In this document: positions 1 to 64,000 of the stretch, one piece after another
Layout of the letters: every line of letters starts with the position of its first letter
How positions within the stretch are numbered: the stretch's first letter is position 1
NCBI GenBank assembly: GCA_003194525.1
Contig: NBIV01000085.1
Span: 186,001-250,000, forward strand
DNA: 64,000 nt
Direction: 5' to 3'
Origin: Gracilariopsis chorda
Taxonomy: Eukaryota > Rhodophyta > Florideophyceae > Gracilariales > Gracilariaceae
The notes under the pieces: generated by a model
Told to the model about the DNA's origin: nothing
What the model saw: only the letters and a program-made list of their open reading frames with translations
Databases searched by the model: none
Made by a program: the position numbers and the translations under genes

Positions 1-870
1 AGAAAGGTGTTTTTGTAAATCACGGAGGTCTCGAATCCGAGGCGCGAGGATACCAAACTGCTCAAAAGCATTCTGATAACCTCGGAACCTTTCCCAGTAA
101 TCATGACAGACAGAAGCGTGGAGGGCATGCAACCCATTGCATAACGCTGCGGGGAGACATAAACCAGTCTCTTCCCGGAAGCGAATGGGCTGCACGTGAG
201 ATAGCTCGTAATCCCTAAGGCTGGGATTGGGCTCTCGAGAACGGCCAGTAGAAATTCTTAAATAACGTCCTGGGTTCTTGAAGCACCACTCGTCCACCTC
301 GGAAATTGCCATGATTCGATTATCCGTGCCAAACCTAAAGTTTCCAGATTCGGTCACGGAATGAAACATCGATGCGTTGGAAGGAGTACCGAATATGCGA
401 AGGGTATACAGATCAATGGCGTGTTCGCGCTGAGTAGCTTCGTCCACACCATAGTAGTATCCATGTTTGAATACTATTTTCTCAATTACCCAAGAGTACC
501 CCTTAAGTGTGCTATAGTCGACGTTGTCCCTCACGGAAAGCGTCAGCCCTAAACGGTAGATATCATTGAAAGAGAGCTCCTCCCATGGGGAGTCTTCAAG
601 GAACATAAGAATATGCGGACCTAGAAGTTGCCAGAACTCTTCTCTCGTGAACTGACTTTCGTCGCCGTTGGAGCAACGTATGACAAATTGACGTAGCCCT
701 ACCCGGCCGTCCAGAATCTTCACCTTCTCCACATCACCACGTCGAGAAAACCTCAAGAGAAGATTATCTCTAGGGTTAAATGGAATAGCTTTTATGCTTT
801 TCGTTCCAATGTGATAATATGGAGGGGCTTCGCATACCGTCTTCTTAGCGGTGGGCTTTGTACGAGCCAT
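1..870 (-). CDS. Partial gene, protein with histone H3-tail-like N-terminus
   Basis: An uninterrupted frame of 290 codons begins at the ATG complementary to 868-870 and is still open at base 1, so the C-terminus lies outside the window. The first ten residues, MARTKPTAKK, match the histone H3 tail (MARTKQTARK) at eight of ten positions and keep the equivalents of K4 and K9. Nothing after about residue 11 resembles the H3 globular fold, so it is not a histone. The remainder looks like an ordinary folded protein: an aromatic stretch near residues 126-141 and a segment LCLPAALCNGLHAL at 237-250 that faintly recalls a cysteine-peptidase nucleophile loop, too weak to assign. The frame is intact, unlike most others here. 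Function unknown; a mobile-element origin is possible given the surroundings. Confidence 0.7.
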   Translation of the reverse strand, partial: MARTKPTAKKTVCEAPPYYHIGTKSIKAIPFNPRDNLLLRFSRRGDVEKVKILDGRVGLRQFVIRCSNGDESQFTREEFWQLLGPHILMFLEDSPWEELSFNDIYRLGLTLSVRDNVDYSTLKGYSWVIEKIVFKHGYYYGVDEATQREHAIDLYTLRIFGTPSNASMFHSVTESGNFRFGTDNRIMAISEVDEWCFKNPGRYLRISTGRSREPNPSLRDYELSHVQPIRFREETGLCLPAALCNGLHALHASVCHDYWERFRGYQNAFEQFGILAPRIRDLRDLQKHLS

Positions 871-978
871 TTTGGTTCCCTTGGTTACTTTAATACTCCA
901 AGTCAGCTTGTATTAAGAGTATAGTAGGGGACTTAAACCCCACTTTAGTACGTCTCAATTAATGCAAACGTGTCTTAC

Positions 979-1035
979 AGTAACCGTACAGTAACCTTTA
1001 TTAAGCAGGATAAGTAACCGCTAGACGAAGTAACC
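979..1035. promoter_or_regulatory. Four AGTAACC motifs upstream of the H3-tail-like gene
   Basis: The heptamer AGTAACC occurs at 979-985, 990-996, 1013-1019 and 1029-1035, spaced 11 to 23 bases apart; three of the four continue as AGTAACCG. They lie 110-165 bases upstream of the start codon complementary to 868-870. Clustered short repeats at this distance could be transcription-factor sites, but this is inference only. No other gene is visible between 871 and 1100. Confidence 0.3.
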
Positions 1036-1102
1036 GTTTCTGAAGCCTTGTTCAAGAAGATGTGTACGCTAACCCCAAAGCTATGCCGAAAGGTGGTGGC
1101 GT

Positions 1103-1445
1103 AGAGCGCAGGGTGGAAACAGGAGTGGCGCAAAGCGCAGAGCGCAGAGTGCAGAGCGCAAGGCAGTGCGGGGCGAAGCGCAGAGCGCAGAGCGTAGAGC
1201 GCAAGGCAGTGCGGGGCGGAGCGCAGAGCGCAGAGCACAGAGCGCAAGGCAGGGCGTGGTGGAGCAGGCACAGCAAAAATGGCGCGTCGAGGCGTGGCGG
1301 AGCAGGCAGTGCAGGGCGTGGTGGAGCATGCAGAGCGAAGATGGCGCGTCGGGGCGCAGCGAAGCAGGCAGTGCGAAGATGGCGCGTCGGGGCGCGGCGA
1401 AGCAGGCAGTGAAAAGATGGCGCGTTGGGGCGAGGCGAGGACGTA
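1103..1445. repeat. Purine-rich minisatellite (GCAGAGC-type, then a ~31-base unit)
   Basis: From about 1103 to 1260 the sequence is a degenerate array of GCAGAGC/GCAAGGC/GTGCGGG heptamer-like units. From about 1275 to 1445 a longer unit of roughly 31 bases containing GATGGCGCGTCGGGGC and GAAGCAGGCAGTG recurs four times with changes. Purines dominate the + strand. The array creates long open frames on both strands (for example 1062-1412 + and 1052-1714 -) that are by-products of low complexity and not genes. Confidence 0.8.
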
Positions 1446-1531
1446 AAATGATGTCGGAATGAGGGGAGAGAAGAGGAAAGCAAGAGAAAAAAGTACGCTG
1501 ATCTAGCCGCCCGTGGCGGCGGCTTGGGAGG

Positions 1532-1706
1532 TGGACTGTAGAGGCTGTCCACGTGGACGGACTTGGCTGGCGCGTATGGCACGCCAGCCTTTATGAAGAC
1601 GTCTGATTGGCCCTCCAGCGATCTCGCTGGAGGGCCAGAGTCAATAAAAGCCAGCCCCTCCCCCCTTCCCATCCGAAGGGGGAGGCAAGCCGCTTTGTTG
1701 CTTTCA
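1532..1706 (-). mobile_element. Small hairpin-rich element, copy 1
   Basis: Read on the minus strand from 1706, this stretch starts TGAAAGCAAC and runs through four hairpins: a pyrimidine/purine stem (CCCCTT..AAGGGG), a perfect 13-base stem with a 2-base loop (GGCCCTCCAGCGA/TCGCTGGAGGGCC at 1612-1639), a 10-base stem with one mismatch (GGCTGGCGTG..CGCGCCAGCC) and the palindrome GTCCACGTGGAC. The same order of stems recurs at 56096-56266, where the insertion is proven by comparison with an empty site. The outer end near 1532 is a guess, and no matching target duplication is visible here. TG...CA-like ends would suit a tiny solo LTR, but a structured non-autonomous element is equally possible. 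Confidence 0.6.
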
Positions 1707-2283
1707 CGAGTCACGCAAGTGGCTTGGGAGTGGTCGGCACTGCCGAAATGAGTGAGGAAGGGGATAACGCAATGCTTGAATCAACCAAAAAACTGGATAA
1801 GTATCCAGGTTATAGTTATAGGCGTGCAAGGGGGTTGAACAAACCGTGCAAAACGGGGTAATGCTCCTTGCAGAGTTGATTACCCGCCACGACAGTAGCG
1901 AACAGAGCCTAAGATCAGGACGATCACCCTTGTTGGGGCTTTACTTGGGGTAAGCCGGTGACACCGGCGCCTTAAGTACTGTAGCCCACAGTAATGGTAG
2001 TAATAATTAATCTAGATAAATAAATAATTGAATAAATATCGCAATTATTTGAAAACCACGGCAATGTGCCACTCCACTTACACGTGGCCATTCCGCGCAG
2101 CGGCACAGGCCGGAGCGGCTGGTGGCCTGGCAAGCTAACCGTTAGCCGATCTCGATGCCATCTCATAACATGAGTCAAACCGGTGAACCGGAAAAATAAC
2201 CATATCCTCCAGCAAACCCAGCAACGGGCATTGCACTTCAACGATCGTCTTCGCATGCATAGCGCGCAAAGCATTCACTAGGC
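1707..2283. other. No gene recognised
   Basis: I see no supportable gene in this stretch. Short frames (1607-1861 +, 1972-2274 -) have no recognisable motif. An AT-rich segment lies at about 1995-2045, followed by a GC-rich stretch (2090-2150) with partial inverted repeats. Confidence 0.5.
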
Positions 2284-3317
2284 CTAGTTCTCTTCAGTGC
2301 GTTCCAGCTCTTCGAGCTTGGACGAAAACCGCTCGCGAGTCTGCAGCGCAAGTCTAAGTCGGTCAAACTGCCAATTGAAGACCATTGCGACAGTTTGATA
2401 TGCCATCGGGAACAAATCCTTCTCAAGTGGCCAACGTCCCAAGAAAAGCCTATACCTGTTGTTGATAAACCCGATTCACCATTCATTCACCGTATGTTGC
2501 TGGCGGATTTCTTTGTTATGCTCATTCTTATACAACCACGAAGTGCTTTCCGTTCTTTTGTACGGGACTACCAGCTCTCCGTCCCCAGCAAATCCCATGT
2601 CTGCCATTCCATGTTGCGCGTTGAAAAGATAACGTTCTCGATTACGGTAAAAATCTGATCTTGTGTATAGCGAATGGTCTGACTCAGCGCCATGATCTGT
2701 TATTTCTACGCGTATGAACCTTCCAAAGATATCATAAAAAAGAAGAATAGAATAACAATGAGACTTCTTGTATCCGTCGTACGCTAGTTCTTGTTCATTG
2801 CTATGCTTAGGTCTCCGTCGTTTGTTTTTGTTTCCATCGACTAAAAACACACAGGATGGAAACCCGATCACCAAGCCTTCCATACTACATCTTTCCTTTG
2901 CACTTAGCGATCTTATAAGCTTAGGAATTTCAACGTCAAGAGGCTTATGTAAATCGAACAGCGTGTGTCTAAAGTAGTTTGACATACCCCCAACAGAAGA
3001 ACCACACTTAGGTTCCATGTGTTCCAGACCTTGACCGCCCTCGTTTGACCCACCAAGAACGTCGAATAAGAAATAAAACGCTTTCTCGTGTCAAACTTTC
3101 TTTTTCGAGAAACACGGCTAGCCTCGCCGGCAAACACCGCTCTCACCTCAAATTGTTTGGCGATTTGTGTAGCAACCAGTTCATGCAGAGCGTCAAACTC
3201 TGATACTGTTAAATAGGTAAGCTTCTGAAACATGTGAACGTCTGCATCTTCGTGTGGCACAACATGGTTAAAGTTTGTCCACTCCCTGCGAACACATGTG
3301 GCTTTCTTGGTGTACAT
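2284..3317 (-). pseudogene. PIF/Harbinger-type (DDE_4) transposase remnant 1
   Basis: Pieces of one transposase lie in order on the minus strand. The N-terminal part is at 3317-3040; a frame change near 3040 leads into a 180-residue frame (3018-2476), and after a stop at 2474-2476 the same frame resumes to about 2284. The DDE core is readable: first acidic residue in FLVDGNKNK, second in GAESDHSLY, third in MADMGFAGDGELVVP followed by PYKR. The tail reads NWQFDRLRLAL, as expected of the conserved C-terminal helix of DDE_4 enzymes. These enzymes cut and paste element DNA in the nucleus. With at least one frameshift and one nonsense codon it is inactive. No MYB-like partner gene or terminal repeats were found nearby. 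Confidence 0.7.
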
Positions 3318-4622
3318 GGTGTTGGCATGACCGGGATTTGCTTTTTGAAGCCCTCCGTAGTCGCTTTCTCCTGCAAGTCACTTTTGCAGGTATACTTGTG
3401 CTGTAGAGTTGGCTGCAGCAAAGAGGTGCTTGGTATGCTGGTGTTGCGCTTCGAATTGGATCATGAAGGCAACTGCTGTGCTAACGTCGTCATCTGAGTC
3501 TCTCATTTTTGCTTATGGTAAGGTGGTGATAATGGCTATGGTTGGGTACGATGGATTGTAAAGATAGTCTTCAGAAGAAGGCAGTGAACGAAAAAACATT
3601 ATTTCAAAATAACAAACCGTTCAGAATCGCCGTTTTGGACATAAGAACGTTTGGCCTTAGTTAAAAACCTCTAGTAGATGGTGATTCTTCTAAACGCTCG
3701 AATCCTAATGCACCGAACTGTCTTATATGTGTAAAACTCCACTTTTGTTACTCGGAATTGCAAATTTTGTCGACTTCATGTTATAAGTATCGTTGTATTC
3801 ATCTTTGTAAGAGCTTACCAATGCACTCAAAATCAAAGAAATCAGAGGTATGGCGGCTGAAAAATCGTACATACAGTTTCATAGAGCACCAGATTTCGAA
3901 ACACTGGTTAAAGTAGACAAAAAACACTAGCAATTTAAGATACGAGAATGTAGTTTTTATGGGCCTTAACGGTAAATGGACGGCGAAGATCATATGCCAG
4001 CTGGTTCCGGGCTGTGCTCTCCTTCTTCGTTATCCTGTCGTCGTTGCGCTGGCCGTCTTGCTGTACTGGAACTGGTTCTTCGCATAACTGGGTGCGATCC
4101 ACGCGCTTATATTGCTGTGGATTCTACAGCCCATAGGTTGTTTCGGAGCCAAAACACACAACACTCTAGAGTACTGCACTTTCAATCGGATCACACACAC
4201 GCACCGAGGACCATTACATTGAAAGTGCTCATTGCGCCACACCAGTAACCTTTTCTGGCTCTTTGCCAACTCAACTCCATACAAAAGTTTAGCTGCTTCA
4301 TCCAAGACACACTGAAAAACTGATATGCCAAATATCTTTCTGTTCTTGACCTTACTGTTGTTCCATCTCACTTTTCTGATTTCTGGGAAATGCTCTGCTC
4401 GTCATGAAACTCTCATCAGTAATATACTCCCTCAAAATACTTGCTTGCGGCGCCAAACATGCCGCATTGCTCTGCCATCAACCTCAGCTTTCATTAAAGC
4501 ACTTTTTGATGATCGTTTTTATCGATCTCATTCGACACATATTACCCGTCACTTTTCTGCCTTTCAATAGTGCTTTCTTTTTTTGTACTTTAACTGCTTT
4601 TAAGCAGTCTCACCTGCATTAA
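3318..4622. other. No gene recognised
   Basis: Roughly 1.3 kb without a recognisable gene. Frames such as 3976-4248 (+), 4030-4371 (-) and 4325-4622 (+) carry no motif I recognise, and the composition is AT-rich and irregular, consistent with decayed transposon or intergenic DNA. Confidence 0.4.
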
Positions 4623-4994
4623 ATGGGGCCTCTAAGCATATCAATTCAAGAACTACCTTCCGTCACGTTCGCTGCGATTTTTAAACTCATTGATGAGCTT
4701 CAAACGTATATAAGCAATGCTTTACAATTAGCCACTGCAAATCATGGCCCAACCGTAGCCCGCAGCGACAAGCTTGTAGCATTTCAAACTATTCAAACCA
4801 CGCTTAAGCAAAGCTCTGTGTCCATGAATGGACAGAAATGTCCTGCAGTCTTGGCTTCTCTCTCCCTCAAAAAACTCAACTATCCTGCCACGGATAATCC
4901 ATGCAAACTTCTGCATATGACGTGGAAAGGCAAAATCTACTGCATTACATTTTCAGAATGTAATCCACGTAGTTCTGGTAAAACATCACCCTAA
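4623..4994 (+). CDS. Unrecognised frame, 123 residues
   Basis: A frame of 123 codons with balanced composition (residues such as IQELPSVTFAAIFKLIDEL suggest an amphipathic helix). I do not recognise the family. It is followed by two more same-strand frames (5171-5767 and 5722-6126) ending just before element C at 6152, so all three may be pieces of one decayed gene or of a retroelement. Coding status is uncertain. Confidence 0.3.
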   Translation: MGPLSISIQELPSVTFAAIFKLIDELQTYISNALQLATANHGPTVARSDKLVAFQTIQTTLKQSSVSMNGQKCPAVLASLSLKKLNYPATDNPCKLLHMTWKGKIYCITFSECNPRSSGKTSP

Positions 4995-5170
4995 AAGTGA
5001 TGCAAAGGCAACTATACGCTAGATATCACGCCACTGCAGACCTCAGCAACTCTCAAATTCTCACTGATGATCTTCCGCCCGCTCTGTCGCCAAACCACAT
5101 ACTGAGTTTAAACTCCACCAGTTGAAACCCACTACACGCTCTCCCGTCACTCAAGACATTCTTCTCCATC

Positions 5171-5767
5171 TTGTATCAAGGCCAGAACAGCCGTACGGAA
5201 ACATTGCACACCACGATCGGCGACGTGCTAATAGTCGATGAAAATGGACGGGAAACAGCTCACAAACCAGTCCACCTGGGTACATATCCGGAAAAAGGAA
5301 TGTCCTTCCAAAAACGTACTGTCAGCACGCTTTTGGGAAGAACAATTCTTCCACACTTGCTTCGAAAAGTGGTAAGCCTAAACCAGGCTATAGCCAGAAT
5401 GATATGGAACCACGGTGTTAACGGAGGAGTAATGGCATCGAAAGCGGAAGCGCGCACTTTAGCAAGAATTCTGCACCTTGCTCTTCTCAAGCACCACTCC
5501 ATGCAAGCAGCCGTCGAATCCTCGGAAGGTATGGTGGTGGCTCTAAGACTCTTGTACACGTTGATTTTCTTACAATCCTCCATTTCACTAAAGAGTGCAA
5601 CTCGAGCCCAAGCATGGGATGGCAGTACCCCTCCTGAAATTGAAACCATCAGCATAAAACCTTCTTCCACAACGGAAGAGGCGCCTGAATCGCCAGTTTG
5701 CAACAAAGGTAAAGAAAATAAATGCCTTCAAACCTGGAAGATACAGAACGAGTCATCCCAGCAATGA
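5171..5767 (+). CDS. Unrecognised frame, 198 residues
   Basis: The longest frame of the 4.6-6.1 kb region. The N-terminal half is hydrophobic and basic with leucine-rich stretches (LARILHLALLKHH, LRLLYTLIFLQSSISL); the C-terminal part is polar (TTEEAPESPVCNKGKENK). No catalytic motif is visible. It overlaps the next frame by 46 bases in another phase, as expected if a frameshift has split a longer gene. Function unknown. Confidence 0.3.
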   Translation: MYQGQNSRTETLHTTIGDVLIVDENGRETAHKPVHLGTYPEKGMSFQKRTVSTLLGRTILPHLLRKVVSLNQAIARMIWNHGVNGGVMASKAEARTLARILHLALLKHHSMQAAVESSEGMVVALRLLYTLIFLQSSISLKSATRAQAWDGSTPPEIETISIKPSSTTEEAPESPVCNKGKENKCLQTWKIQNESSQQ

Positions 5768-6126
5768 AAACACAAACCACCGACGGGGCCAGCAATTGCA
5801 GGCAAACCAGTCAACACACGCCAATCGAAACCAGAAACCCCATCTCAATGAGCGAAATGGCTCTTGATGGGCGGGAAAAGAACTTTCTCAGTCTTCACTC
5901 TCCTTCATGTCGCCAAAAACTCAACAATGAACAGCCTCTTGAGAATTGTGAACCAACCGTACCATGGTCCAAATTCAAGGAGAGAAAAAGCCACAACCTT
6001 CACATCACAATCAAGGCAAGTCTTTCAATCTCTCCCATCTCAGGCACAACTCTGGCTCAACAAAAGGGGCTCACAAACCCTCCAATTGAACAAAAGTTCT
6101 GTCTCATAACTCTTAGATACCGATGA
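5722..6126 (+). CDS. Unrecognised frame, 134 residues
   Basis: Polar, Thr/Ser/Asn-rich frame with no recognised domain, ending 25 bases before the 5' LTR of element C. It could be the tail of the same decayed unit as the two preceding frames. Low complexity means it may be non-coding. Confidence 0.25.
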   Translation: MPSNLEDTERVIPAMKTQTTDGASNCRQTSQHTPIETRNPISMSEMALDGREKNFLSLHSPSCRQKLNNEQPLENCEPTVPWSKFKERKSHNLHITIKASLSISPISGTTLAQQKGLTNPPIEQKFCLITLRYR

Positions 6127-6151
6127 AACGAACAACTACTCTCCCGCTTCA

Positions 6152-7063
6152 TGTGGAGCAACGCGTTTGCGTAATATCCGCGCGTATGCGACTCGTAAGA
6201 GTATGACGTGGTCGCCACAATGGCTCTACGATATATGAGTTGTACTCACGTGGAGCGGTACCAAGTGGATGGTTTAGTGTGTGCAAGTTCACCTAGGAAG
6301 GTAGGAATCTGGAATGGATTGCAGAATGATGGACGCGTGCGCGCGTGAGCTACAGCGCTATGCTGTGATGTTATGTTTTACTTGGGAGGACCATTCAGGT
6401 TGCCTGACACTGGTCTAGCCACGTGTGTGGACCTGAGAAGGTGTGCAGTATTTTAGTTAACTATTACTATATATTTCTGTAGTGTACCTACTTAGGTGAG
6501 CACGACCTCACTGTCGCGAGCACTAAGTAAAGTCAACCGGAGTCTTCAGTCGCACATAAGTTTTCAGTTTGACGTGAAGAGTCCGGCTCTGGATTTTATT
6601 GCCTTTGCAGCGTGCACTACTCCACCCGGAGAGTCACCGCAGTCGGTTTGTACTACCTACCCGCTCGGTACGACTACAGAAATACTTTGTTTTAGTAATT
6701 GTCGTGTGACTTCCATTTTCTCTTTGTTACAGATATCGACCCTGTATTGTGTAATCTTTTGTTGCTTCTTGTTGCTTTTTCACCCACTGTCACGTCTGTT
6801 CCCGCTGTTTGCACGACCTGTCGGATGGTTCCGTTCTGCCTGTGGATTGCTCCCTTTTCTGGGTTCGCACTGGTCCACTGTACGTGTGTTCCACGGTTTC
6901 TTGGTTTTATCGTTCCTCTTTACCTCCGTGGTATTTCCGAAATACCATCGATCCTACACGCTACACCTGTGTAGACGGAGGGCTCAGCTACTGAGTCTAC
7001 ATCGCAAGAGGGCAGGGACTCGGACATCTTTGAGTGTCACCCATTCCCTATTTTTGCGCTACA
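6152..7063 (+). repeat. 5' LTR of element C
   Basis: Starts TGTGGAGCAACG and ends GCGCTACA, matching 15489-16399 along its length with scattered substitutions. A long frame (6496-7305) runs through it; the same phase in the 3' LTR gives only a 198-codon frame, and the frame extends into the primer site, so it is not taken as a gene. Confidence 0.9.
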
Positions 7064-7065
7064 AG

Positions 7066-7085
7066 TGGTCTCCCGACCTAGAACG
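7066..7085 (+). other. Primer-binding site of element C, tRNA-Tyr-like
   Basis: TGGTCTCCCGACCTAGAAC lies two bases after the LTR. Its complement has the layout of a tRNA 3' end: GTTC (T-loop end and C61), TAGG, acceptor strand TCGGGAG, A73, CCA. A C1-G72 acceptor pair with A73 is characteristic of eukaryotic cytosolic tRNA-Tyr, so that is the likely primer (inference). Confidence 0.6.
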
Positions 7086-7288
7086 GTTTAAGCTGGATTG
7101 GTTGTTTCAAGCTGATACCATTTCTGGTGTAATTCCTGGGAGTAAGACTCACGTGGAAAGCGAAGAAATGGTTATCAGTTGGACCGTCGTATGGTTGTCG
7201 AGTGACCTCGGTTTAGGTTTGCTTTCGTTTATTAGTTTGTCTGTTCCGCTCTGCGTATATCTTGTGGTCGAGCTCTTCAATATCCTGA

Positions 7289-9369
7289 GTGGATTGGCTG
7301 GCTAATTTTGAAATGCCACCACCCTCGAAGGGTTCTCACGCAGGCTCTTCAGGCGCTGCTCCACCTGCTGCACCGCGTTCGCGTGTTTCTACCGTGGAGG
7401 ATTCACCTACTGATGAGGTCATCCCGGATGTTCGGAGAGCACTCTCTGTTGCTTCTGGTCCACGAGAAGTCCCTGTGGTTACCCAAACTGTAGTTGAGAC
7501 ACCGTCTGTGGTTGTTCCGGGTCGCAACGTTGCAACGGAGTTATCTTGACTTGAGTCCCGTATGGACACTGCTGCTGCGACACATGTGGAACTCTTGCAG
7601 AGTAGCACCGAGCTACGTTGTAAGGTTGACGACGCACAAGTTCGGGATTTCTCTTCCGACTTACGTCGATTGAGACAGGACGTGAATTATATTTTGGAAC
7701 ATCTTGGTACGCCCAAATTTTTTATGAACGTTTCTCAGGTATGTAACGAAGAATTTCGTGAGTCAGTAACTCGAATCCACTCTTTTTTGGATACTCTCGA
7801 AGAAACAATCCGTATGGATGAAGCCATGGACGCACGTATTCCCGACGAGAATGCCTCGGTTGGTTCGATTCACAGTTCGGTTAAACGAAGTCATCATAAG
7901 TCCAGGAAGGAAGTTCGCATCCATTTGGATTCTTCAGGTTCTGACTCTGATTGCCGCTCGAGTGGTTTCTCGTCGGATTCATCGGTTTCCGATTTTGATA
8001 GTGGACGACCTCGAGCGTCACGCTCAAAGGCTACATACCTTACTCAAGGATTTATTCACTCTCGCGAGAAATGATGGCGCCATCTGGGACTCAAAAAGTT
8101 AAAACCAACGAATCCTCTTTACAGGAAGCTTTTATAGTATTGATATTATCGCCTCAACGATTTATCGAATGGTCAATCATCACGGGGAACCGGAAACTTC
8201 GAGGACTACATCAAAAGGATGAGTATCACCTTTCAGAATCGGTTCTCTGATGAAGACCTAATCTCGGTTCTTGACTTCCTCGCCAAGTTCGTTCAGGAGG
8301 ATGATATACTCGGAATGAGTGAAATACTAGCGTATGTCGCTCTACCGTACGTTTTCGCCGGTATGACTGAAGATCAGTTTACATCCAAACGTGGATCTTC
8401 CCGTGCCTCGGAGGGAGGGGTAATCTGTTGGCCGGAAGTGGTTCATTACCTACTTAGGTCTTACGCAACTGGTAACGCAATACAGGAAGCGATATTCGCT
8501 CTGCGCGATACAAGGCAGAAGCCTGGAGAAGCGGAAAAGGTTTTCTCAACACGGTTGAATAAGGCGGTTTACCATTGTGGTAACGTTTTCTTCGCTCAAG
8601 AACGCTACCATATGCTTTTTGATGGTCTAGATGCTTCTCCCAGAGCTCTGGTTGCTCGCCATCGCGAAAAGAAACGGAAAGTCACCTACCTTGAATTGGT
8701 TCAATATGCTCAAGCCGAGGGAGATACCTATCGTTCTCGACATTTGTCGAAAACTCAAACGTCGGGAGCTCTTCACGTTGAAGGATCATCATATTTATCG
8801 CTATTGCGTGAGAGAATCGCAATCGGTGATAATGATAACATCCATTTTGGAGGAAGTGACCCAGACTCGTTGGGAACTACGCATCTCCCGTCAACATCGA
8901 ATCCAACCGTGGATGGAGACCCTGCGTATTATGGAAACGTTCGAATTCCGGCAGCACCAATCGCTTATGCGAACAATAGTACACTTCACACCCGTCCGGT
9001 TGGAAGGACACCGCACCATGCCGGGTGGACAATGGTTCATCCATTGCTTCAGCCCCGCAGATATATTTTATTTGCTACCTTCACGGTCATATCGCACCAA
9101 ATTGCTATTTCCCCGCGAAGGATGGGTTGAAGATAGTCGCTCAGTATGAAGCCCTCACACCTGAGGAGAAGACTCGCGTTAGAAGTAACTCTTATGAACA
9201 ACCGAAGTTCCTGCAAGCATACCTACACCAGGTGTCAGCAGACAATGCTGTTCGTGAACCTAACCTTGGTAACCAGGTGGAGAAGGTTGTACCCGCGATT
9301 TTGGTTCGTCAAGAATCCATCAAAGTGGATGCTTCACCGAATTCGGTGCAACCCGTTTCCAAAAAATAA
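7289..9369 (+). pseudogene. gag: gag of element C
   Basis: Structural polyprotein of the virus-like particle. The frame starting near 7289 aligns with gag of elements A and B: a Ser/Pro/Ala-rich N-terminus, a coiled region, an Asp/Ser-rich stretch (SGSDSDCRSSGFSSDSS), and a well conserved capsid-like segment at about 8220-8750 (SSRASEGGVICWPEVVHYLL, RQKPGEAEKVFSTRLNKA). It carries TGA at 7547, TGA at 8072, two more stops near 8130-8140, and a frame change near 9000-9060. The remains of the zinc knuckle (ICYLHGHIAPNC, about 9080) lack the first cysteine. Inactive. Confidence 0.85.
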
Positions 9370-9413
9370 CTTCGGAAGTTTCACCTTCGGGAGGGGCGTC
9401 TTCCCCGCCACAT

Positions 9414-10340
9414 TTGAAGATGCTCAAGAAGAAACAGCTTCGCTCTCCAGCTCTTAAAATCCTTACACGGATGATGGCGGCAACAGACGTGGAATCAGAC
9501 CAGTTAATGGTTTTACGTCGACCGTGGGTACGTTCCCGTAATCTCCGTATCCCGGATCGGGTCTTGGTGATGGCCAAGAGAAACTACAAATTTTATGCCG
9601 ACCTTGGCCTCTCCAACCAGGTTAAGGTTCGACAGTTGTCTGTTCTGGACACTGGGGCCGCTCCCAACTTAATCCATAAGGATTTGATACCACCGACATT
9701 TTGCAGTAACATCCGCTTGGGACCCTCGATGGATATCGCCCACGCGAACAATAACCCGTTGAAAGCGTCTGGGTATATATCTTTGGTTGTTAGATTGGGA
9801 ACGTGCCTGGTACAACTCTACTTCGTTGTATGCGAGAAGCTCGCTGCACCGGTAATACTCGGTTGTGACTTTTGTGATCGCTTGGTCGATGCTATTCGCC
9901 CTTGTGCGAAATCAGTTGAAATGGAAGATGGATCGACAGTACCGATTGTACCGAAACCGTTGAAACGTGCTACGCGCAAGGGCGTTCCAATACCTGTCAC
10001 ACAAGAGGTTTCCAATATGAATCTGGTTTCCACGAAGCTTCGTATTTGCACGTCTATTGCGATATCGCCGGAGTCCCAAACCTGAGTGTCAGTTGTTACC
10101 AAGCAACATGGTGTGCACGGGATTCAACCGTTACCATCACTTTACGATGATCGTCAACTCCATTTAGCGAATGGTGTTGTCTCGGTTGAGCCCGACAAAC
10201 CTTTTCAGGTCTTGGTTGCTAACTTTGGCAAAACCACGCAGTGGTTAGTCGAAAACAAAGTACTGGGTTCAGTTCTTCCGCATCCGGCAGCATTCGTTCC
10301 AAATAGAATACCTGTTGCTCAGGTTCTTGATATCGAATAA
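9414..10340 (+). pseudogene. Aspartic protease region of element C
   Basis: Retropepsin that would process the polyprotein. The active-site box SVLDTGAAPN is intact near 9640, and the flanking framework AAPVILGCDFCDRLVDAIRP near 9850 matches elements A and B. A TGA at 10083-10085 interrupts the frame, which then continues to a TAA at 10338-10340. It lies in the -1 phase relative to the end of gag, the same arrangement as in A and B. Confidence 0.8.
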
Positions 10341-10487
10341 CCCAGGGAGGGGAGGGCTGTAACGAAGGCGACATCGCATCTGCGAAGAACCAGAACTCGG
10401 AGTCAGTTCCATGGGAACCTGGAAGGGGTATTGCATTACCGCCCGGTTCTGAACAGAAATACCCTTTCAAAGAGTTGGACAACATGG

Positions 10488-11927
10488 AGCTAAGTCATGT
10501 CCATGTGACACATCTCAAAAGATTGCAAGAAATGCTACGTGAGTTCTAGATCCATGTGGGATGGCTTCCCCGGAAAAATAGGCATAACGGAACAACGTAT
10601 TGATCTCCTTCCAGATACAAAGCCAACTGCTCAACGCCCATATCGGGCAGGTCCGAAGGCTTGGGAAGAAAAGAAATGTCAAATCGAGACAATGCTATGC
10701 GCTGGCGTTATAGAGCCCGCTCAGTCAGCATGAGCCTCACCAGTCGTATTGGATCCGAAACCCGATGGTTCGTGGAGATTCTGTATTGATTACTGACGCC
10801 TCAAGTGTTAACCGGTCAACGAAGTCTACCCAATCCCTCGGATGGATGAATACATTGACTCACTTGGGAGTGCTACGCTGTTCACCGCGTTGGACGCCAA
10901 CTGGGGCTACTGGCAAGTTCCTATCCGAGAGGATGATCGCCATAAAACCGCATTTGTATGTCACCAAGGATTGTTCCGGTTTAAACGTATGCCGTTCAGA
11001 CTTAATAACGGACCTGCTACTTTTCCACGTGCTATCGATAAACGTTTAGCTCGATTCGAGTGTAAAACCTGTTTGGTATATCTGGACGATATTATCGTGT
11101 TTTCCGATAACGCGGATGATCACTTAACCCATGCACGAGACGTAATGCGTGTACTGTGTGATGCAGGAATCACTCTTAAGTTGAAGAAAGGTGAGTTCCT
11201 CACAGAGTCTGTGAAATACCTCGGGCATACTATCCGCCCAGGCCAACTCTCTGTCAATGAGACTCGAGTGAAATCGCTTAATAATGCAAAGCATTTGGGT
11301 ACACAAACGGAAATGAGACCCTTTCTTGGATTATGTAACGTATACCGACGTTTCGTACCAGGTTTTCCCGAAATTGCAGCTCCCATTAACAGGGTTTTAA
11401 GCAAGGGACAACCAGTGAGCTTGGTTCCTTTTGGTGGTGCAGAATCTACTGCTTTCTCCAGGCTAGTGGATGCTGTTACACCACCGCCAATCTTGGCTCT
11501 TCCCAAGCTTGGGCTTCTCTATGAAGTGGGCACTGAGGCCAGTGATAACCAGGTTGGCTGTGCGTTAATTCAGACCTCAGAAGAAGGTGAGAGGAATCCC
11601 ATCGGATATTGGTCACGAAGTCTTAACATACACGAACGTAATTACTCGGTTTCTTAGAAAGGGTGCATTGCCATCGTATGGGCATTAACAATGCTCCGAC
11701 CCTACCTTATGGGTACTCACTTTAGGGTGTACACGGATCACGCGTGCGTCCATTGGCTCTTGGAGATTACCGAACCTTCCGGTCGCTTGACGCGTTGGTT
11801 TTTAGGCTCATCAGAGTTCGATTTTGATATCCTATACAAGAAAGAATGCTCTAATTCTCACACGGATGCATTTTCCCGATTGAGAATCAATGCGGAAGCA
11901 GAAGCTGCAGACCCGGATATACCATGA
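10488..11927 (+). pseudogene. pol: Reverse transcriptase and RNase H of element C
   Basis: RT fingers and palm are recognisable: PYRAGPKAWEEKKCQIETML at about 10640, TALDANWGYWQVP (motif A) at 10890, RFKRMPFRLNNGPATF at 10980 and the catalytic box CLVYLDDIIVF at 11070. RNase H follows, with VYTDHACVHWL near 11730 and a decayed DAFSRLR near 11875 where A has DALSRLP. Stops and frame changes occur near 10545, 10733, 10790-10840, 11655 and 11925, so no functional enzyme can be made. Confidence 0.85.
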
Positions 11928-11930
11928 TTT

Positions 11931-13370
11931 ATGGTGAAAAACTTGTGCGGAAGTGCTGAAATCCTTTCAGATGATGTATGTGACGATATACTTGGTGCCG
12001 AAAGTTCGGGACCACTGGCTGGTTCATTTGTACCTATTGGTCCAGAGGAGATGATCTGTGAACAACAATTGGATTCGTTCTGTACACAGATTCGAGCCCG
12101 CCTTAATGGCGGAGATCGCATACCATTTGTGGGGAATGACCAAGGATACCAGGTTAGATTGCTTGAATCCACACCACAAATCGTGGTAGAGCACTCATTG
12201 CAACAGTGAGTCTTAAATATTTCTCACTATGTGAAGTTGGGAGCTCACCCTGGGGGTCGAAAGTTATACTTAGCTCTCAGAAGAGATTTATGCTGGCCCT
12301 TTATGGCATTAGACTGCTATGCAGTTAGACGTTCTTGCACAGAATGTGCTAAGAATCACGTGAAGCTACGTATATACTCAAGGAAGTTAACGTTGTTCCA
12401 AGCACGGGATTCGCTCGAACTCGTCGCGATTGATATTCTTGAAGAATTAGTACGCACCGTGCGTGGCAACAAGTTCTTGTTCGTGATAACCGATCGGTTT
12501 TCAAAAGCAGTACGGACTGTGCCGTTGAAGCGAGTTACCGCTAGCGCAGTCGCACAAGCGTTTGTCACACACTGGGTATTCGTATAGGATCCAACCGTTC
12601 ATCTGGTGTCAGATAATGGAAGACAGTTCACTTCTAAGTGTTTCCAGGATGCCTGTCGAATCTTAACGATTAAGAACGTGTTCAAGACCACGTATCACCC
12701 CCAAAGCAATGGGCTGGTAAAACGATTTAATCGTACGATGCTTAACACATTAAGAACCTATGTAGCCGATCACCCCAAGGAATGGGATTTACACATCCAT
12801 GCTATCAAGTATGCATACAACACCCAAGTTCATCGGGTTACTTCGTTATCACCTTTTGAATTGGTTTTGTCACGTATCCCACCACCGGTGGCCATCGAGG
12901 CACAAACCACGCTCTCTAAGTACCTCTGGATAGTTTTATACCATGAATCATGGAAACGGTGGCTAACCAAGATAGTAACGATCGCTCGGAAAGCTATGAA
13001 AAGAGCTCAGGACGCGTACAAGCGTAGTTTTCATAACAATGTTCGTACACAACTTCCGAAGGTATCCACAAATGACTTTGTATTCCTACGTAAGGAGTAC
13101 TACAATCCTGAGAAGGAACGGCGCTATAAGCTTTCTCCAATTGTAGATGGACCCTATTGGGTAGTGTCTACTGATGAAAGTACAGTTGTGTTGGACATTA
13201 ATAATCAGCACGAACGGATATCACGCGATCGCATTACTCACGCTCCTAATATCAACATGGGAGTAGTAATCGCACCTGCGACACTTTCAGGGATATCCCA
13301 ATCGGATAAAACGCAGAGCACGCACTCTATATCGCGTCCTGCGACTCTCCTTACATCGGATCGGTTTTAG
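11931..13370 (+). pseudogene. Integrase of element C
   Basis: The HHCC zinc-binding region (HPGGRKLYLALRRD, then CTECAKNHVKL) lies at 12240-12370. The DDE core follows with AIDIL at 12430 and SDNGRQFTSK at 12608. At the third catalytic position the sequence reads NGLVKRFNRT where A and B have NGQVERFNRT, so the essential Glu is replaced by Lys. A GPY-like segment (VDGPYWVVSTDES) is at about 13150. Stops at 12209 and 12587 and a frame change break it. Confidence 0.85.
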
Positions 13371-14534
13371 CCGATCTACCTTTGCAGTCGGATTCTCAAC
13401 ACGTTGGGTTCTCTGGTACACAACGGAACCGTCCCCAAATACTCAATAAAGTAACAACCCGCCTGAGGTTCTTTCTGCCCCCCAGCTTCGGCTAAGGAGG
13501 GGAGAGTGGCGCTGAAATCTCTATCGATACACCGCTGTCACTGGGAAATCTGCATTCCGGATATCACCGCAATGCTGCGTCTACTCCAGAAGGAGGAACT
13601 CCCACAGGGAAACCGAACCCTAATTGTAAGAGAGAAGTTACGCCTCAACTCGACGAGAGTAACGTCAGTAATGAACTGATGTCCCCATTCAGGGAAGACA
13701 CTACGAGTAACACCAGTCCTGTTGTCAAACCGTCCGCTTCGAAGGAGAAGGACAACCATACTCGCAAAGTTGTGACGTGCACCGAAAAGACGGTTTCTGC
13801 AGAACCATATGGGTGTTTCTAAGGCGATTATAACCTGGTTTGATCAATCTCGTAGTGTGGAGAAGAAAGAAGCTCCGTAAAATTAATGAAGTCAATTCTG
13901 AAACTTTTGGGCACAAGTCATATCGTCACTGGTGAAATTGAACACAATAGTGTGCGACGTGACAGCATTGCTGTGTTCATGTACGGAGAACTGGATTACG
14001 GTGCCACGATACGCTGACGCGTGTGCACCACGCCCCGTGGTGAAGGTTTGTAAAAGCAACCGCAATTGGTGAAACACAGTAATCTTGTGGCTCTCGTGAA
14101 CTTGACCGAAACCAATCAGATGGTGGATAATACACCATGTTCGGTGACCCGCCGCCCACGCGCAGTGAGTGCAGCGTGTGTGCTTCTCCGTCGCAACAGT
14201 ACATCCACATGGATAAGGAGAACATCTCGAATCTCCGAAGCTACCGTTCAGCGGGCATTTGCGCATGACAAACGTTCTTTAGCTCGTTGTACTTGTGAGA
14301 GTAAGTACGTTCAGCTAAAGTTTAAGGATCACCGCTCGAACGTCGTAGACGTGAGTTAGCTCATCGTCGTCGCGAAGAGATATGACGAAGTCATGAAGCT
14401 GCCGTCGCTCACCAGAAGGCCTGGTACTGCTCCTGACGGCGCTCTGAACTCGAATTTGAGTGCCTGAGGTAAACCAGCCTACGGTACGCGTCATGGAGAC
14501 GGATAACACTGGAATGTATTCACAGTAGTTCATT

Positions 14535-14723
14535 ATGGAACACATCGTGCATCATGGAAGTCATGATGGAGTACTGCGTTATCTCATCCGATGGTATTGA
14601 TATCGACCCAAAGAGGTTACATGGGAACCCATAGAGCACTTCCCAAGATCTAAGGTCATATCCTATCACCGTAAGACCCAGTCCATTCTCCCATCCACTT
14701 TGGATAATGCGCAGGTTGGGTAA
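14535..14723 (+). pseudogene. C-terminal chromodomain of element C
   Basis: A 62-codon stretch with one internal TGA aligns with the chromodomain closing the pol proteins of A and B. Shared residues include VLRYLIRWY, TWEPIEHFPRSKV, YHRKTQ and a terminal DNAQVG. Chromodomains at the integrase end of chromoviruses steer integration towards modified histones (established for the group). About 1.1 kb of poorly conserved, polar linker separates it from the integrase core. Confidence 0.75.
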
Positions 14724-15488
14724 CCCCTCCGTGGTGAGATCGCACAGGATGTCGATGGGACTGCAACGCAGTTAGAGGAAGAACTCGAGGAGAGTAAGAA
14801 GTTGAGAACTCTGATAGGAGTGGAGGTTTCAGGAATATTCCCTTTTACTTACCAAATTAACGATTTCACCGAGTTAATGGTTTATGAAGATGAAGCATGC
14901 ATCATGGAGAAGTACGCAAAGTGTGAAAAGAAGATTGAGAAGTTCGAGAAGCAAGAAGGAGAAGTATAAGTTAACACTGTGTGTTTATTCTATGTTCAGA
15001 AGATCTATCACTAGGTGATTATGAACTGCGAGGTGGTTACACTCCAGATGAGGGACCGGCACCACCCTGGTTTGACGCTCCTGGCGTATGCTGCGCAGCA
15101 AACGCTGCAGTGGACCCACGTCATTCATACCAGGCGGAAGAGGAATACCTAAGTTCAACAGGTTCGCTCGCAAAGCCACCAATTCCACAGATACCGCAAC
15201 TGGCTGTCGAGAACTCTGTTGAGATCCCAGAGTCAAACCGGATGGTGCCATGGATCGTGTATCGGATGCTTCATCAACGCCGCTACCCGAAGCGTTCACA
15301 CCCACCATGGGTATGGCACCACTTAGTGCGTTCGCTTCATCATCCAACATCGGATCGTGAAGGTCAACTGGAACACCGGAAGAACTCATTTTGAGTATGT
15401 TATTTAAGCACTTCGCCAGCTGCGACTTCTGCTCGATGAAAGCGGGAACCCTTGCCTTAAGAGGGGGAGATCATCATCATCCACATGA
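14724..15488. other. Extra segment between pol and 3' LTR of element C
   Basis: Elements A and B have only about 255 bases here, C has 766. It holds a + strand stretch of about 80 open codons (14731-14970) with a charged, coiled-coil-like end (MEKYAKCEKKIEKFEKQEGE), and an open minus-strand frame at 14985-15389. The polypurine tract GAGGGGGAGA is at 15461-15470, 18 bases before the LTR. The extra DNA may be captured sequence or an unrelated insertion. Confidence 0.5.
14985..15389 (-). CDS. Antisense frame inside element C, 134 residues
   Basis: An intact minus-strand frame: Asp/Ser/Gly-rich N-terminal half, then a helical, leucine-rich segment (VELVALRANLLNLGIPLP, QRLLRSIRQERQTRV). No family recognised. 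It is antisense to the element. A plus-strand frame of almost the same extent (14981-15394) also exists, so coding strand, if any, is undecided. Confidence 0.25.
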   Translation of the reverse strand: MSSSGVPVDLHDPMLDDEANALSGAIPMVGVNASGSGVDEASDTRSMAPSGLTLGSQQSSRQPVAVSVELVALRANLLNLGIPLPPGMNDVGPLQRLLRSIRQERQTRVVPVPHLECNHLAVHNHLVIDLLNIE

Positions 15489-16399
15489 TGTGGAGCAACG
15501 CTTTTGCGTAATATACGCGCGGATGTGACTCATAAGAGTATGATGTGGTCGCCGCAATGGTTCTATGGGACATGAGTTGGACTCACGTGGAGTGGCACTA
15601 AGTGGGTAGTTTAGTGTGTGCAAGTTCACCTAGGAAGGTAAGAATCTGGATTTGATTGCAGAATGATGGATGCGTGTGCGCGTGTGCTACAGCGCCATGC
15701 TGTGATGTTATGTTTTACTTGGGACGACCTCTCAGGGTGCCTGACACTGGTCTAGCCACATGTGTGGAACTGAGAAGGTGCGCATTGTTGTAGTTAATTA
15801 CTACTATTTATTTCTGTACTGTACCTACTTATTTGAGCTCTACTGCACTATCGCAAGCACTGATTAAAGTCAACCCGAGCCTTCGGTCGCACATAAGTTT
15901 TCAGTTTGACGGGAAGAGTCTGGCTCTGGATTGCATTGCCTTTGCAGCGTGCACTACTCCACCTGGAGGGTCATTGCAATCGGTTTGTACTATGTACCTA
16001 CTCGCTACGACTACAGATAAACTGTGTTTTAGTAATAGTCGTGTGACTTCCATTTTTTCTGTGTTTCAGATATCGACCTTGTATTGGGTATTCTTGATAG
16101 TTTCTTTTTGCTTTTGTGCCCACCTTCAGGTCTGCTCCCGCTGCCCGCACGAAACGTCGGGTGGCTCCGTTCTGTCTGTGGATAGCCCCCTTTTCTGGGT
16201 TCGCACTGGTCTACCGTACGCATTTTCCACCGCTTCCCGGTTTTGCCTGTCCTCTTTACCTCCTTGGTATTTCCGAACTACCGTCGGTCTTACACCCGAC
16301 ACGTGGGTATACGGAAGGCTCAACCACTTAATCTACCTTGCAAGAGGGCAGGGACTCGGATATCGTCAAGTGTCACCCATTCCCGGGTTCTGCACTACA
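15489..16399 (+). repeat. 3' LTR of element C
   Basis: Begins TGTGGAGCAACGC and ends TGCACTACA; colinear with 6152-7063 with visible substitutions and small indels, implying an old insertion. Confidence 0.9.
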
Positions 16400-17440
16400 A
16401 TATGGGCCAATAACCATCCTGGACGGTAACACCTAATTCCAAAAATTAAACGAATAACAGCACGCCCATTTGGGAGTATCGGTACCCATTTCCCAGTTAT
16501 CTGCACCGCTCACCGTTCTTCAACGTGCACAGCGTCCCCAAACACCCAGTTGCACCGCCTGCTCTGTCCATCCCATCCACCTGTCCACCTGTGCTCTGAT
16601 CCCGTCGTACGTCATCCATTCTTGGCATGCATCTCTCGTTACCTACTTCCTATCGGCGTACGGTCGCTCTCCCATACTCGTCTCCAGCTTCTGCGCAGAA
16701 TACCACTGCGGAGCATTATCCGTGGGCCGGAGATGCTCCCAAGGTGTTCGCGGCCTTGCACTGTTTCGAGGTACGCACAGCAGCAGGGACCTCTGTTCCA
16801 CACGGTTTTAAGGTGTAAAACCGAGGTGGCTTCCGGCTATACTAACGGAATAGTTACCAAGAATCAGGTCACCAGCTGGTCCACGTAGCGCACGGGTCCG
16901 TATAAGCGGTATTCCGGTCCACGGAGAATCCAAAGGGAAAAAGGAAAGAAGATGGAAATAGCCAAGAAGAAGGGTACAACCCAGGGGTTCGTCGGGAAAT
17001 TCGAAAGAGACCAGGCGGTGGGGATGTTGGTTATTCAGCCAGTACGGACAAAACTGAATACTAAGTTGAACGACCATCTGTTCCCACAATAGGAAGTAAC
17101 CAATACAGTATAAACAGTGAACACTGGGCGAACCCATGGGGTGAGACAGATCAGCGGTTCTGTTGATAATGTGTGGGTAAGTATACCGCGACCGAGTGCG
17201 GTGAAACCCCAGAGAGAGATAGTCACTTCGCACAGGCGATAAACTCAGAGCCGAGTCACAGCTAAACTTTACTTTAGGATGAGATGGCAGGGGCGTCCTC
17301 CTTTAAGTATTATTGGGTCATAATTAAACTAAGAATGGTACTACTGTAGTGTGCTACCCTTGTCTTATACACATTTGTGTAAGTGAGCGGCATGGCCGGC
17401 CACGGCGCAGCACGACACGTGTGAATCATGCCAGCCATAA
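16400..17440. other. No gene recognised
   Basis: Contains frames of 110-140 codons on both strands (16470-16811 +, 16808-17233 -) without recognisable motifs. The first third is C/T-rich on the + strand. Nothing can be assigned. Confidence 0.4.
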
Positions 17441-17449
17441 ATCATTTCC

Positions 17450-18372
17450 GTACACTTACTATGCGTCCATCTATTCCAGATATCATGGCAATCACTCATG
17501 AAGGTTCCAAAAATACCAAATCAATTCGTATCGAATTTTACCCAAAAGTTCCAAAGGTTCACTTATAGCTGAGTTGAACGGATGTCAAGTCAGTACTGAA
17601 TCATTCGTAATCCACCTCGATTAGATGATATGCGCATACGCCTTGCTATACACAAATGAGCAACGCTGTCCACTGTAATCCCCACGTCAATAGCGGAGAA
17701 ACTCACAAATCTATACTTAGCACCTACGATGGCCTGTACAGGCATACCAAAGCCGCCTTTTGTGGGTTAGAATTGCTGAAGGTTCAAAACTTGAGTCATT
17801 TTTCGTAGATAGATGAGAATGCGATCAAAGGCTCCAACACAATCTGGTAAGGTATTCAGATGCTTCCCGGAAAGCGCAAACTCTGAAGCACGTTTCCGGT
17901 AGGGTGCAGTGCCATTTTTCTTTGGCAGACCTTCCAACTCCGAAAAAATGTCACAAACATCCCGAACTTCTTCGAACGCTTTGTCGCAAGTAGCTTAACG
18001 TGATCAGTGAGATATTATAAAGACCTCTTAGCTTGCTTTATCCATAAATTGCAGAAACATTCCGAGCTTGGTAGCAGCGCCAAAACATTATGCATTCATA
18101 TGCACGCGCAATTCTTCTTCTTTTTCGTCTTCGTTGGATTGGGAGAGAAAGGGATGCATTGTTTTCAACAACTTCTTAGAAGAAGAACCCGAAATGCGGT
18201 AAAATGTTCCGACCTGGTGGTCGGGAAGCACATCAATTACTTTATCAAAACAATGACGTAGGATTTGTCGAATATGATGGGTTCGGCGTTTTTTGATAGC
18301 ATCGGGAGCGCACAAAAGCACTCCGGCAAATATTAGTATGCGATGAACAGTTATGTGGGTTCGTTTGCACAT
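17450..18372 (-). pseudogene. PIF/Harbinger-type (DDE_4) transposase remnant 2
   Basis: The N-terminal part (18372-18088) has the helical segment typical before the DDE_4 core (HIRQILRHCFDKVIDVL, VGTFYRISGSSSKKLL). The core appears at about 17950-17650 in another phase: LPDCVGAFDRILIYLRK (first Asp), then GGFGMPVQAIVGAKYRFVSF and AIDVGITVDSVAHLC (second Asp). Stops and frame changes separate the pieces and the third acidic residue was not located. Inactive relic of a cut-and-paste transposon. Confidence 0.6.
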
Positions 18373-18450
18373 TCAAGACATGCGCATGTAGTCTGGATAT
18401 AAGTCGCAAAATTCAATCCCCGCCGAGATGCTGAGAAGCTCTAAACTTCC

Positions 18451-18499
18451 ACAATGCCGCTCCATCAGTTCTGATTCAGAACCGATGGCGAGGCATTGT
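18451..18499. repeat. Near-perfect 49-base hairpin
   Basis: ACAATGCCGCTCCATC... pairs with ...GATGGCGAGGCATTGT around a GTTCTGA/TCAGAAC core: 24-base arms with three mismatches and one unpaired base. Flanks continue weak complementarity. It could be a MITE remnant or a small-RNA precursor; no gene is evident between 18373 and 19150. Confidence 0.5.
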
Positions 18500-19149
18500 G
18501 TAGTTCTAGATTGCACTCGACACTGGCCAGTTTTCCTACAAAAACGTTCGCTGTGCGGCTTTGTCTTGCAGCTGCACAGCAAATGTCCAGTTTCTGTGAT
18601 TTGCAATGATCTGCAAATGCAAAATTGGTCACGGGCGGAATTAACAAATAGCAGAAAGAAATTGAAACTTCAAGTCTATTTTGTTTTGCTGTCGAACTTA
18701 TCTGACTCCTGCCATGGACTGACTTTCAGTTTGCAGATGTGCATGATAAATAGTTGAAATCTTTATATATGGCTGCAGATATCAATAGGACTCTTCACAG
18801 GCAACTATTGCAACTGTTCTTCTTCACGCATTCCATGTTCAGCACTAGATTGTAGAGCACAGTAGCCACTTCCAGTGCGCGTCAAAATTATAGGACAGGC
18901 GCTTCCGGCCAACGAAACTACAGTTGGCACAAAAGTTGCGCACCGAACCAAGCAGCTTTAAAACGTAAGAAAAAAATATACATACAGTCACGTAAGGTTT
19001 TTAAATTCTGTAACGGTGTATAAAACACATCTAAATAAATTTCAAAAGAAAAGGGCCTATTGCATTAAATCTACCCCACGCACTGAGTACTTTGTTTTGG
19101 CTGCTTGTTTGGCGAGCATACCAATGCAGTGACGTCAAGTACTGTCAAT

Positions 19150-19945
19150 ATGAGCACGCACCACATTATCTGGCACCCTCTCTTACTCTTCAAAGATAGT
19201 CTTCTAGAGCTCATCTAAGCACTCAACCTGCCGCGCATTGTAGTAGACCTGCCTTTCCGGAATGGCCCAAAGGCTCTCAATATGGTTTAGATTCGGTTCC
19301 AGACTAGAGCATTCCAAATAAGTAATGTTCTTCTTAGTAAACTATCCTTAGACTAGTGAGAAAGATGATTAGAAAAATTATCTTGTTGAAAAATCCATCA
19401 TTGCTATGTGTAATGGCAGCCCAGTTCAATAAAAGATCCTCTGGTAACATGATGTAATTTTGGAAATCCTGACAACCACGCATGACCAGTAACAAAACTT
19501 TTCCAAATTAAGAGATACAACCTCAAACCATGGTCACCCAACCCCCCTTCTAACGCCAAGAAAGAAACGCTCTTCGTCGCCATTGCACTTCCAATAAGAA
19601 GCATATCCATCTGGTTTGTTTATATTGAAGTTCCTTTCGTCAGAAAATACAGCTTTCCGCCATTCCAAATCAGTTCGAGGGGCATGCTCAGTGGCCTACT
19701 CAACACGATTTTTTCTTTGTAACGGCGTTAGATAAAATTTTGTTCGCAACTTGTTTTGCACAAATCAATTACCCGCGTGAAGAGCACGTCAAATGTAAAA
19801 GACAGGAACGTCAAGTTATAGGTTCGTTTCAATACGATGCTGCTTTCACCAGTCTTTCTTTCTCGTCGGTACAAATACCGTTTATGGTCAGCAGTCGTTT
19901 TTGTAGGCCTTGCACTTCTTCTTGGCAGTTCCATATGTATCGGGA
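19150..19945 (-). pseudogene. Tc1/mariner transposase remnant 1
   Basis: In minus-strand order: a helix-turn-helix-like segment (RRSARPTKTTADHKRYLY near 19910), then EWRKAVFSDERNFNINKPDG near 19655, which is the W..V.FSDE..FNL..PDG signature before the first catalytic Asp of Tc1/mariner enzymes. Near 19310-19230 comes SSLEPNLNHIESLWAI, the SPDLNPIENLW motif carrying the third catalytic residue. Several frame changes and stops separate them, so it is a relic. Confidence 0.65.
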
Positions 19946-20457
19946 GTTTTTAAAAAGTCGGTTACGATGATTTTAGACCGTCAGATAATATGAGCGATCT
20001 CGAGGTGTTCTTTTTTTGCCCTGTCAGAGCAAGGAATGCTCTCTGCTCTTTTAGTGTAAGAGGTTAACCCCAAGGCATGTTGTCTCTGCCCTGGAGGGTA
20101 TGAGGGCATTTAGTGGGGTTACATGTTGCTTTTTTACAGCGTCAGAAAGGTGCCAGGGTTTGTATTTGGCATTCATTGGCGCCAAAATAGTATTGGTCCC
20201 ATAATACTGAAGTGCTTTCTACGGAGTATGAAATCTGTCTCCAGAAGTACGTGAGTTTTAAAAAGGAAACTGACATGGTTTTTTTCGGTTTCCAACAAGT
20301 TTTACAACTTTAAATGTGAGGCACTGGATCGTGAAGTTACTTTGTCGTCGCGGTCTCAAGAGTACAGCAATGATATTCTACTTTACTGGTGTTTAAATCT
20401 ACAAAATTGTGAGGCAGCAAGAAGCTATATTGCTTGCCAGTACCCGGTTGGTGCGGG
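19946..20457. other. No gene recognised; possible flank of copia remnant E
   Basis: About 500 bases with no supportable gene. As copia remnant E ends (5' to 3' on minus) at 20458, its 3' LTR should lie here, but no second copy exists in the window to define it. Confidence 0.35.
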
Positions 20458-20940
20458 TCATTTTGGCTCCGGTCTTGGTTTAATGTGTAACGCCGTGCAA
20501 AGGAGAGCGAAAAGTTCACGATGAAATGCTTTGGTGAAGATTTTGGCCTTCATGGCCGTCGCGGGAATGCGCACAATGCAGATGGTGCTGCGGGCGACGC
20601 GGTGCTGGCGGTAATGGTGTCGAGGGTCAATGTATTCTAGTAGCTTGATCGGAGCTTGGTGTTTTGCTATGAGCATGGCTGAGCGATTGTTGACATCGTG
20701 GGGGGTTGGTTCCTGGGGCATGCCGTAAGCATCCGTCAGAATTTTAATGATACAAGTGGTGTGCAGAATTGCGTCGGTAGAGCCAATGTACTCCTCATCG
20801 GTATTCGAAAGAGCTACTACGTCTTGTTTCCGTGATCGCCACAAAACTGAGGTTATGTGAGTGCAGTGGATGGTACCGGTATTGGATTTGCGTTTCTTCT
20901 CATTAGCGAAGTCTGCATCGCTGTAGACAGTGAAAAACAC
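20458..20940 (-). pseudogene. Copia E RNase H
   Basis: Open for 160 codons: FFTVYSDADFANEKKRKS carries the first catalytic Asp of copia RNase H, and WRSRKQDVVALSNTDEEYIG the W.SKKQ..VALS..EAEY signature. The end reads AKIFTKAFHRELF, equivalent to the DILTK...RF tail. It is cut from its RT by the insert at 20967. The frame is open but the gene as a whole is broken. Confidence 0.75.
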
Positions 20941-20966
20941 GCAGGAGATGATTGCTGGGTTCAGTT

Positions 20967-21516
20967 TGTAGTAGAATGTCCGTGTGTGTGTATAATAGAA
21001 TACTACGTCCTTTGGCCAACTGGGGTAGTAGTCTACTAAGGGTTAGTAGCGGCAGAGAGCCAACCACTGTGGTGACAATCTACTGGGTCTACTAGTGACG
21101 GGGGCACCAACTGGCAGCGAGGCACAATGTGCGGGCGCTATCCCAAGTCCGTACAGGTCGGGAGAATGGTAGCAATGGCTTGGGGGCCATTGGAGTCCTA
21201 CTGGCTGCATATGGCGGCAAGAAGACGGTGAGGGTGCTTGTCTTTAAGCTTCAGAGATCGGCGGCACACGAGGCAACCTATATGGCTGGCGAGGCGCTTT
21301 GACTTCCGGACACTATCCTAACAAATTACATTAAATGAGCTACATAATTAAACCTGTGGCCACAGTGCCTTGGCCCTCGCAGTGTCCCCTCGTATCTCAT
21401 GCATAGGCACCCAGCTTGGCCACGTGGAATATTTCGGCCAGCAATGTTCTGGCCCCTGCCAGCCCAGCCCCATGGTTACTTCACCACTGCACCTGCCCAA
21501 TGGTCATTCTCCTACA
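20967..21516 (-). repeat. Solo-LTR-like element, copy 1
   Basis: Homologous along its length, in opposite orientation, to 57764-58288. Ends are TGTAGGAGAATGACC (minus-strand start, at 21516) and ...CTACA. Compared with copy 2 it carries an extra stretch near 20979-20997 (GTCCGTGTGTGTG region). It sits between the RT and RNase H coding segments of copia remnant E. No clean target duplication is visible (flanks CAGTT and GTGTG). Confidence 0.7.
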
Positions 21517-23426
21517 GTGTGATTACCTTTCAAGTACCTTAGGAGTGACTTGAGTGCTTTTAAATGATGATGTTGCGGTTTGGCAATTTGTTGGACCTGA
21601 CCATTAGTGGCGTAGGCAACATCGGGGTGGGTGCTGTCGGTTATGTACCGAATCTACACAAGGAGATGTCGGAACCTTATCGCTTGCTCGGCAGAGAGCG
21701 TTTAAAACGGGGATTGGTGTTCTAGGAATGTTAGTGTGCAGTATGGTGTGTGCGTGGGTTACAGCTTGTCATCCCACTTTGTTCGAGAATGGAGTCCACG
21801 GCATCAAGTAGGGAAATGTGAGTTCCGTGGGCCGTATGTGTGAGTGTGCAATTGAGAATTGCCGTTGAGCTCAGAGCCTTGATGTTTTACATCTGCAAGA
21901 TTTGTGTCTAAAGTGCGTTGAGTAGTGCCTGATTTGTGGCCAGGGCTAGAAACTCGCCTATTGTTGTGCTGATGACAATATTGCGGCAATCGGTGTGCTT
22001 GATGTACAGAAATGGGTCGTGTTTGGAACTTTTGAATCTGGTTGCTTTTAGAAACGGCTTGAGGCCGTGATTAGAGTAGTAGGTTACAAGAGGGGATCTG
22101 TAAAGGTTTCCAATGAGTTGTCAGTATGGCTCAGGATGCATGTAGGAGCCAATAAAGCGTTGCTTTTGCTTAACAGATATGAGGCGGTTACGGTGGTTTT
22201 TGCCTCGGAAGGAGGCCGACGTGATGTCGTAGTGATCAAGTGGAGGATTATGGGAGGTATGCAGAAGCACAAGCATCCGTTATGTAGTCCCATCAGCGGT
22301 GAATGTTATGGTATGGTTGGGGTTATAATGGAGTCCCGGTTGCGTGAGGACGCCGCCTAAGTTACATCCTGTCTTTTGCTCCACGATGTAGCTTTCCGCT
22401 CTGCGTTTGTATCAGTATAGCATCATAGGTAGTGTGATGGCATTGGGAGGGGGTTTGAACTTTGACGGGAGCCAACGAATGGTGTTGTGCTCCTGCAAGT
22501 TTTCTAGCTTCGCGTTGCGTGCGGTTTTCCGTTGAATTCCGTCTACAGATGGTTCAGATCGCTGAAAAATATTAAGAGGTGGGGAGAGCAACTCATAAAT
22601 TGGCACTGTAATCATGTGACAGTCGAGCAGTGTATGAGAAGAACCCTTCACAGGTGAATTGGTAATAGACAATGGTTGTGGACAGCCCCACGTGTATGGC
22701 GAGCTTGTGCTCAAATATAAGATATTCTTTAGAGATTTTATATCAGGAATTCCCACTACACTACTTAGTGGTGCCGCTGCTGGTGGCTCACTCAGTAAAG
22801 GAGACAAGCACCCATCGCCTTCAACTCAGAGGATCCTTCGGACCAAGAGGTCATAGAGCTCTGCCTTCACGGAGCCTTATCGGCATATCAAGATTGCAGT
22901 ATTGCTCACGAACGTCCTCTTTGTTGCTGTTGTTGTTTCTGTTATGTCGGGTGTTTCCTTTTCTAAAGCTTGCTAGACTATAACGTTACGTGTGGAATCT
23001 CACTCTCAGCCGCCTACTGCATTGGAACCGAAGTCCCGTGACCGTGACGTCTCCCCCATTGCCCTCGTGGAACCCCTTCAGCCTCTAGGATCGTTGCATG
23101 CGAGGCAGAGCCCGTCTCGTGCGGTTGGTACTGTACCTACACCACTACCGAGCTCTTACAGTGAAAGGGATTGTATACCACACTTCCCAGTAAGATGCGT
23201 CGGGATATAGGCGTGCTTTCGCGAGATTGGCGGGAAGTGCTGTGTCGATGGTGGTAGATTGAGTTATGGATTTTTTGTGTTGGGTACGAGTGGCAAAGGT
23301 GGTTGCGGTGGTGGTGCTGGGAACCGATCTCTTGGAATTTGGGTGAAATTTGGATGCGTGGATTTCCTGGTAGGTGCTGATTCGAAGGTTAATGACAGCA
23401 ACATGGGTTAACGATGTGGCATACAT
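21517..23426 (-). pseudogene. Copia E reverse transcriptase region
   Basis: At the 5' side (23426-23145) a frame contains ALPANLAKARLYPDASYWEV, the conserved entry of copia RT. Further down are KSSKHDPFLYIKHTD (about 22010), ISLLDAVDSILEQSGM, the thumb segment before the conserved STP (about 21800), and DSTHPDVAYATNG with LKALKSLLRYLKGN (about 21640-21530), the connection before RNase H. Many stops and phase changes. The YVDD box is not clearly preserved. Confidence 0.6.
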
Positions 23427-23439
23427 GTAGCGAGCCGGA

Positions 23440-23780
23440 TCGGCTCAGGTTTGATTTTTTTTTGGGGGCGTAGACAAGTAGGGTTCCGAGCTGGCTCAAA
23501 GTAAAGATGCGCGTGAGGCTGGGAGTTTGGTTGTACCAAAGGTTGTAGGCAGATGGGTTGATGGTTTCATGGTGGATTAAGTTGTCCTTAAATATTGTAT
23601 CCCGTGCGGTATCCTCCTAGTATGTTTCGTGGAGCCCTTTGGTGTGTAGTAAGACCTTGACTGATTCTATGAATGGGCAGTTTAGGCTTTCGGCTATGCC
23701 GTTTTTTGGGGGATAATGTGTGGGGGGTAGGTGCAGCTGAGCACCTTCCAGGTGTTCTCGGAATGCTAGATAGAGGTGCT
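23440..23780 (-). pseudogene. Copia E integrase fragment
   Basis: Translation of the minus strand gives HYPPKNGIAESLN, then VKVLLHTKGLHETYWEDTA and NPSAYNLWYNQTPSLTRIF. This is the NG.AE.LN... GL...YW..A... TP...W...P pattern of the copia integrase core around the third catalytic Glu. One stop falls inside (GGAGGATACC preceded by TAG). Not functional. Confidence 0.7.
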
Positions 23781-23982
23781 AGATCGCAAGTTTCTTAGAC
23801 AAAAGCTCAAAAAGTACTACAAAAATGATAGATTCTGCTAGTTTCTGGCGCTTGCCAAGTAAAAAAATTTTTTTTTGGAATTCACACTTCCATATCTTAC
23901 ATAGCCTTGCCTCACCTGCACTGCGCGTCGCTAGTCTCAAGTTTGGAGCAAGTTCATTCTCCATTAAAAGCTAGATACAGAT

Positions 23983-24025
23983 CTCAAAATGGCGCTGGCC
24001 ACGCAGCGGCCAGCGCCATTTCGAG
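23983..24025. repeat. Perfect 14-bp hairpin, extended
   Basis: AAATGGCGCTGGCC pairs perfectly with GGCCAGCGCCATTT around ACGCAGC, and CTC/GAG extends the stem across one mismatch. Stable stem-loops of similar build occur at 56454-56506 and inside the two hairpin elements. Role unknown. No gene is recognised between 23791 and 24553; 24100-24470 is C/T-rich. Confidence 0.6.
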
Positions 24026-24553
24026 CACGCAACCCAAACTAACATATTTATTTCCATCTTTTGAATTTCAAACTTACTACTGCCCTAGTTTGACGTCCAA
24101 CTCATGCTAAGGAACTCATCTGGGCAGCTGTCTCCCTTCTCATACACCCGATGCACCGCGCACCAGATTCAAATACCACCAATTCAATTATCCTTCTCCC
24201 TTCCAAAATTCTCTCCGTAGTCCTAACAGACTCAAGTACACTCCTAAACATCACCATTCTTTCTCTCCCTCTCCCCTCATTCCATGCCTCCTCTTCAACC
24301 GACTCCAACCCTCCAATCCTTCTTCGTCCTTCTCCTTCAACCTCTTTCTCACAACACCCGTACCTCCAGGAGTAGCCGGAGACCCTCTCCCGACAGCACC
24401 TCCCATCCCATCTTCCCATCTACCTTCATACATCTTCTTAAATTCATGCCTGGCGCTCCATCGTAATCGCGATGGAGCACCATGACACCTCGGACCACGT
24501 ACCTCGACCCAAAACGAAGAGAAACATAATCCGAAGGAAACGGGTTCATTCAA

Positions 24554-27097
24554 GATGCACGGAACCGGAGAAGAGCTTATTGATGCTTATATTGCAGTTC
24601 GTGATGACTACGCAGCGACGAGGTGAAATGTGGATGAGCCGAGAAGTTTGAAGCACACCCACTTTGTCAACGTTCATGACTCTGCCAAGAAAATGTTTCT
24701 CACTCTCATTGGACCGGATTAAATCTCGTATTCGGACTCGGAGCTCCGTAACATGTCTCTCAGAGGCCCTCCACGTCAACTCTATCTTATGGAAAGAGTG
24801 GTGGACGTAAAGGACCGTGAAGAAGACAGGTGTGTAAGGGAATTTTGGAAGGTTTATTATAAAATGGAAGGGCTTAAAGGAATTCCCCGTAACGTGTTGC
24901 TATCTGTCTTTTGCAAGTCCTGTGTTTTGGGAGCAACCAAAAAATCTTCCGCTTTCCACACAGATCCTTGCACCAACTTTGAAATGGTCATTGGTTTGTC
25001 TATGGTGCAGCAGATTGCCGTGGATAAGAAAGGAAGTGGTAGGAAGACGAAAAGGGGCATGGCAGCTAAGAACTTCTCGAAAGTGATTTTGTCGGACAAG
25101 ACCCAGAGTCAGAGAGTCGAGTATGGTGTACAGCTGGTGACCAGGGCTTGGGATTATTTAGCCCAATTCCTCGGGTTTCCCAACGTTGAGGTTATGATCT
25201 TGCCTTACATTCGACTCGACTATATCAGTGTAGTCTTCACTGATATCGCACAACGCTTCATGGGCTTCCAACACAAAGATTGTTCCAAGCAGTTTGTGGA
25301 GGAGAAGAACGTCGCCACAATAGAAGAAAACGTTACCAAATGGGCATGGAATCTGCCAGGCCAGTGGATACAGCGCTTCGCCTTTTTGCCCGAGAATACC
25401 TTGGTGACCTTTGTAATGTGGTGCTACAAGAGAAACTATTCGACATCTCTGCTCCCAGCAAATGGGATGCCCTCAAAAGGTTCATCATCACGAGAACGAG
25501 GCTTTTCCCTCTGCGGTTTGAGAACTTTAGTGAATCTCTTGTCACTACGGTTCAAGAGGCCATAAAGCCTCTGAAGCTCATTGCATTGCATAGAAGCAAT
25601 GTCAAAGTACATCAACCTGTGAAACCAGAGCTCGCAGAAGACGTTGACATCATTATGGAGCCGGTAGAAACTGGTACGGCTGGTGGTGGGAACGAACGTG
25701 CTGAGCGTGTGGGAGGTGGTGATCAGGGTGAATTGGGAGAAGTGGAAGAGATAGAGATGGTAAAGGATGCGGAACGTGGTACTGCGGGACGTGGTACTGC
25801 ACCAAAGGCCAGTGAAGGACTGCAGACAACAGCTTTGTCGCCGAACTTTTCGTATGATGTCGAAGGCACGGGGATTCGTGCACCACCGTACCCTACGACT
25901 TTGGATGATGTGATAGCTTATAAGTATTTTGAGAAGGAGATGTCCCGCAACTTCCGTTTCCACAACTGCAAGTTCGAAAATCTCATCGAAGTTGACGACA
26001 ACAAGTCTGGCGAAAACGAGGTATCTATTGAAGGAAGGGTACAGTTCCTGCTTTCCGATCCGCCATATGGGACTCGTTCTGAGCATCGTTTGGAGAACAG
26101 CGAACACGGTGATCTGACAGAGAAGGGCATGAGCAGGTCAGTGAGGAGGTCTTCAAAGCTTCCACGTCCTGGTGGACATATTATACAGTTCTGCTCATGG
26201 GATCAGGTACCGTTGTGGCGGGATGTGCTACGGAAAGTTACCTACATGGATGACTCTGATACGATGCGTTACTCCTTGGTCGTCGACGAACAGCCCCTCC
26301 ATTTCGTACGGTCTTTAGGTAATACGACGGGTAACGTTGGGAGAAGAAGTTGCCGGTTGCACCAGACGACAGAATACGCTGTACATGCTGTTCGTTCTGG
26401 AGTTCCTTATGCACAACAGCACTGGATGGTCAACTATGAGAACTTCAATTATCTTGCTTCACTATACCCAGCGTATCCTGCAATCATGGATCAGGTGCCG
26501 CCGATGTCAAATAGTGAGATGCTCATGTGGTCTGTCAAAAACCCGGATGGGAGGTATACGAGGAAGAGGGTGCAACCGGAACAGAAGTGTAGGGCACTGT
26601 TGAAAGAGCTGATTTGCGGGTTCAGTCAGCCAGGAGACCTCGTGGTCGACATGTTTGCCGGAACGTTCTCGACAGCGATGGCGTGCATGGAACTGCCCAA
26701 GCATCGGAAGTTTGTGGGGTGTGAACCGGATAAAGTTTGCTTTGAACACGCCAGGCATGCCGCTATTGTTCGCTTCGCTTCCATAATACGGGAAGGAAAC
26801 ATGGATATGGAGAAGAGCCAGGAGCGTCGAAAGATGGCCCATTGTGTTTCCTCTGCATTCCCAATGGGAAGAAGCACGCACACCGTGTTATGGAGGGCTG
26901 TCGACAGATTTCCACCGTACCATATTCTTCCCCGACACCTTATCGACTTTCTCTCCACTTTGTGGCAAAGTGAAATTCTAGGGAAGTTGGGAAGGAAGGA
27001 TGCTATGGATGGATGGCCGAGGGAGCTGCAGGGAACAATGAATCTGGAGAACATGCAGTCTCTATTGGCAATGGAGGCTGTGCAATATGGGTTGTGA
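24554..27097 (+). pseudogene. DNA N6-adenine methyltransferase, beta-class, in a mobile-element setting
   Basis: The main frame (25280-27097) shows the order of a beta-class amino-methyltransferase such as CcrM or RsrI: motif IV FLLSDPPYG at 26045-26070, a target-recognition span, motif X-like KCRALLKELICGFSQPGD, then the SAM-binding motif I LVVDMFAGTFSTAMACMEL near 26640, followed by FVGCEPDKVCFEHARH. DPPY usually marks adenine-N6 methylation. Upstream coding continues in another phase (24753 to about 25350) and, past stops near 24612 and 24718, back to about 24554, so the original protein was probably near 800 residues. A Glu/Gly-rich linker precedes motif IV. The N-terminal part is unrecognised. 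Two nonsense codons and one frameshift make it inactive. The closing TGA (27095-27097) is followed in frame by the SET domain. A bacterial-type enzyme here implies lateral capture (inference). Confidence 0.75.
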
Positions 27098-27628
27098 GTG
27101 GGCAAGTCTACTACTCGTCACGAAAAGGCTGGTGTTGGAGTGTTTGCAACTCTTCGAATTGCTGCAGGTCTGACGAAGGATCGCTTCCAGAAGTATGCGG
27201 TGGAGATAGAAGTCTACGGTCAACAGTTCCAATCAATTCCACATCGAAAACAGCTGACGAATTGGCATGGAAAACAAGCAAACCCCATCTTCTGGGTGAT
27301 TCCTGCCCCTTTTTGTATTGTGGGGTATATCAACGATCCAAAGTAAGTGGAAGGGGATACACAGTTAGATGCCATGGTGGATGGCCTCTTGAAAAAAAGG
27401 GATGCTAATGTGCGAATGAAACGGACACCGGGAGTGGGACGAACACCAGGGGGAATAACGGACTACAAACTTATTAAGATGGAGGCGACAGCCGACATAG
27501 CTCAAGGAGAGGAACTCTTCGCCAGATACGGTGATGTTTATGACTGGCAAACCGATTTGAATGTGGAGGATGGAACGATAGTCACTTATTCGTTTGTTGT
27601 TATAAACCGTTCTCCACAGCTTGGCTAA
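27098..27628 (+). pseudogene. SET-domain protein lysine methyltransferase
   Basis: In the same phase as the methyltransferase and separated from it only by a TGA. The SET fold is recognisable from its two ends: KAGVGVFATLRIAAG (start of the domain) and, after FCIVGYINDPK and ANVRMKR, the closing signature TADIAQGEELFARYG. The region around the usual NHS.C.PN motif is atypical (KKRDANVRM). A TAA at 27344-27346 splits the domain; it sits inside GTAAGT, a possible 5' splice site, but no convincing intron follows. The frame ends at 27628. SET enzymes methylate lysines, usually on histones. Whether this was a separate gene or the C-terminal half of one DNA-plus-histone methyltransferase polypeptide cannot be decided. 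Confidence 0.7.
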
Positions 27629-27757
27629 AGAATGTCGTTTATTATGTGAACGGATGTCTAGTCCTAACTTAGGAAAATATTACTTTTCAGTAGGGATAGA
27701 AGATAAAAAGCGATATAGATGTGACACAGAAACGTCCATTCTCGGTACCACCGAGGA

Positions 27758-28693
27758 TTGTATTTTCAAGATTTCACAAAAAGCAAAGATTTTTGTGCGC
27801 ATCGGGTGGCGAGATTGTCCCAGAAAACACACGGCGTGCGCCAAACCAGAGCGCCACCAGCCACTTGTGCAAGAGTTTTGACTCCAAGAATCGCGCCGAA
27901 GGGAAAGAAGCGAGGCCCAGGAAGGGGTACTGTGGCGAGTGCGGCTAAGACGTGGGGAAAGGCTATTGGGGAGCGAACCGTGAGTGGAACGAAAGCAAAA
28001 TCATGTGTTCCCAGGAGCGGATTATCGGGGAGGAGGTCAAGAGAAGGTGCTTCGAAGAGAGGGGGAAGAGGTGGGGCAAAGAACGTCGGATCCGAGTGCA
28101 CGAAGAGTGAGTGCACGACGAGTGAGAGTTTGAAGGCTGATGCCCATGCGCATATAGCAGGCGGGAGAGATTCGGTTCGGGGACAGCGATCTATGCCTGG
28201 GTCGGGTGGTAGAGTGGAGGGTAAAAAATGGTTGGTTGTTCAGCAAACGGAAGAGGTAACAGATCAGGGAGGGTTGAAAGGAAATGCGCGGGTCGAAGAC
28301 CGAAATAAGGATGAAGATATGCCCGGAAGGAAACAAATAGAAGAGGCAGGTGCGCTGAAGAGAGGTGGGGCCCAAAGTGGAAACCAAGATGTAGGAGAGG
28401 TGGATGTCCCTTTGGAACGCAGTGATGGGGACGAAGAGGATCACATTGTGAAGGAGAGATGGACGAGAGATATGATAAACGAAGGAGTGGGACGCCACTC
28501 TAATTTAAAAGAGGAAACGCGAGAAGTGGAAGAAGTGGTCAGAGCGACGTATGGAATACAGGAAGCATCGAAAAGCGGAGACCGTACAAGCACACTCGTG
28601 CGGACACGAAAGGTGCAAGTGGCTGAAAACTTGGAAAGTGATAGAGGAAGCAGAACGCCGCAGACTCTGGAAGGCATGCGAGAGAGAAACTGA
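27758..28693 (+). CDS. Unrecognised basic/acidic low-complexity frame
   Basis: A frame of 311 codons in the same phase as the SET domain, after 130 bases with many stops. It is rich in Gly, Arg, Lys, Glu and Ser, with an AT-hook-like KKRGPGRGTV near its start and a charged second half. No fold is recognisable. The G/A-rich strand bias could create the frame by chance. If real it would be a disordered chromatin-binding part of the cassette. Confidence 0.3.
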   Translation: MYFQDFTKSKDFCAHRVARLSQKTHGVRQTRAPPATCARVLTPRIAPKGKKRGPGRGTVASAAKTWGKAIGERTVSGTKAKSCVPRSGLSGRRSREGASKRGGRGGAKNVGSECTKSECTTSESLKADAHAHIAGGRDSVRGQRSMPGSGGRVEGKKWLVVQQTEEVTDQGGLKGNARVEDRNKDEDMPGRKQIEEAGALKRGGAQSGNQDVGEVDVPLERSDGDEEDHIVKERWTRDMINEGVGRHSNLKEETREVEEVVRATYGIQEASKSGDRTSTLVRTRKVQVAENLESDRGSRTPQTLEGMRERN

Positions 28694-28819
28694 ATTGTTC
28701 ATCGGTCGCCAAGTGAACCTGCTGATGAGCGAAGCCTGCCTGTCAATGTTTTGGGAGATGCAGGAAATGACGACATCGGTGTGATTTCTTGATCTTCGTT
28801 AGTTGAGAGGGACAATATA

Positions 28820-29968
28820 TTGAGGGCAGAACTCGAACAGTTCAAAGGGAACCACTGCAGCCTAAAGATGTCCCTGAAGCTGACGCAAGAGGAACAGAAG
28901 AGGATGAGAGAAGAGATGAGCGAGAAGAATATATTGATAGGTAGCTTACGGGAATGGATGAAGGTGGGAAGAGGGGAGAGAAAGGGATCTGAAGGTGAAA
29001 ATGGCTTGAGAGGGAGTAGGAAGTATGTAGTTGATGTGCAAGAGAGTTTTTATGGGTTTGCCAGGGTATTATATGATAGGTTATTGTACTACGGGAAGGG
29101 GGAGGTATCGAAGTTTTGTTCTACTTCGGAAGGTGTGGAAAGACACTGGAAGAATCGATGCAAAGTATTGGAGAAGGGAAGAGAGTGGAGTGTGTTTGTC
29201 GTCGGAGGAAAGGAAATTGTGCCTCAATGTCCGTTTGAGATCGCGTCTGAGATGAGGTCGTACACGCCTTCGTCGCGAGGAGGAAGTAATGACAAATTGA
29301 AGTACTTGATTGGCATTGAGATTGAGGGGGAGAAATGGCAGTCGATTAGTGATGCGGGTAGGAAGGATCAATGCTTGCGGGAGGTTGTTGCGGACAGGTG
29401 TTTGAGGCAACGTATGAAGCAGAATTTGAGTGATTTGATCGGGATTTGGAAGCGTACGGCACTGCACAAAATGCTTTCATTGCTTGGATATGACTTGATC
29501 GCCAGACGTGTGAGACCGCGAGAGGGGACGGGGCTAGACATTGAGTTGAAGAAGCAGTTAGAGGAAGCAAAGACGAAGTTAAAGGGGGATGGGGAGGCGA
29601 AGAGTGGTAGTTTATGTTCTTGGAGGATGAGGACAATCGAGGATCTTACGTATTCTGGATTTCAGGTTGCTGGTCGGCTGAGGGAGTTTAGTGAAGAGGA
29701 CATGTACTTCAAGAACGGGGCTGCGGTGGAAGTGTTGGAAGAATTCATGGTATATGAGATGGGGACGGAAAGGGAGGGAAAGATGGAGTGCGTTGATGGG
29801 ACAGTGATACATTTGGCTCGTTTGGATGCGTGGATCGATTTTGATTTGACAGAAATAGACACAGATATTGGGCGTGGAGGAAGAAGGCAGTTGATATATT
29901 CTAGTTATACGGGGAATATCTTCGGATTGCGATGGAGAAAATACTTGGGGTGGCGTGGGAGAGGGTGA
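28820..29968 (+). CDS. Unrecognised 382-residue protein with coiled-coil start
   Basis: First about 45 residues look like a coiled coil (LTQEEQKRMREEMSEKN). The rest has the composition of a folded protein, with aromatic clusters (SFYGFARVLYDRLLYYG, YFKNGAAVEVLEEFMVYEMG) and no motif I recognise. It ends 71 bases before the LTR of element A. The preceding 28551-28784 frame may be an out-of-phase continuation. The minus-strand continuation of the KDZ/Plavaka-like gene overlaps its 3' end, so one of the two is not real there. Confidence 0.45.
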   Translation: MRAELEQFKGNHCSLKMSLKLTQEEQKRMREEMSEKNILIGSLREWMKVGRGERKGSEGENGLRGSRKYVVDVQESFYGFARVLYDRLLYYGKGEVSKFCSTSEGVERHWKNRCKVLEKGREWSVFVVGGKEIVPQCPFEIASEMRSYTPSSRGGSNDKLKYLIGIEIEGEKWQSISDAGRKDQCLREVVADRCLRQRMKQNLSDLIGIWKRTALHKMLSLLGYDLIARRVRPREGTGLDIELKKQLEEAKTKLKGDGEAKSGSLCSWRMRTIEDLTYSGFQVAGRLREFSEEDMYFKNGAAVEVLEEFMVYEMGTEREGKMECVDGTVIHLARLDAWIDFDLTEIDTDIGRGGRRQLIYSSYTGNIFGLRWRKYLGWRGRG

Positions 29969-30034
29969 GAGAACTACATCATGAAGAATTGGAAAATGAA
30001 GGTTGTGATGACGGTGACCCGCGTTTATAGCTAG
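29612..30034 (-). pseudogene. Possible continuation of the KDZ/Plavaka-like gene beyond element A
   Basis: If element A and one copy of its GAATG duplication are removed, the minus-strand frame arriving from 39650 continues in phase through 30034 to a stop at about 29612, adding about 140 residues. The added part is rich in Pro, Ser and His and lacks clear motifs, and it lies antisense to the 28820-29968 frame, so the extension may be fortuitous. Confidence 0.3.
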
Positions 30035-30039
30035 GAATG

Positions 30040-30847
30040 TGAAGTGCAACGCCCTCAGGGAGGGATTCCTGGTACTTGATCTTTTTCCCGATATTATCGG
30101 TTGTGTAGTGTATATATGAGCTACGCCCCACAATAGTGGGTATGGACACGTGGGACACGGTTTTGGGTCAACTGGCGGTTGGCCACAGTAGTGGATGTTG
30201 CCACGAAATGTGGAGTATTTTAGTTGATTTTATTTATTATTTTCACACCGATTTCTGGGAAGCTAGTACTTAGTGTGACGGCGCACTGCCGTCGCACCAG
30301 TAAACCTTCCACAACAAGGGAACCCAACCTGGGGAATTGGCTCTAGTTGTTACCGCTTGCGCGCGTGCTCTACTCCTCCTTGGAGGAAAACGCCGTAAAC
30401 CACGGGACATCTAACCCCCTTGCACATCTAAAGAGGCCCATGCTTGGGAGTATAATTGTTCCAATCACATTGGTGTTTCGCCCTGTATAGGGATATTGTT
30501 ACTGGCATCGCCGTTCGCCCCCGTCGCTCTCGCGACTCACCTCGTCCTCTCTTCCTCCTCTCCGCCCTTCCTTTTTCCCCTTTTTAAGGTAGCACCTCCC
30601 GCCATCCGCGTTCCTCGTGTGCGCATCCGTCCACACACACCCACTTACGTGGAAACATACCTCTACTGAGGATCACACTCCGCTCACGCGGATACCGATT
30701 CTTCGCCTTCACCTCCCTGCGCAAGTCATGACAGGTGTCCCTGGTCTTACAAACCGGCTTCGCCGTGACACCTCCGGGAGGGCTCTACCCAACTGGGTTC
30801 ACCTCGTGACAGGAAGATCCCGGACGTATTTCGGTGTTTTCTCTTTT
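30040..30847 (+). repeat. 5' LTR of element A
   Basis: Starts TGAAGTGCAACGCCC right after the GAATG duplication. The last ~25 bases seen in the other LTRs of the family (…GGGGCATTGCACCACA) are missing: sequence passes from TTCGGTGTTTTCTCTTTT straight to the primer site. Confidence 0.9.
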
Positions 30848-30849
30848 AG

Positions 30850-30869
30850 TGGTCTCGTGACTTAGAATC
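30850..30869 (+). other. Primer-binding site of element A
   Basis: TGGTCTCGTGACTTAGAATC, one base different from element B (TGGTCTCCTGAC...). The complement reads as a tRNA 3' end: GATTC, TAAG, a seven-base acceptor strand (TCAGGAG in B), A, CCA, again fitting a tRNA-Tyr-like primer. Confidence 0.6.
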
Positions 30870-30951
30870 GGTTTTTGTTTTCCCTCTTAAGAGGTTTGTT
30901 TTCATTCACCGGAAGTTCCGTGATCGTTTCCCTTCGTAACGGTATTATCTC

Positions 30952-33210
30952 ATGTCGAGAAATCCCTCCGATGCGGAGCCAGTGGTTACGCGTAGTCGCT
31001 CCCGCGACAACACCGACACTTCCGAAGTTCGGTTTGTACCCCGTATCCCTATACGGACAAGTTCCAGCCGTGCTGGCACCGCTTCACTGCGGAATGATAC
31101 CCCCGACCGGGAACCCCGGAACCTTCTTTTGCCCTCATTATCACCCCCACAGGGGAATGCAGCATCGACTCCGGCTGTTGCCGCAGTGCCCCAGGCACCC
31201 CGCCCTGCTCCCGCTGTCGCGGCTTCAAGCCCCCGTGGAACGGGCGATAACACCCCCCAGGGGACTTCCCTGGAATCCCAGGTCCGCGCTCTGTGAACCG
31301 CCCATGACACCCTTGTAGGGGAACTAAAATCCCTCCAAGAGGTGGTCTTGGCAACCCCCGTAAAGGAGGTTGTCGAGGAACTCCGTATTTTACGGTCTGA
31401 CGTCAACTCCGTGTTGGAGAGTTTGGGACAACCCACCACCTTCATCGAAGGAGTTGAAGCCCGATTTGATCGGATTGGTGCCCGCCTGGAGACGCTGGAG
31501 CAGTTCGTCCTCATGGACAAACCATCCCCGGATGATCCGGTAAACGAGGCATCGCACAACGACCAGCTTGCTGGGAAGAAGAAACGCCGTCACCGACGGA
31601 AACACCACCGAAAATATTCGGACTCCGATTCTTCGACATCGTCGGACTCATCCCGAAACCATTCGGTTAGCTCGAGCTTCTCGGACTCTGACTCGGAGGA
31701 CGAGAAGCGAGGCTACTCTTCCCACTCGAAGCGGTCATCGGCCACTGAAGGTGTGATCCGAACCCGCCAGAAGGGGAGAAGACACCCCGGTCTCCGGGAA
31801 TTGAAACCGACAAACCCGGATTACCGGAAGCTTTTATCATACCGGTACTACCAGCTCGAAGATTCGTCACTTGGACGTACGACCCGTGCTACGGGAAAGG
31901 TGCGAGAATGCATTAAGCGAATGAAGCTCTCGCTCCGCAACCAGTATTTTACTGGAGAGGACCCAGTCCTGGTACTGGATTTCTTATCCTGCTTTGTAGC
32001 GGAGGGCGATATCCTCTGTATGAATGAGGTACAAGCCTATTTGGCTTTACCGTATTTCTTACGGGGAGTGGCGGAGGACCAATACAATTCTGTCAGAGGA
32101 TCTTGTCGTGCCTCCGAGGGATGGGTTACTTGTGGGCCGGAGGCTGTGCAGTATCTTCTGCGCTCCTACGCCACAAACACCGCTATTCAGCAGGCTATCC
32201 TCGCTTTGCGAGATACACGCCAGCGTGCTGGAGAGACAGAGACCGACTACTCGGTGCGCCTTAACAAGGCTTTCCACAGATGTGGTAACGTATACCCCGC
32301 TGGGAAGTGCATTACCATGTTCATCGATGGTCTTGACCCGGCAATCCGGAGTTTAATTACCCGTTATCGGGAGGACAAGCGGGGGATCACCTATCTCGAG
32401 CTGGTCCAACACGCTCGAGCGGAAGGGGATGCACTTCGTGCAAGAACTCCGAACAATCGGTCTAAATCCGCCAAGGCGTTTTTGCTAGAAAGCGAAGCTT
32501 CCTCACTCCCGCTCACTGCGGATGGGAACCCTGGACAGGGATTTGATACGGTGCATTTAGTGCAGGGGGATGGTGTGTCGATACCCACCAGTGATTTGCC
32601 GTCGACGACGGAGATGACCCGTGATACGGGAACAAAAGATCCCGTTCTATACGGTGGTAACGGTCGGGTCCAACCCCAACGAATCCCGTTTTCAAACGGT
32701 TATTTCCGTTATCAACGGCCTGGATGGACTGACACCCGCCCTGCGGTTCGCTTCTCCGATACTCGGAATAATAAACTGCGTGTCGCGGTGTTGGATCTCA
32801 TTTGCCAGCTTTGTTATGCCCATTGCCATACCTCGCCTCAGTGTATCTGCTCACTGAAGGATATGGCCAAGGTGGTGGCAAACTACGAGGCCCTCACTCC
32901 AGAGGAGAAACGTTCCGTCCCAACGGCTTCCTACCTCCGTGCTAAAACGGACTTTTCCCATGCCCTACCACAGAACCCGCGTGCGCAGCAAGCTTCATAC
33001 GCCCTGATTCGGGAGATCACGCAACCATCCGTTGCAACCCCCGCTTATGTGGATAGAAACCCCCGTCAACGGGATGAAGCACTCGTTGTCGAGGAACCCA
33101 ACCCACCGCCAAAGGCGGAAAACTATCTGAGGGAGTCTCCCCTTTGGGAGAGGCGTCATCAGACAAGAGGCTGTTGGCGCCAGAGGCGTCCTCGCATCGC
33201 TCCCCGGTGA
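30952..33210 (+). pseudogene. gag: gag of element A
   Basis: Start chosen at the ATG in TCTCATGTCGAG, shared with element B. Residue order: basic/Pro-Ala-rich N-terminus, coiled region, a Ser/Asp-rich tract (SDSDSSTSSDSS, SDSDSEDEK), the capsid-like segment (SEGWVTCGPEAVQYLLRSYA, RQRAGETETDYSVRLNKAFH) and a zinc knuckle CQLCYAHCHTSPQC (CX2CX4HX4C, about 32803-32844). A TGA at 31294-31296 replaces the Trp codon of element B. The end overlaps protease in the -1 phase. Gag forms the particle and binds RNA. Confidence 0.9.
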
Positions 33211-34166
33211 AAGTCCTCTCGAGGAAAGACACCGCTGACGCGGGCTCTGCGCACCTCGGTATGTTGCGTCGCCCGTGGATATGGAGTAAAAATCCCCGGA
33301 TTCCCGGTAGAGTCTTGGTCTTGGCCAAGCGCAATTACAAGGTCTATTCCGACCTTGGCGTTGATCCCCGGTTTATGGTGAGGTTTCTCACCGTTCTGGA
33401 TACAGATGCAGGCCCCAACTTTGTTGTGAAATCATTGTTACCCCCGCTTGTGCGGTCTCGTATCCGCTCTGACGCGGTCCCCGACATTTCGGATGCGAAA
33501 AACAATCCGTTACAAACGGTGGGCACAGTGGACCTCGTCGTGAGACTTGGTACCTCTGTGGTGAAGTTGGACTTCATCGTTTGCCGTTCATTGGCAGCAC
33601 CAGTCATACTGGGATGTGATTACTGCGACAGATTTGTCGACGCAATCAGGCCCCGCCTCAGACATGTAGAACTTGACGACGGATCGTCGGTTCCGATTCT
33701 TCGCCGCCCGCTAAAGCGGTCCTCTCGGAAACACGTTCCGCTCCCTGCTGCGCAGGAACCACCGCCCGCGTCCTGCGAGTCCACCAAGCTCTGCGTCGCT
33801 GCCTCAGTTTCTATACCGCCTGAGTCCCAGGTCTGGGTGCAGGTAAATTCCCGTCAACACGGTCTTCGGGATATACAACCCCTCGCCTCGTTGTACGAGA
33901 AATCCCAGCTGGCGCTGGCTAATGGAACTGTCTCCATTTCCCCGGATGTTCCTTTCCGGTTATTGGTTGCCAACCTTGGCAGACACCCCCAGTATTTGGT
34001 AAAACACCAAGTAATTGGGAGTGTAACCCCCCATCTTATGGGAATGCTGCCAACGAAGATGACAGCCGCCGATTTATTCGGAGTTACCACCTCTTCTGCG
34101 GAGTTCGCCCCGCCGTCCGAAGACGCCAAGTCTAAGGAGGGGGAAGAAACCGCTACTTCAGCGTAG
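33144..34166 (+). CDS. Aspartic protease of element A
   Basis: 340-residue frame in the -1 phase relative to gag. The framework around AAPVILGCDYCDRFVDAIRP is intact, but the catalytic box reads VLDTDAGPN instead of DTG (element B VLDTGAGPN), so activity is doubtful. The frame ends with TAG at 34164-34166, and the RT frame follows in the same phase, an arrangement also found in B. The listed ATG may not be used if the protein is made by frameshifting: the -1 frame is open upstream of it. Confidence 0.85.
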   Translation: MGEASSDKRLLAPEASSHRSPVKVLSRKDTADAGSAHLGMLRRPWIWSKNPRIPGRVLVLAKRNYKVYSDLGVDPRFMVRFLTVLDTDAGPNFVVKSLLPPLVRSRIRSDAVPDISDAKNNPLQTVGTVDLVVRLGTSVVKLDFIVCRSLAAPVILGCDYCDRFVDAIRPRLRHVELDDGSSVPILRRPLKRSSRKHVPLPAAQEPPPASCESTKLCVAASVSIPPESQVWVQVNSRQHGLRDIQPLASLYEKSQLALANGTVSISPDVPFRLLVANLGRHPQYLVKHQVIGSVTPHLMGMLPTKMTAADLFGVTTSSAEFAPPSEDAKSKEGEETATSA

Positions 34167-34187
34167 AACATACCGAGTAACTCGGAA

Positions 34188-37100
34188 TTGCGAACCACAC
34201 CTGTTCGACAGGACAATGCTCCATCGAGCAACGACCGGATTGATCTGGAAAAGGCACTTGAAGCGCTGGCCTTCAGCCACGTGCCAGAGTCGCACCGCGA
34301 CAAACTCCGTACAATGTTACGGGAATTCACCACAATGTGGGATGGCTCGCTTGGCGAGATTAATGCAACGGAACACCGGATCGATTTATTCCCCGGTGTG
34401 CGACCGGTTGCACAACCCCCTTACAGGGCAGTTTCGAAAGCTCGGGAAGAGGAGCAGTCCCAAGTGGACAAGATGCTCCGCGCAGGTGTGATTGAACCCG
34501 CTCAATCACACTGGGCATCCCCAGTTGTACTGACTTTAAAGGCCGACGGAACCTGGAGGTTCTGTGTCGACTACCGCCGGCTCAATGCCGTGACTGTTAG
34601 GGACACGTACCCTATCCCTCGTATGGACGAGTGCATTGACTCCCTTGGAGACGCCACCGTGTTCACGGCCCTCGATGCCAATTGGGGATATTGGCAAGTA
34701 CCTCTCAGAGAGGAGGATCTCGACAAAACCGCATTCACCTGCCACTCAGGAACGTACCGCTTCAAGCGGATGCCATTTGGGTTAACCAACGCCCCCGCCA
34801 CCTTTCAGCGTGCAGTACATATTCTACTAAACCGCTTTAAGTGGCAGAGTTGTCTGGTCTATCTTGATGATATTATCATCTTCTCCACCTCGTTGGACGA
34901 CCATCCCACTCACGTCCGAGACGTGCTGACCGTACTCCGCGATGCGGGAATTACCCTCAAGTTGAGGAAATGCGAGTTTTTCACAGATACTGTGAAGTAT
35001 CTGGGTCAAATTATCCGTCCTGGACGGTTAGCGATCGAGAAAGCTCGAGTCAAATCCCTCGTTGAGGCGAAAGAGCCCCGTACTCAAACGGAACTGCGCT
35101 CCTTTTTGGGGCTGGTCAACGTCTATCGATGGTTTATCCCGAACTTTTCGGATACCGCGGCGCCCCTGAACGCGTTATTGCGAAAGGGGAACCCCCCAAA
35201 ACTGGGAACATATACGCCCGAGCAATCGGAAGCCTTTAACTCCTTGAAGAATGCTGTCACATCAGCACCAATCCTGCATCTCCCAAAACTTGGGTTGCCA
35301 TACTCCGTAGATACGGACTCGATTGACTACCAAGTCGGGTGTGCTCTTTTTCAAACCACCCCCGAGAGGGAACGAAACCCAATTGGTTATTGGTCGCGCT
35401 CGCTCAATGTTCATGAGCGGAACTACTCCGTATCGGAGAAAGAGTGCCTCGCCGTCGTATGTGCGATAACCATTCTGCGCCCCTACCTTATGGGAGTTCA
35501 CTTCACCGTGTACACGGATCATTCCTCACTGATTTGGGTAATGAATATCTCCGACCCGTCGGGACACCTCATGCGCTGGATACTCCGCCTCACGGAATAT
35601 GACTTCCATGTCATTTATAAAAAGGGCGCGCAGAACACCCAAGCCGACGCTCTGTCGCGGTTACCCACAAGTGGGGAAGCACTCCCAACGGAGGATGATG
35701 AAGTCCCATGTTTCATGGCCATAGACCCGGATGATCCGGAATGTGCCGTCGAGGCTGGGCCAGAAAACTGGGACGAGGATGCTGACTTTGACGAACTACT
35801 CGCATTGCGAGATGAACCTGAGAACCCGTTACCGGGAAACTTTGTACCGGTATCACCGGAAGAAATGATCCGAGAACAATTCGGCGACCCATTCTGTACG
35901 AGGATTCGTGCCCGTATCAACGGTGGTGAAGATCTCCCTTTCGGGGTAAAAGACAAAGGCTATCTCGTAAGGAAAGTCGAAACCCGCCCACAGATTTTGA
36001 TACCTCATTCCCTGCAGTCGCGGTTGTTACATCTATCACACTACGCCACCACTGGAGGTCACCCAGGTGGGAGGAAACTCTACCTAACCCTGCGAAGGGA
36101 TTTCTATTGGCCCGCCACGGCGGTGGACTGCTACGCAACCGTGCGGTTTTGTAGCGAATGCGCGAAGAATCGCGTGAAACTCCGCAATAATGCGAAGGAG
36201 ATGAAACTATTCCCCGCAAGGGCGCCACTCGAGTTTATCGCGATCGATATTCTCGGACCACTACTCACCACGAAACGTGGAAACAAGTTTCTACTTGTCA
36301 TTACCGACCGCTTTTCTAAGCTGGTACGGACTGTCCGTCTTCGGAGGATAACCGCTCTCACGGTGGCCCAGTCTCTGGTGACGCACTGGATTCTCGTCTA
36401 CGGTCCCCCGGTGGAGGTGCTCTCCGACAACGGGAAACAGTTCGTGAGCAAGTTCTTCCAGGATGTTTGTCGCATCCTGGATGTCAAGAACTTGTTCACG
36501 ACTACCTACCACCCCCAGTGTAATGGGCAAGTTGAACGGTTTAACCGGACGTTACTCGCGGCGTTACGTTCCTACGTCGCTGACCACCCAAAGAACTGGG
36601 ACATGTACGCTAATGCGGTAACCTACGCGTACAACACGCAGGTACACCGGACTACCGGAGGTTCGCCATTCGAGTTGGTTCTATCTAGAACACCCCCGCC
36701 TGTGGCGCTGGAACCCCAATCTACCTTGGACAATTTCCCATCACTGGGTATCTACCGGCAACAATGGAAGCAATGGCTTTCCAAGCTGGTCCCAGCTGCG
36801 CAGAATTCTATGGCACGGGACCAAGCCGCTTACAAGCGGGATTTTGATGCTCGCCTGCGAGGGAAACCGTCCCTGATTCGGGCGAATAACTACGTCTTCA
36901 TCAGGAAGGAGTACTACAACCCGGAACGGGAGAAGCGCCCTAAACTCCCGCCTGTGGCGGATGGACCATTCAAGGTCATCTCTGTGAACACCGACACTGT
37001 CGTGGTAGAGATGGGCGACACGCACGAACGGATTTCCCGTGATCGTTTTGTCCTTGCCCCTTCTCCCTCGTCAGAGGTAGTCCTGGACCCAGGCAACCCC

Positions 37101-38438
37101 GTTTTTACGGACTCTGCAACACCGGAATCCTCCGGGAGTACTAGGCCTTCGGTACTACCACACCCCAGCCTGGGACTCTCAGACCTACCGACCCTGTGGG
37201 ACTCACCGGCTCAGCCGGGTAATTCGGGCCTCTCAGCACCCGCCCCTACCACGCCCGCCCCCCTGGCGCGAATTTATACCCGCCAGGCGGGGAATGTTAT
37301 TCCTTATCCCGCCGCTCCGTCTACGGAGGGGGAGGAGAACACTCGTTTTCGAGGAACGATATCGCCGTCGCAACGGGAAACACGGAACATACGGAACACT
37401 GACCGTGGAGCACGGAGTATGTCACACGACACTAATCCCCCGTTCTCGAGCAGTGCTGCGCAACAAGAAACAGACGCGCGGACCCCGCACAAGTGGCAAT
37501 TATACCGTGCTATACGAGAGGTTGAAGCGCAACTACTGCACACCCCTGTCAGGGAAAAAGGCAGCCGAGCCGCAGTCGCAGCTTTAGGCCCTGGCGCGCA
37601 AGCGCCGGAAACGCCTCCCGTCGTCAAGGGAATCGAAGCCTCCGCTCCGGGGAGTAATTTGCACCAACCCCCGCAACGCTGCGGCGAAGAACCGAGGAGC
37701 TGGGGAAAAACGCGCGCCATTGCACGCTCGAAACCGGTCGTATCGGACGCTGTCCCTCCTCATGGAGACGGTGCAGCGCGCTTAACGGCAATTCTCCTGA
37801 AAAGGGTGTCATCGGCACCTGCCCGGCACCCCCCAAAGGGGAATTTTGACAAAAATACCGGTGTACCGGAGTTAGCCCCAGGCAACCCGTCAGTAGCCGG
37901 GGACACCACGGCGTCACCGGAACGTATGGTGCATAGCGCGTGTGCACCTGGCAGGGAGGCGGAACGCTTACCAATCACCGTGCCGCACGGGACCCCGCAG
38001 GGGATGTCGCAAACGCCGTTCCCGCATACGTGGCAAAGACCCCGCAAGCTCGCGGTTCGCGAAGATGACCGCACTCGTGGAGTTCCCTTCCCCCGCCGAC
38101 TGGCGGTTCGCCCGGCCTACCGTGATGACGGGAACAACGACGCCCCTCTGGGGAATGAATTGCCGTTGAAAACCGTGACGCCACACACCCTCTTGAGGGA
38201 TATCCTCCCGCACGAGCAGCGGTTGCTACCACAGCGCACGGCAACGCCGGAGTTATCGCCTACAACCCTGATGGGGGGCCAACATACCGCACAGCGGGCA
38301 ACCCTCGCAAGGGAGTATAACCACCACCCTGCACGGCCAGCAGGTCTACGAACGAGAGTTCATAATAGACCGACTTGTCGGACACACCTGGGACCAGGAT
38401 GGTATTCTACAATACCGCGTCCGCTTGTACGGGTATGA
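34188..38438 (+). CDS. pol: RT, RNase H and integrase polyprotein of element A
   Basis: 1416-residue open frame. RT: FCVDYRRLNAV (34560), TALDANWGYWQVP, FGLTNAPATFQ and the catalytic CLVYLDDIIIF (about 34860). RNase H: VDTDSIDYQVGCALF (35310) through VYTDHSSLIWV and ADALSRLP (35650). Integrase: HHCC zinc site (HLSHYATTGGHPGG, CSECAKNR), then Asp in AIDILGP (36240), Asp in LSDNGKQF (36425), Glu in GQVERFNRT (36530), and a GPF-type segment (ADGPFKVIS, 36960). From about 37050 a disordered Pro/Arg/Thr-rich linker of over 400 residues follows. The frame runs past the chromodomain in the wrong phase. Same phase as protease, after the TAG at 34164. Confidence 0.95.
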   Translation: MRTTPVRQDNAPSSNDRIDLEKALEALAFSHVPESHRDKLRTMLREFTTMWDGSLGEINATEHRIDLFPGVRPVAQPPYRAVSKAREEEQSQVDKMLRAGVIEPAQSHWASPVVLTLKADGTWRFCVDYRRLNAVTVRDTYPIPRMDECIDSLGDATVFTALDANWGYWQVPLREEDLDKTAFTCHSGTYRFKRMPFGLTNAPATFQRAVHILLNRFKWQSCLVYLDDIIIFSTSLDDHPTHVRDVLTVLRDAGITLKLRKCEFFTDTVKYLGQIIRPGRLAIEKARVKSLVEAKEPRTQTELRSFLGLVNVYRWFIPNFSDTAAPLNALLRKGNPPKLGTYTPEQSEAFNSLKNAVTSAPILHLPKLGLPYSVDTDSIDYQVGCALFQTTPERERNPIGYWSRSLNVHERNYSVSEKECLAVVCAITILRPYLMGVHFTVYTDHSSLIWVMNISDPSGHLMRWILRLTEYDFHVIYKKGAQNTQADALSRLPTSGEALPTEDDEVPCFMAIDPDDPECAVEAGPENWDEDADFDELLALRDEPENPLPGNFVPVSPEEMIREQFGDPFCTRIRARINGGEDLPFGVKDKGYLVRKVETRPQILIPHSLQSRLLHLSHYATTGGHPGGRKLYLTLRRDFYWPATAVDCYATVRFCSECAKNRVKLRNNAKEMKLFPARAPLEFIAIDILGPLLTTKRGNKFLLVITDRFSKLVRTVRLRRITALTVAQSLVTHWILVYGPPVEVLSDNGKQFVSKFFQDVCRILDVKNLFTTTYHPQCNGQVERFNRTLLAALRSYVADHPKNWDMYANAVTYAYNTQVHRTTGGSPFELVLSRTPPPVALEPQSTLDNFPSLGIYRQQWKQWLSKLVPAAQNSMARDQAAYKRDFDARLRGKPSLIRANNYVFIRKEYYNPEREKRPKLPPVADGPFKVISVNTDTVVVEMGDTHERISRDRFVLAPSPSSEVVLDPGNPVFTDSATPESSGSTRPSVLPHPSLGLSDLPTLWDSPAQPGNSGLSAPAPTTPAPLARIYTRQAGNVIPYPAAPSTEGEENTRFRGTISPSQRETRNIRNTDRGARSMSHDTNPPFSSSAAQQETDARTPHKWQLYRAIREVEAQLLHTPVREKGSRAAVAALGPGAQAPETPPVVKGIEASAPGSNLHQPPQRCGEEPRSWGKTRAIARSKPVVSDAVPPHGDGAARLTAILLKRVSSAPARHPPKGNFDKNTGVPELAPGNPSVAGDTTASPERMVHSACAPGREAERLPITVPHGTPQGMSQTPFPHTWQRPRKLAVREDDRTRGVPFPRRLAVRPAYRDDGNNDAPLGNELPLKTVTPHTLLRDILPHEQRLLPQRTATPELSPTTLMGGQHTAQRATLAREYNHHPARPAGLRTRVHNRPTCRTHLGPGWYSTIPRPLVRV

Positions 38439-38556
38439 CCCCAGTGGGGATATGTGGGAGCCAATCGAACACCTCCCACGGTCGCAGGTCGTGCGATACC
38501 ACCGTCAAACGGAAACTGCAGCCCCAGCTGCGCTGGTTAATGCCCAAGTCGGGTAA
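38341..38556 (+). pseudogene. Chromodomain of element A, out of phase
   Basis: A +1-phase stretch of 71 codons plus TAA: EFIIDRLVGHTWDQDG, LQYRVRLYGYDPSGDMWEP, IEHLPRSQVVRYHR, ending NAQVG. It matches the C-terminal chromodomain of B and C. In A a small indel in the linker leaves it outside the pol frame, so integration targeting would be lost. Confidence 0.8.
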
Positions 38557-38800
38557 CGTCACCGCGCGAGCGGAGGGCGATAGGAAAGGATAACAAGGCA
38601 AGGTCCGTCGAAGACGGGGAACTCAAACGAGAATCACCGTTCTAAACGGGAACGTTTATTCAAGAGAGCAGCTAGCTCCCCACAACACTATACTAAAATA
38701 GCTGGCTATGCCAGGAAAGAAGAACCGGAGACGGCGCACGCGCTTTTATCACCCATTTTCGTCTGGGAACCCTCCGCGTCCGCAGTCGTTTTCCCGTCTT

Positions 38801-38811
38801 AGGGGGGGATA
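38801..38811 (+). other. Polypurine tract of element A
   Basis: AGGGGGGGATA immediately precedes the 3' LTR (TGTAGTGCAA at 38812); the same tract precedes the 3' LTR of B. It primes plus-strand DNA synthesis. Confidence 0.8.
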
Positions 38812-39644
38812 TGTAGTGCAACGCCCTCAGTGAGGGATTCTTGGTACTTGAACGATTTCCCGATATTATCGGTTGTGTAGTGTGTATATGAACTAGGCCC
38901 CATTATGGTGGATATGGACACGTGGGACACGGTTTTGGGTCAATTGACGGTCAGCCACAGTAGTGGATGTTGCCACGAAATGTGGAGTGTTTTAGTGGAT
39001 TTTATTAATTATTCTCACACCGATTTCTGGGAAGCTAGTACTTAGTGCGACGGCGCACTGCCTTCAAACTAGTAAACTTTCCCCAACAAGGGACCCCAAC
39101 CTGGGGAATTGGCTCTAGTTGTTACCGCTTGTGCGCGTGCTCTACTCCTCCTTGGAGGGAAACGCCGTGAACCACGGTAAATCTAACCCCCTTGCACATC
39201 TAAAGAAGCCCATTCTTGGGGATATAATTGTTCCAATCACATTGGTGTTTCGCCCTGTATAGGGAGTCCTGTCCACGGGCATTGCCGTATTTGTTCGTCG
39301 CTCTCGCGACTCACCTTTGCACACTCGTCCTCCTTTCCCTTCACTCTCCTCCTTTCCCCCTTTCAGGGTAGTACATCCCGCTACCCGCGGCCTCGCCTGT
39401 GTGCACCCGCTCACACTTCCCCACTTACGTGGATACATACCTCTACTGAGGATCACACCCCGCGCACGCGGATACCGATTCTTCGCCTTCACCTCCCTGC
39501 GCGAGTCGCGACAGGTGTCCCTGGTCTTACAAAGCGGCTTCGCCGTGACACCTCTGGGAGGGCTCTACCCAACTGCGTTCACCTCGTGAGAGGAAGATCC
39601 CGAAAGTCTTTCGGTGTTTTTCCCGTTTGGGGCATTGCACCACA
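38812..39644 (+). repeat. 3' LTR of element A
   Basis: TGTAGTGCAACGCCC ... GGGGCATTGCACCACA, 833 bases, followed by the GAATG duplication. Terminal inverted bases TGTAGTGCAA/TTGCACCACA. Confidence 0.95.
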
Positions 39645-39649
39645 GAATG

Positions 39650-40835
39650 GGAGTAGAGAAGCGAAAGTTGCGCTGTGAATACCTTCGAAACGAAAGATTG
39701 CGGAGATGGCGCGGTGAATAAGCGCCATTCTTGTTTCATGTGGGATGTTGGAGGACGAATTTGGGATGGAGTATTCGTCGCCAGTGGAGGAAGAGGGGGA
39801 GAAGAAAGTTGGGAGGTATCCGAGTACGGTGAGGTTTTGGGAGACACAATTTCGGTGGAATGCGTCGGAGAGGTTGAGAAGGGTGATGTGAAGGGGGTAG
39901 GAGGTGATAGAGGAGCCTTTGAGTGAGGTTACAGACTTATCGTAGTATAACTGGACGAGACCGACGAATGATTCCATACCGGTTGTTTCGGGGGTGTGCC
40001 AGACGATATCATTGATGTGGCACTGCGTGATGGCCTGTTTAAAGACAAGAACGACTTTGTTTCTGAAGGCTACGGCCATAAGATGGGCAAAGGCGGGGGT
40101 TGGAGAAGAGTAAGGTGACGAGTGGGACACGCGTTGTAAGAAGATGTTGTTGAAGTGTGCGAGAGCGAGTTGTTGCTTCAGGACGTCTATGGCGTCTTTT
40201 TGGAAGAGAGTTGCGGAGAAGGAGTTTTGTTCGTCGGAGATTGTGAAATGGAGAAAACTGGTGGAGTTGATACGTCCCTTGACGAGGTGTTCTTGGAGTG
40301 CGAGGCACTGCTTTGCGGAGGAGATGGATTTCTGGAAGGATGACTTGGAGAAGTCTGGGTGGTTGAGAAGGGAGATGAGTTCGTCGGCTTTGCGTGTGCT
40401 GAAGGAGGAAGCGATGGAGGAGATGCAGAGGACGAGTTGCTCAAGATGGGGGTTGTTGAGGAGAGGGGAGGGGGATTGGGACGACGTATGGGGAGGTGGG
40501 TTTGAGGAGGAGACTGAACAGAGGGCGTGACTTGCCATGTGGTGTGCGTCTTGTGTTTGGAGGGAAAGGGAGGCCTGCGGGATGTGATAGTGTTCATCTT
40601 CGGCGAGGGGGACATTGTCGGAGAAGCGGTGTGAGGGAGTGGGAGGAGGAATGGTAGAGATGTTTAGAACGGATTTTCGTCGCTTGGTCCTTGGAGGGAA
40701 CTGGACGGGAGCGTTGGCGGAGGAGGAAGGGCGTTTATCGGGGGTGAGTCGATGAGGGCACCTGCGTTGATGACTCTGGAGAGAGAACGCGGTGCGGCCA
40801 TAGAAGGTGCAATGGAGATGGCAACAGGGTATCAT
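39650..40835 (-). pseudogene. KDZ/Plavaka-like transposase, interrupted by element A
   Basis: The frame is open from 41033, but the start is best placed at the Met complementary to 40833-40835, directly before a zinc finger CHLHCTFYGRTAFSLQSHQRRC (C-X3-C-X12-H-X3-C), as these transposases usually begin. Farther on come a polar segment and the conserved palm-like block: LVQLYYDKSVTSLKG, ITSYPLHITLLNLS, then LTVLGYLPTF, which follows the D-K-T/S ... YP.Y...N ... LLGYLP pattern of KDZ/Plavaka enzymes (first catalytic Asp in YYDKS). Element A, with the GAATG duplication, cuts the gene after FASLLP. The remaining DDE residues would be downstream of that point and were not identified. Confidence 0.6.
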
Positions 40836-41033
40836 GGCGGGGGAAGGAGAACGGAGAACGGGATGCTTGGAAACAGAGAAGGGAGGGTGGTGGCGGAGTG
40901 GGATATCGGGGAGCGTAATATTATGGCGCACGTAGATGAGGTGGTGCATGTGATGCAGAGCGTCTTTTCGTAGGGCGTGGGGTAGAGCATGCGAGGCAGG
41001 GAGCAGGTCGGGCAACGGGTGATAGAAATACAA

Positions 41034-41400
41034 AGCTATTTGGTTATGTACCCGCTATGTATCTATTCTATCTATTCTATTTTGCTATTTGAAGCGGCAC
41101 TCCCGCAGGACCAGTAAGATTTGGATTCCACGTGCACCTGAGAGGGTAGGTATTAGTGGAGTCTGGCGGTAGTTTTACCTCCAAAGAAACTGGGAAATGT
41201 CTAGTATACTGCTAGTCCTTTGTCCCAAGCAAACTAGCTCTGTGCTATGTATGAAATTATTTTGAGAAATTTGATTCATTCAAAATTGGGTTTGAAGAGT
41301 CGTTATTCGTTCATTTTATTTTTTTGCCTTTTGAATGCCAAACTAGCATAACGAGAACACCGACGTGTACGTGCTGACAATAAACCGAACGTAAGTCTAA
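41034..41400. other. Intergenic, possible outer end of the KDZ-like element
   Basis: AT-rich, with short direct repeats (TATCTATTCTATCTATTCTA near 41057). No gene. If the methyltransferase cassette and the transposase gene form one element, its right end should be here; no terminal inverted repeat with the 23.8-24.5 kb region was convincing by eye. Confidence 0.35.
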
Positions 41401-42075
41401 TTGTCGCAATGGTCGCGAAGGCGATCGACAAGGACTATATGGTCGGCATCAGTAAAGGCAAGGTCTGCACTCGCAGAGAGGCAGAGCCTGAGTGCCCAGT
41501 GTCGTGTTGCGTTGTTCCCCTCGTTGAGTGTAACTGCACGAAGAGCTCAACACATCACAGCTGTAGCAACAGTTGCAGCTCGATCAATAAACCTGCTCTT
41601 GGAGCATCAGCCGGTCACTATCTACAATCAGCGCTATAGTTCGGAAACTGTTGTTTTATTGCTTCAAATCATAAAAGAAGCCAGATACGGAAACCGCAAG
41701 AACCAGAAAACGTCTTTGACAGATGTTTTTAATTTGGCAACAAACTTGGCAAAGAAGCAACATAATATCACAAAATCAGCAAAAGCATGGCAGAAGAAAT
41801 TTAGTCGTATTAAGCCGAACCACTCTGCTTATATAACCAAAGTTAGTGAATCTGGAAGAGATAGAGATGACCCAGATCTCTTCGACAAGCCCGAATTCTT
41901 CGAAGACGTTCATGAACTTGGGCATGGAAATGCCGGCAACAATCCACCAGCCGTAGTCGACAGCAATATGGGAAGCAGCAAAGTCGATTCTACTCCTACC
42001 AGTTCTCGAAAGTGCAAGAGACATACTCATGCTTCGGATTTTGAGTCATTTTTGGAGGAATCCAAACAGTATTGA
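41401..42075 (+). CDS. MYB/SANT-like DNA-binding protein of a PIF/Harbinger element
   Basis: 224-codon frame; the central part (SLTDVFNLATNLAKKQHN, SAKAWQKKFSRIKPNHSAY) looks like a MYB/SANT-type helical domain, followed by an acidic segment and a basic, Ser-rich tail. PIF/Harbinger transposons carry exactly two genes, a MYB-like protein needed for nuclear import and end binding, and the DDE transposase. The latter lies 220 bases away on the opposite strand (convergent). The first ~65 codons look less protein-like, so the true start may be internal. Confidence 0.5.
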   Translation: MSQWSRRRSTRTIWSASVKARSALAERQSLSAQCRVALFPSLSVTARRAQHITAVATVAARSINLLLEHQPVTIYNQRYSSETVVLLLQIIKEARYGNRKNQKTSLTDVFNLATNLAKKQHNITKSAKAWQKKFSRIKPNHSAYITKVSESGRDRDDPDLFDKPEFFEDVHELGHGNAGNNPPAVVDSNMGSSKVDSTPTSSRKCKRHTHASDFESFLEESKQY

Positions 42076-42295
42076 CAGGGTTTACTAAAAGAAATAAATA
42101 AAAGCAATGAAGAGAGAGCAAAGATAATAGATATTATGCAACATCTCGTAGATAAGATTTTGAACAAAATCTGCTAACTTTTGGATTGCATAAAAAAGGA
42201 GTACACCACGTTGTTCTTTTCTACTATTTATTTCACCTGTCACTTCATTTGCATCAGCGCACTCGTCTTAAAGAAGATATATATTTTCATCGTCT

Positions 42296-43010
42296 CTATA
42301 ATCCATCAAAAAACGCGCGATCCTCCATAAGTAATGGTATTACGCTCACCCCTGAAATATCGATATAAGGCATGTCTCCACCTGGCCATGTACCTCCATC
42401 GATTATCTTCGTCAGAGTGCAGTTCTGAAAGACAAAAGAATCATCATAAACCCACGGGCGGCCAATTTCGGTGTAGAGAAAACGTCTGTTAGCGTCTACG
42501 ACGGCGAGCATGAAAATGCTCGGAAATCCTTTGTAGTTACGGTACTCGTAGTACTGGTCCCCAGGACACATCAAACATAGAATATGTGTACCATCAAGAG
42601 CCCCAATATAATATGGTAGTCTTCTAATATCATGAAAACCATTCATCACGTTTACGGCTTCTGATTCCGTACCCGGTAGATAAACGGTGTCCCCCTTATT
42701 CTTAGAAATAGCACGGCTAACCCATTTCACTTCTCGGTTTACGGGCGCTTCTCCCTATCACCAGTTGAGCTACCTCGGTGTCACATGTGGCACCCCTAAC
42801 ATACATAAGAAAATATGCAATTTGGATGTTATTTGGAATAGATTTGCGGTAGTTTGTGACGCTTTTGACTAAATCAGGACACAAAGCCAAGCTGAGCTCC
42901 TCAAATTCAGCGGGAGAAACTTTAAAGAATGCTTCCCATGTACCAATAGCAATGAAACTAGGCTGCAATGCAGATATGTCAAACCAAAGTTCATCATTGT
43001 GGCTATGCAT
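42296..43010 (-). pseudogene. PIF/Harbinger transposase 3
   Basis: Two overlapping phases: 43010-42717 (N-terminal helices: WEAFFKVSPAEFEELSLAL, IAYFLMYVRGATCDTEVAQ) and 42730-42296 (catalytic core). Core motifs: LPYYIGALDGTHILCL (first Asp), then KGFPSIFMLAVVDANRRFLY, GRPWVYDDSFVF (second Asp) and DMPYIDISGVSVIPLLM (third). A single frameshift near 42720 separates the parts, so this is the best preserved Harbinger enzyme here but still broken. Convergent with the MYB-like gene at 41401-42075. Confidence 0.75.
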
Positions 43011-43261
43011 CCATTATCCATGCAGCACAGATCCCCGTTTGTTTGGTTTCAGTGTCGGTCAGATCCAGTACAGTAGTTTAGACACCAATAAGTGCTGCAG
43101 TGTGTTGAAAATAATCGTGGATAATGCCGAGGACATGAAAAAGTCTGAGCTGCAACGTATTGGTGGTTGGAGATTCCATAAAAAGCTGAGATCGGCACTC
43201 GAACGATTGTTCACAACGTGGGTACGCTTTCGGGGCGTACTCAAAATGGAGATAATCTTTT

Positions 43262-43346
43262 CAAACAACATTACAGTGAAGAGCAGATACATAAGCCCAG
43301 ACAGCAGCACTTATAAGTAAACGAGAGCCAGGACCGTTCTTCCACA
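43262..43346 (+). repeat. Truncated 5' LTR of copia remnant D
   Basis: CAAACAACATTACAGTGAAG ... CGTTCTTCCACA matches the end part of the 3' LTR (56051-56310) except that it lacks the 171-base hairpin element, giving an empty-site allele. The first half of the LTR is missing. Confidence 0.7.
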
Positions 43347-43518
43347 GGTTTTGGGCCTCACGCAGCCACCGCCAGTATTGTGACACCTCCCACCCATCCC
43401 TCCTCACCACTCAACCCTCCCACAATGATGGACTACGGCAATACCCGCCGCCTCGGATGGGCCCTTCGCCAAGTGCCGTCCGTACAAGAACTATAAACCA
43501 ACTCCATTAACACTGCCA

Positions 43519-44205
43519 ATGACAAGCATATCAGAAATAACACCACACAGCACCACTACTACCTACCACGAGAAACGTCAACCAACCCACATCACACAAC
43601 TCCAACAGACACCTCAAAGGTCCAAGAAGCCGAAACAGTTCCTCATTTCACAATGTACACATACAAAAGCTACCGTATACCAGAACTTAGTGTTTCGAAC
43701 TACGCCCTTGGTACCTCTCGATAAACACGTATGCCGCCACCATACAGGAATTAGACCACCTCGAACGAAACCCTCCGACACCAGTAGAACAAGATGCACT
43801 GTAACAATATTACAGCAAGAAAAACATACTGCTCTCAGCAGTTCTCAGCAGCGTCCTGTCCAAATTCTTGGGTTTCCTCATAGTTCCAGGAGACAGGCCA
43901 ACACCTCAAAACGTGCTGAAGAAGATCATTCTCCACATCGCACACTCTTCGAAAGAGGATCAACGGTACATAAAAACCGAAGCGGAGAGGATCAGCCTTA
44001 CTCTAGACACACCATCGGCGAAGAAAAAAAGCAACATACCGAAGTTAGACAAAAGATGATTGCAGATCAATATCCGGACATCGCAGAAGAAAGCAAGACC
44101 GTCCATCTTTTAATCGCAGGACACCAAAGGAATCCCACAATCATATTTATTCTTGGCCCTATACTGGCCGACAAACCCACCACCATCAAGACTTTCACTC
44201 GCTAA
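43519..44205 (+). pseudogene. gag-like region of copia remnant D
   Basis: A 228-codon frame, rich in Thr, Gln, Arg and His, lying where gag should be (just after the 5' LTR). No motif is distinct, so the assignment rests on position. Minus-strand and other-phase frames over it are ignored. Confidence 0.35.
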
Positions 44206-44302
44206 TTTAGGGAACTATACAAAATATACCAAGCCATGCTTACAATAACAATCCAAGTACGCACTACGTTCGGTTTCACAGGGTACTATGGAACTAAACC
44301 CC

Positions 44303-45128
44303 TGTGGTGCAACGTCCCAAAGGGGAGAAAGACCGAAAGACGTTCGCGATCTTTCCTCCGTGGAAGTGAATCCAGTTGGGTAGAGCCCTCCCAGAGGTGT
44401 CACGGCGAAGGCAGTTTGTAAGACCAGGGACACCTGTCGTGACTTGCGCAGGGTGGTGAAGGCGAAGAATCGGTATCCGCGTGAGCGGAGTGTGATCCTC
44501 AGTAGAGGTATGTTTCTACGTAAGTGGGGGTGTGTGCACGGATGCGCACACGAGGGCTGCAGATAGCGGGAGGTGCTACCCTAAAAAGGGGAAAAAGGAA
44601 GGGCGAAGAGGAGGAAGAGAGGACGAGGTGAGTCGCGAGAGCGACGGGGGCGAACGGCGATGCCGGTAACAATATCCCTATACAGGGCGAAACACCAATG
44701 CAATTGGAATAATATGACTCCCATTGATGGGTCCCTTTAGATGTGCAAGGGGGTTAGATGTCCCGGGGTTCACGGCGTTCCCCTCCAAGGAGGAGTTGAG
44801 CATGCGCGCAAGCGGTAACAACTAGGGCCAATTCCCCAGGTTGGGGTCCCTTGTTGGGGAAGGTTTACTGGTGCGACGGCAGTGCGCCGTCGCACTAAGT
44901 ACTAGCTTCCCAGAAATGGGTCTGAAAATAATAAATAAAATCAACTAAAATACTCCACATTTCGTGGCAACATCCACTACTGTGGCCAACCGCCAACTGA
45001 CCCAAAACCGTGTCCCACGTGTCCATATCCACCATTGTGTGGCGTAGTTCATATACACACTACACAACCGATAATAGCGGGAAAGCATTCAAGTACCAAG
45101 GATCCCTCCCTGAGGGCGTTGCACTACA
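44303..45128 (-). repeat. 3' LTR of element B
   Basis: Minus strand TGTAGTGCAACGCCC ... GGGACGTTGCACCACA, 826 bases, bounded by the ACCCC duplication at 44298-44302. Confidence 0.95.
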
Positions 45129-45140
45129 TATCCCCCCCTA
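45129..45140 (-). other. Polypurine tract of element B
   Basis: Minus strand TAGGGGGGGATA directly before the 3' LTR, identical in core to that of element A. Confidence 0.8.
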
Positions 45141-45383
45141 AGACGGGAAAACGACCGCGGACGCGGAGGGTTCCCAGACGAAAATGGGTGATAAAAGCGC
45201 GTGCGCCGTCTCCGGTTCTTCTTTCCTGGCATAGCCAGCTATTTTAGTATAGTGTTGTGGGGAGCTAGCTGCTCTCTTGAATAAATGTTCCCGTTTAGAA
45301 CGGTGATTCTCGTTTGAGTTCCCCGTCTTCGACGGACCTTGCCTTGTTATCCTTTCCTATCGCCCTCCGCTCGCGCGGCGACG

Positions 45384-46869
45384 TTACCCGACTTGGGCAT
45401 TAACCAGCGCAGCTGGGGCTGCAGTTGCCGTTGGACGGTGGTATCGCACGACCTGCGAACGTGGGAGGTGTTCGATTGGCTCCCACGTATCCCCACTGGT
45501 GTCATACCCGTACCAGCGGACGTGGTATTGTAGAATACCATCCTGGTCCCAGGTGTGTCCGACAAGTCGGTCTACTACGAACTCTCGTTTGTAGACCTGC
45601 CGGCCGTGCCGGGTGGTGGTTGTACTCCCTTGCGAGGGTGGCCCGCGGTGCGGTATAATGTCCCTTAGCAGAGTGTTCGGCGATAACTCCGGCTTTGCCG
45701 TGCGCTGTGGTAGCGGCTGCTGCTCGTGCGTTAGGATTTCCCTCAAAGCGGTGTTTGGCGTCATGGTTTTCACCGCCAAGTCATTCGCCATTGGGGCAGG
45801 GTCGTTTCCGCTTTCGCTGTATTGCGGGCGAGCCGCCAGTCGGCGGGGAACCTTGGGCTCCCCCTTCGCGGTTGACCTCTCGAACCGCAAGTTTGTGGGA
45901 AGATGACCGCTCCTGCGGAATCGGCGTTTCCATCATCCCCTGGGGGGTCGTGTGGGACGCGGTGATTGGATGGAAAACTGCCTCCCTGCCAGGCGCACGA
46001 GCGCTCTGCACCATACGTTCCGGCGACGCCGTGGTGTCCCCGGCTACTGACGGGTTGCCTGGGGCTAACTCCGGTACACCGGTATTTTTGTCAAAATTCC
46101 CCTTTGGGGGGTGCCGGGCAGGTACCGATGACACCCTTTTCAGGGGCTTGGGCGCTAAGTGCGGTGCACCGTCTCCACGCGGAGGAGCAGCGTCCGGTAT
46201 GGCCGGTTTCGAGCGTGCGATGGCGTGCGCTTTTTCCGAGTTCCTCGGTTCTTCCCCGCAGCGTTGCGGGAGGTGGCGCAAATTATTCCCCGGAACGGGG
46301 GCTTCAATTCCGTCGACGACGGGAGGCGTTTCCGGGGCTTGCAGGCCAGGGCCTGAAGCTTCGGCTGCGGCTTGGCTGCCTTTTTCCCTAGGTTGGGTGT
46401 GGGGATTTCTCAGCGGCGCTGGTGTATCTGGGCGCCTCTTCTCCGCAAGGCGCGGGTCTGATCGACCTGATTGAACCGCTGCCGCGGGGACTTCCGCCAA
46501 CGGCGGCTTCGAGGTATCGCCCTGCTCAGGGGATTGGGGGCAATCGTCACCATACTCCCTTATCGGGGTTCCTTTTCTGACAGGGGTGTGCGGTAGTTGC
46601 GCTTCAACTTCCCGTGTAGCACGGTATATTTTCCGCGTTTGTGGCGATGCCTCCGGGGATGGATCGGGCGATTGCATTTCCGCTGCTGCGGTATTGGAGG
46701 GAGATTTCCCGTTTTCCCGTGCCAAACGGTGTATTTGCCGCTTTTGCGTGGCCTGTACGTCTAGTTCCTGTTGCACAGCACTGCCCGGGAACGGGGGATT
46801 AGTGTCGCGTGACATATTCCGTGCTCCACGGTCAGTGTTCCGCATGTTACGGTGTGTTTCCCGTTGCAA
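45384..46869 (-). pseudogene. Linker and chromodomain of element B
   Basis: Two overlapping phases (46869-45781, then 45890-45384) encode a Pro/Ser/Arg-rich disordered linker and then a chromodomain: EFVVDRLVGHTWDQDG, LQYHVRWYGYDTSGDTWEP, IEHLPRSQ. The protein ends in NAQVG and a TAA. It is the best preserved chromodomain of the three elements, with aromatic positions kept (RWYGY, TWEP). A frameshift near 45840 separates it from the linker. Confidence 0.85.
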
Positions 46870-49800
46870 CGGCGATATCGTTCCTCGAAAACGAGTGTTC
46901 TCCTCCCCCTCCTTAGACGGAGCGGCGGGATAAGGGATAACATTCCCCGCCTGGCGGGTATAAATTGGCGCCAGGGGGCGGGCGTGGTAGGGGCGGGTGC
47001 TGAGAGGCCCGAATTACCCGGCTGAGCCGGTGAGTCCGACAGAGTCGGTAGGTCTGAGAGTCCCCGGCTGGGGTGTGGGAGTACCGTAGGCCTAGTACTC
47101 CCGGAGGATTCCGGTGTTGCAGAGTCCGTAAAAACGGGGTTGCCTGGGTCTAGGACTACCTCTGACGAGGGAGGAGGGGCAAGGACAACACGATCACGGG
47201 AAATCCGTCCGTGCGTGTCGCCCATCTCTACCACGACAGTGTCGGTGTTCACAGAGATGACCTTGAATGGTCCATCCGCCACAGGCGGGAGTTCAGGGCG
47301 CTTCTCCCGTTCCGGGTTGTAGTACTCCTTCCTGATGAAGAAGTAGTTATTCGCCCGAATCAGGGACGGTTTCCCTCGCAGGCGAGCATCAAAATCCCGC
47401 TTGTAAGCGGCTTGGTCCCGTGCCATAGACTTCTGCGCAGCTGGGACCAGCTTGGAAAGCCATTGCTTCCATTGCTGCCGGTAGATACCCAATGATGGGA
47501 AATTGTCCAAGGTAGATTGGGGTTCCAGCGCCACAGGCGGGGGTGTTCTAGATAGAACCAACTCGAATGGCGAACCTCCGGTAGTCCGGTGTACCTGCGT
47601 GTTGTACGCGTAGGTTACCGCATTAGCGTACATGTCCCAGTTCTTTGGGTGGTCAGCGACGTAGGAACGTAACGCCGCGAGTAACGTCCGGTTAAACCGT
47701 TCAACTTGCCCATTACACTGGGGGTGGTAGGTAGTCGTGAACAAGTTCTTGACATCCAGGATGCGACAAACATCCTGGAAGAACTTGCTCACGAACTGTT
47801 TCCCGTTGTCGGAGAGCACCTCCACCGGGGGACCGTAGACGAAAATCCAGTGCGTCACCAGAGACTGGGCCACCGTGAGAGCGGTTATCCTCCGAAGACG
47901 GACAGTCCGTACCAGCTTAGAAAAGCGGTCGGTAATGACAAGTAGAAACTTGTTTCCACGTTTCGTGGTGAGTAGTGGTCCGAGAATATCGATCGCGATA
48001 AACTCGAGTGGCGCCCTTGCGGGGAATAGTTTCATCTCCTTCGCATTATTGCGGAGTTTCACGCGATTCTTCGCGCATTCGCTACAAAACCGCACGGTTG
48101 CGTAGCAGTCCACCGCCGTGGCGGGCCAATAGAAATCCCTTCGCAGGGTTAGGTAGAGTTTCCTCCCACCTGGGTGACCTCCAGTGGGGGCGTAGTGTGA
48201 TAGATGTAACAACCGCGACTGCAGGGAATGAGGTATCAAAATCTGTGGGCGGGTTTCGACTTTCCTTACGAGATAGCCTTTGTCTTTTACCCCGAAAGGG
48301 AGATCTTCACCACCGTTGATACGGGCACGAATCCTCGTACAGAATGGGTCGCCGAATTGTTCTCGGATCATTTCTTCCGGTGATACCGGTACAAAGTTTC
48401 CCGGTAACGGGTTCTCAGGTTCATCTCGCAATGCGAGTAGTTCGTCAAAGTCAGCATCCTCGTCCCAGTTTTCTGGCCCAGCCTCGACGGCACATTCCGG
48501 ATCATCCGGGTCTATGGCCATGAAACATGGGACTTCATCATCCTCCGTTGGGAGTGCTTCCCCACTTGTGGGTAACCGCGACAGAGCGTCGGCTTGGGTG
48601 TTCTGCGCGCCCTTTTTATAAATGACATGGAAGTCATATTCCGTGAGGCGGAGTATCCAGCGCATGAGGTGTCCCGACGGGTCGGAGATATTCATTACCC
48701 AAATCAGTGAGGAATGATCCGTGTACACGGTGAAGTGAACTCCCATAAGGTAGGGGCGCAGAATGGTTATCGCACATACGACGGCGAGGCACTCTTTCTC
48801 CGATACGGAGTAGTTCCGCTCATGAACATTGAGCGAGCGCGACCAATAACCAATTGGGTTTCGTTCCCTCTCGGGGGTGGTTTGAAAAAGAGCACACCCG
48901 ACTTGGTAGTCAATCGAGTCCGTATCTACGGAGTATGGCAACCCAAGTTTTGGGAGATGCAGGATTGGTGCTGATGTGACAGCATTCTTCAAGGAGTTAA
49001 AGGCTTCCGATTGCTCGGGCGTATATGTTCCCAGTTTTGGGGGGTTCCCCTTTCGCAATAACGCGTTCAGGGGCGCCGCGGTATCCGAAAAGTTCGGGAT
49101 AAACCATCGATAGACGTTGACCAGCCCCAAAAAGGAGCGCAGTTCCGTTTGAGTACGGGGCTCTTTCGCCTCAACGAGGGATTTGACTCGAGCTTTCTCG
49201 ATCGCTAACCGTCCAGGACGGATAATTTGACCCAGATACTTCACAGTATCTGTGAAAAACTCGCATTTCCTCAACTTGAGGGTAATTCCCGCATCGCGGA
49301 GTACGGTCAGCACGTCTCGGACGTGAGTGGGATGGTCGTCCAACGAGGTGGAGAAGATGATAATATCATCAAGATAGACCAGACAACTCTGCCACTTAAA
49401 GCGGTTTAGTAGAATATGTACTGCACGCTGAAAGGTGGCGGGGGCGTTGGTTAACCCAAATGGCATCCGCTTGAAGCGGTACGTTCCTGAGTGGCAGGTG
49501 AATGCGGTTTTGTCGAGATCCTCCTCTCTGAGAGGTACTTGCCAATATCCCCAATTGGCATCGAGGGCCGTGAACACGGTGGCGTCTCCAAGGGAGTCAA
49601 TGCACTCGTCCATACGAGGGATAGGGTACGTGTCCCTAACAGTCACGGCATTGAGCCGGCGGTAGTCGACACAGAACCTCCAGGTTCCGTCGGCCTTTAA
49701 AGTCAGTACAACTGGGGATGCCCAGTGTGATTGAGCGGGTTCAATCACACCTGCGCGGAGCATCTTGTCCACTTGGGACTGCTCCTCTTCCCGAGCTTTC

Positions 49801-50048
49801 GGAACTGCCCTGTAAGGGGGTTGTGCAACCGGTCGCACACCGGGGAATAAATCGATCCGGTGTTCCGTTGCATTAATCTCGCCAAGCGAGCCATCCCACA
49901 TTGTGGTGAATTCCCGTAACATTGTACGGAGTTTGTCGCGGTGCGACTCTGGCACGTGGCTGAAGGCCAGCGCTTCAAGTGCCTTTTCCAGATCAATCCG
50001 GTCGTTGCTCGATGGAGCATTGTCCTGTCGAACAGGTGTGGTTCGCAA
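46761..50048 (-). CDS. pol: RT, RNase H and integrase polyprotein of element B
   Basis: 1095-residue frame with the same motifs as element A: LVYLDDIIIF, VYTDHSSLIWV, HHCC zinc site, AIDILGP, LSDNGKQF and GQVERFNRT. Only a handful of residues differ from A across RT, RNase H and integrase. A phase change near 46985, just after the GPF region, ends useful translation; the true linker continues in the frame at 46869-45781. Confidence 0.95.
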   Translation of the reverse strand: MRTTPVRQDNAPSSNDRIDLEKALEALAFSHVPESHRDKLRTMLREFTTMWDGSLGEINATEHRIDLFPGVRPVAQPPYRAVPKAREEEQSQVDKMLRAGVIEPAQSHWASPVVLTLKADGTWRFCVDYRRLNAVTVRDTYPIPRMDECIDSLGDATVFTALDANWGYWQVPLREEDLDKTAFTCHSGTYRFKRMPFGLTNAPATFQRAVHILLNRFKWQSCLVYLDDIIIFSTSLDDHPTHVRDVLTVLRDAGITLKLRKCEFFTDTVKYLGQIIRPGRLAIEKARVKSLVEAKEPRTQTELRSFLGLVNVYRWFIPNFSDTAAPLNALLRKGNPPKLGTYTPEQSEAFNSLKNAVTSAPILHLPKLGLPYSVDTDSIDYQVGCALFQTTPERERNPIGYWSRSLNVHERNYSVSEKECLAVVCAITILRPYLMGVHFTVYTDHSSLIWVMNISDPSGHLMRWILRLTEYDFHVIYKKGAQNTQADALSRLPTSGEALPTEDDEVPCFMAIDPDDPECAVEAGPENWDEDADFDELLALRDEPENPLPGNFVPVSPEEMIREQFGDPFCTRIRARINGGEDLPFGVKDKGYLVRKVETRPQILIPHSLQSRLLHLSHYAPTGGHPGGRKLYLTLRRDFYWPATAVDCYATVRFCSECAKNRVKLRNNAKEMKLFPARAPLEFIAIDILGPLLTTKRGNKFLLVITDRFSKLVRTVRLRRITALTVAQSLVTHWIFVYGPPVEVLSDNGKQFVSKFFQDVCRILDVKNLFTTTYHPQCNGQVERFNRTLLAALRSYVADHPKNWDMYANAVTYAYNTQVHRTTGGSPFELVLSRTPPPVALEPQSTLDNFPSLGIYRQQWKQWLSKLVPAAQKSMARDQAAYKRDFDARLRGKPSLIRANNYFFIRKEYYNPEREKRPELPPVADGPFKVISVNTDTVVVEMGDTHGRISRDRVVLAPPPSSEVVLDPGNPVFTDSATPESSGSTRPTVLPHPSRGLSDLPTLSDSPAQPGNSGLSAPAPTTPAPWRQFIPARRGMLSLIPPLRLRRGRRTLVFEERYRRCNGKHTVTCGTLTVEHGICHATLIPRSRAVLCNRN

Positions 50049-50069
50049 TTCCGAGTTACTCGGTATGTT

Positions 50070-51092
50070 CTACGCTGAAGTAGCGGTTTCTTCCCCCTCC
50101 TTAGACTTGGCGTCTTCGGACGGCGGGGCGAACTCCGCAGAAGAGGTGGTAACTCCGAATAAATCGGCGGCTGTCATCTTCGTTGGCAGCATTCCCATAA
50201 GATGGGGGGTTACACTCCCAATTACTTGGTGTTTTACCAAATACTGGGGGTGTCTGCCAAGGTTGGCAACCAATAACCGGAAAGGAACATCCGGGGAAAT
50301 GGAGACAGTTCCATTAGCCAGCGCCAGCTGGGATTTCTCGTACAACGAGGCGAGGGGTTGTATATCCCGAAGACCGTGTTGACGGGAATTTACCTGCACC
50401 CAGACCTGGGACTCAGGCGGTATAGAAACTGAGGCAGCGACGCAGAGCTTGGTGGACTCGCAGGACGCGGGCGGTGGTTCCTGCGCAGCAGGGAGCGGAA
50501 CGTGTTTCCGAGAGGACCGCTTTAGCGGGCGGCGAAGAATCGGAACCGACGATCCGTCGTCAAGTTCTACATGTCTGAGGCGGGGCCTGATTGCGTCGAC
50601 AAATCTGTCGCAGTAATCACATCCCAGTATGACTGGTGCTGCCAATGAACGGCAAACGATGAAGTCCAACTTCACCACAGAGGTACCAAGTCTCACGACG
50701 AGGTCCACTGTGCCCACCGTTTGTAACGGATTGTTTTTCGCATCCGAAATGTCGGGGACCGCGTCAGAGCGGATACGAGACCGCACAAGCGGGGGTAACA
50801 ATGATTTCACAACAAAGTTGGGGCCTGCACCTGTATCCAGGACGGTGAGAAACCTCACCATAAACTGGGGGTCAAGGCCAAGGTCGGCATAGACCTTATA
50901 ATTGAGCTTGGTCAAGACCAAGACTCTACCGGGAATCCGGGGATTTTTACTCCGTATCCACGGGCGACGCAACACACCGAGGTGCGCATAGTCCGCGTCA
51001 ACGGTGTCTTTCCTCGAGAAGACTTTCACCGGGGAGCGAGGCGGGGACGCCTCGGGCGCCAACAGCCTCGTTTCTGAGGACGCCTCTCCCAA
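50070..51092 (-). CDS. Aspartic protease of element B
   Basis: 340 residues with an intact VLDTGAGPN active site. In the -1 phase relative to gag and in the same phase as RT, from which it is separated by a single TAG (50070-50072), as in A. From the active site onward it is nearly identical to the element A protein; before it the two differ at about 15 of 90 positions. Confidence 0.9.
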   Translation of the reverse strand: MGEASSETRLLAPEASPPRSPVKVFSRKDTVDADYAHLGVLRRPWIRSKNPRIPGRVLVLTKLNYKVYADLGLDPQFMVRFLTVLDTGAGPNFVVKSLLPPLVRSRIRSDAVPDISDAKNNPLQTVGTVDLVVRLGTSVVKLDFIVCRSLAAPVILGCDYCDRFVDAIRPRLRHVELDDGSSVPILRRPLKRSSRKHVPLPAAQEPPPASCESTKLCVAASVSIPPESQVWVQVNSRQHGLRDIQPLASLYEKSQLALANGTVSISPDVPFRLLVANLGRHPQYLVKHQVIGSVTPHLMGMLPTKMTAADLFGVTTSSAEFAPPSEDAKSKEGEETATSA

Positions 51093-51109
51093 AGGGGAGA
51101 CTCCTTCAG

Positions 51110-53284
51110 TTAGTTTTCCGCCTTCGGCGCTGGGTTGGTTTCCTCTACAACGAGTGCTTCATCCCATTGACGGGGGTTTCTATCCGCATAAGCGGTGGTT
51201 GCAACGGATGGTCGCATGATCTCCCGAATCGGGGTGTCTGAAGCTTGCTGCGCACGCGGGGTCTGTGGTAGGGCATGGGAAAAGTCCGTTTTAGCACGGA
51301 GGTAGGAAGTCGTCGGGACGGAACGTTTCTCCTCTGGAGTGAGGGCCTCGTGGTTTGCCACCACCTTGGCCATATCCTTCAGTGAGCAGATACACTGAGG
51401 CGAGGTATGGCCATGGGCATAACAAAGGTGGAAAATGAGAGCCAATACCGCGACACGCGGATTATTATTCCGAGTATCGGAGAAACGAACCGCAGGGCGG
51501 GTGTCAGTCCATCCAGGCCATTGATAACGGGATTAACCGTTTGAAAACCGAAGTCGTTGGGGTTGAACCCGACCTTTACCACCGTATAGAACGGGATCGT
51601 TTGTTCCCGTATCATGGGTCATCTCCGTCGTTGACGGTAACTCACTGGTGGGTATCGACACGCCATCCCCCTGCGCTAAATGCACGGTATCAAATCTCTG
51701 TCCAGGGTTCCCATCCGCGGTGAGCGGGAGAGAGGAAGCTTCGCTTTCCAGCAACAACGCCTTGGCGGATTTAGACCGATTGTTCGGAGTTCTTGCACGA
51801 AGTGCATCCCCTTCCGCTCGAGCGTGTTGGACCAGCTCGAGGTAGGTGATCCTTCGCTTGTCCTCCCGATAACGGGTAACTAAACTCCGGATTGCCGGGT
51901 CAAGACCATCAATGAACATGGTACTGCGCTCCCCAGCGGGGTATACATTACCACATCTGTGGAAAGCCTTGTTAAGGCGCACCGAGTAGTCGGTCTCGGT
52001 CTCTCCAGCACGCTGGCGTGTATCTCGCAAAGCGAGGATAGCCTGCTGAATAGCGGTGTTGGTGGCGTAGGAGCGCAGAAGATACTGCACAGCCTCCGGC
52101 CAGCAAGTAACTCCTCCCTCGGAGGCGCGAGAAGATCCTCGGACAGAGGTGTATTGGTCCTCGGCCACTCCCCGTAAGAAATACGGTAAAGCCAAATAGG
52201 CTTGTCCCTCATTCATACCGAGGATATCGGCCTCCGCTACAAAGCGGGATAGGAAATCCAGTACTAGGACTGGGTCCTCTCCAGTAAAATACTGGTTGCG
52301 GAGCGAGAGCTGCATTCGCTTAATGCATTCTCGCACCTTTCCCGTACCACGGGGCGTACGTCCAAGTGACGAATCTTCAAGCCGGTAGTACCGGTATGAT
52401 AAAAGCTTCCGATAATCCGGGTTTGTCGGTTTCAATTCCCGGAGACCGGGGTGTCTTCTCCCCTTCTGGCGGGTTCGGACCACACCTTCAGTGGCCGATG
52501 ACCGCTTCGAGCGGGAGGAGTAGCCTCGCTTCTCGTCCTCCGAGTCGGAGTCCGAGGAGCTCGAGCTAACCGAATGGTTTCGGGGTGAGTCCGACGATGT
52601 CGAAGAATCGGAGTCCGAATAGTTTCGGTGATGTTTCCGTCGGTGACGGCGTTTCTTCTTCCCAGCAACCTGGTCGTTGTGCGATGCCTCGTTTACCGGA
52701 TCACCCGGGGATGGTTTGTCCATGAGGACGAACTGCTCCAGCGTCTCCAGGCGGGCACCAATCCGATCAAATCGGGCTTCAACTCCTTCGATGAAGGCGG
52801 CGGGTTGTCCCAAACTCTCCAACACGGAGTTGACGTCAGACCGTAAAATACGGAGCTCCTCGGCGACCTCCTTTACGGGGGTTGCCGAGACCACCTCTTG
52901 GAGGGATTTTAGTTCCCCTACAAGGGTGTCATGGGCGGTCCACAGAGCGCGGACCTGGGATTCCAGGGAAGTTCCCTGGGGGGTGTTATCGCCCGTTCCA
53001 CGGGGGCTTGAAGCCGCGACAGCGGGAGCAGGCCGGGGTGCCTGGGGCACTGCGGCAACAGCCGGAGTCGATGCTGCATTCCCCTGCGGGGGTGATAACG
53101 AGGGCAAAAGGAGGTTCCGGGGTTCCCGGTCGGGGGTATCATTCCGCGATGAAGCGGCGCCAGCACGGCTGGAACTTGTCCGTATAGGGATACGGGGTAC
53201 GAACCGAACTTCGGAAGTGTCCGCGTTGTCGCGGGAGCGACTACGCGTAACCACTGGCTCCGCGTCGGAGGGATTTCTCGACAT
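51110..53284 (-). pseudogene. gag: gag of element B
   Basis: Same domains as gag of A, with about one amino-acid difference every 15-20 residues. A TAA at 51533-51535 replaces a Tyr codon of A just before the zinc-knuckle region. The knuckle reads IFHLCYAHGHTSPQC, so its first Cys is absent. The frame ends with TAA at 51110-51112 directly after GAAAAC, a place where the -1 protease frame is open. Confidence 0.9.
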
Positions 53285-53366
53285 GAGAAAATACCGTTAC
53301 GACGGGAAACGATCACGGAACTTCCGGTGAATGAAAACAAACCTCGTAAGAGGGAAAGCAAAAACC

Positions 53367-53386
53367 GATTCTAAGTCAGGAGACCA
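53367..53386 (-). other. Primer-binding site of element B
   Basis: Minus strand TGGTCTCCTGACTTAGAATC. Its complement ends ...GATTC-TAAG-TCAGGAG-A-CCA, the layout T-loop/T-stem/acceptor/A73/CCA of a tRNA; C1-G72 with A73 points to tRNA-Tyr (inference). Confidence 0.65.
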
Positions 53387-53389
53387 CTT

Positions 53390-54196
53390 TGTGGTGCAAT
53401 GCCCCAAAGGGGGAAAACACCGAAAGACGTCCGGGATCTTCCTCTCACGAGGTGAACCCAGTTGGGTAGAGCCCTCCCAGAGGTGTCACGGCGAAGCCGG
53501 TTTGTAAGACCAGGGACACCTGTCGCGACTCGCGCAGGGAGGTGAAGGCGAAGAATCGGTATCCGCGTGAGCGGGGTGTGATCCTCAGTAGAGGTATGTT
53601 TCCACGTAAGTGGGGGTGTGTGAGCGGATGCGCACACGAGGGCCGCGGATAGCGGGAGGTGCTACCATAAAAAGGGGAAAGAGGAAGGACGAGTGGGTCG
53701 CGAGAGCGACGAGTAGATACGGCAATGCCGGTGGACAGGACTCCCTATACAGGGCGAAACACCAATATGATTGGAACAATTAGTACTCCCAATGATGGGT
53801 CTCCTTTAGATGTGCAAGGGGGTTGAACTTCCGTACACTACGGTGCTTCCCTCCAAGGAGGAGTTGAGAACACGCGGAGGCGGTAAAGCTCAGAGCCAAT
53901 TCCCCAGGTTGGGGTCCCTTGTTGGGGAAGGTTTACTGGTGCGACGGCAGTGCGCCGTCGCACTAAGTACTAGCTTCCCAGAAATGGGTGTGAAAATAAT
54001 AAATAAAAATAACTAAAATACTCCACATTCCGTGGCAACATCCACTACTGTGGCCAACCGCCAACTGACCCAAAACCGTGTCCCACGTCTCCATATCCAT
54101 CATTGTGGGGCGTAGTTCATATACACACTACACAACTGATAATATCGGGAAAGCATTCAAGTACCAAGGATCCCTCTCTGAGGGCGTTGCACTCCA
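53390..54196 (-). repeat. 5' LTR of element B
   Basis: On the minus strand begins TGGAGTGCAACGCCC next to ACCCC/GGGGT and ends GGGGCATTGCACCACA, followed after three bases by the primer site. Confidence 0.95.
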
Positions 54197-54201
54197 ACCC
54201 C

Positions 54202-55080
54202 TGCAACTACAAATACACTCGGTGACCATTCCGCAGGCCCCAATATCCTGAAACTCGGATTCTCGCGCATCACCTATCTCAATTTCACATGAACTTCGGT
54301 CGCTTATGCAATCATTCAGACGCTCAGTGACGAGATTCACGACATCCGAAATTCCGCAAACTGAAACTCACGGCACAACAACGGTTCATACCCCCAATGC
54401 CAGTCACATTCCTGTAGGACGCCGTACTTAGGTACATTGTCTGTCGACACGCAATAGCTCACCTGAAACCTCACAAACAAAAAGATCACCACTACGCACC
54501 AGGAGCATATATCAGTTCTGATACATGCAGCCCCATCAAGCCCACTTCCAAACTTGGAAAAAACCACACATTCGTCCTGATATACGCCACCAATCGCTTC
54601 GTGATTGCCCAATTTCTTGGAAACCACAAAAACATCCCAGAATACATGGACCAAACACTACATCACATCAGCCACTGTATGGACCTCTCCCTTACGGACT
54701 ACCGTTCGGACAATGCAAAGGCATACACCTAACCACGGGTACATTGTAATCACACATTCGAACCCGCCTACCGTTCTGGCTCGAGCTACCTGGCACAACC
54801 AACAATATGAACGTAAAGCTCAGCTGGCCACTCGAACTATTGCAAACACATCCCGCACTGTGGCGTACAAATGAGCCAAAGCAGCACCAAAAAAAGGCAA
54901 ACAATCTCAAGACCACAATCAGTCCATCACCACACCACACACCCCACTTCCATTCCCAGTCAGCGTCACATACACTTCACTGCGCACTACGCCCCCGTTG
55001 ACCACAAAATCACTCCAACATATACAAAATCTGGCTCACAGACCTCCAAACAATAGCTTGCAGTTATCGACCCAAAACAG
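54202..55080 (+). pseudogene. Copia D pre-integrase and integrase region
   Basis: One phase at about 54470-54725 gives YISSDTCSPIKPTSKLGKN and FVLIYATNRFVIAQFLGNH, the SD..GP..P.S..G....+ FIDDYSR pattern around the first catalytic Asp of copia integrases, here decayed to ATNR. YRSDNAKAYT follows, carrying the second. Upstream is a His/Cys segment that may be the GAG-pre-integrase zinc region. Numerous stops follow. Confidence 0.6.
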
Positions 55081-55097
55081 GCATTTCAAACTCAATC

Positions 55098-55950
55098 ATG
55101 CCCACCACCGCAAAATGGATAATCACCTACACCTGTAATGGCAGCGGTAACCTCTTGCAACCGGATACCATCGAGACCATCCTTAAACAAAACGGGATGC
55201 ACAACTGCAACCCCACACACACTCCATACAACCATACCACCACATTAAATCAAAAAACTATCAACCTCGCCTTTCATCTCATTGTAGGTTACATCTTTCC
55301 GGCAAATACTTGGCGAAATACACTATACTACGGATTGCACACGGCCTGACATAAAGTAAGCAACAAATCAACTAGTGCAGCACACGAAAAGCTACCCGCT
55401 CACCACTGGACGGCATTCAAGGCAATTCTTCGATATACTCACGCCACCAAGTCTCATGAACTATTCTACACAGTCACGAATACTAATATTCATAAGAAAA
55501 CTCAAAGCTAAGCACATACGACGACTCGGATTACGATAATTCCAAGAATCGCAAATCCTTATCTGAAAACGTACATTGCTTTGAAAAGACACCTATTTCA
55601 TGGTGTTTCAAAAAGCAAAGTATCGTGGCATGATCTACAACAAAAGCCTAATACATACCAACAACATTTGCCACGCAAAATACTCAATGGCTTCGAAGGC
55701 TCTTACACCCAGTACATGTATGAGACACAAAGCAAACACCCCATTTTATCGATAACCCGTCCGCCATTCTCATAGCAGAAAGCCAAGCAACGTATAAACG
55801 CCAAAAGTACTTGGACTTAAGACACCACTATCTGCAGCATCACGTCAATTTCAAAACATCCGACTGCACCGAATAACAACAAATGATATGCTAGAAGATA
55901 TTCTAACAAACCTCTGCACCGAGAGAGATTCAGCCAACTAAAAACATGAC
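55098..55950 (+). pseudogene. Copia D RT end and RNase H remnant
   Basis: IETILKQNGMHNCNPTHTPY (about 55170-55225) is the RT thumb/connection motif (F.M..C.P..TP), followed by LIVGYIF and RPDIK.ATNQL around 55350 in a changed phase. The last coding trace, NDMLEDILTNLCTERDSAN near 55890-55940, equals the terminal DMLADILTK...RF of copia RNase H. Multiple stops. Confidence 0.65.
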
Positions 55951-55956
55951 TTAAAG

Positions 55957-56310
55957 TGTTAGCACCCCCCCGCAAGCATTGCAATGCAGCAGTTGTGGAC
56001 TATCAAACATCAGAACCTTGACCATTGCTGCATTGCTCCCTTTGAAAGTCAAACAGCATTACAGTGAAGAGGAGATACATAAGCCAAGATAGCAGTGAAA
56101 GCAACGAAATTGGCTTGCCTCCTCCCCTTCGGGTGTGAAGGGGGAGGCTGGCCTTTTTATAAGTTCAAGCCCCCGGCGAGATTGCCTGGGGGCCAATCAA
56201 ACTGGTTGGTAAACACTGCGTGCCCTGCACGCCAGTACAAATCCCACACGCGGGAGCCGTGTAACCAGCAGCACTTACAAGTAAAAGAGAGTCAGGACGT
56301 TTCTTCCACA
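55957..56310 (+). repeat. 3' LTR of copia remnant D, containing hairpin element copy 2
   Basis: TGTTAGCACC ... TTCTTCCACA. After subtracting the insert and one duplication it is about 178 bases. Its last ~85 bases match 43262-43346. Confidence 0.65.
56096..56266 (+). mobile_element. Small hairpin-rich element, copy 2, with target duplication
   Basis: TGAAAGCAACG... to ...CGTGTAACC, flanked by AGCAG at 56091-56095 and 56267-56271. The 5' LTR of the same copia element has the uninterrupted site (ACAGCAGCACTT at 43300-43311), so the borders are real. Read as TG...CA with a 4-base GCAG duplication, it would end at 56267. Internal order of stems equals copy 1: CTCCCCTTCG/GAAGGGGGAG, GCCCCCGGC/GCCTGGGGGC, GCGTGC/GCACGC, CCC.../GGG. 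No coding capacity. Confidence 0.8.
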
Positions 56311-56453
56311 ATTTTTTTTTGAAAAAGGAGACAGACGCTTCGTGTCATGTTGGGAAACAGTATCTACAAAATTCTGGGGTTTTGGACAGCCAGTGCCGTG
56401 CTATGTCTTGGTGTAGAACCCCCCTCATACACAGCTCAAAATTCAAATAGGTC

Positions 56454-56506
56454 CAACAGACCAGCGGCCTTGCTCGTGAAGAGCAAGGCCAGCGAGGATC
56501 TGTTGA
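56454..56506. repeat. Two-part hairpin
   Basis: CAACAGA pairs with TCTGTTG outside an inner perfect 10-base stem GGCCTTGCTC/GAGCAAGGCC with loop GTGAA. No gene in 56311-56670. Role unknown. Confidence 0.5.
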
Positions 56507-56600
56507 GTAGCTCAGAACATGTATAAGAGTAGAGTTTTTGCATTGGTAGTAGCAAGAAGACAAAGAAAGAACTCAAACAACAACATATTTAGACTCTAAT

Positions 56601-56646
56601 ATGTGAAATTTAGCATAAATCCACGAAATTCAATAAGTCCAAAAAC
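56601..56646 (+). repeat. Inverted-repeat end, Tc1/mariner, left
   Basis: ATAAATCCACGAAATTCAATAAGTCCAAAAAC at 56615-56646 matches the reverse complement of 60865-60896 at 30 of 32 positions, with weaker similarity outward. It lies just beyond the C-terminal Tc1/mariner fragment, as a terminal inverted repeat should. Confidence 0.6.
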
Positions 56647-56670
56647 AAATTTGTAAACAAAACAACACAA

Positions 56671-56860
56671 TTAATAGGCAAAAGGTCCACCATTTGCATC
56701 CATCACGTATAGTAGACGATTATTGATAGAAAGGTAGAGTTTCCGTATAAAAGCTTCCTCGATATTGTTCCAAACTGATTTGATTTTAGCACCAAGTTTG
56801 TCCACATTATCAAACTGCTTAAAACCTTGATACCCTCTCAAAGGCTCCATTTTGGACAGG
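56671..56860 (-). pseudogene. Tc1/mariner transposase C-terminal fragment
   Basis: KQFDNVDKLGAKIKSVWNNI, then EEAFIRKLYLSINNRLLYVM and DANGGPFAY are the characteristic last ~45 residues of Tc1/mariner enzymes (...W..I....I..L..SM..R...VI..NGG...Y). The N-terminal parts are missing on this side. Confidence 0.7.
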
Positions 56861-57086
56861 GGCATATTTGGGACACTTTCCCGCCACTTTGATAGAGACC
56901 GGAACACACCACCGTAGTACATCCCAAAGCAACCTGCTCTCGCTCCCATGACAGGCATTTGCTGAAGTGCTCATATAGCACTTCAGCGGAGCGATGTACA
57001 CAAGCTTGACGTGTGCACACCCCCAATAACAGCCTTGTACTTTGAGTTGAGGCCTCACAATCTATGGCGAATTGATGCCGCCTTCT

Positions 57087-59581
57087 ATGCAGCGCCAAGC
57101 CACAGACCACAAGCACAGAGTCCAAAGACCTAACAAACAATCTGCCGCTCGACTGCGTGACCTGAAACGTTTATAGGAAGGTATATCAATTCGTACAACT
57201 TCGCAATCAACTGGCATTGGAAGAAGCACAGTGCAGCGCTTAAAGAAATGCTTATCAACCAACAACACAGCACTGCTTACTCGTCTTACAAGCACCACTA
57301 TCAGTGCTGGCAGACCTCGCGTTATCAACCAAGAGGAAGCTGCGCTTATTAACGAAAGGCTTAAAACAGCCTCCGCTCGTAGCTTTGCAGTCGGTAACGC
57401 CCAGTTCAAGCATGTACTCTCTCGAATAGCAGCAGACCTCAGAAGAGGGTATAGGAATGGTATTCCAAGTCATGAAGTAGTACGAACGTACCGCGCTCAA
57501 AACAGCGACATATCGTACAAGAAAGTTGAGAATAAAGAGCATGAAAAGCTGGCGGCAGAAACCTACGGGCATATCGACACATTCTTTTCCACGCTGGACG
57601 AGATTCAGCGTAAAAATTCAGGCATTCTCTTAAATGCCAATAGAGTCTGGGATATGGACGAAACCGCCGTGGAATGCACACTGAGAAAGTGGGAAAAGGC
57701 TTTCACCGCCCGAGACACCAAGAATGGAGGCCATCATGGTGTGAAATCCACATACGGGGCAAGTGTAGGAGAATGACCATCGGGCATGTGGAGTGGTGAG
57801 GTAACCAAAGGTCCGGGCTGGCAAAGGTCAGACCATTGCTGGCCTAAATATCCCACGTGGCCAAGCTGGGTGCCGAGGCAGGGGATACCAGGGGACTGTG
57901 AGAATGCCAAGGCGCTGTGGCCTCAAGTTTTATTACGCAGCTATTTTTATTTAATTTTTTAGGATAGTTTCCGGGAGTTAGAGCGCCTCGCCAGCTATAT
58001 AGTTTGGCTCGAGTGCCGCCGATCTCCGAAGAGTAAAGGCAAGCACCCTCACCGTTTTTTGCCGCCATATGCAGCCAGTAGGACTCCAAAGGCCTCCAAG
58101 CCATCGCTACCATTCTCCCGACCTGTACGGACTTGAGATAGCGCCCGACCATTGCGCATCGCTGCCAGTTGGTGCCCGCGTCACTAGTAGACCCAGTGGA
58201 TTGTCACCCCAGTGGTTGGCTCTCTGCCGCTACTAACCCCTAGTAGACTACTACCCCAGTTGGCCAAAGGACGTAGTATTCTACTACAGCAAGTGAGCAC
58301 ATTACGGCGGTAATCAGTGCATCTGCAGCGGACCCGTTGACGCCACCGTTCTTCATCACTACGGGAAAGGGGAAGAACAGCGATTGGTACTCTTTCGTTA
58401 CTGGCAGTTACAATGAAGAGCCTAGAGGAATCATCGAACCATACACAAAATCGAACTGGTTTCCAACCCATGGGTGCATTAAGGTTACAGACAATGAGTC
58501 AATGGAAGGGCCCGTACTGCATGTTTGCGTGCAACACATGTAGAACACGGCAAAGCAACACCTTGGTGATGAAGAAGCGTTGTTTTGTTCTTGGACGGAC
58601 ACTTATAAGGTAAACACCCCGCGTGGATTGATTTCTGCTTTGAAAATCAAATAGAAGCTGTTCTCAATGCCGCCAACACATCCCATATTCTCCAACCATG
58701 TGAACAGCTCATCAATAAGTGGTTTCAAGAATTGATGCGGGAGATAGGAGAAGAATTCAATAGAAAAGGTGTTGTTGATACAACGAGAGTGAACTTCAAC
58801 TTAGCGTGCGCAGTATATGCCTGGAATCGCACTACTCCAGAACTCGTTCAGGCGTTTTTCAAGGGGACAGGAACGTTCCCATTTAAGAGAAACGTCGCCG
58901 AAAAGTACAAAAATTACAAAGACGAACAACAGATGTCGTTAAAGCCGAAATCAAATGCTTAGATAATGCTACTGTAGCATCGCGGTTGCCATCAGTTAAG
59001 CAGCGACGGAGCGACAGGAAGTATTCAATACCATGATGGACATCACTGGAGGGAACAAAAAAGCATCTCGCAAGATCCAAGAGATTCATATCCTTTTGAA
59101 ACGGGAGGACACTTTACATGGCATTTTGATGGGAAAGATCAGAATGAAGACAGTTAATCCTGCTCCAAAAACAGAGAAGGGACCCAATCGAGTTCTCTAT
59201 GGTGCTGGGGCTCCAGCACAATGGGTCACTCATGGAGAGGAAATGCGGCGTAGAAAAGAAGCGGAAACTGAAGAGCAAATTCAGGAACATGAAAGTCTTC
59301 AGGAGAAGATTAGGAAAGCCAAGAGTCGTATAGAGGCGCGCGGGAAAGTGGAAGAGGCAGCAGAACTTCGCGCCGAAAAACGCGAGACGAAACGCGTCGC
59401 TAAGTTGGCTGAAAGACAGCAACACCGTCAGTCTCTTTTGCAAAGTCATCTGGCGCAAGCGAAGAGTGTGGAGGATAAACAGCGATCGAAAAGCCTAAGT
59501 TGTGAAGCAAAGCGTCTTGCTTATTCGATGAGGGACTCCAGCGCTTTACGGGTTCCAAGGCAAGGCAAAAAACGTGCGTAG
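57087..59581 (+). pseudogene. Pogo/Tigger-like (DDE_1) transposase interrupted by a solo LTR
   Basis: Starting at the ATG at 57087: a helix-turn-helix region with one TAG (57174-57176) and GIGRSTVQRLKKC, then HIDTFFSTLDEIQRKNSG and RVWDMDETAVE (first catalytic Asp), interrupted at 57764. After the insert the frame resumes exactly in phase when one GCAAG copy is removed: HITAVISASAADPLTPPFFI, then TDNESMEGPVL (second Asp region) and, in a shifted phase, NTSHILQPCEQLINKWFQE and AVYAWNRTTPELVQAFFKGTG. The final 59033-59581 frame is a charged coiled coil with a basic C-terminus. Pogo-type enzymes cut at TA targets. Confidence 0.75.
57764..58288 (+). repeat. Solo-LTR-like element, copy 2
   Basis: TGTAGGAGAATGACC ... 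TATTCTACTACA, 525 bases, flanked by the perfect 5-base duplication GCAAG (57759-57763 and 58289-58293). TG...CA ends plus a 5-base duplication are the marks of an LTR; the short terminal inverted bases (TGTAG.AGAAT) would also fit a MITE-like element. No internal retroelement genes, hence solo LTR. Copy 1 is at 20967-21516. Confidence 0.75.
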
Positions 59582-59860
59582 GGAGAGCAGCCACCATTGT
59601 ATGCGTTTCAGTTTAGTGCCCAACTTATTCTAGATGCAGTGAGTGAGGCTATGGAGCTTGGCTTGGGAGCGGAAGGGAGAGCCCAAATTACCCCCTAGCA
59701 CTGATGAAGATGGATGGTAGTGACTGAGGCAGATCGAGAGTCTTATGTGGTCTTCATGTAGTTAATTAAGTGTTCAAAACACCGATTTAATCAGCTCTGC
59801 AAGCTGATTTCATATATATATAAATCAAGCAATAAAGACTACGTCATCAGTAACGGGAAT
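59582..59860. other. Intergenic, no gene
   Basis: AT-rich spacer with a TATATATATA run near 59812; possible outer end of the pogo-like element. Confidence 0.4.
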
Positions 59861-60746
59861 TTATTTTTGAAGTACCCTTAGATGGCCCAAATTAAACAGT
59901 TGAAAAGGGTGCACATCCCTTACTCTACATCCCCACACATTTTCAATTACATTGAAGTCCAGACTATGAGCCGGCCACTGTAAAACATCAACTTTCTTGC
60001 GTACAATCCACTCTGTTGTAAGCTTAGAACGATGGAGAGATGCAACATCGTGCATTAATGTCCAACTTTCACTTATTATTTCTGCAGCAAAAGTTAAAAG
60101 ATTCTCTCCAAGTAGTTTCAAGTAGTTCGTAGAGTTCTGGTTACTATTCAATTACACTAATTGCAGCGAACCATAGTAAGAAATAGCCCCCCAAACCATG
60201 ACCGACCGACCTCCCATATTCTGTTTAGAAAACCATCTTGGTTCAATACTTAAATCATGCCGATAAATGCAGTTCTAATCGGGGCCGTCCAAATTGAACT
60301 TCTTCTCATTCTTAAAAATAACTTTTTTCCAATCGATAGCCTCAAATTAAAGGTACTTCCTAGCAATCTCCATCCGTTTAATTATGTTTGCCGCTTTCAT
60401 GTGAGGGCCTTCCATCATTGTTTTGCACTTCAAGTGTGGAGCTTTGTGAAGTAGCTGATGTACTCAAGGAATTGTTACGGGGAGTTGCATGTCTCGACGA
60501 ATGTCACTTGCACTGAGTTCTCCGGTTAGAGCTTTGCAAGCTATCCGCCGCTGTGTTTTTTTCGCAAGCTTTCGGTTATTAGCTCGCAAATACTTTCGGC
60601 TGGATTTGTTCGAGTTTTAAAAATGTTTTTACGGCTCCTGTAGAGCAGTTGATAACCTCTGCAATGTCTTTAGGGCTGACTTGCTCGTGATATAGAGTTA
60701 AAATGATGCCTTTTTCCTTTTCCGTAAGGGATTTGCCGCGGGGCAT
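59861..60746 (-). pseudogene. Tc1/mariner transposase 2
   Basis: The ATG complementary to 60744-60746 begins MPRGKSLTEKEKGIILTLYH and a helix-turn-helix domain (VSPKDIAEVINCSTGAVKTFL). After a phase change, AIDWKKVIFKNEKKFNLDGPD and GGRSVMVWGAISYYG mark the core, then SESWTLMHDVASLHRSKLTT and VLQWPAHSLDFNVIENVWG (the WPAQSPDLNPIENLWG box). Stops and one frameshift inactivate it. The C-terminal ~45 residues are missing here; homologous residues occur at 56671-56860. Confidence 0.75.
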
Positions 60747-60864
60747 TTTTTGCAACTGTTCTTAAGACTTTTTTTGACCAGAAATGTGTAACCGTTTGGT
60801 GTCGTTCTATTAGGCTCGGGTTCATTTACAAATGGCAAAAAGGACGCAAAAGTATATTAAACAA

Positions 60865-60910
60865 GTTTTTAGATTTATTGAATTTCGTGGATTTATTTCG
60901 CATTTTACAT
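60865..60910 (-). repeat. Inverted-repeat end, Tc1/mariner, right
   Basis: Reverse complement of the repeat at 56601-56646 (30 of 32 bases over the core), about 120 bases beyond the transposase start codon, as expected for the 5' end of a Tc1/mariner element. Confidence 0.6.
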
Positions 60911-61219
60911 TTTATGTGCTGTGTAGACCGCGGTTTATGCGCGTGAAACGCATGCAAAATGAATAGCGAGGGCAAGTCGCAGGACTTGTGTCACGATGCG
61001 TACGTGGCACTCATGTGAGATGTGTGCCCTGGCGTCTTTCCACGTGAGTGCCGCGGCCTTGATATGGTCACGAGTCAAGCCCGCCGTCGTGATCGCGGGC
61101 ATGCCTTTCTCTTTCACAAGAGAGTTTCCAGACCTAGTCTGGTGGTAGGCCCATTCATATCAACCAAAAGAAACCGGTTGTGTGGGTCATTGCTGACGCA
61201 CAACGAACTCTTCGCCGCC

Positions 61220-61759
61220 ATGGCCTCGTCCTCTTCTCCCGCTGGAAATCCCGTGCTGTACAGTAAGTCCTTGGCTGAAGATCTGCTCGAGAAGTGCAAG
61301 CTCGTTGCGTCAGGCAAGACTGTTGCCGAGGCCGGCATCAAAGCCGCTTGGATGCAGGCGTACGCAAGGATTGCCGAACGAGCAGATCGAGAGCAGCGTT
61401 TTGGAATCAGTCGCTATCCATTCCAAGCGGGCGCAGCGGCCTCGGCCTTCATCGGTGGCTTCTTCGACAACGAAGAATGGCCGCTCTGTCGCAAGCTCGC
61501 TAAGCAACAGAGCATGTTTTCTGTGGCAGAGCATGAAGCCAAGTACGTCAACGCCGCCGGCTACTGGTCGGTACTGCATCACGTTGCATACGACATGCGG
61601 CAGGAGGCGTTCGAGACGGGTAAGAAGGAAGAAGCGGAGAAGTTTGACGCGTGGTCGTTCGTGGCTGTCCGCTACAGTCTTCTGGTGCTAGGCTTCCGCG
61701 CAGAGTTCTACCGCATGGCCGGCAAGGACCCGATGTATGCCAAGCTAGTACTGCCGTAG
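61220..61759 (+). pseudogene. gag-like frame of the DIRS element
   Basis: Start chosen at the ATG in GCCGCCATGG, a strong eukaryotic start context; an upstream in-frame ATG at 61022 is less likely. 179 residues, helical, Ala/Glu/Lys-rich (ADREQRFGISRYPFQAGAAA, EFYRMAGKDPMYAKLVL). After the TAG at 61757-61759 the frame continues open for 57 codons with a basic Lys/Ala-rich end (ATLKASNATKRASKAKGRG) and stops at 61931-61933, so the TAG may be a nonsense mutation. Confidence 0.6.
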
Positions 61760-61944
61760 CTCGAGAGGCGCGGCGAGACAGCGATGGTGGACGACCTGTA
61801 CGACCCGCTGGCCAAGTTGCAGTCACACTTATCCTCCCAAATGTTTAAGGCAGTCGCCACCCTCAAGGCAAGCAACGCAACGAAGCGTGCAAGCAAAGCC
61901 AAGGGAAGGGGTAGCGCTGTCGAGGAGAATTAGTCGGCCTGGCC

Positions 61945-63894
61945 ATGGGCCGCCCGCTGTGGCGTATGTTACAAAGGCACGTCGAAGCGTGGCGCCGGAT
62001 GGGTGCTTCGGCATATCTGTGCCGGAACATTCAGTTTGGAATATACGAGCAACCTCTGCGTCCGTTTGTTTCTGGGCAAGGGAGGTTGCTGGGGGATATC
62101 CCACAGACGAAAGAGGATTTGGAGTTTGGGAGAGAGGATATCCGGAAAGGTTTGGAGTCGGGAATCTACCAAGAAGTGTCATCGGAGCACGCGCAGCGTG
62201 CGTTGCAGGGCGGAGCCGTCATCTCCTCGGCGTTCGTCGTTTGGCAGGAGCGAGAAGGCACACGCTCGGGAAGGTTTGTCGTCAACTTGTCGGTCCAATC
62301 TGGACACTGGGGCAAAGGATCCGTGGGAATGGAGACGCTCCCGGAGTTCGCGATGAGCATCCAGAAAGGGGATCACATGCTCTCTATGGACATCGAGAAG
62401 GGGTTACGGCATCTTCGTTTACACCCGGCGACGCGGGATTGGTTCATTTTCCGCTACGCCGGGCGGTTCTACCAATGTGTTGCTCTCCACTTTGGGTGGG
62501 GTCGATCCCCGCTTTGGTTTACAAGACTAATGGCGCCCTTCGTGACCAAGCTCCGTTCGTACGGGTACCGCGTTCTGCCGTACATGGGCGACTTTCTACT
62601 GATCCCTACCCCTCATGGTGTCGTCACAGGTCTCGAAGACTGCCAAAGGGCCCGCAAAAGAATCGATGCACTGATGGGAACGCTCGGTCTGCGCCGTCAC
62701 CGGGAGAAGGGGGAATGGAACGGAGCTCAAGTGTTGGACCATCTGGGCGTCCGTGTGGATACCGCGGACATGAAGTTTTGCGTGGTACCATACAAGACGC
62801 AACAGGTTCGTCGGCTTGCAGGGGACCTTCTCAAGCAAGTGCGACTGGGACGCCGCTGGGTGAACGTCGCCGCTGTCCGGTCTCTCTGTGGAACGTGTAT
62901 CTCACTGTCGTTGGAGCTACCGTGGGCGAGGTTCTACACGAGGTCGCTGTACTGGGACATGGGATGTACCCGCCCGCGCGATTCTCGTGGTCTTTGTCGC
63001 CTCTCGCACCAGTCGTTACGGGATCTGCAGTTCTGGCGAAAACTGTCTGGTCCCGAGACGGAAGGTCGCCGTATCCTGCCAGCAGTGGCCGAAGCGGCGC
63101 TTCACTCGGACGCGGCGGACGTGGGATATGGGGGCACTCTGAACGACCAGAACCTTCAAGCTCGGCATCCGGGCCTGTGGTGTGACCAGGGAGTGTGGAG
63201 TTGGAAGGACCGCGCGGAGTCTATTACCCATCGCGAGCTGAAGGCCATAAGTAAGCTACTAGAAGGCCCGTTGGGGGAAGAAGTGAAGAGGCGCGGCATT
63301 CAAGAATTGTTGTTGCACGTCGACAACCAATCGGTGGTGCATATCGCGAACAGCTTCGTCACAGCGAGTCGCCCTCTGATGAGGGAATTGCGACGATTGA
63401 AACGGTTGCTTGGCAAGTTGGGCGTTCACGTGCGCGCCGAATGGCTTCCATCGGCCATCAACAAGTATGCCGACGCTCTCTCGCGACGGTTCCCTCGCGG
63501 CGACCTCTTGATCCGTCGACGGCTGCGGCGTTCCGTCGTGGATGGGATGAAGACGCCCGCCGAGGCTTTCAAGTACCGCCCGCTCGGCGAGCATCCATAC
63601 GTGCTCCGCAAGTTGATGATGGAGGAGCTGGAGTGGCCATGGGACGACGGGCCGGTGCGCATGTTGTGCCCTCCGGTGGACCTGATTATGGCCACGGTGA
63701 ACAAGTTGGCGCGGACGGGGGCCCTGGCGCTGCTCCTCATTCCGCACTGGCCTCGACAGGCGTGGCACCAGGCGTCTCTGCACCTGTGCAAGCGATGGAG
63801 CCGACTGCCGGTACCACCGGAGGAGGTGTGGGAAGCGCAGCGTCGGCTGAACCCGGCGTGGCGCCTTCTGGAACTAGAGGTGAATCTCTCATGA
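61945..63894 (+). CDS. RT-RNase H of the DIRS element
   Basis: 649-residue frame. RT: GRFVVNLSVQSGHW near 62270, palm motif A MDIEKGLRHLRLHP near 62395, HFGWGRSPLWFTRLM, and motif C PYMGDFLLIP near 62580, where the first Asp of YxDD is Gly. RNase H: LHSDAADVGYGG near 63110, ITHRELKAI, LLLHVDNQSVVHIANS near 63310 and NKYADALSRRFPRGD near 63465. A C-terminal extension leads to the stop at 63892-63894. Copies the element RNA into DNA in the DIRS cycle. Full-length but with a suspect catalytic site. Confidence 0.85.
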   Translation: MGRPLWRMLQRHVEAWRRMGASAYLCRNIQFGIYEQPLRPFVSGQGRLLGDIPQTKEDLEFGREDIRKGLESGIYQEVSSEHAQRALQGGAVISSAFVVWQEREGTRSGRFVVNLSVQSGHWGKGSVGMETLPEFAMSIQKGDHMLSMDIEKGLRHLRLHPATRDWFIFRYAGRFYQCVALHFGWGRSPLWFTRLMAPFVTKLRSYGYRVLPYMGDFLLIPTPHGVVTGLEDCQRARKRIDALMGTLGLRRHREKGEWNGAQVLDHLGVRVDTADMKFCVVPYKTQQVRRLAGDLLKQVRLGRRWVNVAAVRSLCGTCISLSLELPWARFYTRSLYWDMGCTRPRDSRGLCRLSHQSLRDLQFWRKLSGPETEGRRILPAVAEAALHSDAADVGYGGTLNDQNLQARHPGLWCDQGVWSWKDRAESITHRELKAISKLLEGPLGEEVKRRGIQELLLHVDNQSVVHIANSFVTASRPLMRELRRLKRLLGKLGVHVRAEWLPSAINKYADALSRRFPRGDLLIRRRLRRSVVDGMKTPAEAFKYRPLGEHPYVLRKLMMEELEWPWDDGPVRMLCPPVDLIMATVNKLARTGALALLLIPHWPRQAWHQASLHLCKRWSRLPVPPEEVWEAQRRLNPAWRLLELEVNLS

Positions 63895-64000
63895 CGCAGT
63901 GGGCTGCTCGGCTGGCGTCGTTGACGTTGGGGGCGGCAGCTCATGTTTCGTCCATGGCTGGTTCGAGTGCTGCAGCGCGGCACACCGTGGAGCTGGTCGC
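63891..64000 (+). CDS. Start of the third DIRS frame, probably tyrosine recombinase
   Basis: ATG at 63891 overlaps the RT stop as ATGA and the frame is open to the edge (36 codons, starting MTQWAARLASLTLG). Identification as the recombinase rests on position only; none of its catalytic residues is inside the window. Confidence 0.4.
   Translation, partial: MTQWAARLASLTLGAAAHVSSMAGSSAAARHTVELV

Follow-up and report, generated by a model that had tools for sequence, protein, structure and literature searches.

In a window of 64,000 nucleotides from the red alga Gracilariopsis chorda, positions 23751–41365 are an inactive copy of a Plavaka-type DNA transposon, and open copies of the same element encode a predicted adenine methyltransferase and a SET domain as one polypeptide. 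We hold this anatomy, a transposon carrying a fused methyltransferase-SET gene together with other genes, with high confidence. The complete reading, in which the Plavaka-type element would use the fusion enzyme to mark the DNA and chromatin of its own copies against silencing, is given a probability of about 50%.

The inactive transposon copy in the window

The element is larger than the stretch first marked at 24554..27628 and is interrupted by a Gypsy element. The following features were assigned:

23751..23769, plus strand: left terminal inverted repeat, GGTGTTCTCGGAATGCTAG; the outermost CGTC of other copies differs here
24272..24397, minus strand: remnant of a 276-aa ORF, family residues 236–276 (tblastn, 71% identity)
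24540..27583, plus strand: decayed methyltransferase-SET fusion gene, family residues 24–1063
26039..26746, plus strand: N6_N4_Mtase domain (PF01555, E 2.5e-15) with beta-class motif order (DPPY 26057, RPEQK, FAGTF 26654)
27098..27625, plus strand: broken SET domain that retains its N-terminal start and C-terminal end, with an in-frame loss of 31 aa and a stop at 27344–27346
27818..30024, plus strand: ORF2, cut off by the Gypsy insertion (tblastn, two pieces, 48% and 78% identity)
30040..39644, plus strand: Gypsy LTR retrotransposon nested in ORF2, with TG...CA ends and the 5-bp duplication GAATG (by eye)
39645..39698, no strand given: transposon fragment adjoining the Gypsy insertion (blastn to copy C53)
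39693..40919, minus strand: truncated Plavaka-type transposase, family residues 47–457 of 1160 (tblastn, 66%)
41343..41365, minus strand: right terminal inverted repeat, ending CACCGACG

The initial annotation had reported the methyltransferase motifs DPPY at 26057 and FAGTFSTA near 26654, and both were found as described, the latter at 26654; the ORF at 25244–27097 matches PF01555 over its residues 266–501. It had also placed both the start and the end of a SET domain behind a single TGA. Reading on in the same frame past the TGA at 27095–27097 does yield AGVGVFATLRIAAG, but IAQGEELFARYG follows only after a second stop, the TAA at 27344–27346. In Pfam searches, the first piece of the SET region in the window matched no family and the last piece reached only an E-value of 0.11, below the cut-off, because 31 residues of the N-terminal half of the domain (894–924) are missing and the copy is further affected by stops and a frameshift. 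Over the whole fusion gene, the damage comprises a frameshift near 25362, stops at family residues 52, 91, 870 and 982, and the loss of residues 894–924. The TGA, the further stops, the frameshift and the 31-aa loss are products of decay.

Other parts of this copy are likewise degraded. Compared with the longer copy C53, about 2.3 kb are absent between the fragment at 39645..39698 and position 39703 (blastn), the transposase ORF at 39582–41054 matches PF18759 with an E-value of 0.001, below the cut-off, and the ends of the copy show no matching target duplication. An Rfam scan of the window gave no matches. Assignment of the fusion gene to neighbouring Gypsy elements was rejected, because the Gypsy element sits within the transposon.

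Termini, target sites and genes of the element

The best-preserved copy read, C53, is 11,851 bp long, has inverted ends and a 2-bp target duplication, and contains genes for a transposase, the methyltransferase-SET fusion, an 821-aa protein (ORF2) and a 276-aa ORF. Its inverted ends are 23 bp long with 22 of 23 positions matching, and the termini read CGTCGG..CCGACG. Allowing up to two mismatches, the left-end pattern was found 267 times genome-wide, as opposed to 4 times for the reversed control. All nine two-ended copies among the left-end loci showed the 2-bp duplication, giving 10 of 10 together with C53, while a third matching base occurred in none of the nine. At all 40 places scored, out of 70 candidates, the joined flanks of C53 were uninterrupted, as expected of an empty site, and two of these places were 100% identical over 180 bases.

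The C53 transposase matches PF18759 at 76.6 bits (cut-off 26.3, E 2.7e-21, residues 320–613). We compared it by eye with the Plavaka hallmarks, namely the DDE residues, a C(2)C between the second D and the last E, and an H(3-4)H; candidates are CPRC at 510, acidic residues in YSDKSAT (372), CADIPEA (488) and FEHAH (811), and, with a tentative histidine spacing, PLHNFHLG at 606. The element is classified as Plavaka-type by the predicted transposase only. Among the places listed, 21 of 40 transposase places have a methyltransferase place in convergent orientation within 16 kb; the other 19 have no listed methyltransferase place nearby, some of them being located at contig ends. ORF2 lies downstream on the same strand at 62 of 71 methyltransferase places. 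Its product has a basic N-terminus, no Pfam match, no credible match among solved structures (best E 0.27) and, in a search that scored 8000 candidates, a single relative in the public data, at 91%. Above the cut-offs, Pfam detected only N6_N4_Mtase, SET and Plavaka in the four proteins of C53.

The fusion gene in open copies and its selection

Whether the two domains were fused or merely side by side had been left open in the initial annotation. Both are parts of a single mobile element, and where the copy is open they form one protein of 1065 aa. They lie on the same strand in 30 of 30 copies (30 of the 84 matches, window copy included), and in the five full-length copies that are 99–100% alike a single frame spans both (43 of 402 candidates were scored). 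Within this sample, no intact relative with the two domains unlinked, the outcome that the initial annotation had named as refuting, was found. The frame contains no stop in C53, C332, C241 and C745, so at least four open copies exist within that sample, and a single TGA in C48. The C53 protein matches PF01555 (3.6e-18) and PF00856 (8.9e-5, 23.3 bits, cut-off 22.4) in one polypeptide, which bears out the SET assignment that the window copy alone did not. These open frames exclude two adjacent separate genes, and the Pfam matches together with conservation exclude chance motifs.

The median dN/dS between C53 and 30 decayed copies was 0.19 for the N-terminal region, 0.20 for the methyltransferase and 0.21 for the SET domain, whereas comparisons within the decayed group gave 0.86, 0.85 and 0.97; this contrast represents essentially one deep split between the C53 lineage and an older group rather than 30 independent comparisons. 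The lineages compared are at a dS of about 1. Purifying selection on both halves is thus supported. Measured against the window copy, dN/dS was 0.28 for the transposase, 0.26 for ORF2 and 0.33 for the remnant of the 276-aa ORF, the last on 41 codons only.

Relatives in public databases

Ten related public proteins (P0001–P0010) were aligned with C53 to give a set of 11 members. At E-values up to 0.1, Pfam recognised N6_N4_Mtase in all 11 and SET in 8 of them. A profile search for additional relatives returned P0001 only (7997 candidates scored). A bacterial gene or contaminant as the source was rejected, since all 34 confirmed loci in genome contigs match the methyltransferase part only (query residues within 477–803) and none the SET domain. 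In viral contigs, none of 39 candidate stretches was confirmed as a relative.

Properties and proposed role of the fusion protein

In beta-class DNA methyltransferases, which are distinct from Dam-like enzymes, motif IV (DPPY) precedes motif I, and the class is assigned from this motif order. The fusion protein shows DPPY at 524 ahead of RPEQK at 696 and DLFAGTF at 721, with motif I reading FAGTF rather than FxGxG, which supports its prediction as a beta-class adenine methyltransferase of the CcrM/DpnA type. Because motif order and DPPY match those of m6A enzymes, this half most likely writes N6-methyladenine on element DNA. In the proposed sequence of events, the transposase would move the element, and copies that have just been made or inserted would be acted on by the fusion protein. 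The SET half of this protein would most likely methylate a lysine of histones or associated proteins in the vicinity, or bind there at the least. The likely purpose would be to establish chromatin in which the element can still be expressed despite host silencing. Since selection has kept both halves, a mobile element may mark DNA and chromatin with a single enzyme. The modified base, the modified lysine and whether the mark would help or restrain the element are matters of inference. Only tentatively do we extend this to a single transposon polypeptide acting as a dual writer, which would modify DNA adenines together with a lysine of a histone at one and the same site, set up a heritable chromatin state independent of host cytosine methylation and belong to a family kept by selection in several eukaryotic lineages.

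The SET half was analysed with a profile of six chosen members; of the remaining five of 11, P0001 is near-identical to C53, P0010 is truncated, and P0004, P0005 and P0008 are degenerate. The profile matches KMT2C and KMT5A at about 2e-6 over the whole sequence, with SET-N and SET-C stretches, although each stretch taken singly matches weakly (for the top match, 0.016 and 1.2). All six share, without variation, both glycines of GxG, the Asn of the NHSC motif, an Arg, a further Asn and the final Tyr. The motif that usually reads NHSC is reduced to N-D in these better SETs, with H and C replaced, and GxG and the final Tyr are lost in P0004, P0005 and P0008, i.e., in three of the nine public relatives reaching the end of the domain; part of the family may therefore have no lysine methyltransferase activity. 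It is possible, if somewhat doubtful, that the SET half no longer methylates at all and would act as a binding module by which an active adenine methyltransferase is brought to the transposase or to chromatin. These losses, the PF00856 scores close to the cut-off (C53; P0001 just below at 20.5 bits, though P0002 reaches 28.5) and the precedent of a chromodomain on the N4CMT protein of bdelloid rotifers (PMC8885841) fit such a module, but the invariant residues and a constraint on SET in the G. chorda genome equal to that on the methyltransferase argue against it.

A regulatory role of the adenine mark in transposition, in which the enzyme would methylate the ends and time or limit excision with chromatin effects being secondary, appears unlikely. 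Bacterial Dam methylation regulates IS10 and Tn5 transposition, and the enzyme studied here is encoded inside the element under a constraint about like that of the transposase. A title on the control of IS10 by Dam, the bacterial precedent, stands among the references of PMC3627910. However, this role leaves the selected SET domain unexplained, and derivatives without a full-length enzyme were recently mobilised, although the enzyme could act in trans. Several recent derivatives retain only the C-terminal part of the fusion. Together with the transposase places that have no methyltransferase place listed beside them, they also speak against the complete reading, since such deleted copies are still mobile, presumably with the proteins supplied in trans.

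PF01555 takes in both N6-adenine and N4-cytosine enzymes, and the amino-methyltransferases of this fold can also act on RNA. Action of the methyltransferase half on N4-cytosine or RNA instead of N6-adenine would agree with a weak similarity that some members (4 of 11, at E-values up to 0.1) show to families of RNA methyltransferases, TRM5-TYW2 for example, but we consider it quite improbable: the family profile matched the m6A enzymes DpnA (9e-13), CcrM (2e-7), MboIIA and RsrI best among solved structures, with N4-cytosine enzymes far behind at 0.19, and the DPPY tetrapeptide is typical of N6-adenine enzymes.

Very improbable is a host gene riding as passive cargo without benefit to the element, for although captured genes can travel in transposons and 19 of the transposase places have no methyltransferase place listed beside them, old and young copies share the gene order, purifying selection acts across lineages, and public relatives at 27–44% identity retain the methyltransferase and mostly a recognisable SET.

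Comparison with known systems

Transposons carrying epigenetic enzymes have been described before, with TET/JBP and SET (PMC12730594) or DNMT and Dam (PMC5890265). According to the available text of PMC12730594, fungal Plavaka transposons of the CMCT clade carry TET/JBP dioxygenases; CMCT elements have target duplications of 2 to 5 bp (2 bp in PlavakaA, 2–3 bp in PlavakaB) and mostly CA..TG termini, with 5'-TGT..ACA in PlavakaA and 5'-CATCA..TGATG in PlavakaB. The algal element shares with them the transposase family, the 2-bp duplication of PlavakaA and an epigenetic enzyme as cargo, but its host is a red alga instead of a fungus, the cargo is an adenine methyltransferase-SET fusion instead of a demethylating dioxygenase, and its termini place it outside these two subgroups. 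The same text cites HarbingerS and MuDR transposons of Phytophthora, which resemble the algal element in containing a SET gene; they belong to other transposase superfamilies, and no DNA methyltransferase is mentioned for them there. Membership in HarbingerS was ruled out, the transposase being Plavaka-type and the SET domain fused to the methyltransferase.

The available text of PMC5890265 reports DNMT genes in LINE, DIRS and Gypsy elements and a Dam-like adenine methyltransferase in DIRS, and contains no occurrence of "SET domain". These elements are similar in encoding a DNA methyltransferase, in DIRS even one for adenine, but they are retrotransposons and the DIRS enzyme is Dam-like, whereas the one predicted here is of beta class. 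Because C53 encodes a Plavaka-type transposase, it is not a DIRS element, which would contain a reverse transcriptase and a tyrosine recombinase.

The rotifer N4CMT, a host gene product writing 4mC with SETDB1 as a separate protein, also combines a eukaryotic chromatin domain with a bacterial amino-methyltransferase that belongs to the N6_N4_Mtase family (PMC8885841, as far as its available text describes it). It differs by being a host gene with a chromodomain reader, whereas a transposon gene with a SET domain is present here. In the human gene SETMAR, a SET domain is joined to a mariner transposase, and no DNA methyltransferase is involved. The available text of PMC4593633 likewise describes SETMAR/Metnase as a SET domain-transposase chimera. 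The SET domain of the algal element is joined to the predicted adenine methyltransferase instead, and we found no such fusion in any transposable element in the open-access literature that was searched.

It is disputed whether 6mA is genuinely written into the nuclear DNA of eukaryotes. The present mobile element, with its selected, putative CcrM/DpnA-type enzyme fused to SET and at least four unbroken gene copies in a 91-Mb genome, offers a concrete place to search for this mark and to ask whether one protein directly couples the methylation of DNA and of lysine. The new enzyme combination joins the growing list of epigenetic enzymes borne by transposons.

Base changes in old copies

A genome search with PF05063 gave no matches, but neither did its positive controls, so this negative carries no weight. 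The search with PF00145 also gave none, with 10 of 14 positive controls found; despite this, we make no claim that the host is free of 5mC, because CpG transitions in old copies occur at roughly double the frequency of other C/G transitions (0.036 and 0.042 vs. 0.017 and 0.019), a hint, contrary to our reading, that cytosines were methylated at some point in the past.

A single protein with methyltransferase and SET domains

The initial annotation had placed a DPPY motif at 26057 and an FAGTFSTA motif near 26654, and both were found there, as was the single TGA (27095–27097) after which SET-like sequence continues in the same frame. A Pfam search of the window recovered the beta-class (CcrM/DpnA-type) amino-methyltransferase domain (MTase; N6_N4_Mtase, PF01555) in the ORF at 25244–27097 (2.5e-15) but not the SET domain, the first piece of which matched no family and the last only at an E-value of 0.11. 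The MTase ORF has at least 84 matches in the same assembly of 91.3 Mb and 1081 contigs (71 of 370 candidates scored). With the protein of a full-length copy as query, all 1065 residues were present as an open frame without stops on contigs C53, C332, C241 and C745, and a fifth place, C48, carries the full 1065 residues with one TGA (best 43 of 402 candidates). Within the protein of C53, the best-preserved of the copies read, Pfam identified N6_N4_Mtase at residues 518–756 (3.6e-18) and SET at 882–1044 (8.9e-5; 23.3 bits vs. a cut-off of 22.4). The two domains therefore constitute a single protein, which decides between the fused and the side-by-side arrangement considered before. A further question was whether they are always adjacent and in one frame. 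Adjacency held in all 30 fetched loci (of the 84 matches, window copy included), each with both domains on one strand and reaching residue 1063 or beyond of the 1065-residue protein. A single alignment spans both domains in 14 of these loci, and a frame change lies between them in the other 16 (own count).

A Plavaka-type transposon as carrier

Copy C53 measures 11,851 bp between the inverted ends CGTCGGTGTT(C/T)TCGGAATGCTAG and contains four genes in the following order, with ORF lengths counted from stop to stop:

Gene 1, minus strand: 276-aa ORF
Gene 2, plus strand: MTase-SET
Gene 3, plus strand: ORF2, 821 aa
Gene 4, minus strand: transposase, 1160 aa

The transposase matched PF18759 (Plavaka, 2.7e-21), and neither ORF2 nor the 276-aa ORF matched any Pfam family at E-values up to 10. 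The end pattern occurs 267 times in the genome, compared to 4 times for a reversed control (up to 2 mismatches). Among 30 end-pattern loci, all nine copies with both ends show a 2-bp target duplication, with a third matching base in none of the nine, and the duplication of C53 is likewise 2 bp. When the C53 flanks were joined with the duplication kept once, all 40 scored places (the best 40 of 70 candidates) carried the resulting sequence uninterrupted at 96–100% identity, two of them at 100% over 180 bases, and one frame of the host repeat is open across the joined site. C53 is a clean insertion in another repeated element. The ORFs of this repeat (flanks L033 and L034), which has at least 40 copies of the uninterrupted site, resemble a MULE/FAR1-type transposase by eye.

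Linkage of the remaining genes was counted as a lower bound. Among the matches listed, ORF2 lies downstream on the same strand at 62 of 71 merged MTase places and not at nine, the distance being 1.7–2.5 kb at 61 places and 7.6 kb at one. For the transposase, two MTase lists were joined (84 places) and the best 40 of 405 candidates scored; at least 21 of the 40 have an MTase place in convergent orientation no more than 16 kb away, and for the other 19 none was among the matches listed. On C332, a second copy adds another MTase place on the same strand as the transposase, at a distance of about 15 kb. The first 424 residues of the fusion are missing from some recent derivatives, either alone or together with the SET end, and the derivatives C7 (7.1 kb) and C144 (8.0 kb) have lost large inner parts. 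Adjoining the 276-aa ORF, the deletion derivatives contain an extra ORF absent from C53 (fetched loci L071:1526-2779, minus; L072:5727-6590, plus; 417 aa or a 287-aa part), which by eye resembles a multi-pass membrane protein and has no Pfam match beyond a weak, uninformative one (ECF_trnsprt, E 5.9). The element may also come in a larger form with five genes.

Decay of the window copy

23751–41365: transposon copy, outermost left bases altered
30040–39644: Gypsy element inside ORF2 (RVT_1 3.1e-35, integrase core 1.2e-10)

The window copy is dead. Compared to the open copy, it contains a frameshift near 25362 and stops at residues 52, 91, 870 and 982, and lacks residues 67–73, 305, 894–924 and 1050–1051. 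The 31-residue loss takes away much of the front half of the SET domain, which explains its poor score. Behind the Gypsy element, the window copy has lost about 2.3 kb relative to the longer copy, leaving only transposase residues 47–457, and no target duplication is readable at the ends 23751 and 41365.

Selection on both domains

We calculated dN/dS after Nei-Gojobori with our own script, comparing the C53 gene with 30 older copies (29 loci and the window copy). The medians were 0.19 for the N-terminal part, 0.20 for the MTase, 0.22 for the middle and 0.21 for the SET domain at a median dS of 0.8–1.2, whereas those among the older copies were 0.86, 0.85, 0.96 and 0.97, respectively (383–433 pairs). 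Both domains were thus under constraint in these lineages until the old copies decayed. In the main, the comparison counts a single deep split, seen from many related copies. With the window copy as partner, the ratios were 0.28 for the transposase (405 codons), 0.26 for ORF2 (706 codons) and 0.33 for the 276-aa ORF (41 codons).

Relatives and possible function

Among 8000 scored candidates, ten public proteins (P0001–P0010) gave a match to the window ORF. One of them, P0001, shares 94% identity with the C53 protein; the identities of the remaining nine to P0001 range from 27% to 44%. Across the eleven aligned members, PF01555 matched 11 of 11 and SET 8 of 11 at E-values up to 0.1. The DPPY, QK and FxGxF stretches of the MTase are conserved in all members long enough to reach them; in P0004, P0005 and P0008, SET no longer has its GxG and terminal Tyr, and the fragment P0010 stops before the SET end. 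At 34 confirmed prokaryotic loci, the MTase part alone was matched, and no relative was confirmed in viral contigs.

The best matches of the family profile to solved structures include DpnA (9e-13), CcrM (2e-7), MboIIA and RsrI, all of them adenine enzymes; for cytosine-N4 enzymes, the E-values were no better than 0.19 and 0.22. A profile built from the SET domains of six members, leaving out P0001 (near-identical to C53), P0010 (truncated) and the degenerate P0004, P0005 and P0008, matched KMT2C and KMT5A at about 2e-6; the match falls into a SET-N and a SET-C stretch, each weak on its own. All six share GxG, Asn-Asp, an Arg, a second Asn and the terminal Tyr without variation, but lack the His and Cys of NHSC, the usual SET motif. 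In the favoured reading, the MTase half would write 6mA on the element DNA and the SET half would methylate, or bind, a chromatin protein, most likely to keep copies expressible. Alternatively, the SET domain could be non-catalytic, or the MTase might time transposition in a Dam-like manner or act on another substrate. A fusion that is passive cargo would have to be reconciled with the constraint on both halves.

The results establish a mobile element with a fused gene and constraint on both halves. Earlier work describes TET/JBP enzymes carried by Plavaka as well as by ten further lineages of transposons (PMC12730594, which also cites SET genes of the Phytophthora elements HarbingerS and MuDR), DNMT in retrotransposons, with Dam-like enzymes mentioned in DIRS (PMC5890265), a bacterial amino-methyltransferase joined to a chromodomain in bdelloids (PMC8885841), and methyltransferases in virus-borne mariner elements (PMC3627910). 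The element is a real, unusual member of this known class of transposons with epigenetic enzymes. Judged by title and start of abstract, none of the papers listed in open-access searches describes an adenine methyltransferase-SET fusion in a transposon; Repbase Reports and most subscription papers lie outside this search, and an earlier description there is possible. New are the fusion itself, its persistence under selection, the Plavaka-type carrier and the probable red algal host.

Host genome and further elements in the window

The assembly contains seven phycobilisome-linker domains (113–145 bits), for which only Synechococcus matched among 14 control genomes, and contigs C12, C60, C144 and C153 carry both the element and such a domain. 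The host is therefore probably a red alga or, with lower likelihood, some other alga with phycobilisomes. A phycobilisome protein match (PF00502, 28.1 bits) lies in a 329-aa open frame at G000:C193:122113-122385 (minus). No C5 cytosine methyltransferase (PF00145) was found in the assembly, compared to matches in 10 of the 14 control genomes. Because CpG transitions in the old copies (L001–L030) occur about twice as often as C/G transitions outside CpG, we make no claim of a genome free of 5mC. The observed/expected CpG ratio of the window is 0.96.

The Gypsy element at 30040–39644 and a second copy at about 44353–54196 are in opposite orientation and 98% complementary over 6,415 nt; this pair could yield a hairpin transcript. 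A diverged reverse transcriptase ORF at 61915–63891 (plus), DIRS-like by eye, scored just below the cut-off (RVT_1 2.6e-6; 27.7 vs. 29.6 bits), and a Harbinger-like DDE_Tnp_4 transposase fragment (2.1e-13) lies at 2479–3090 (minus).
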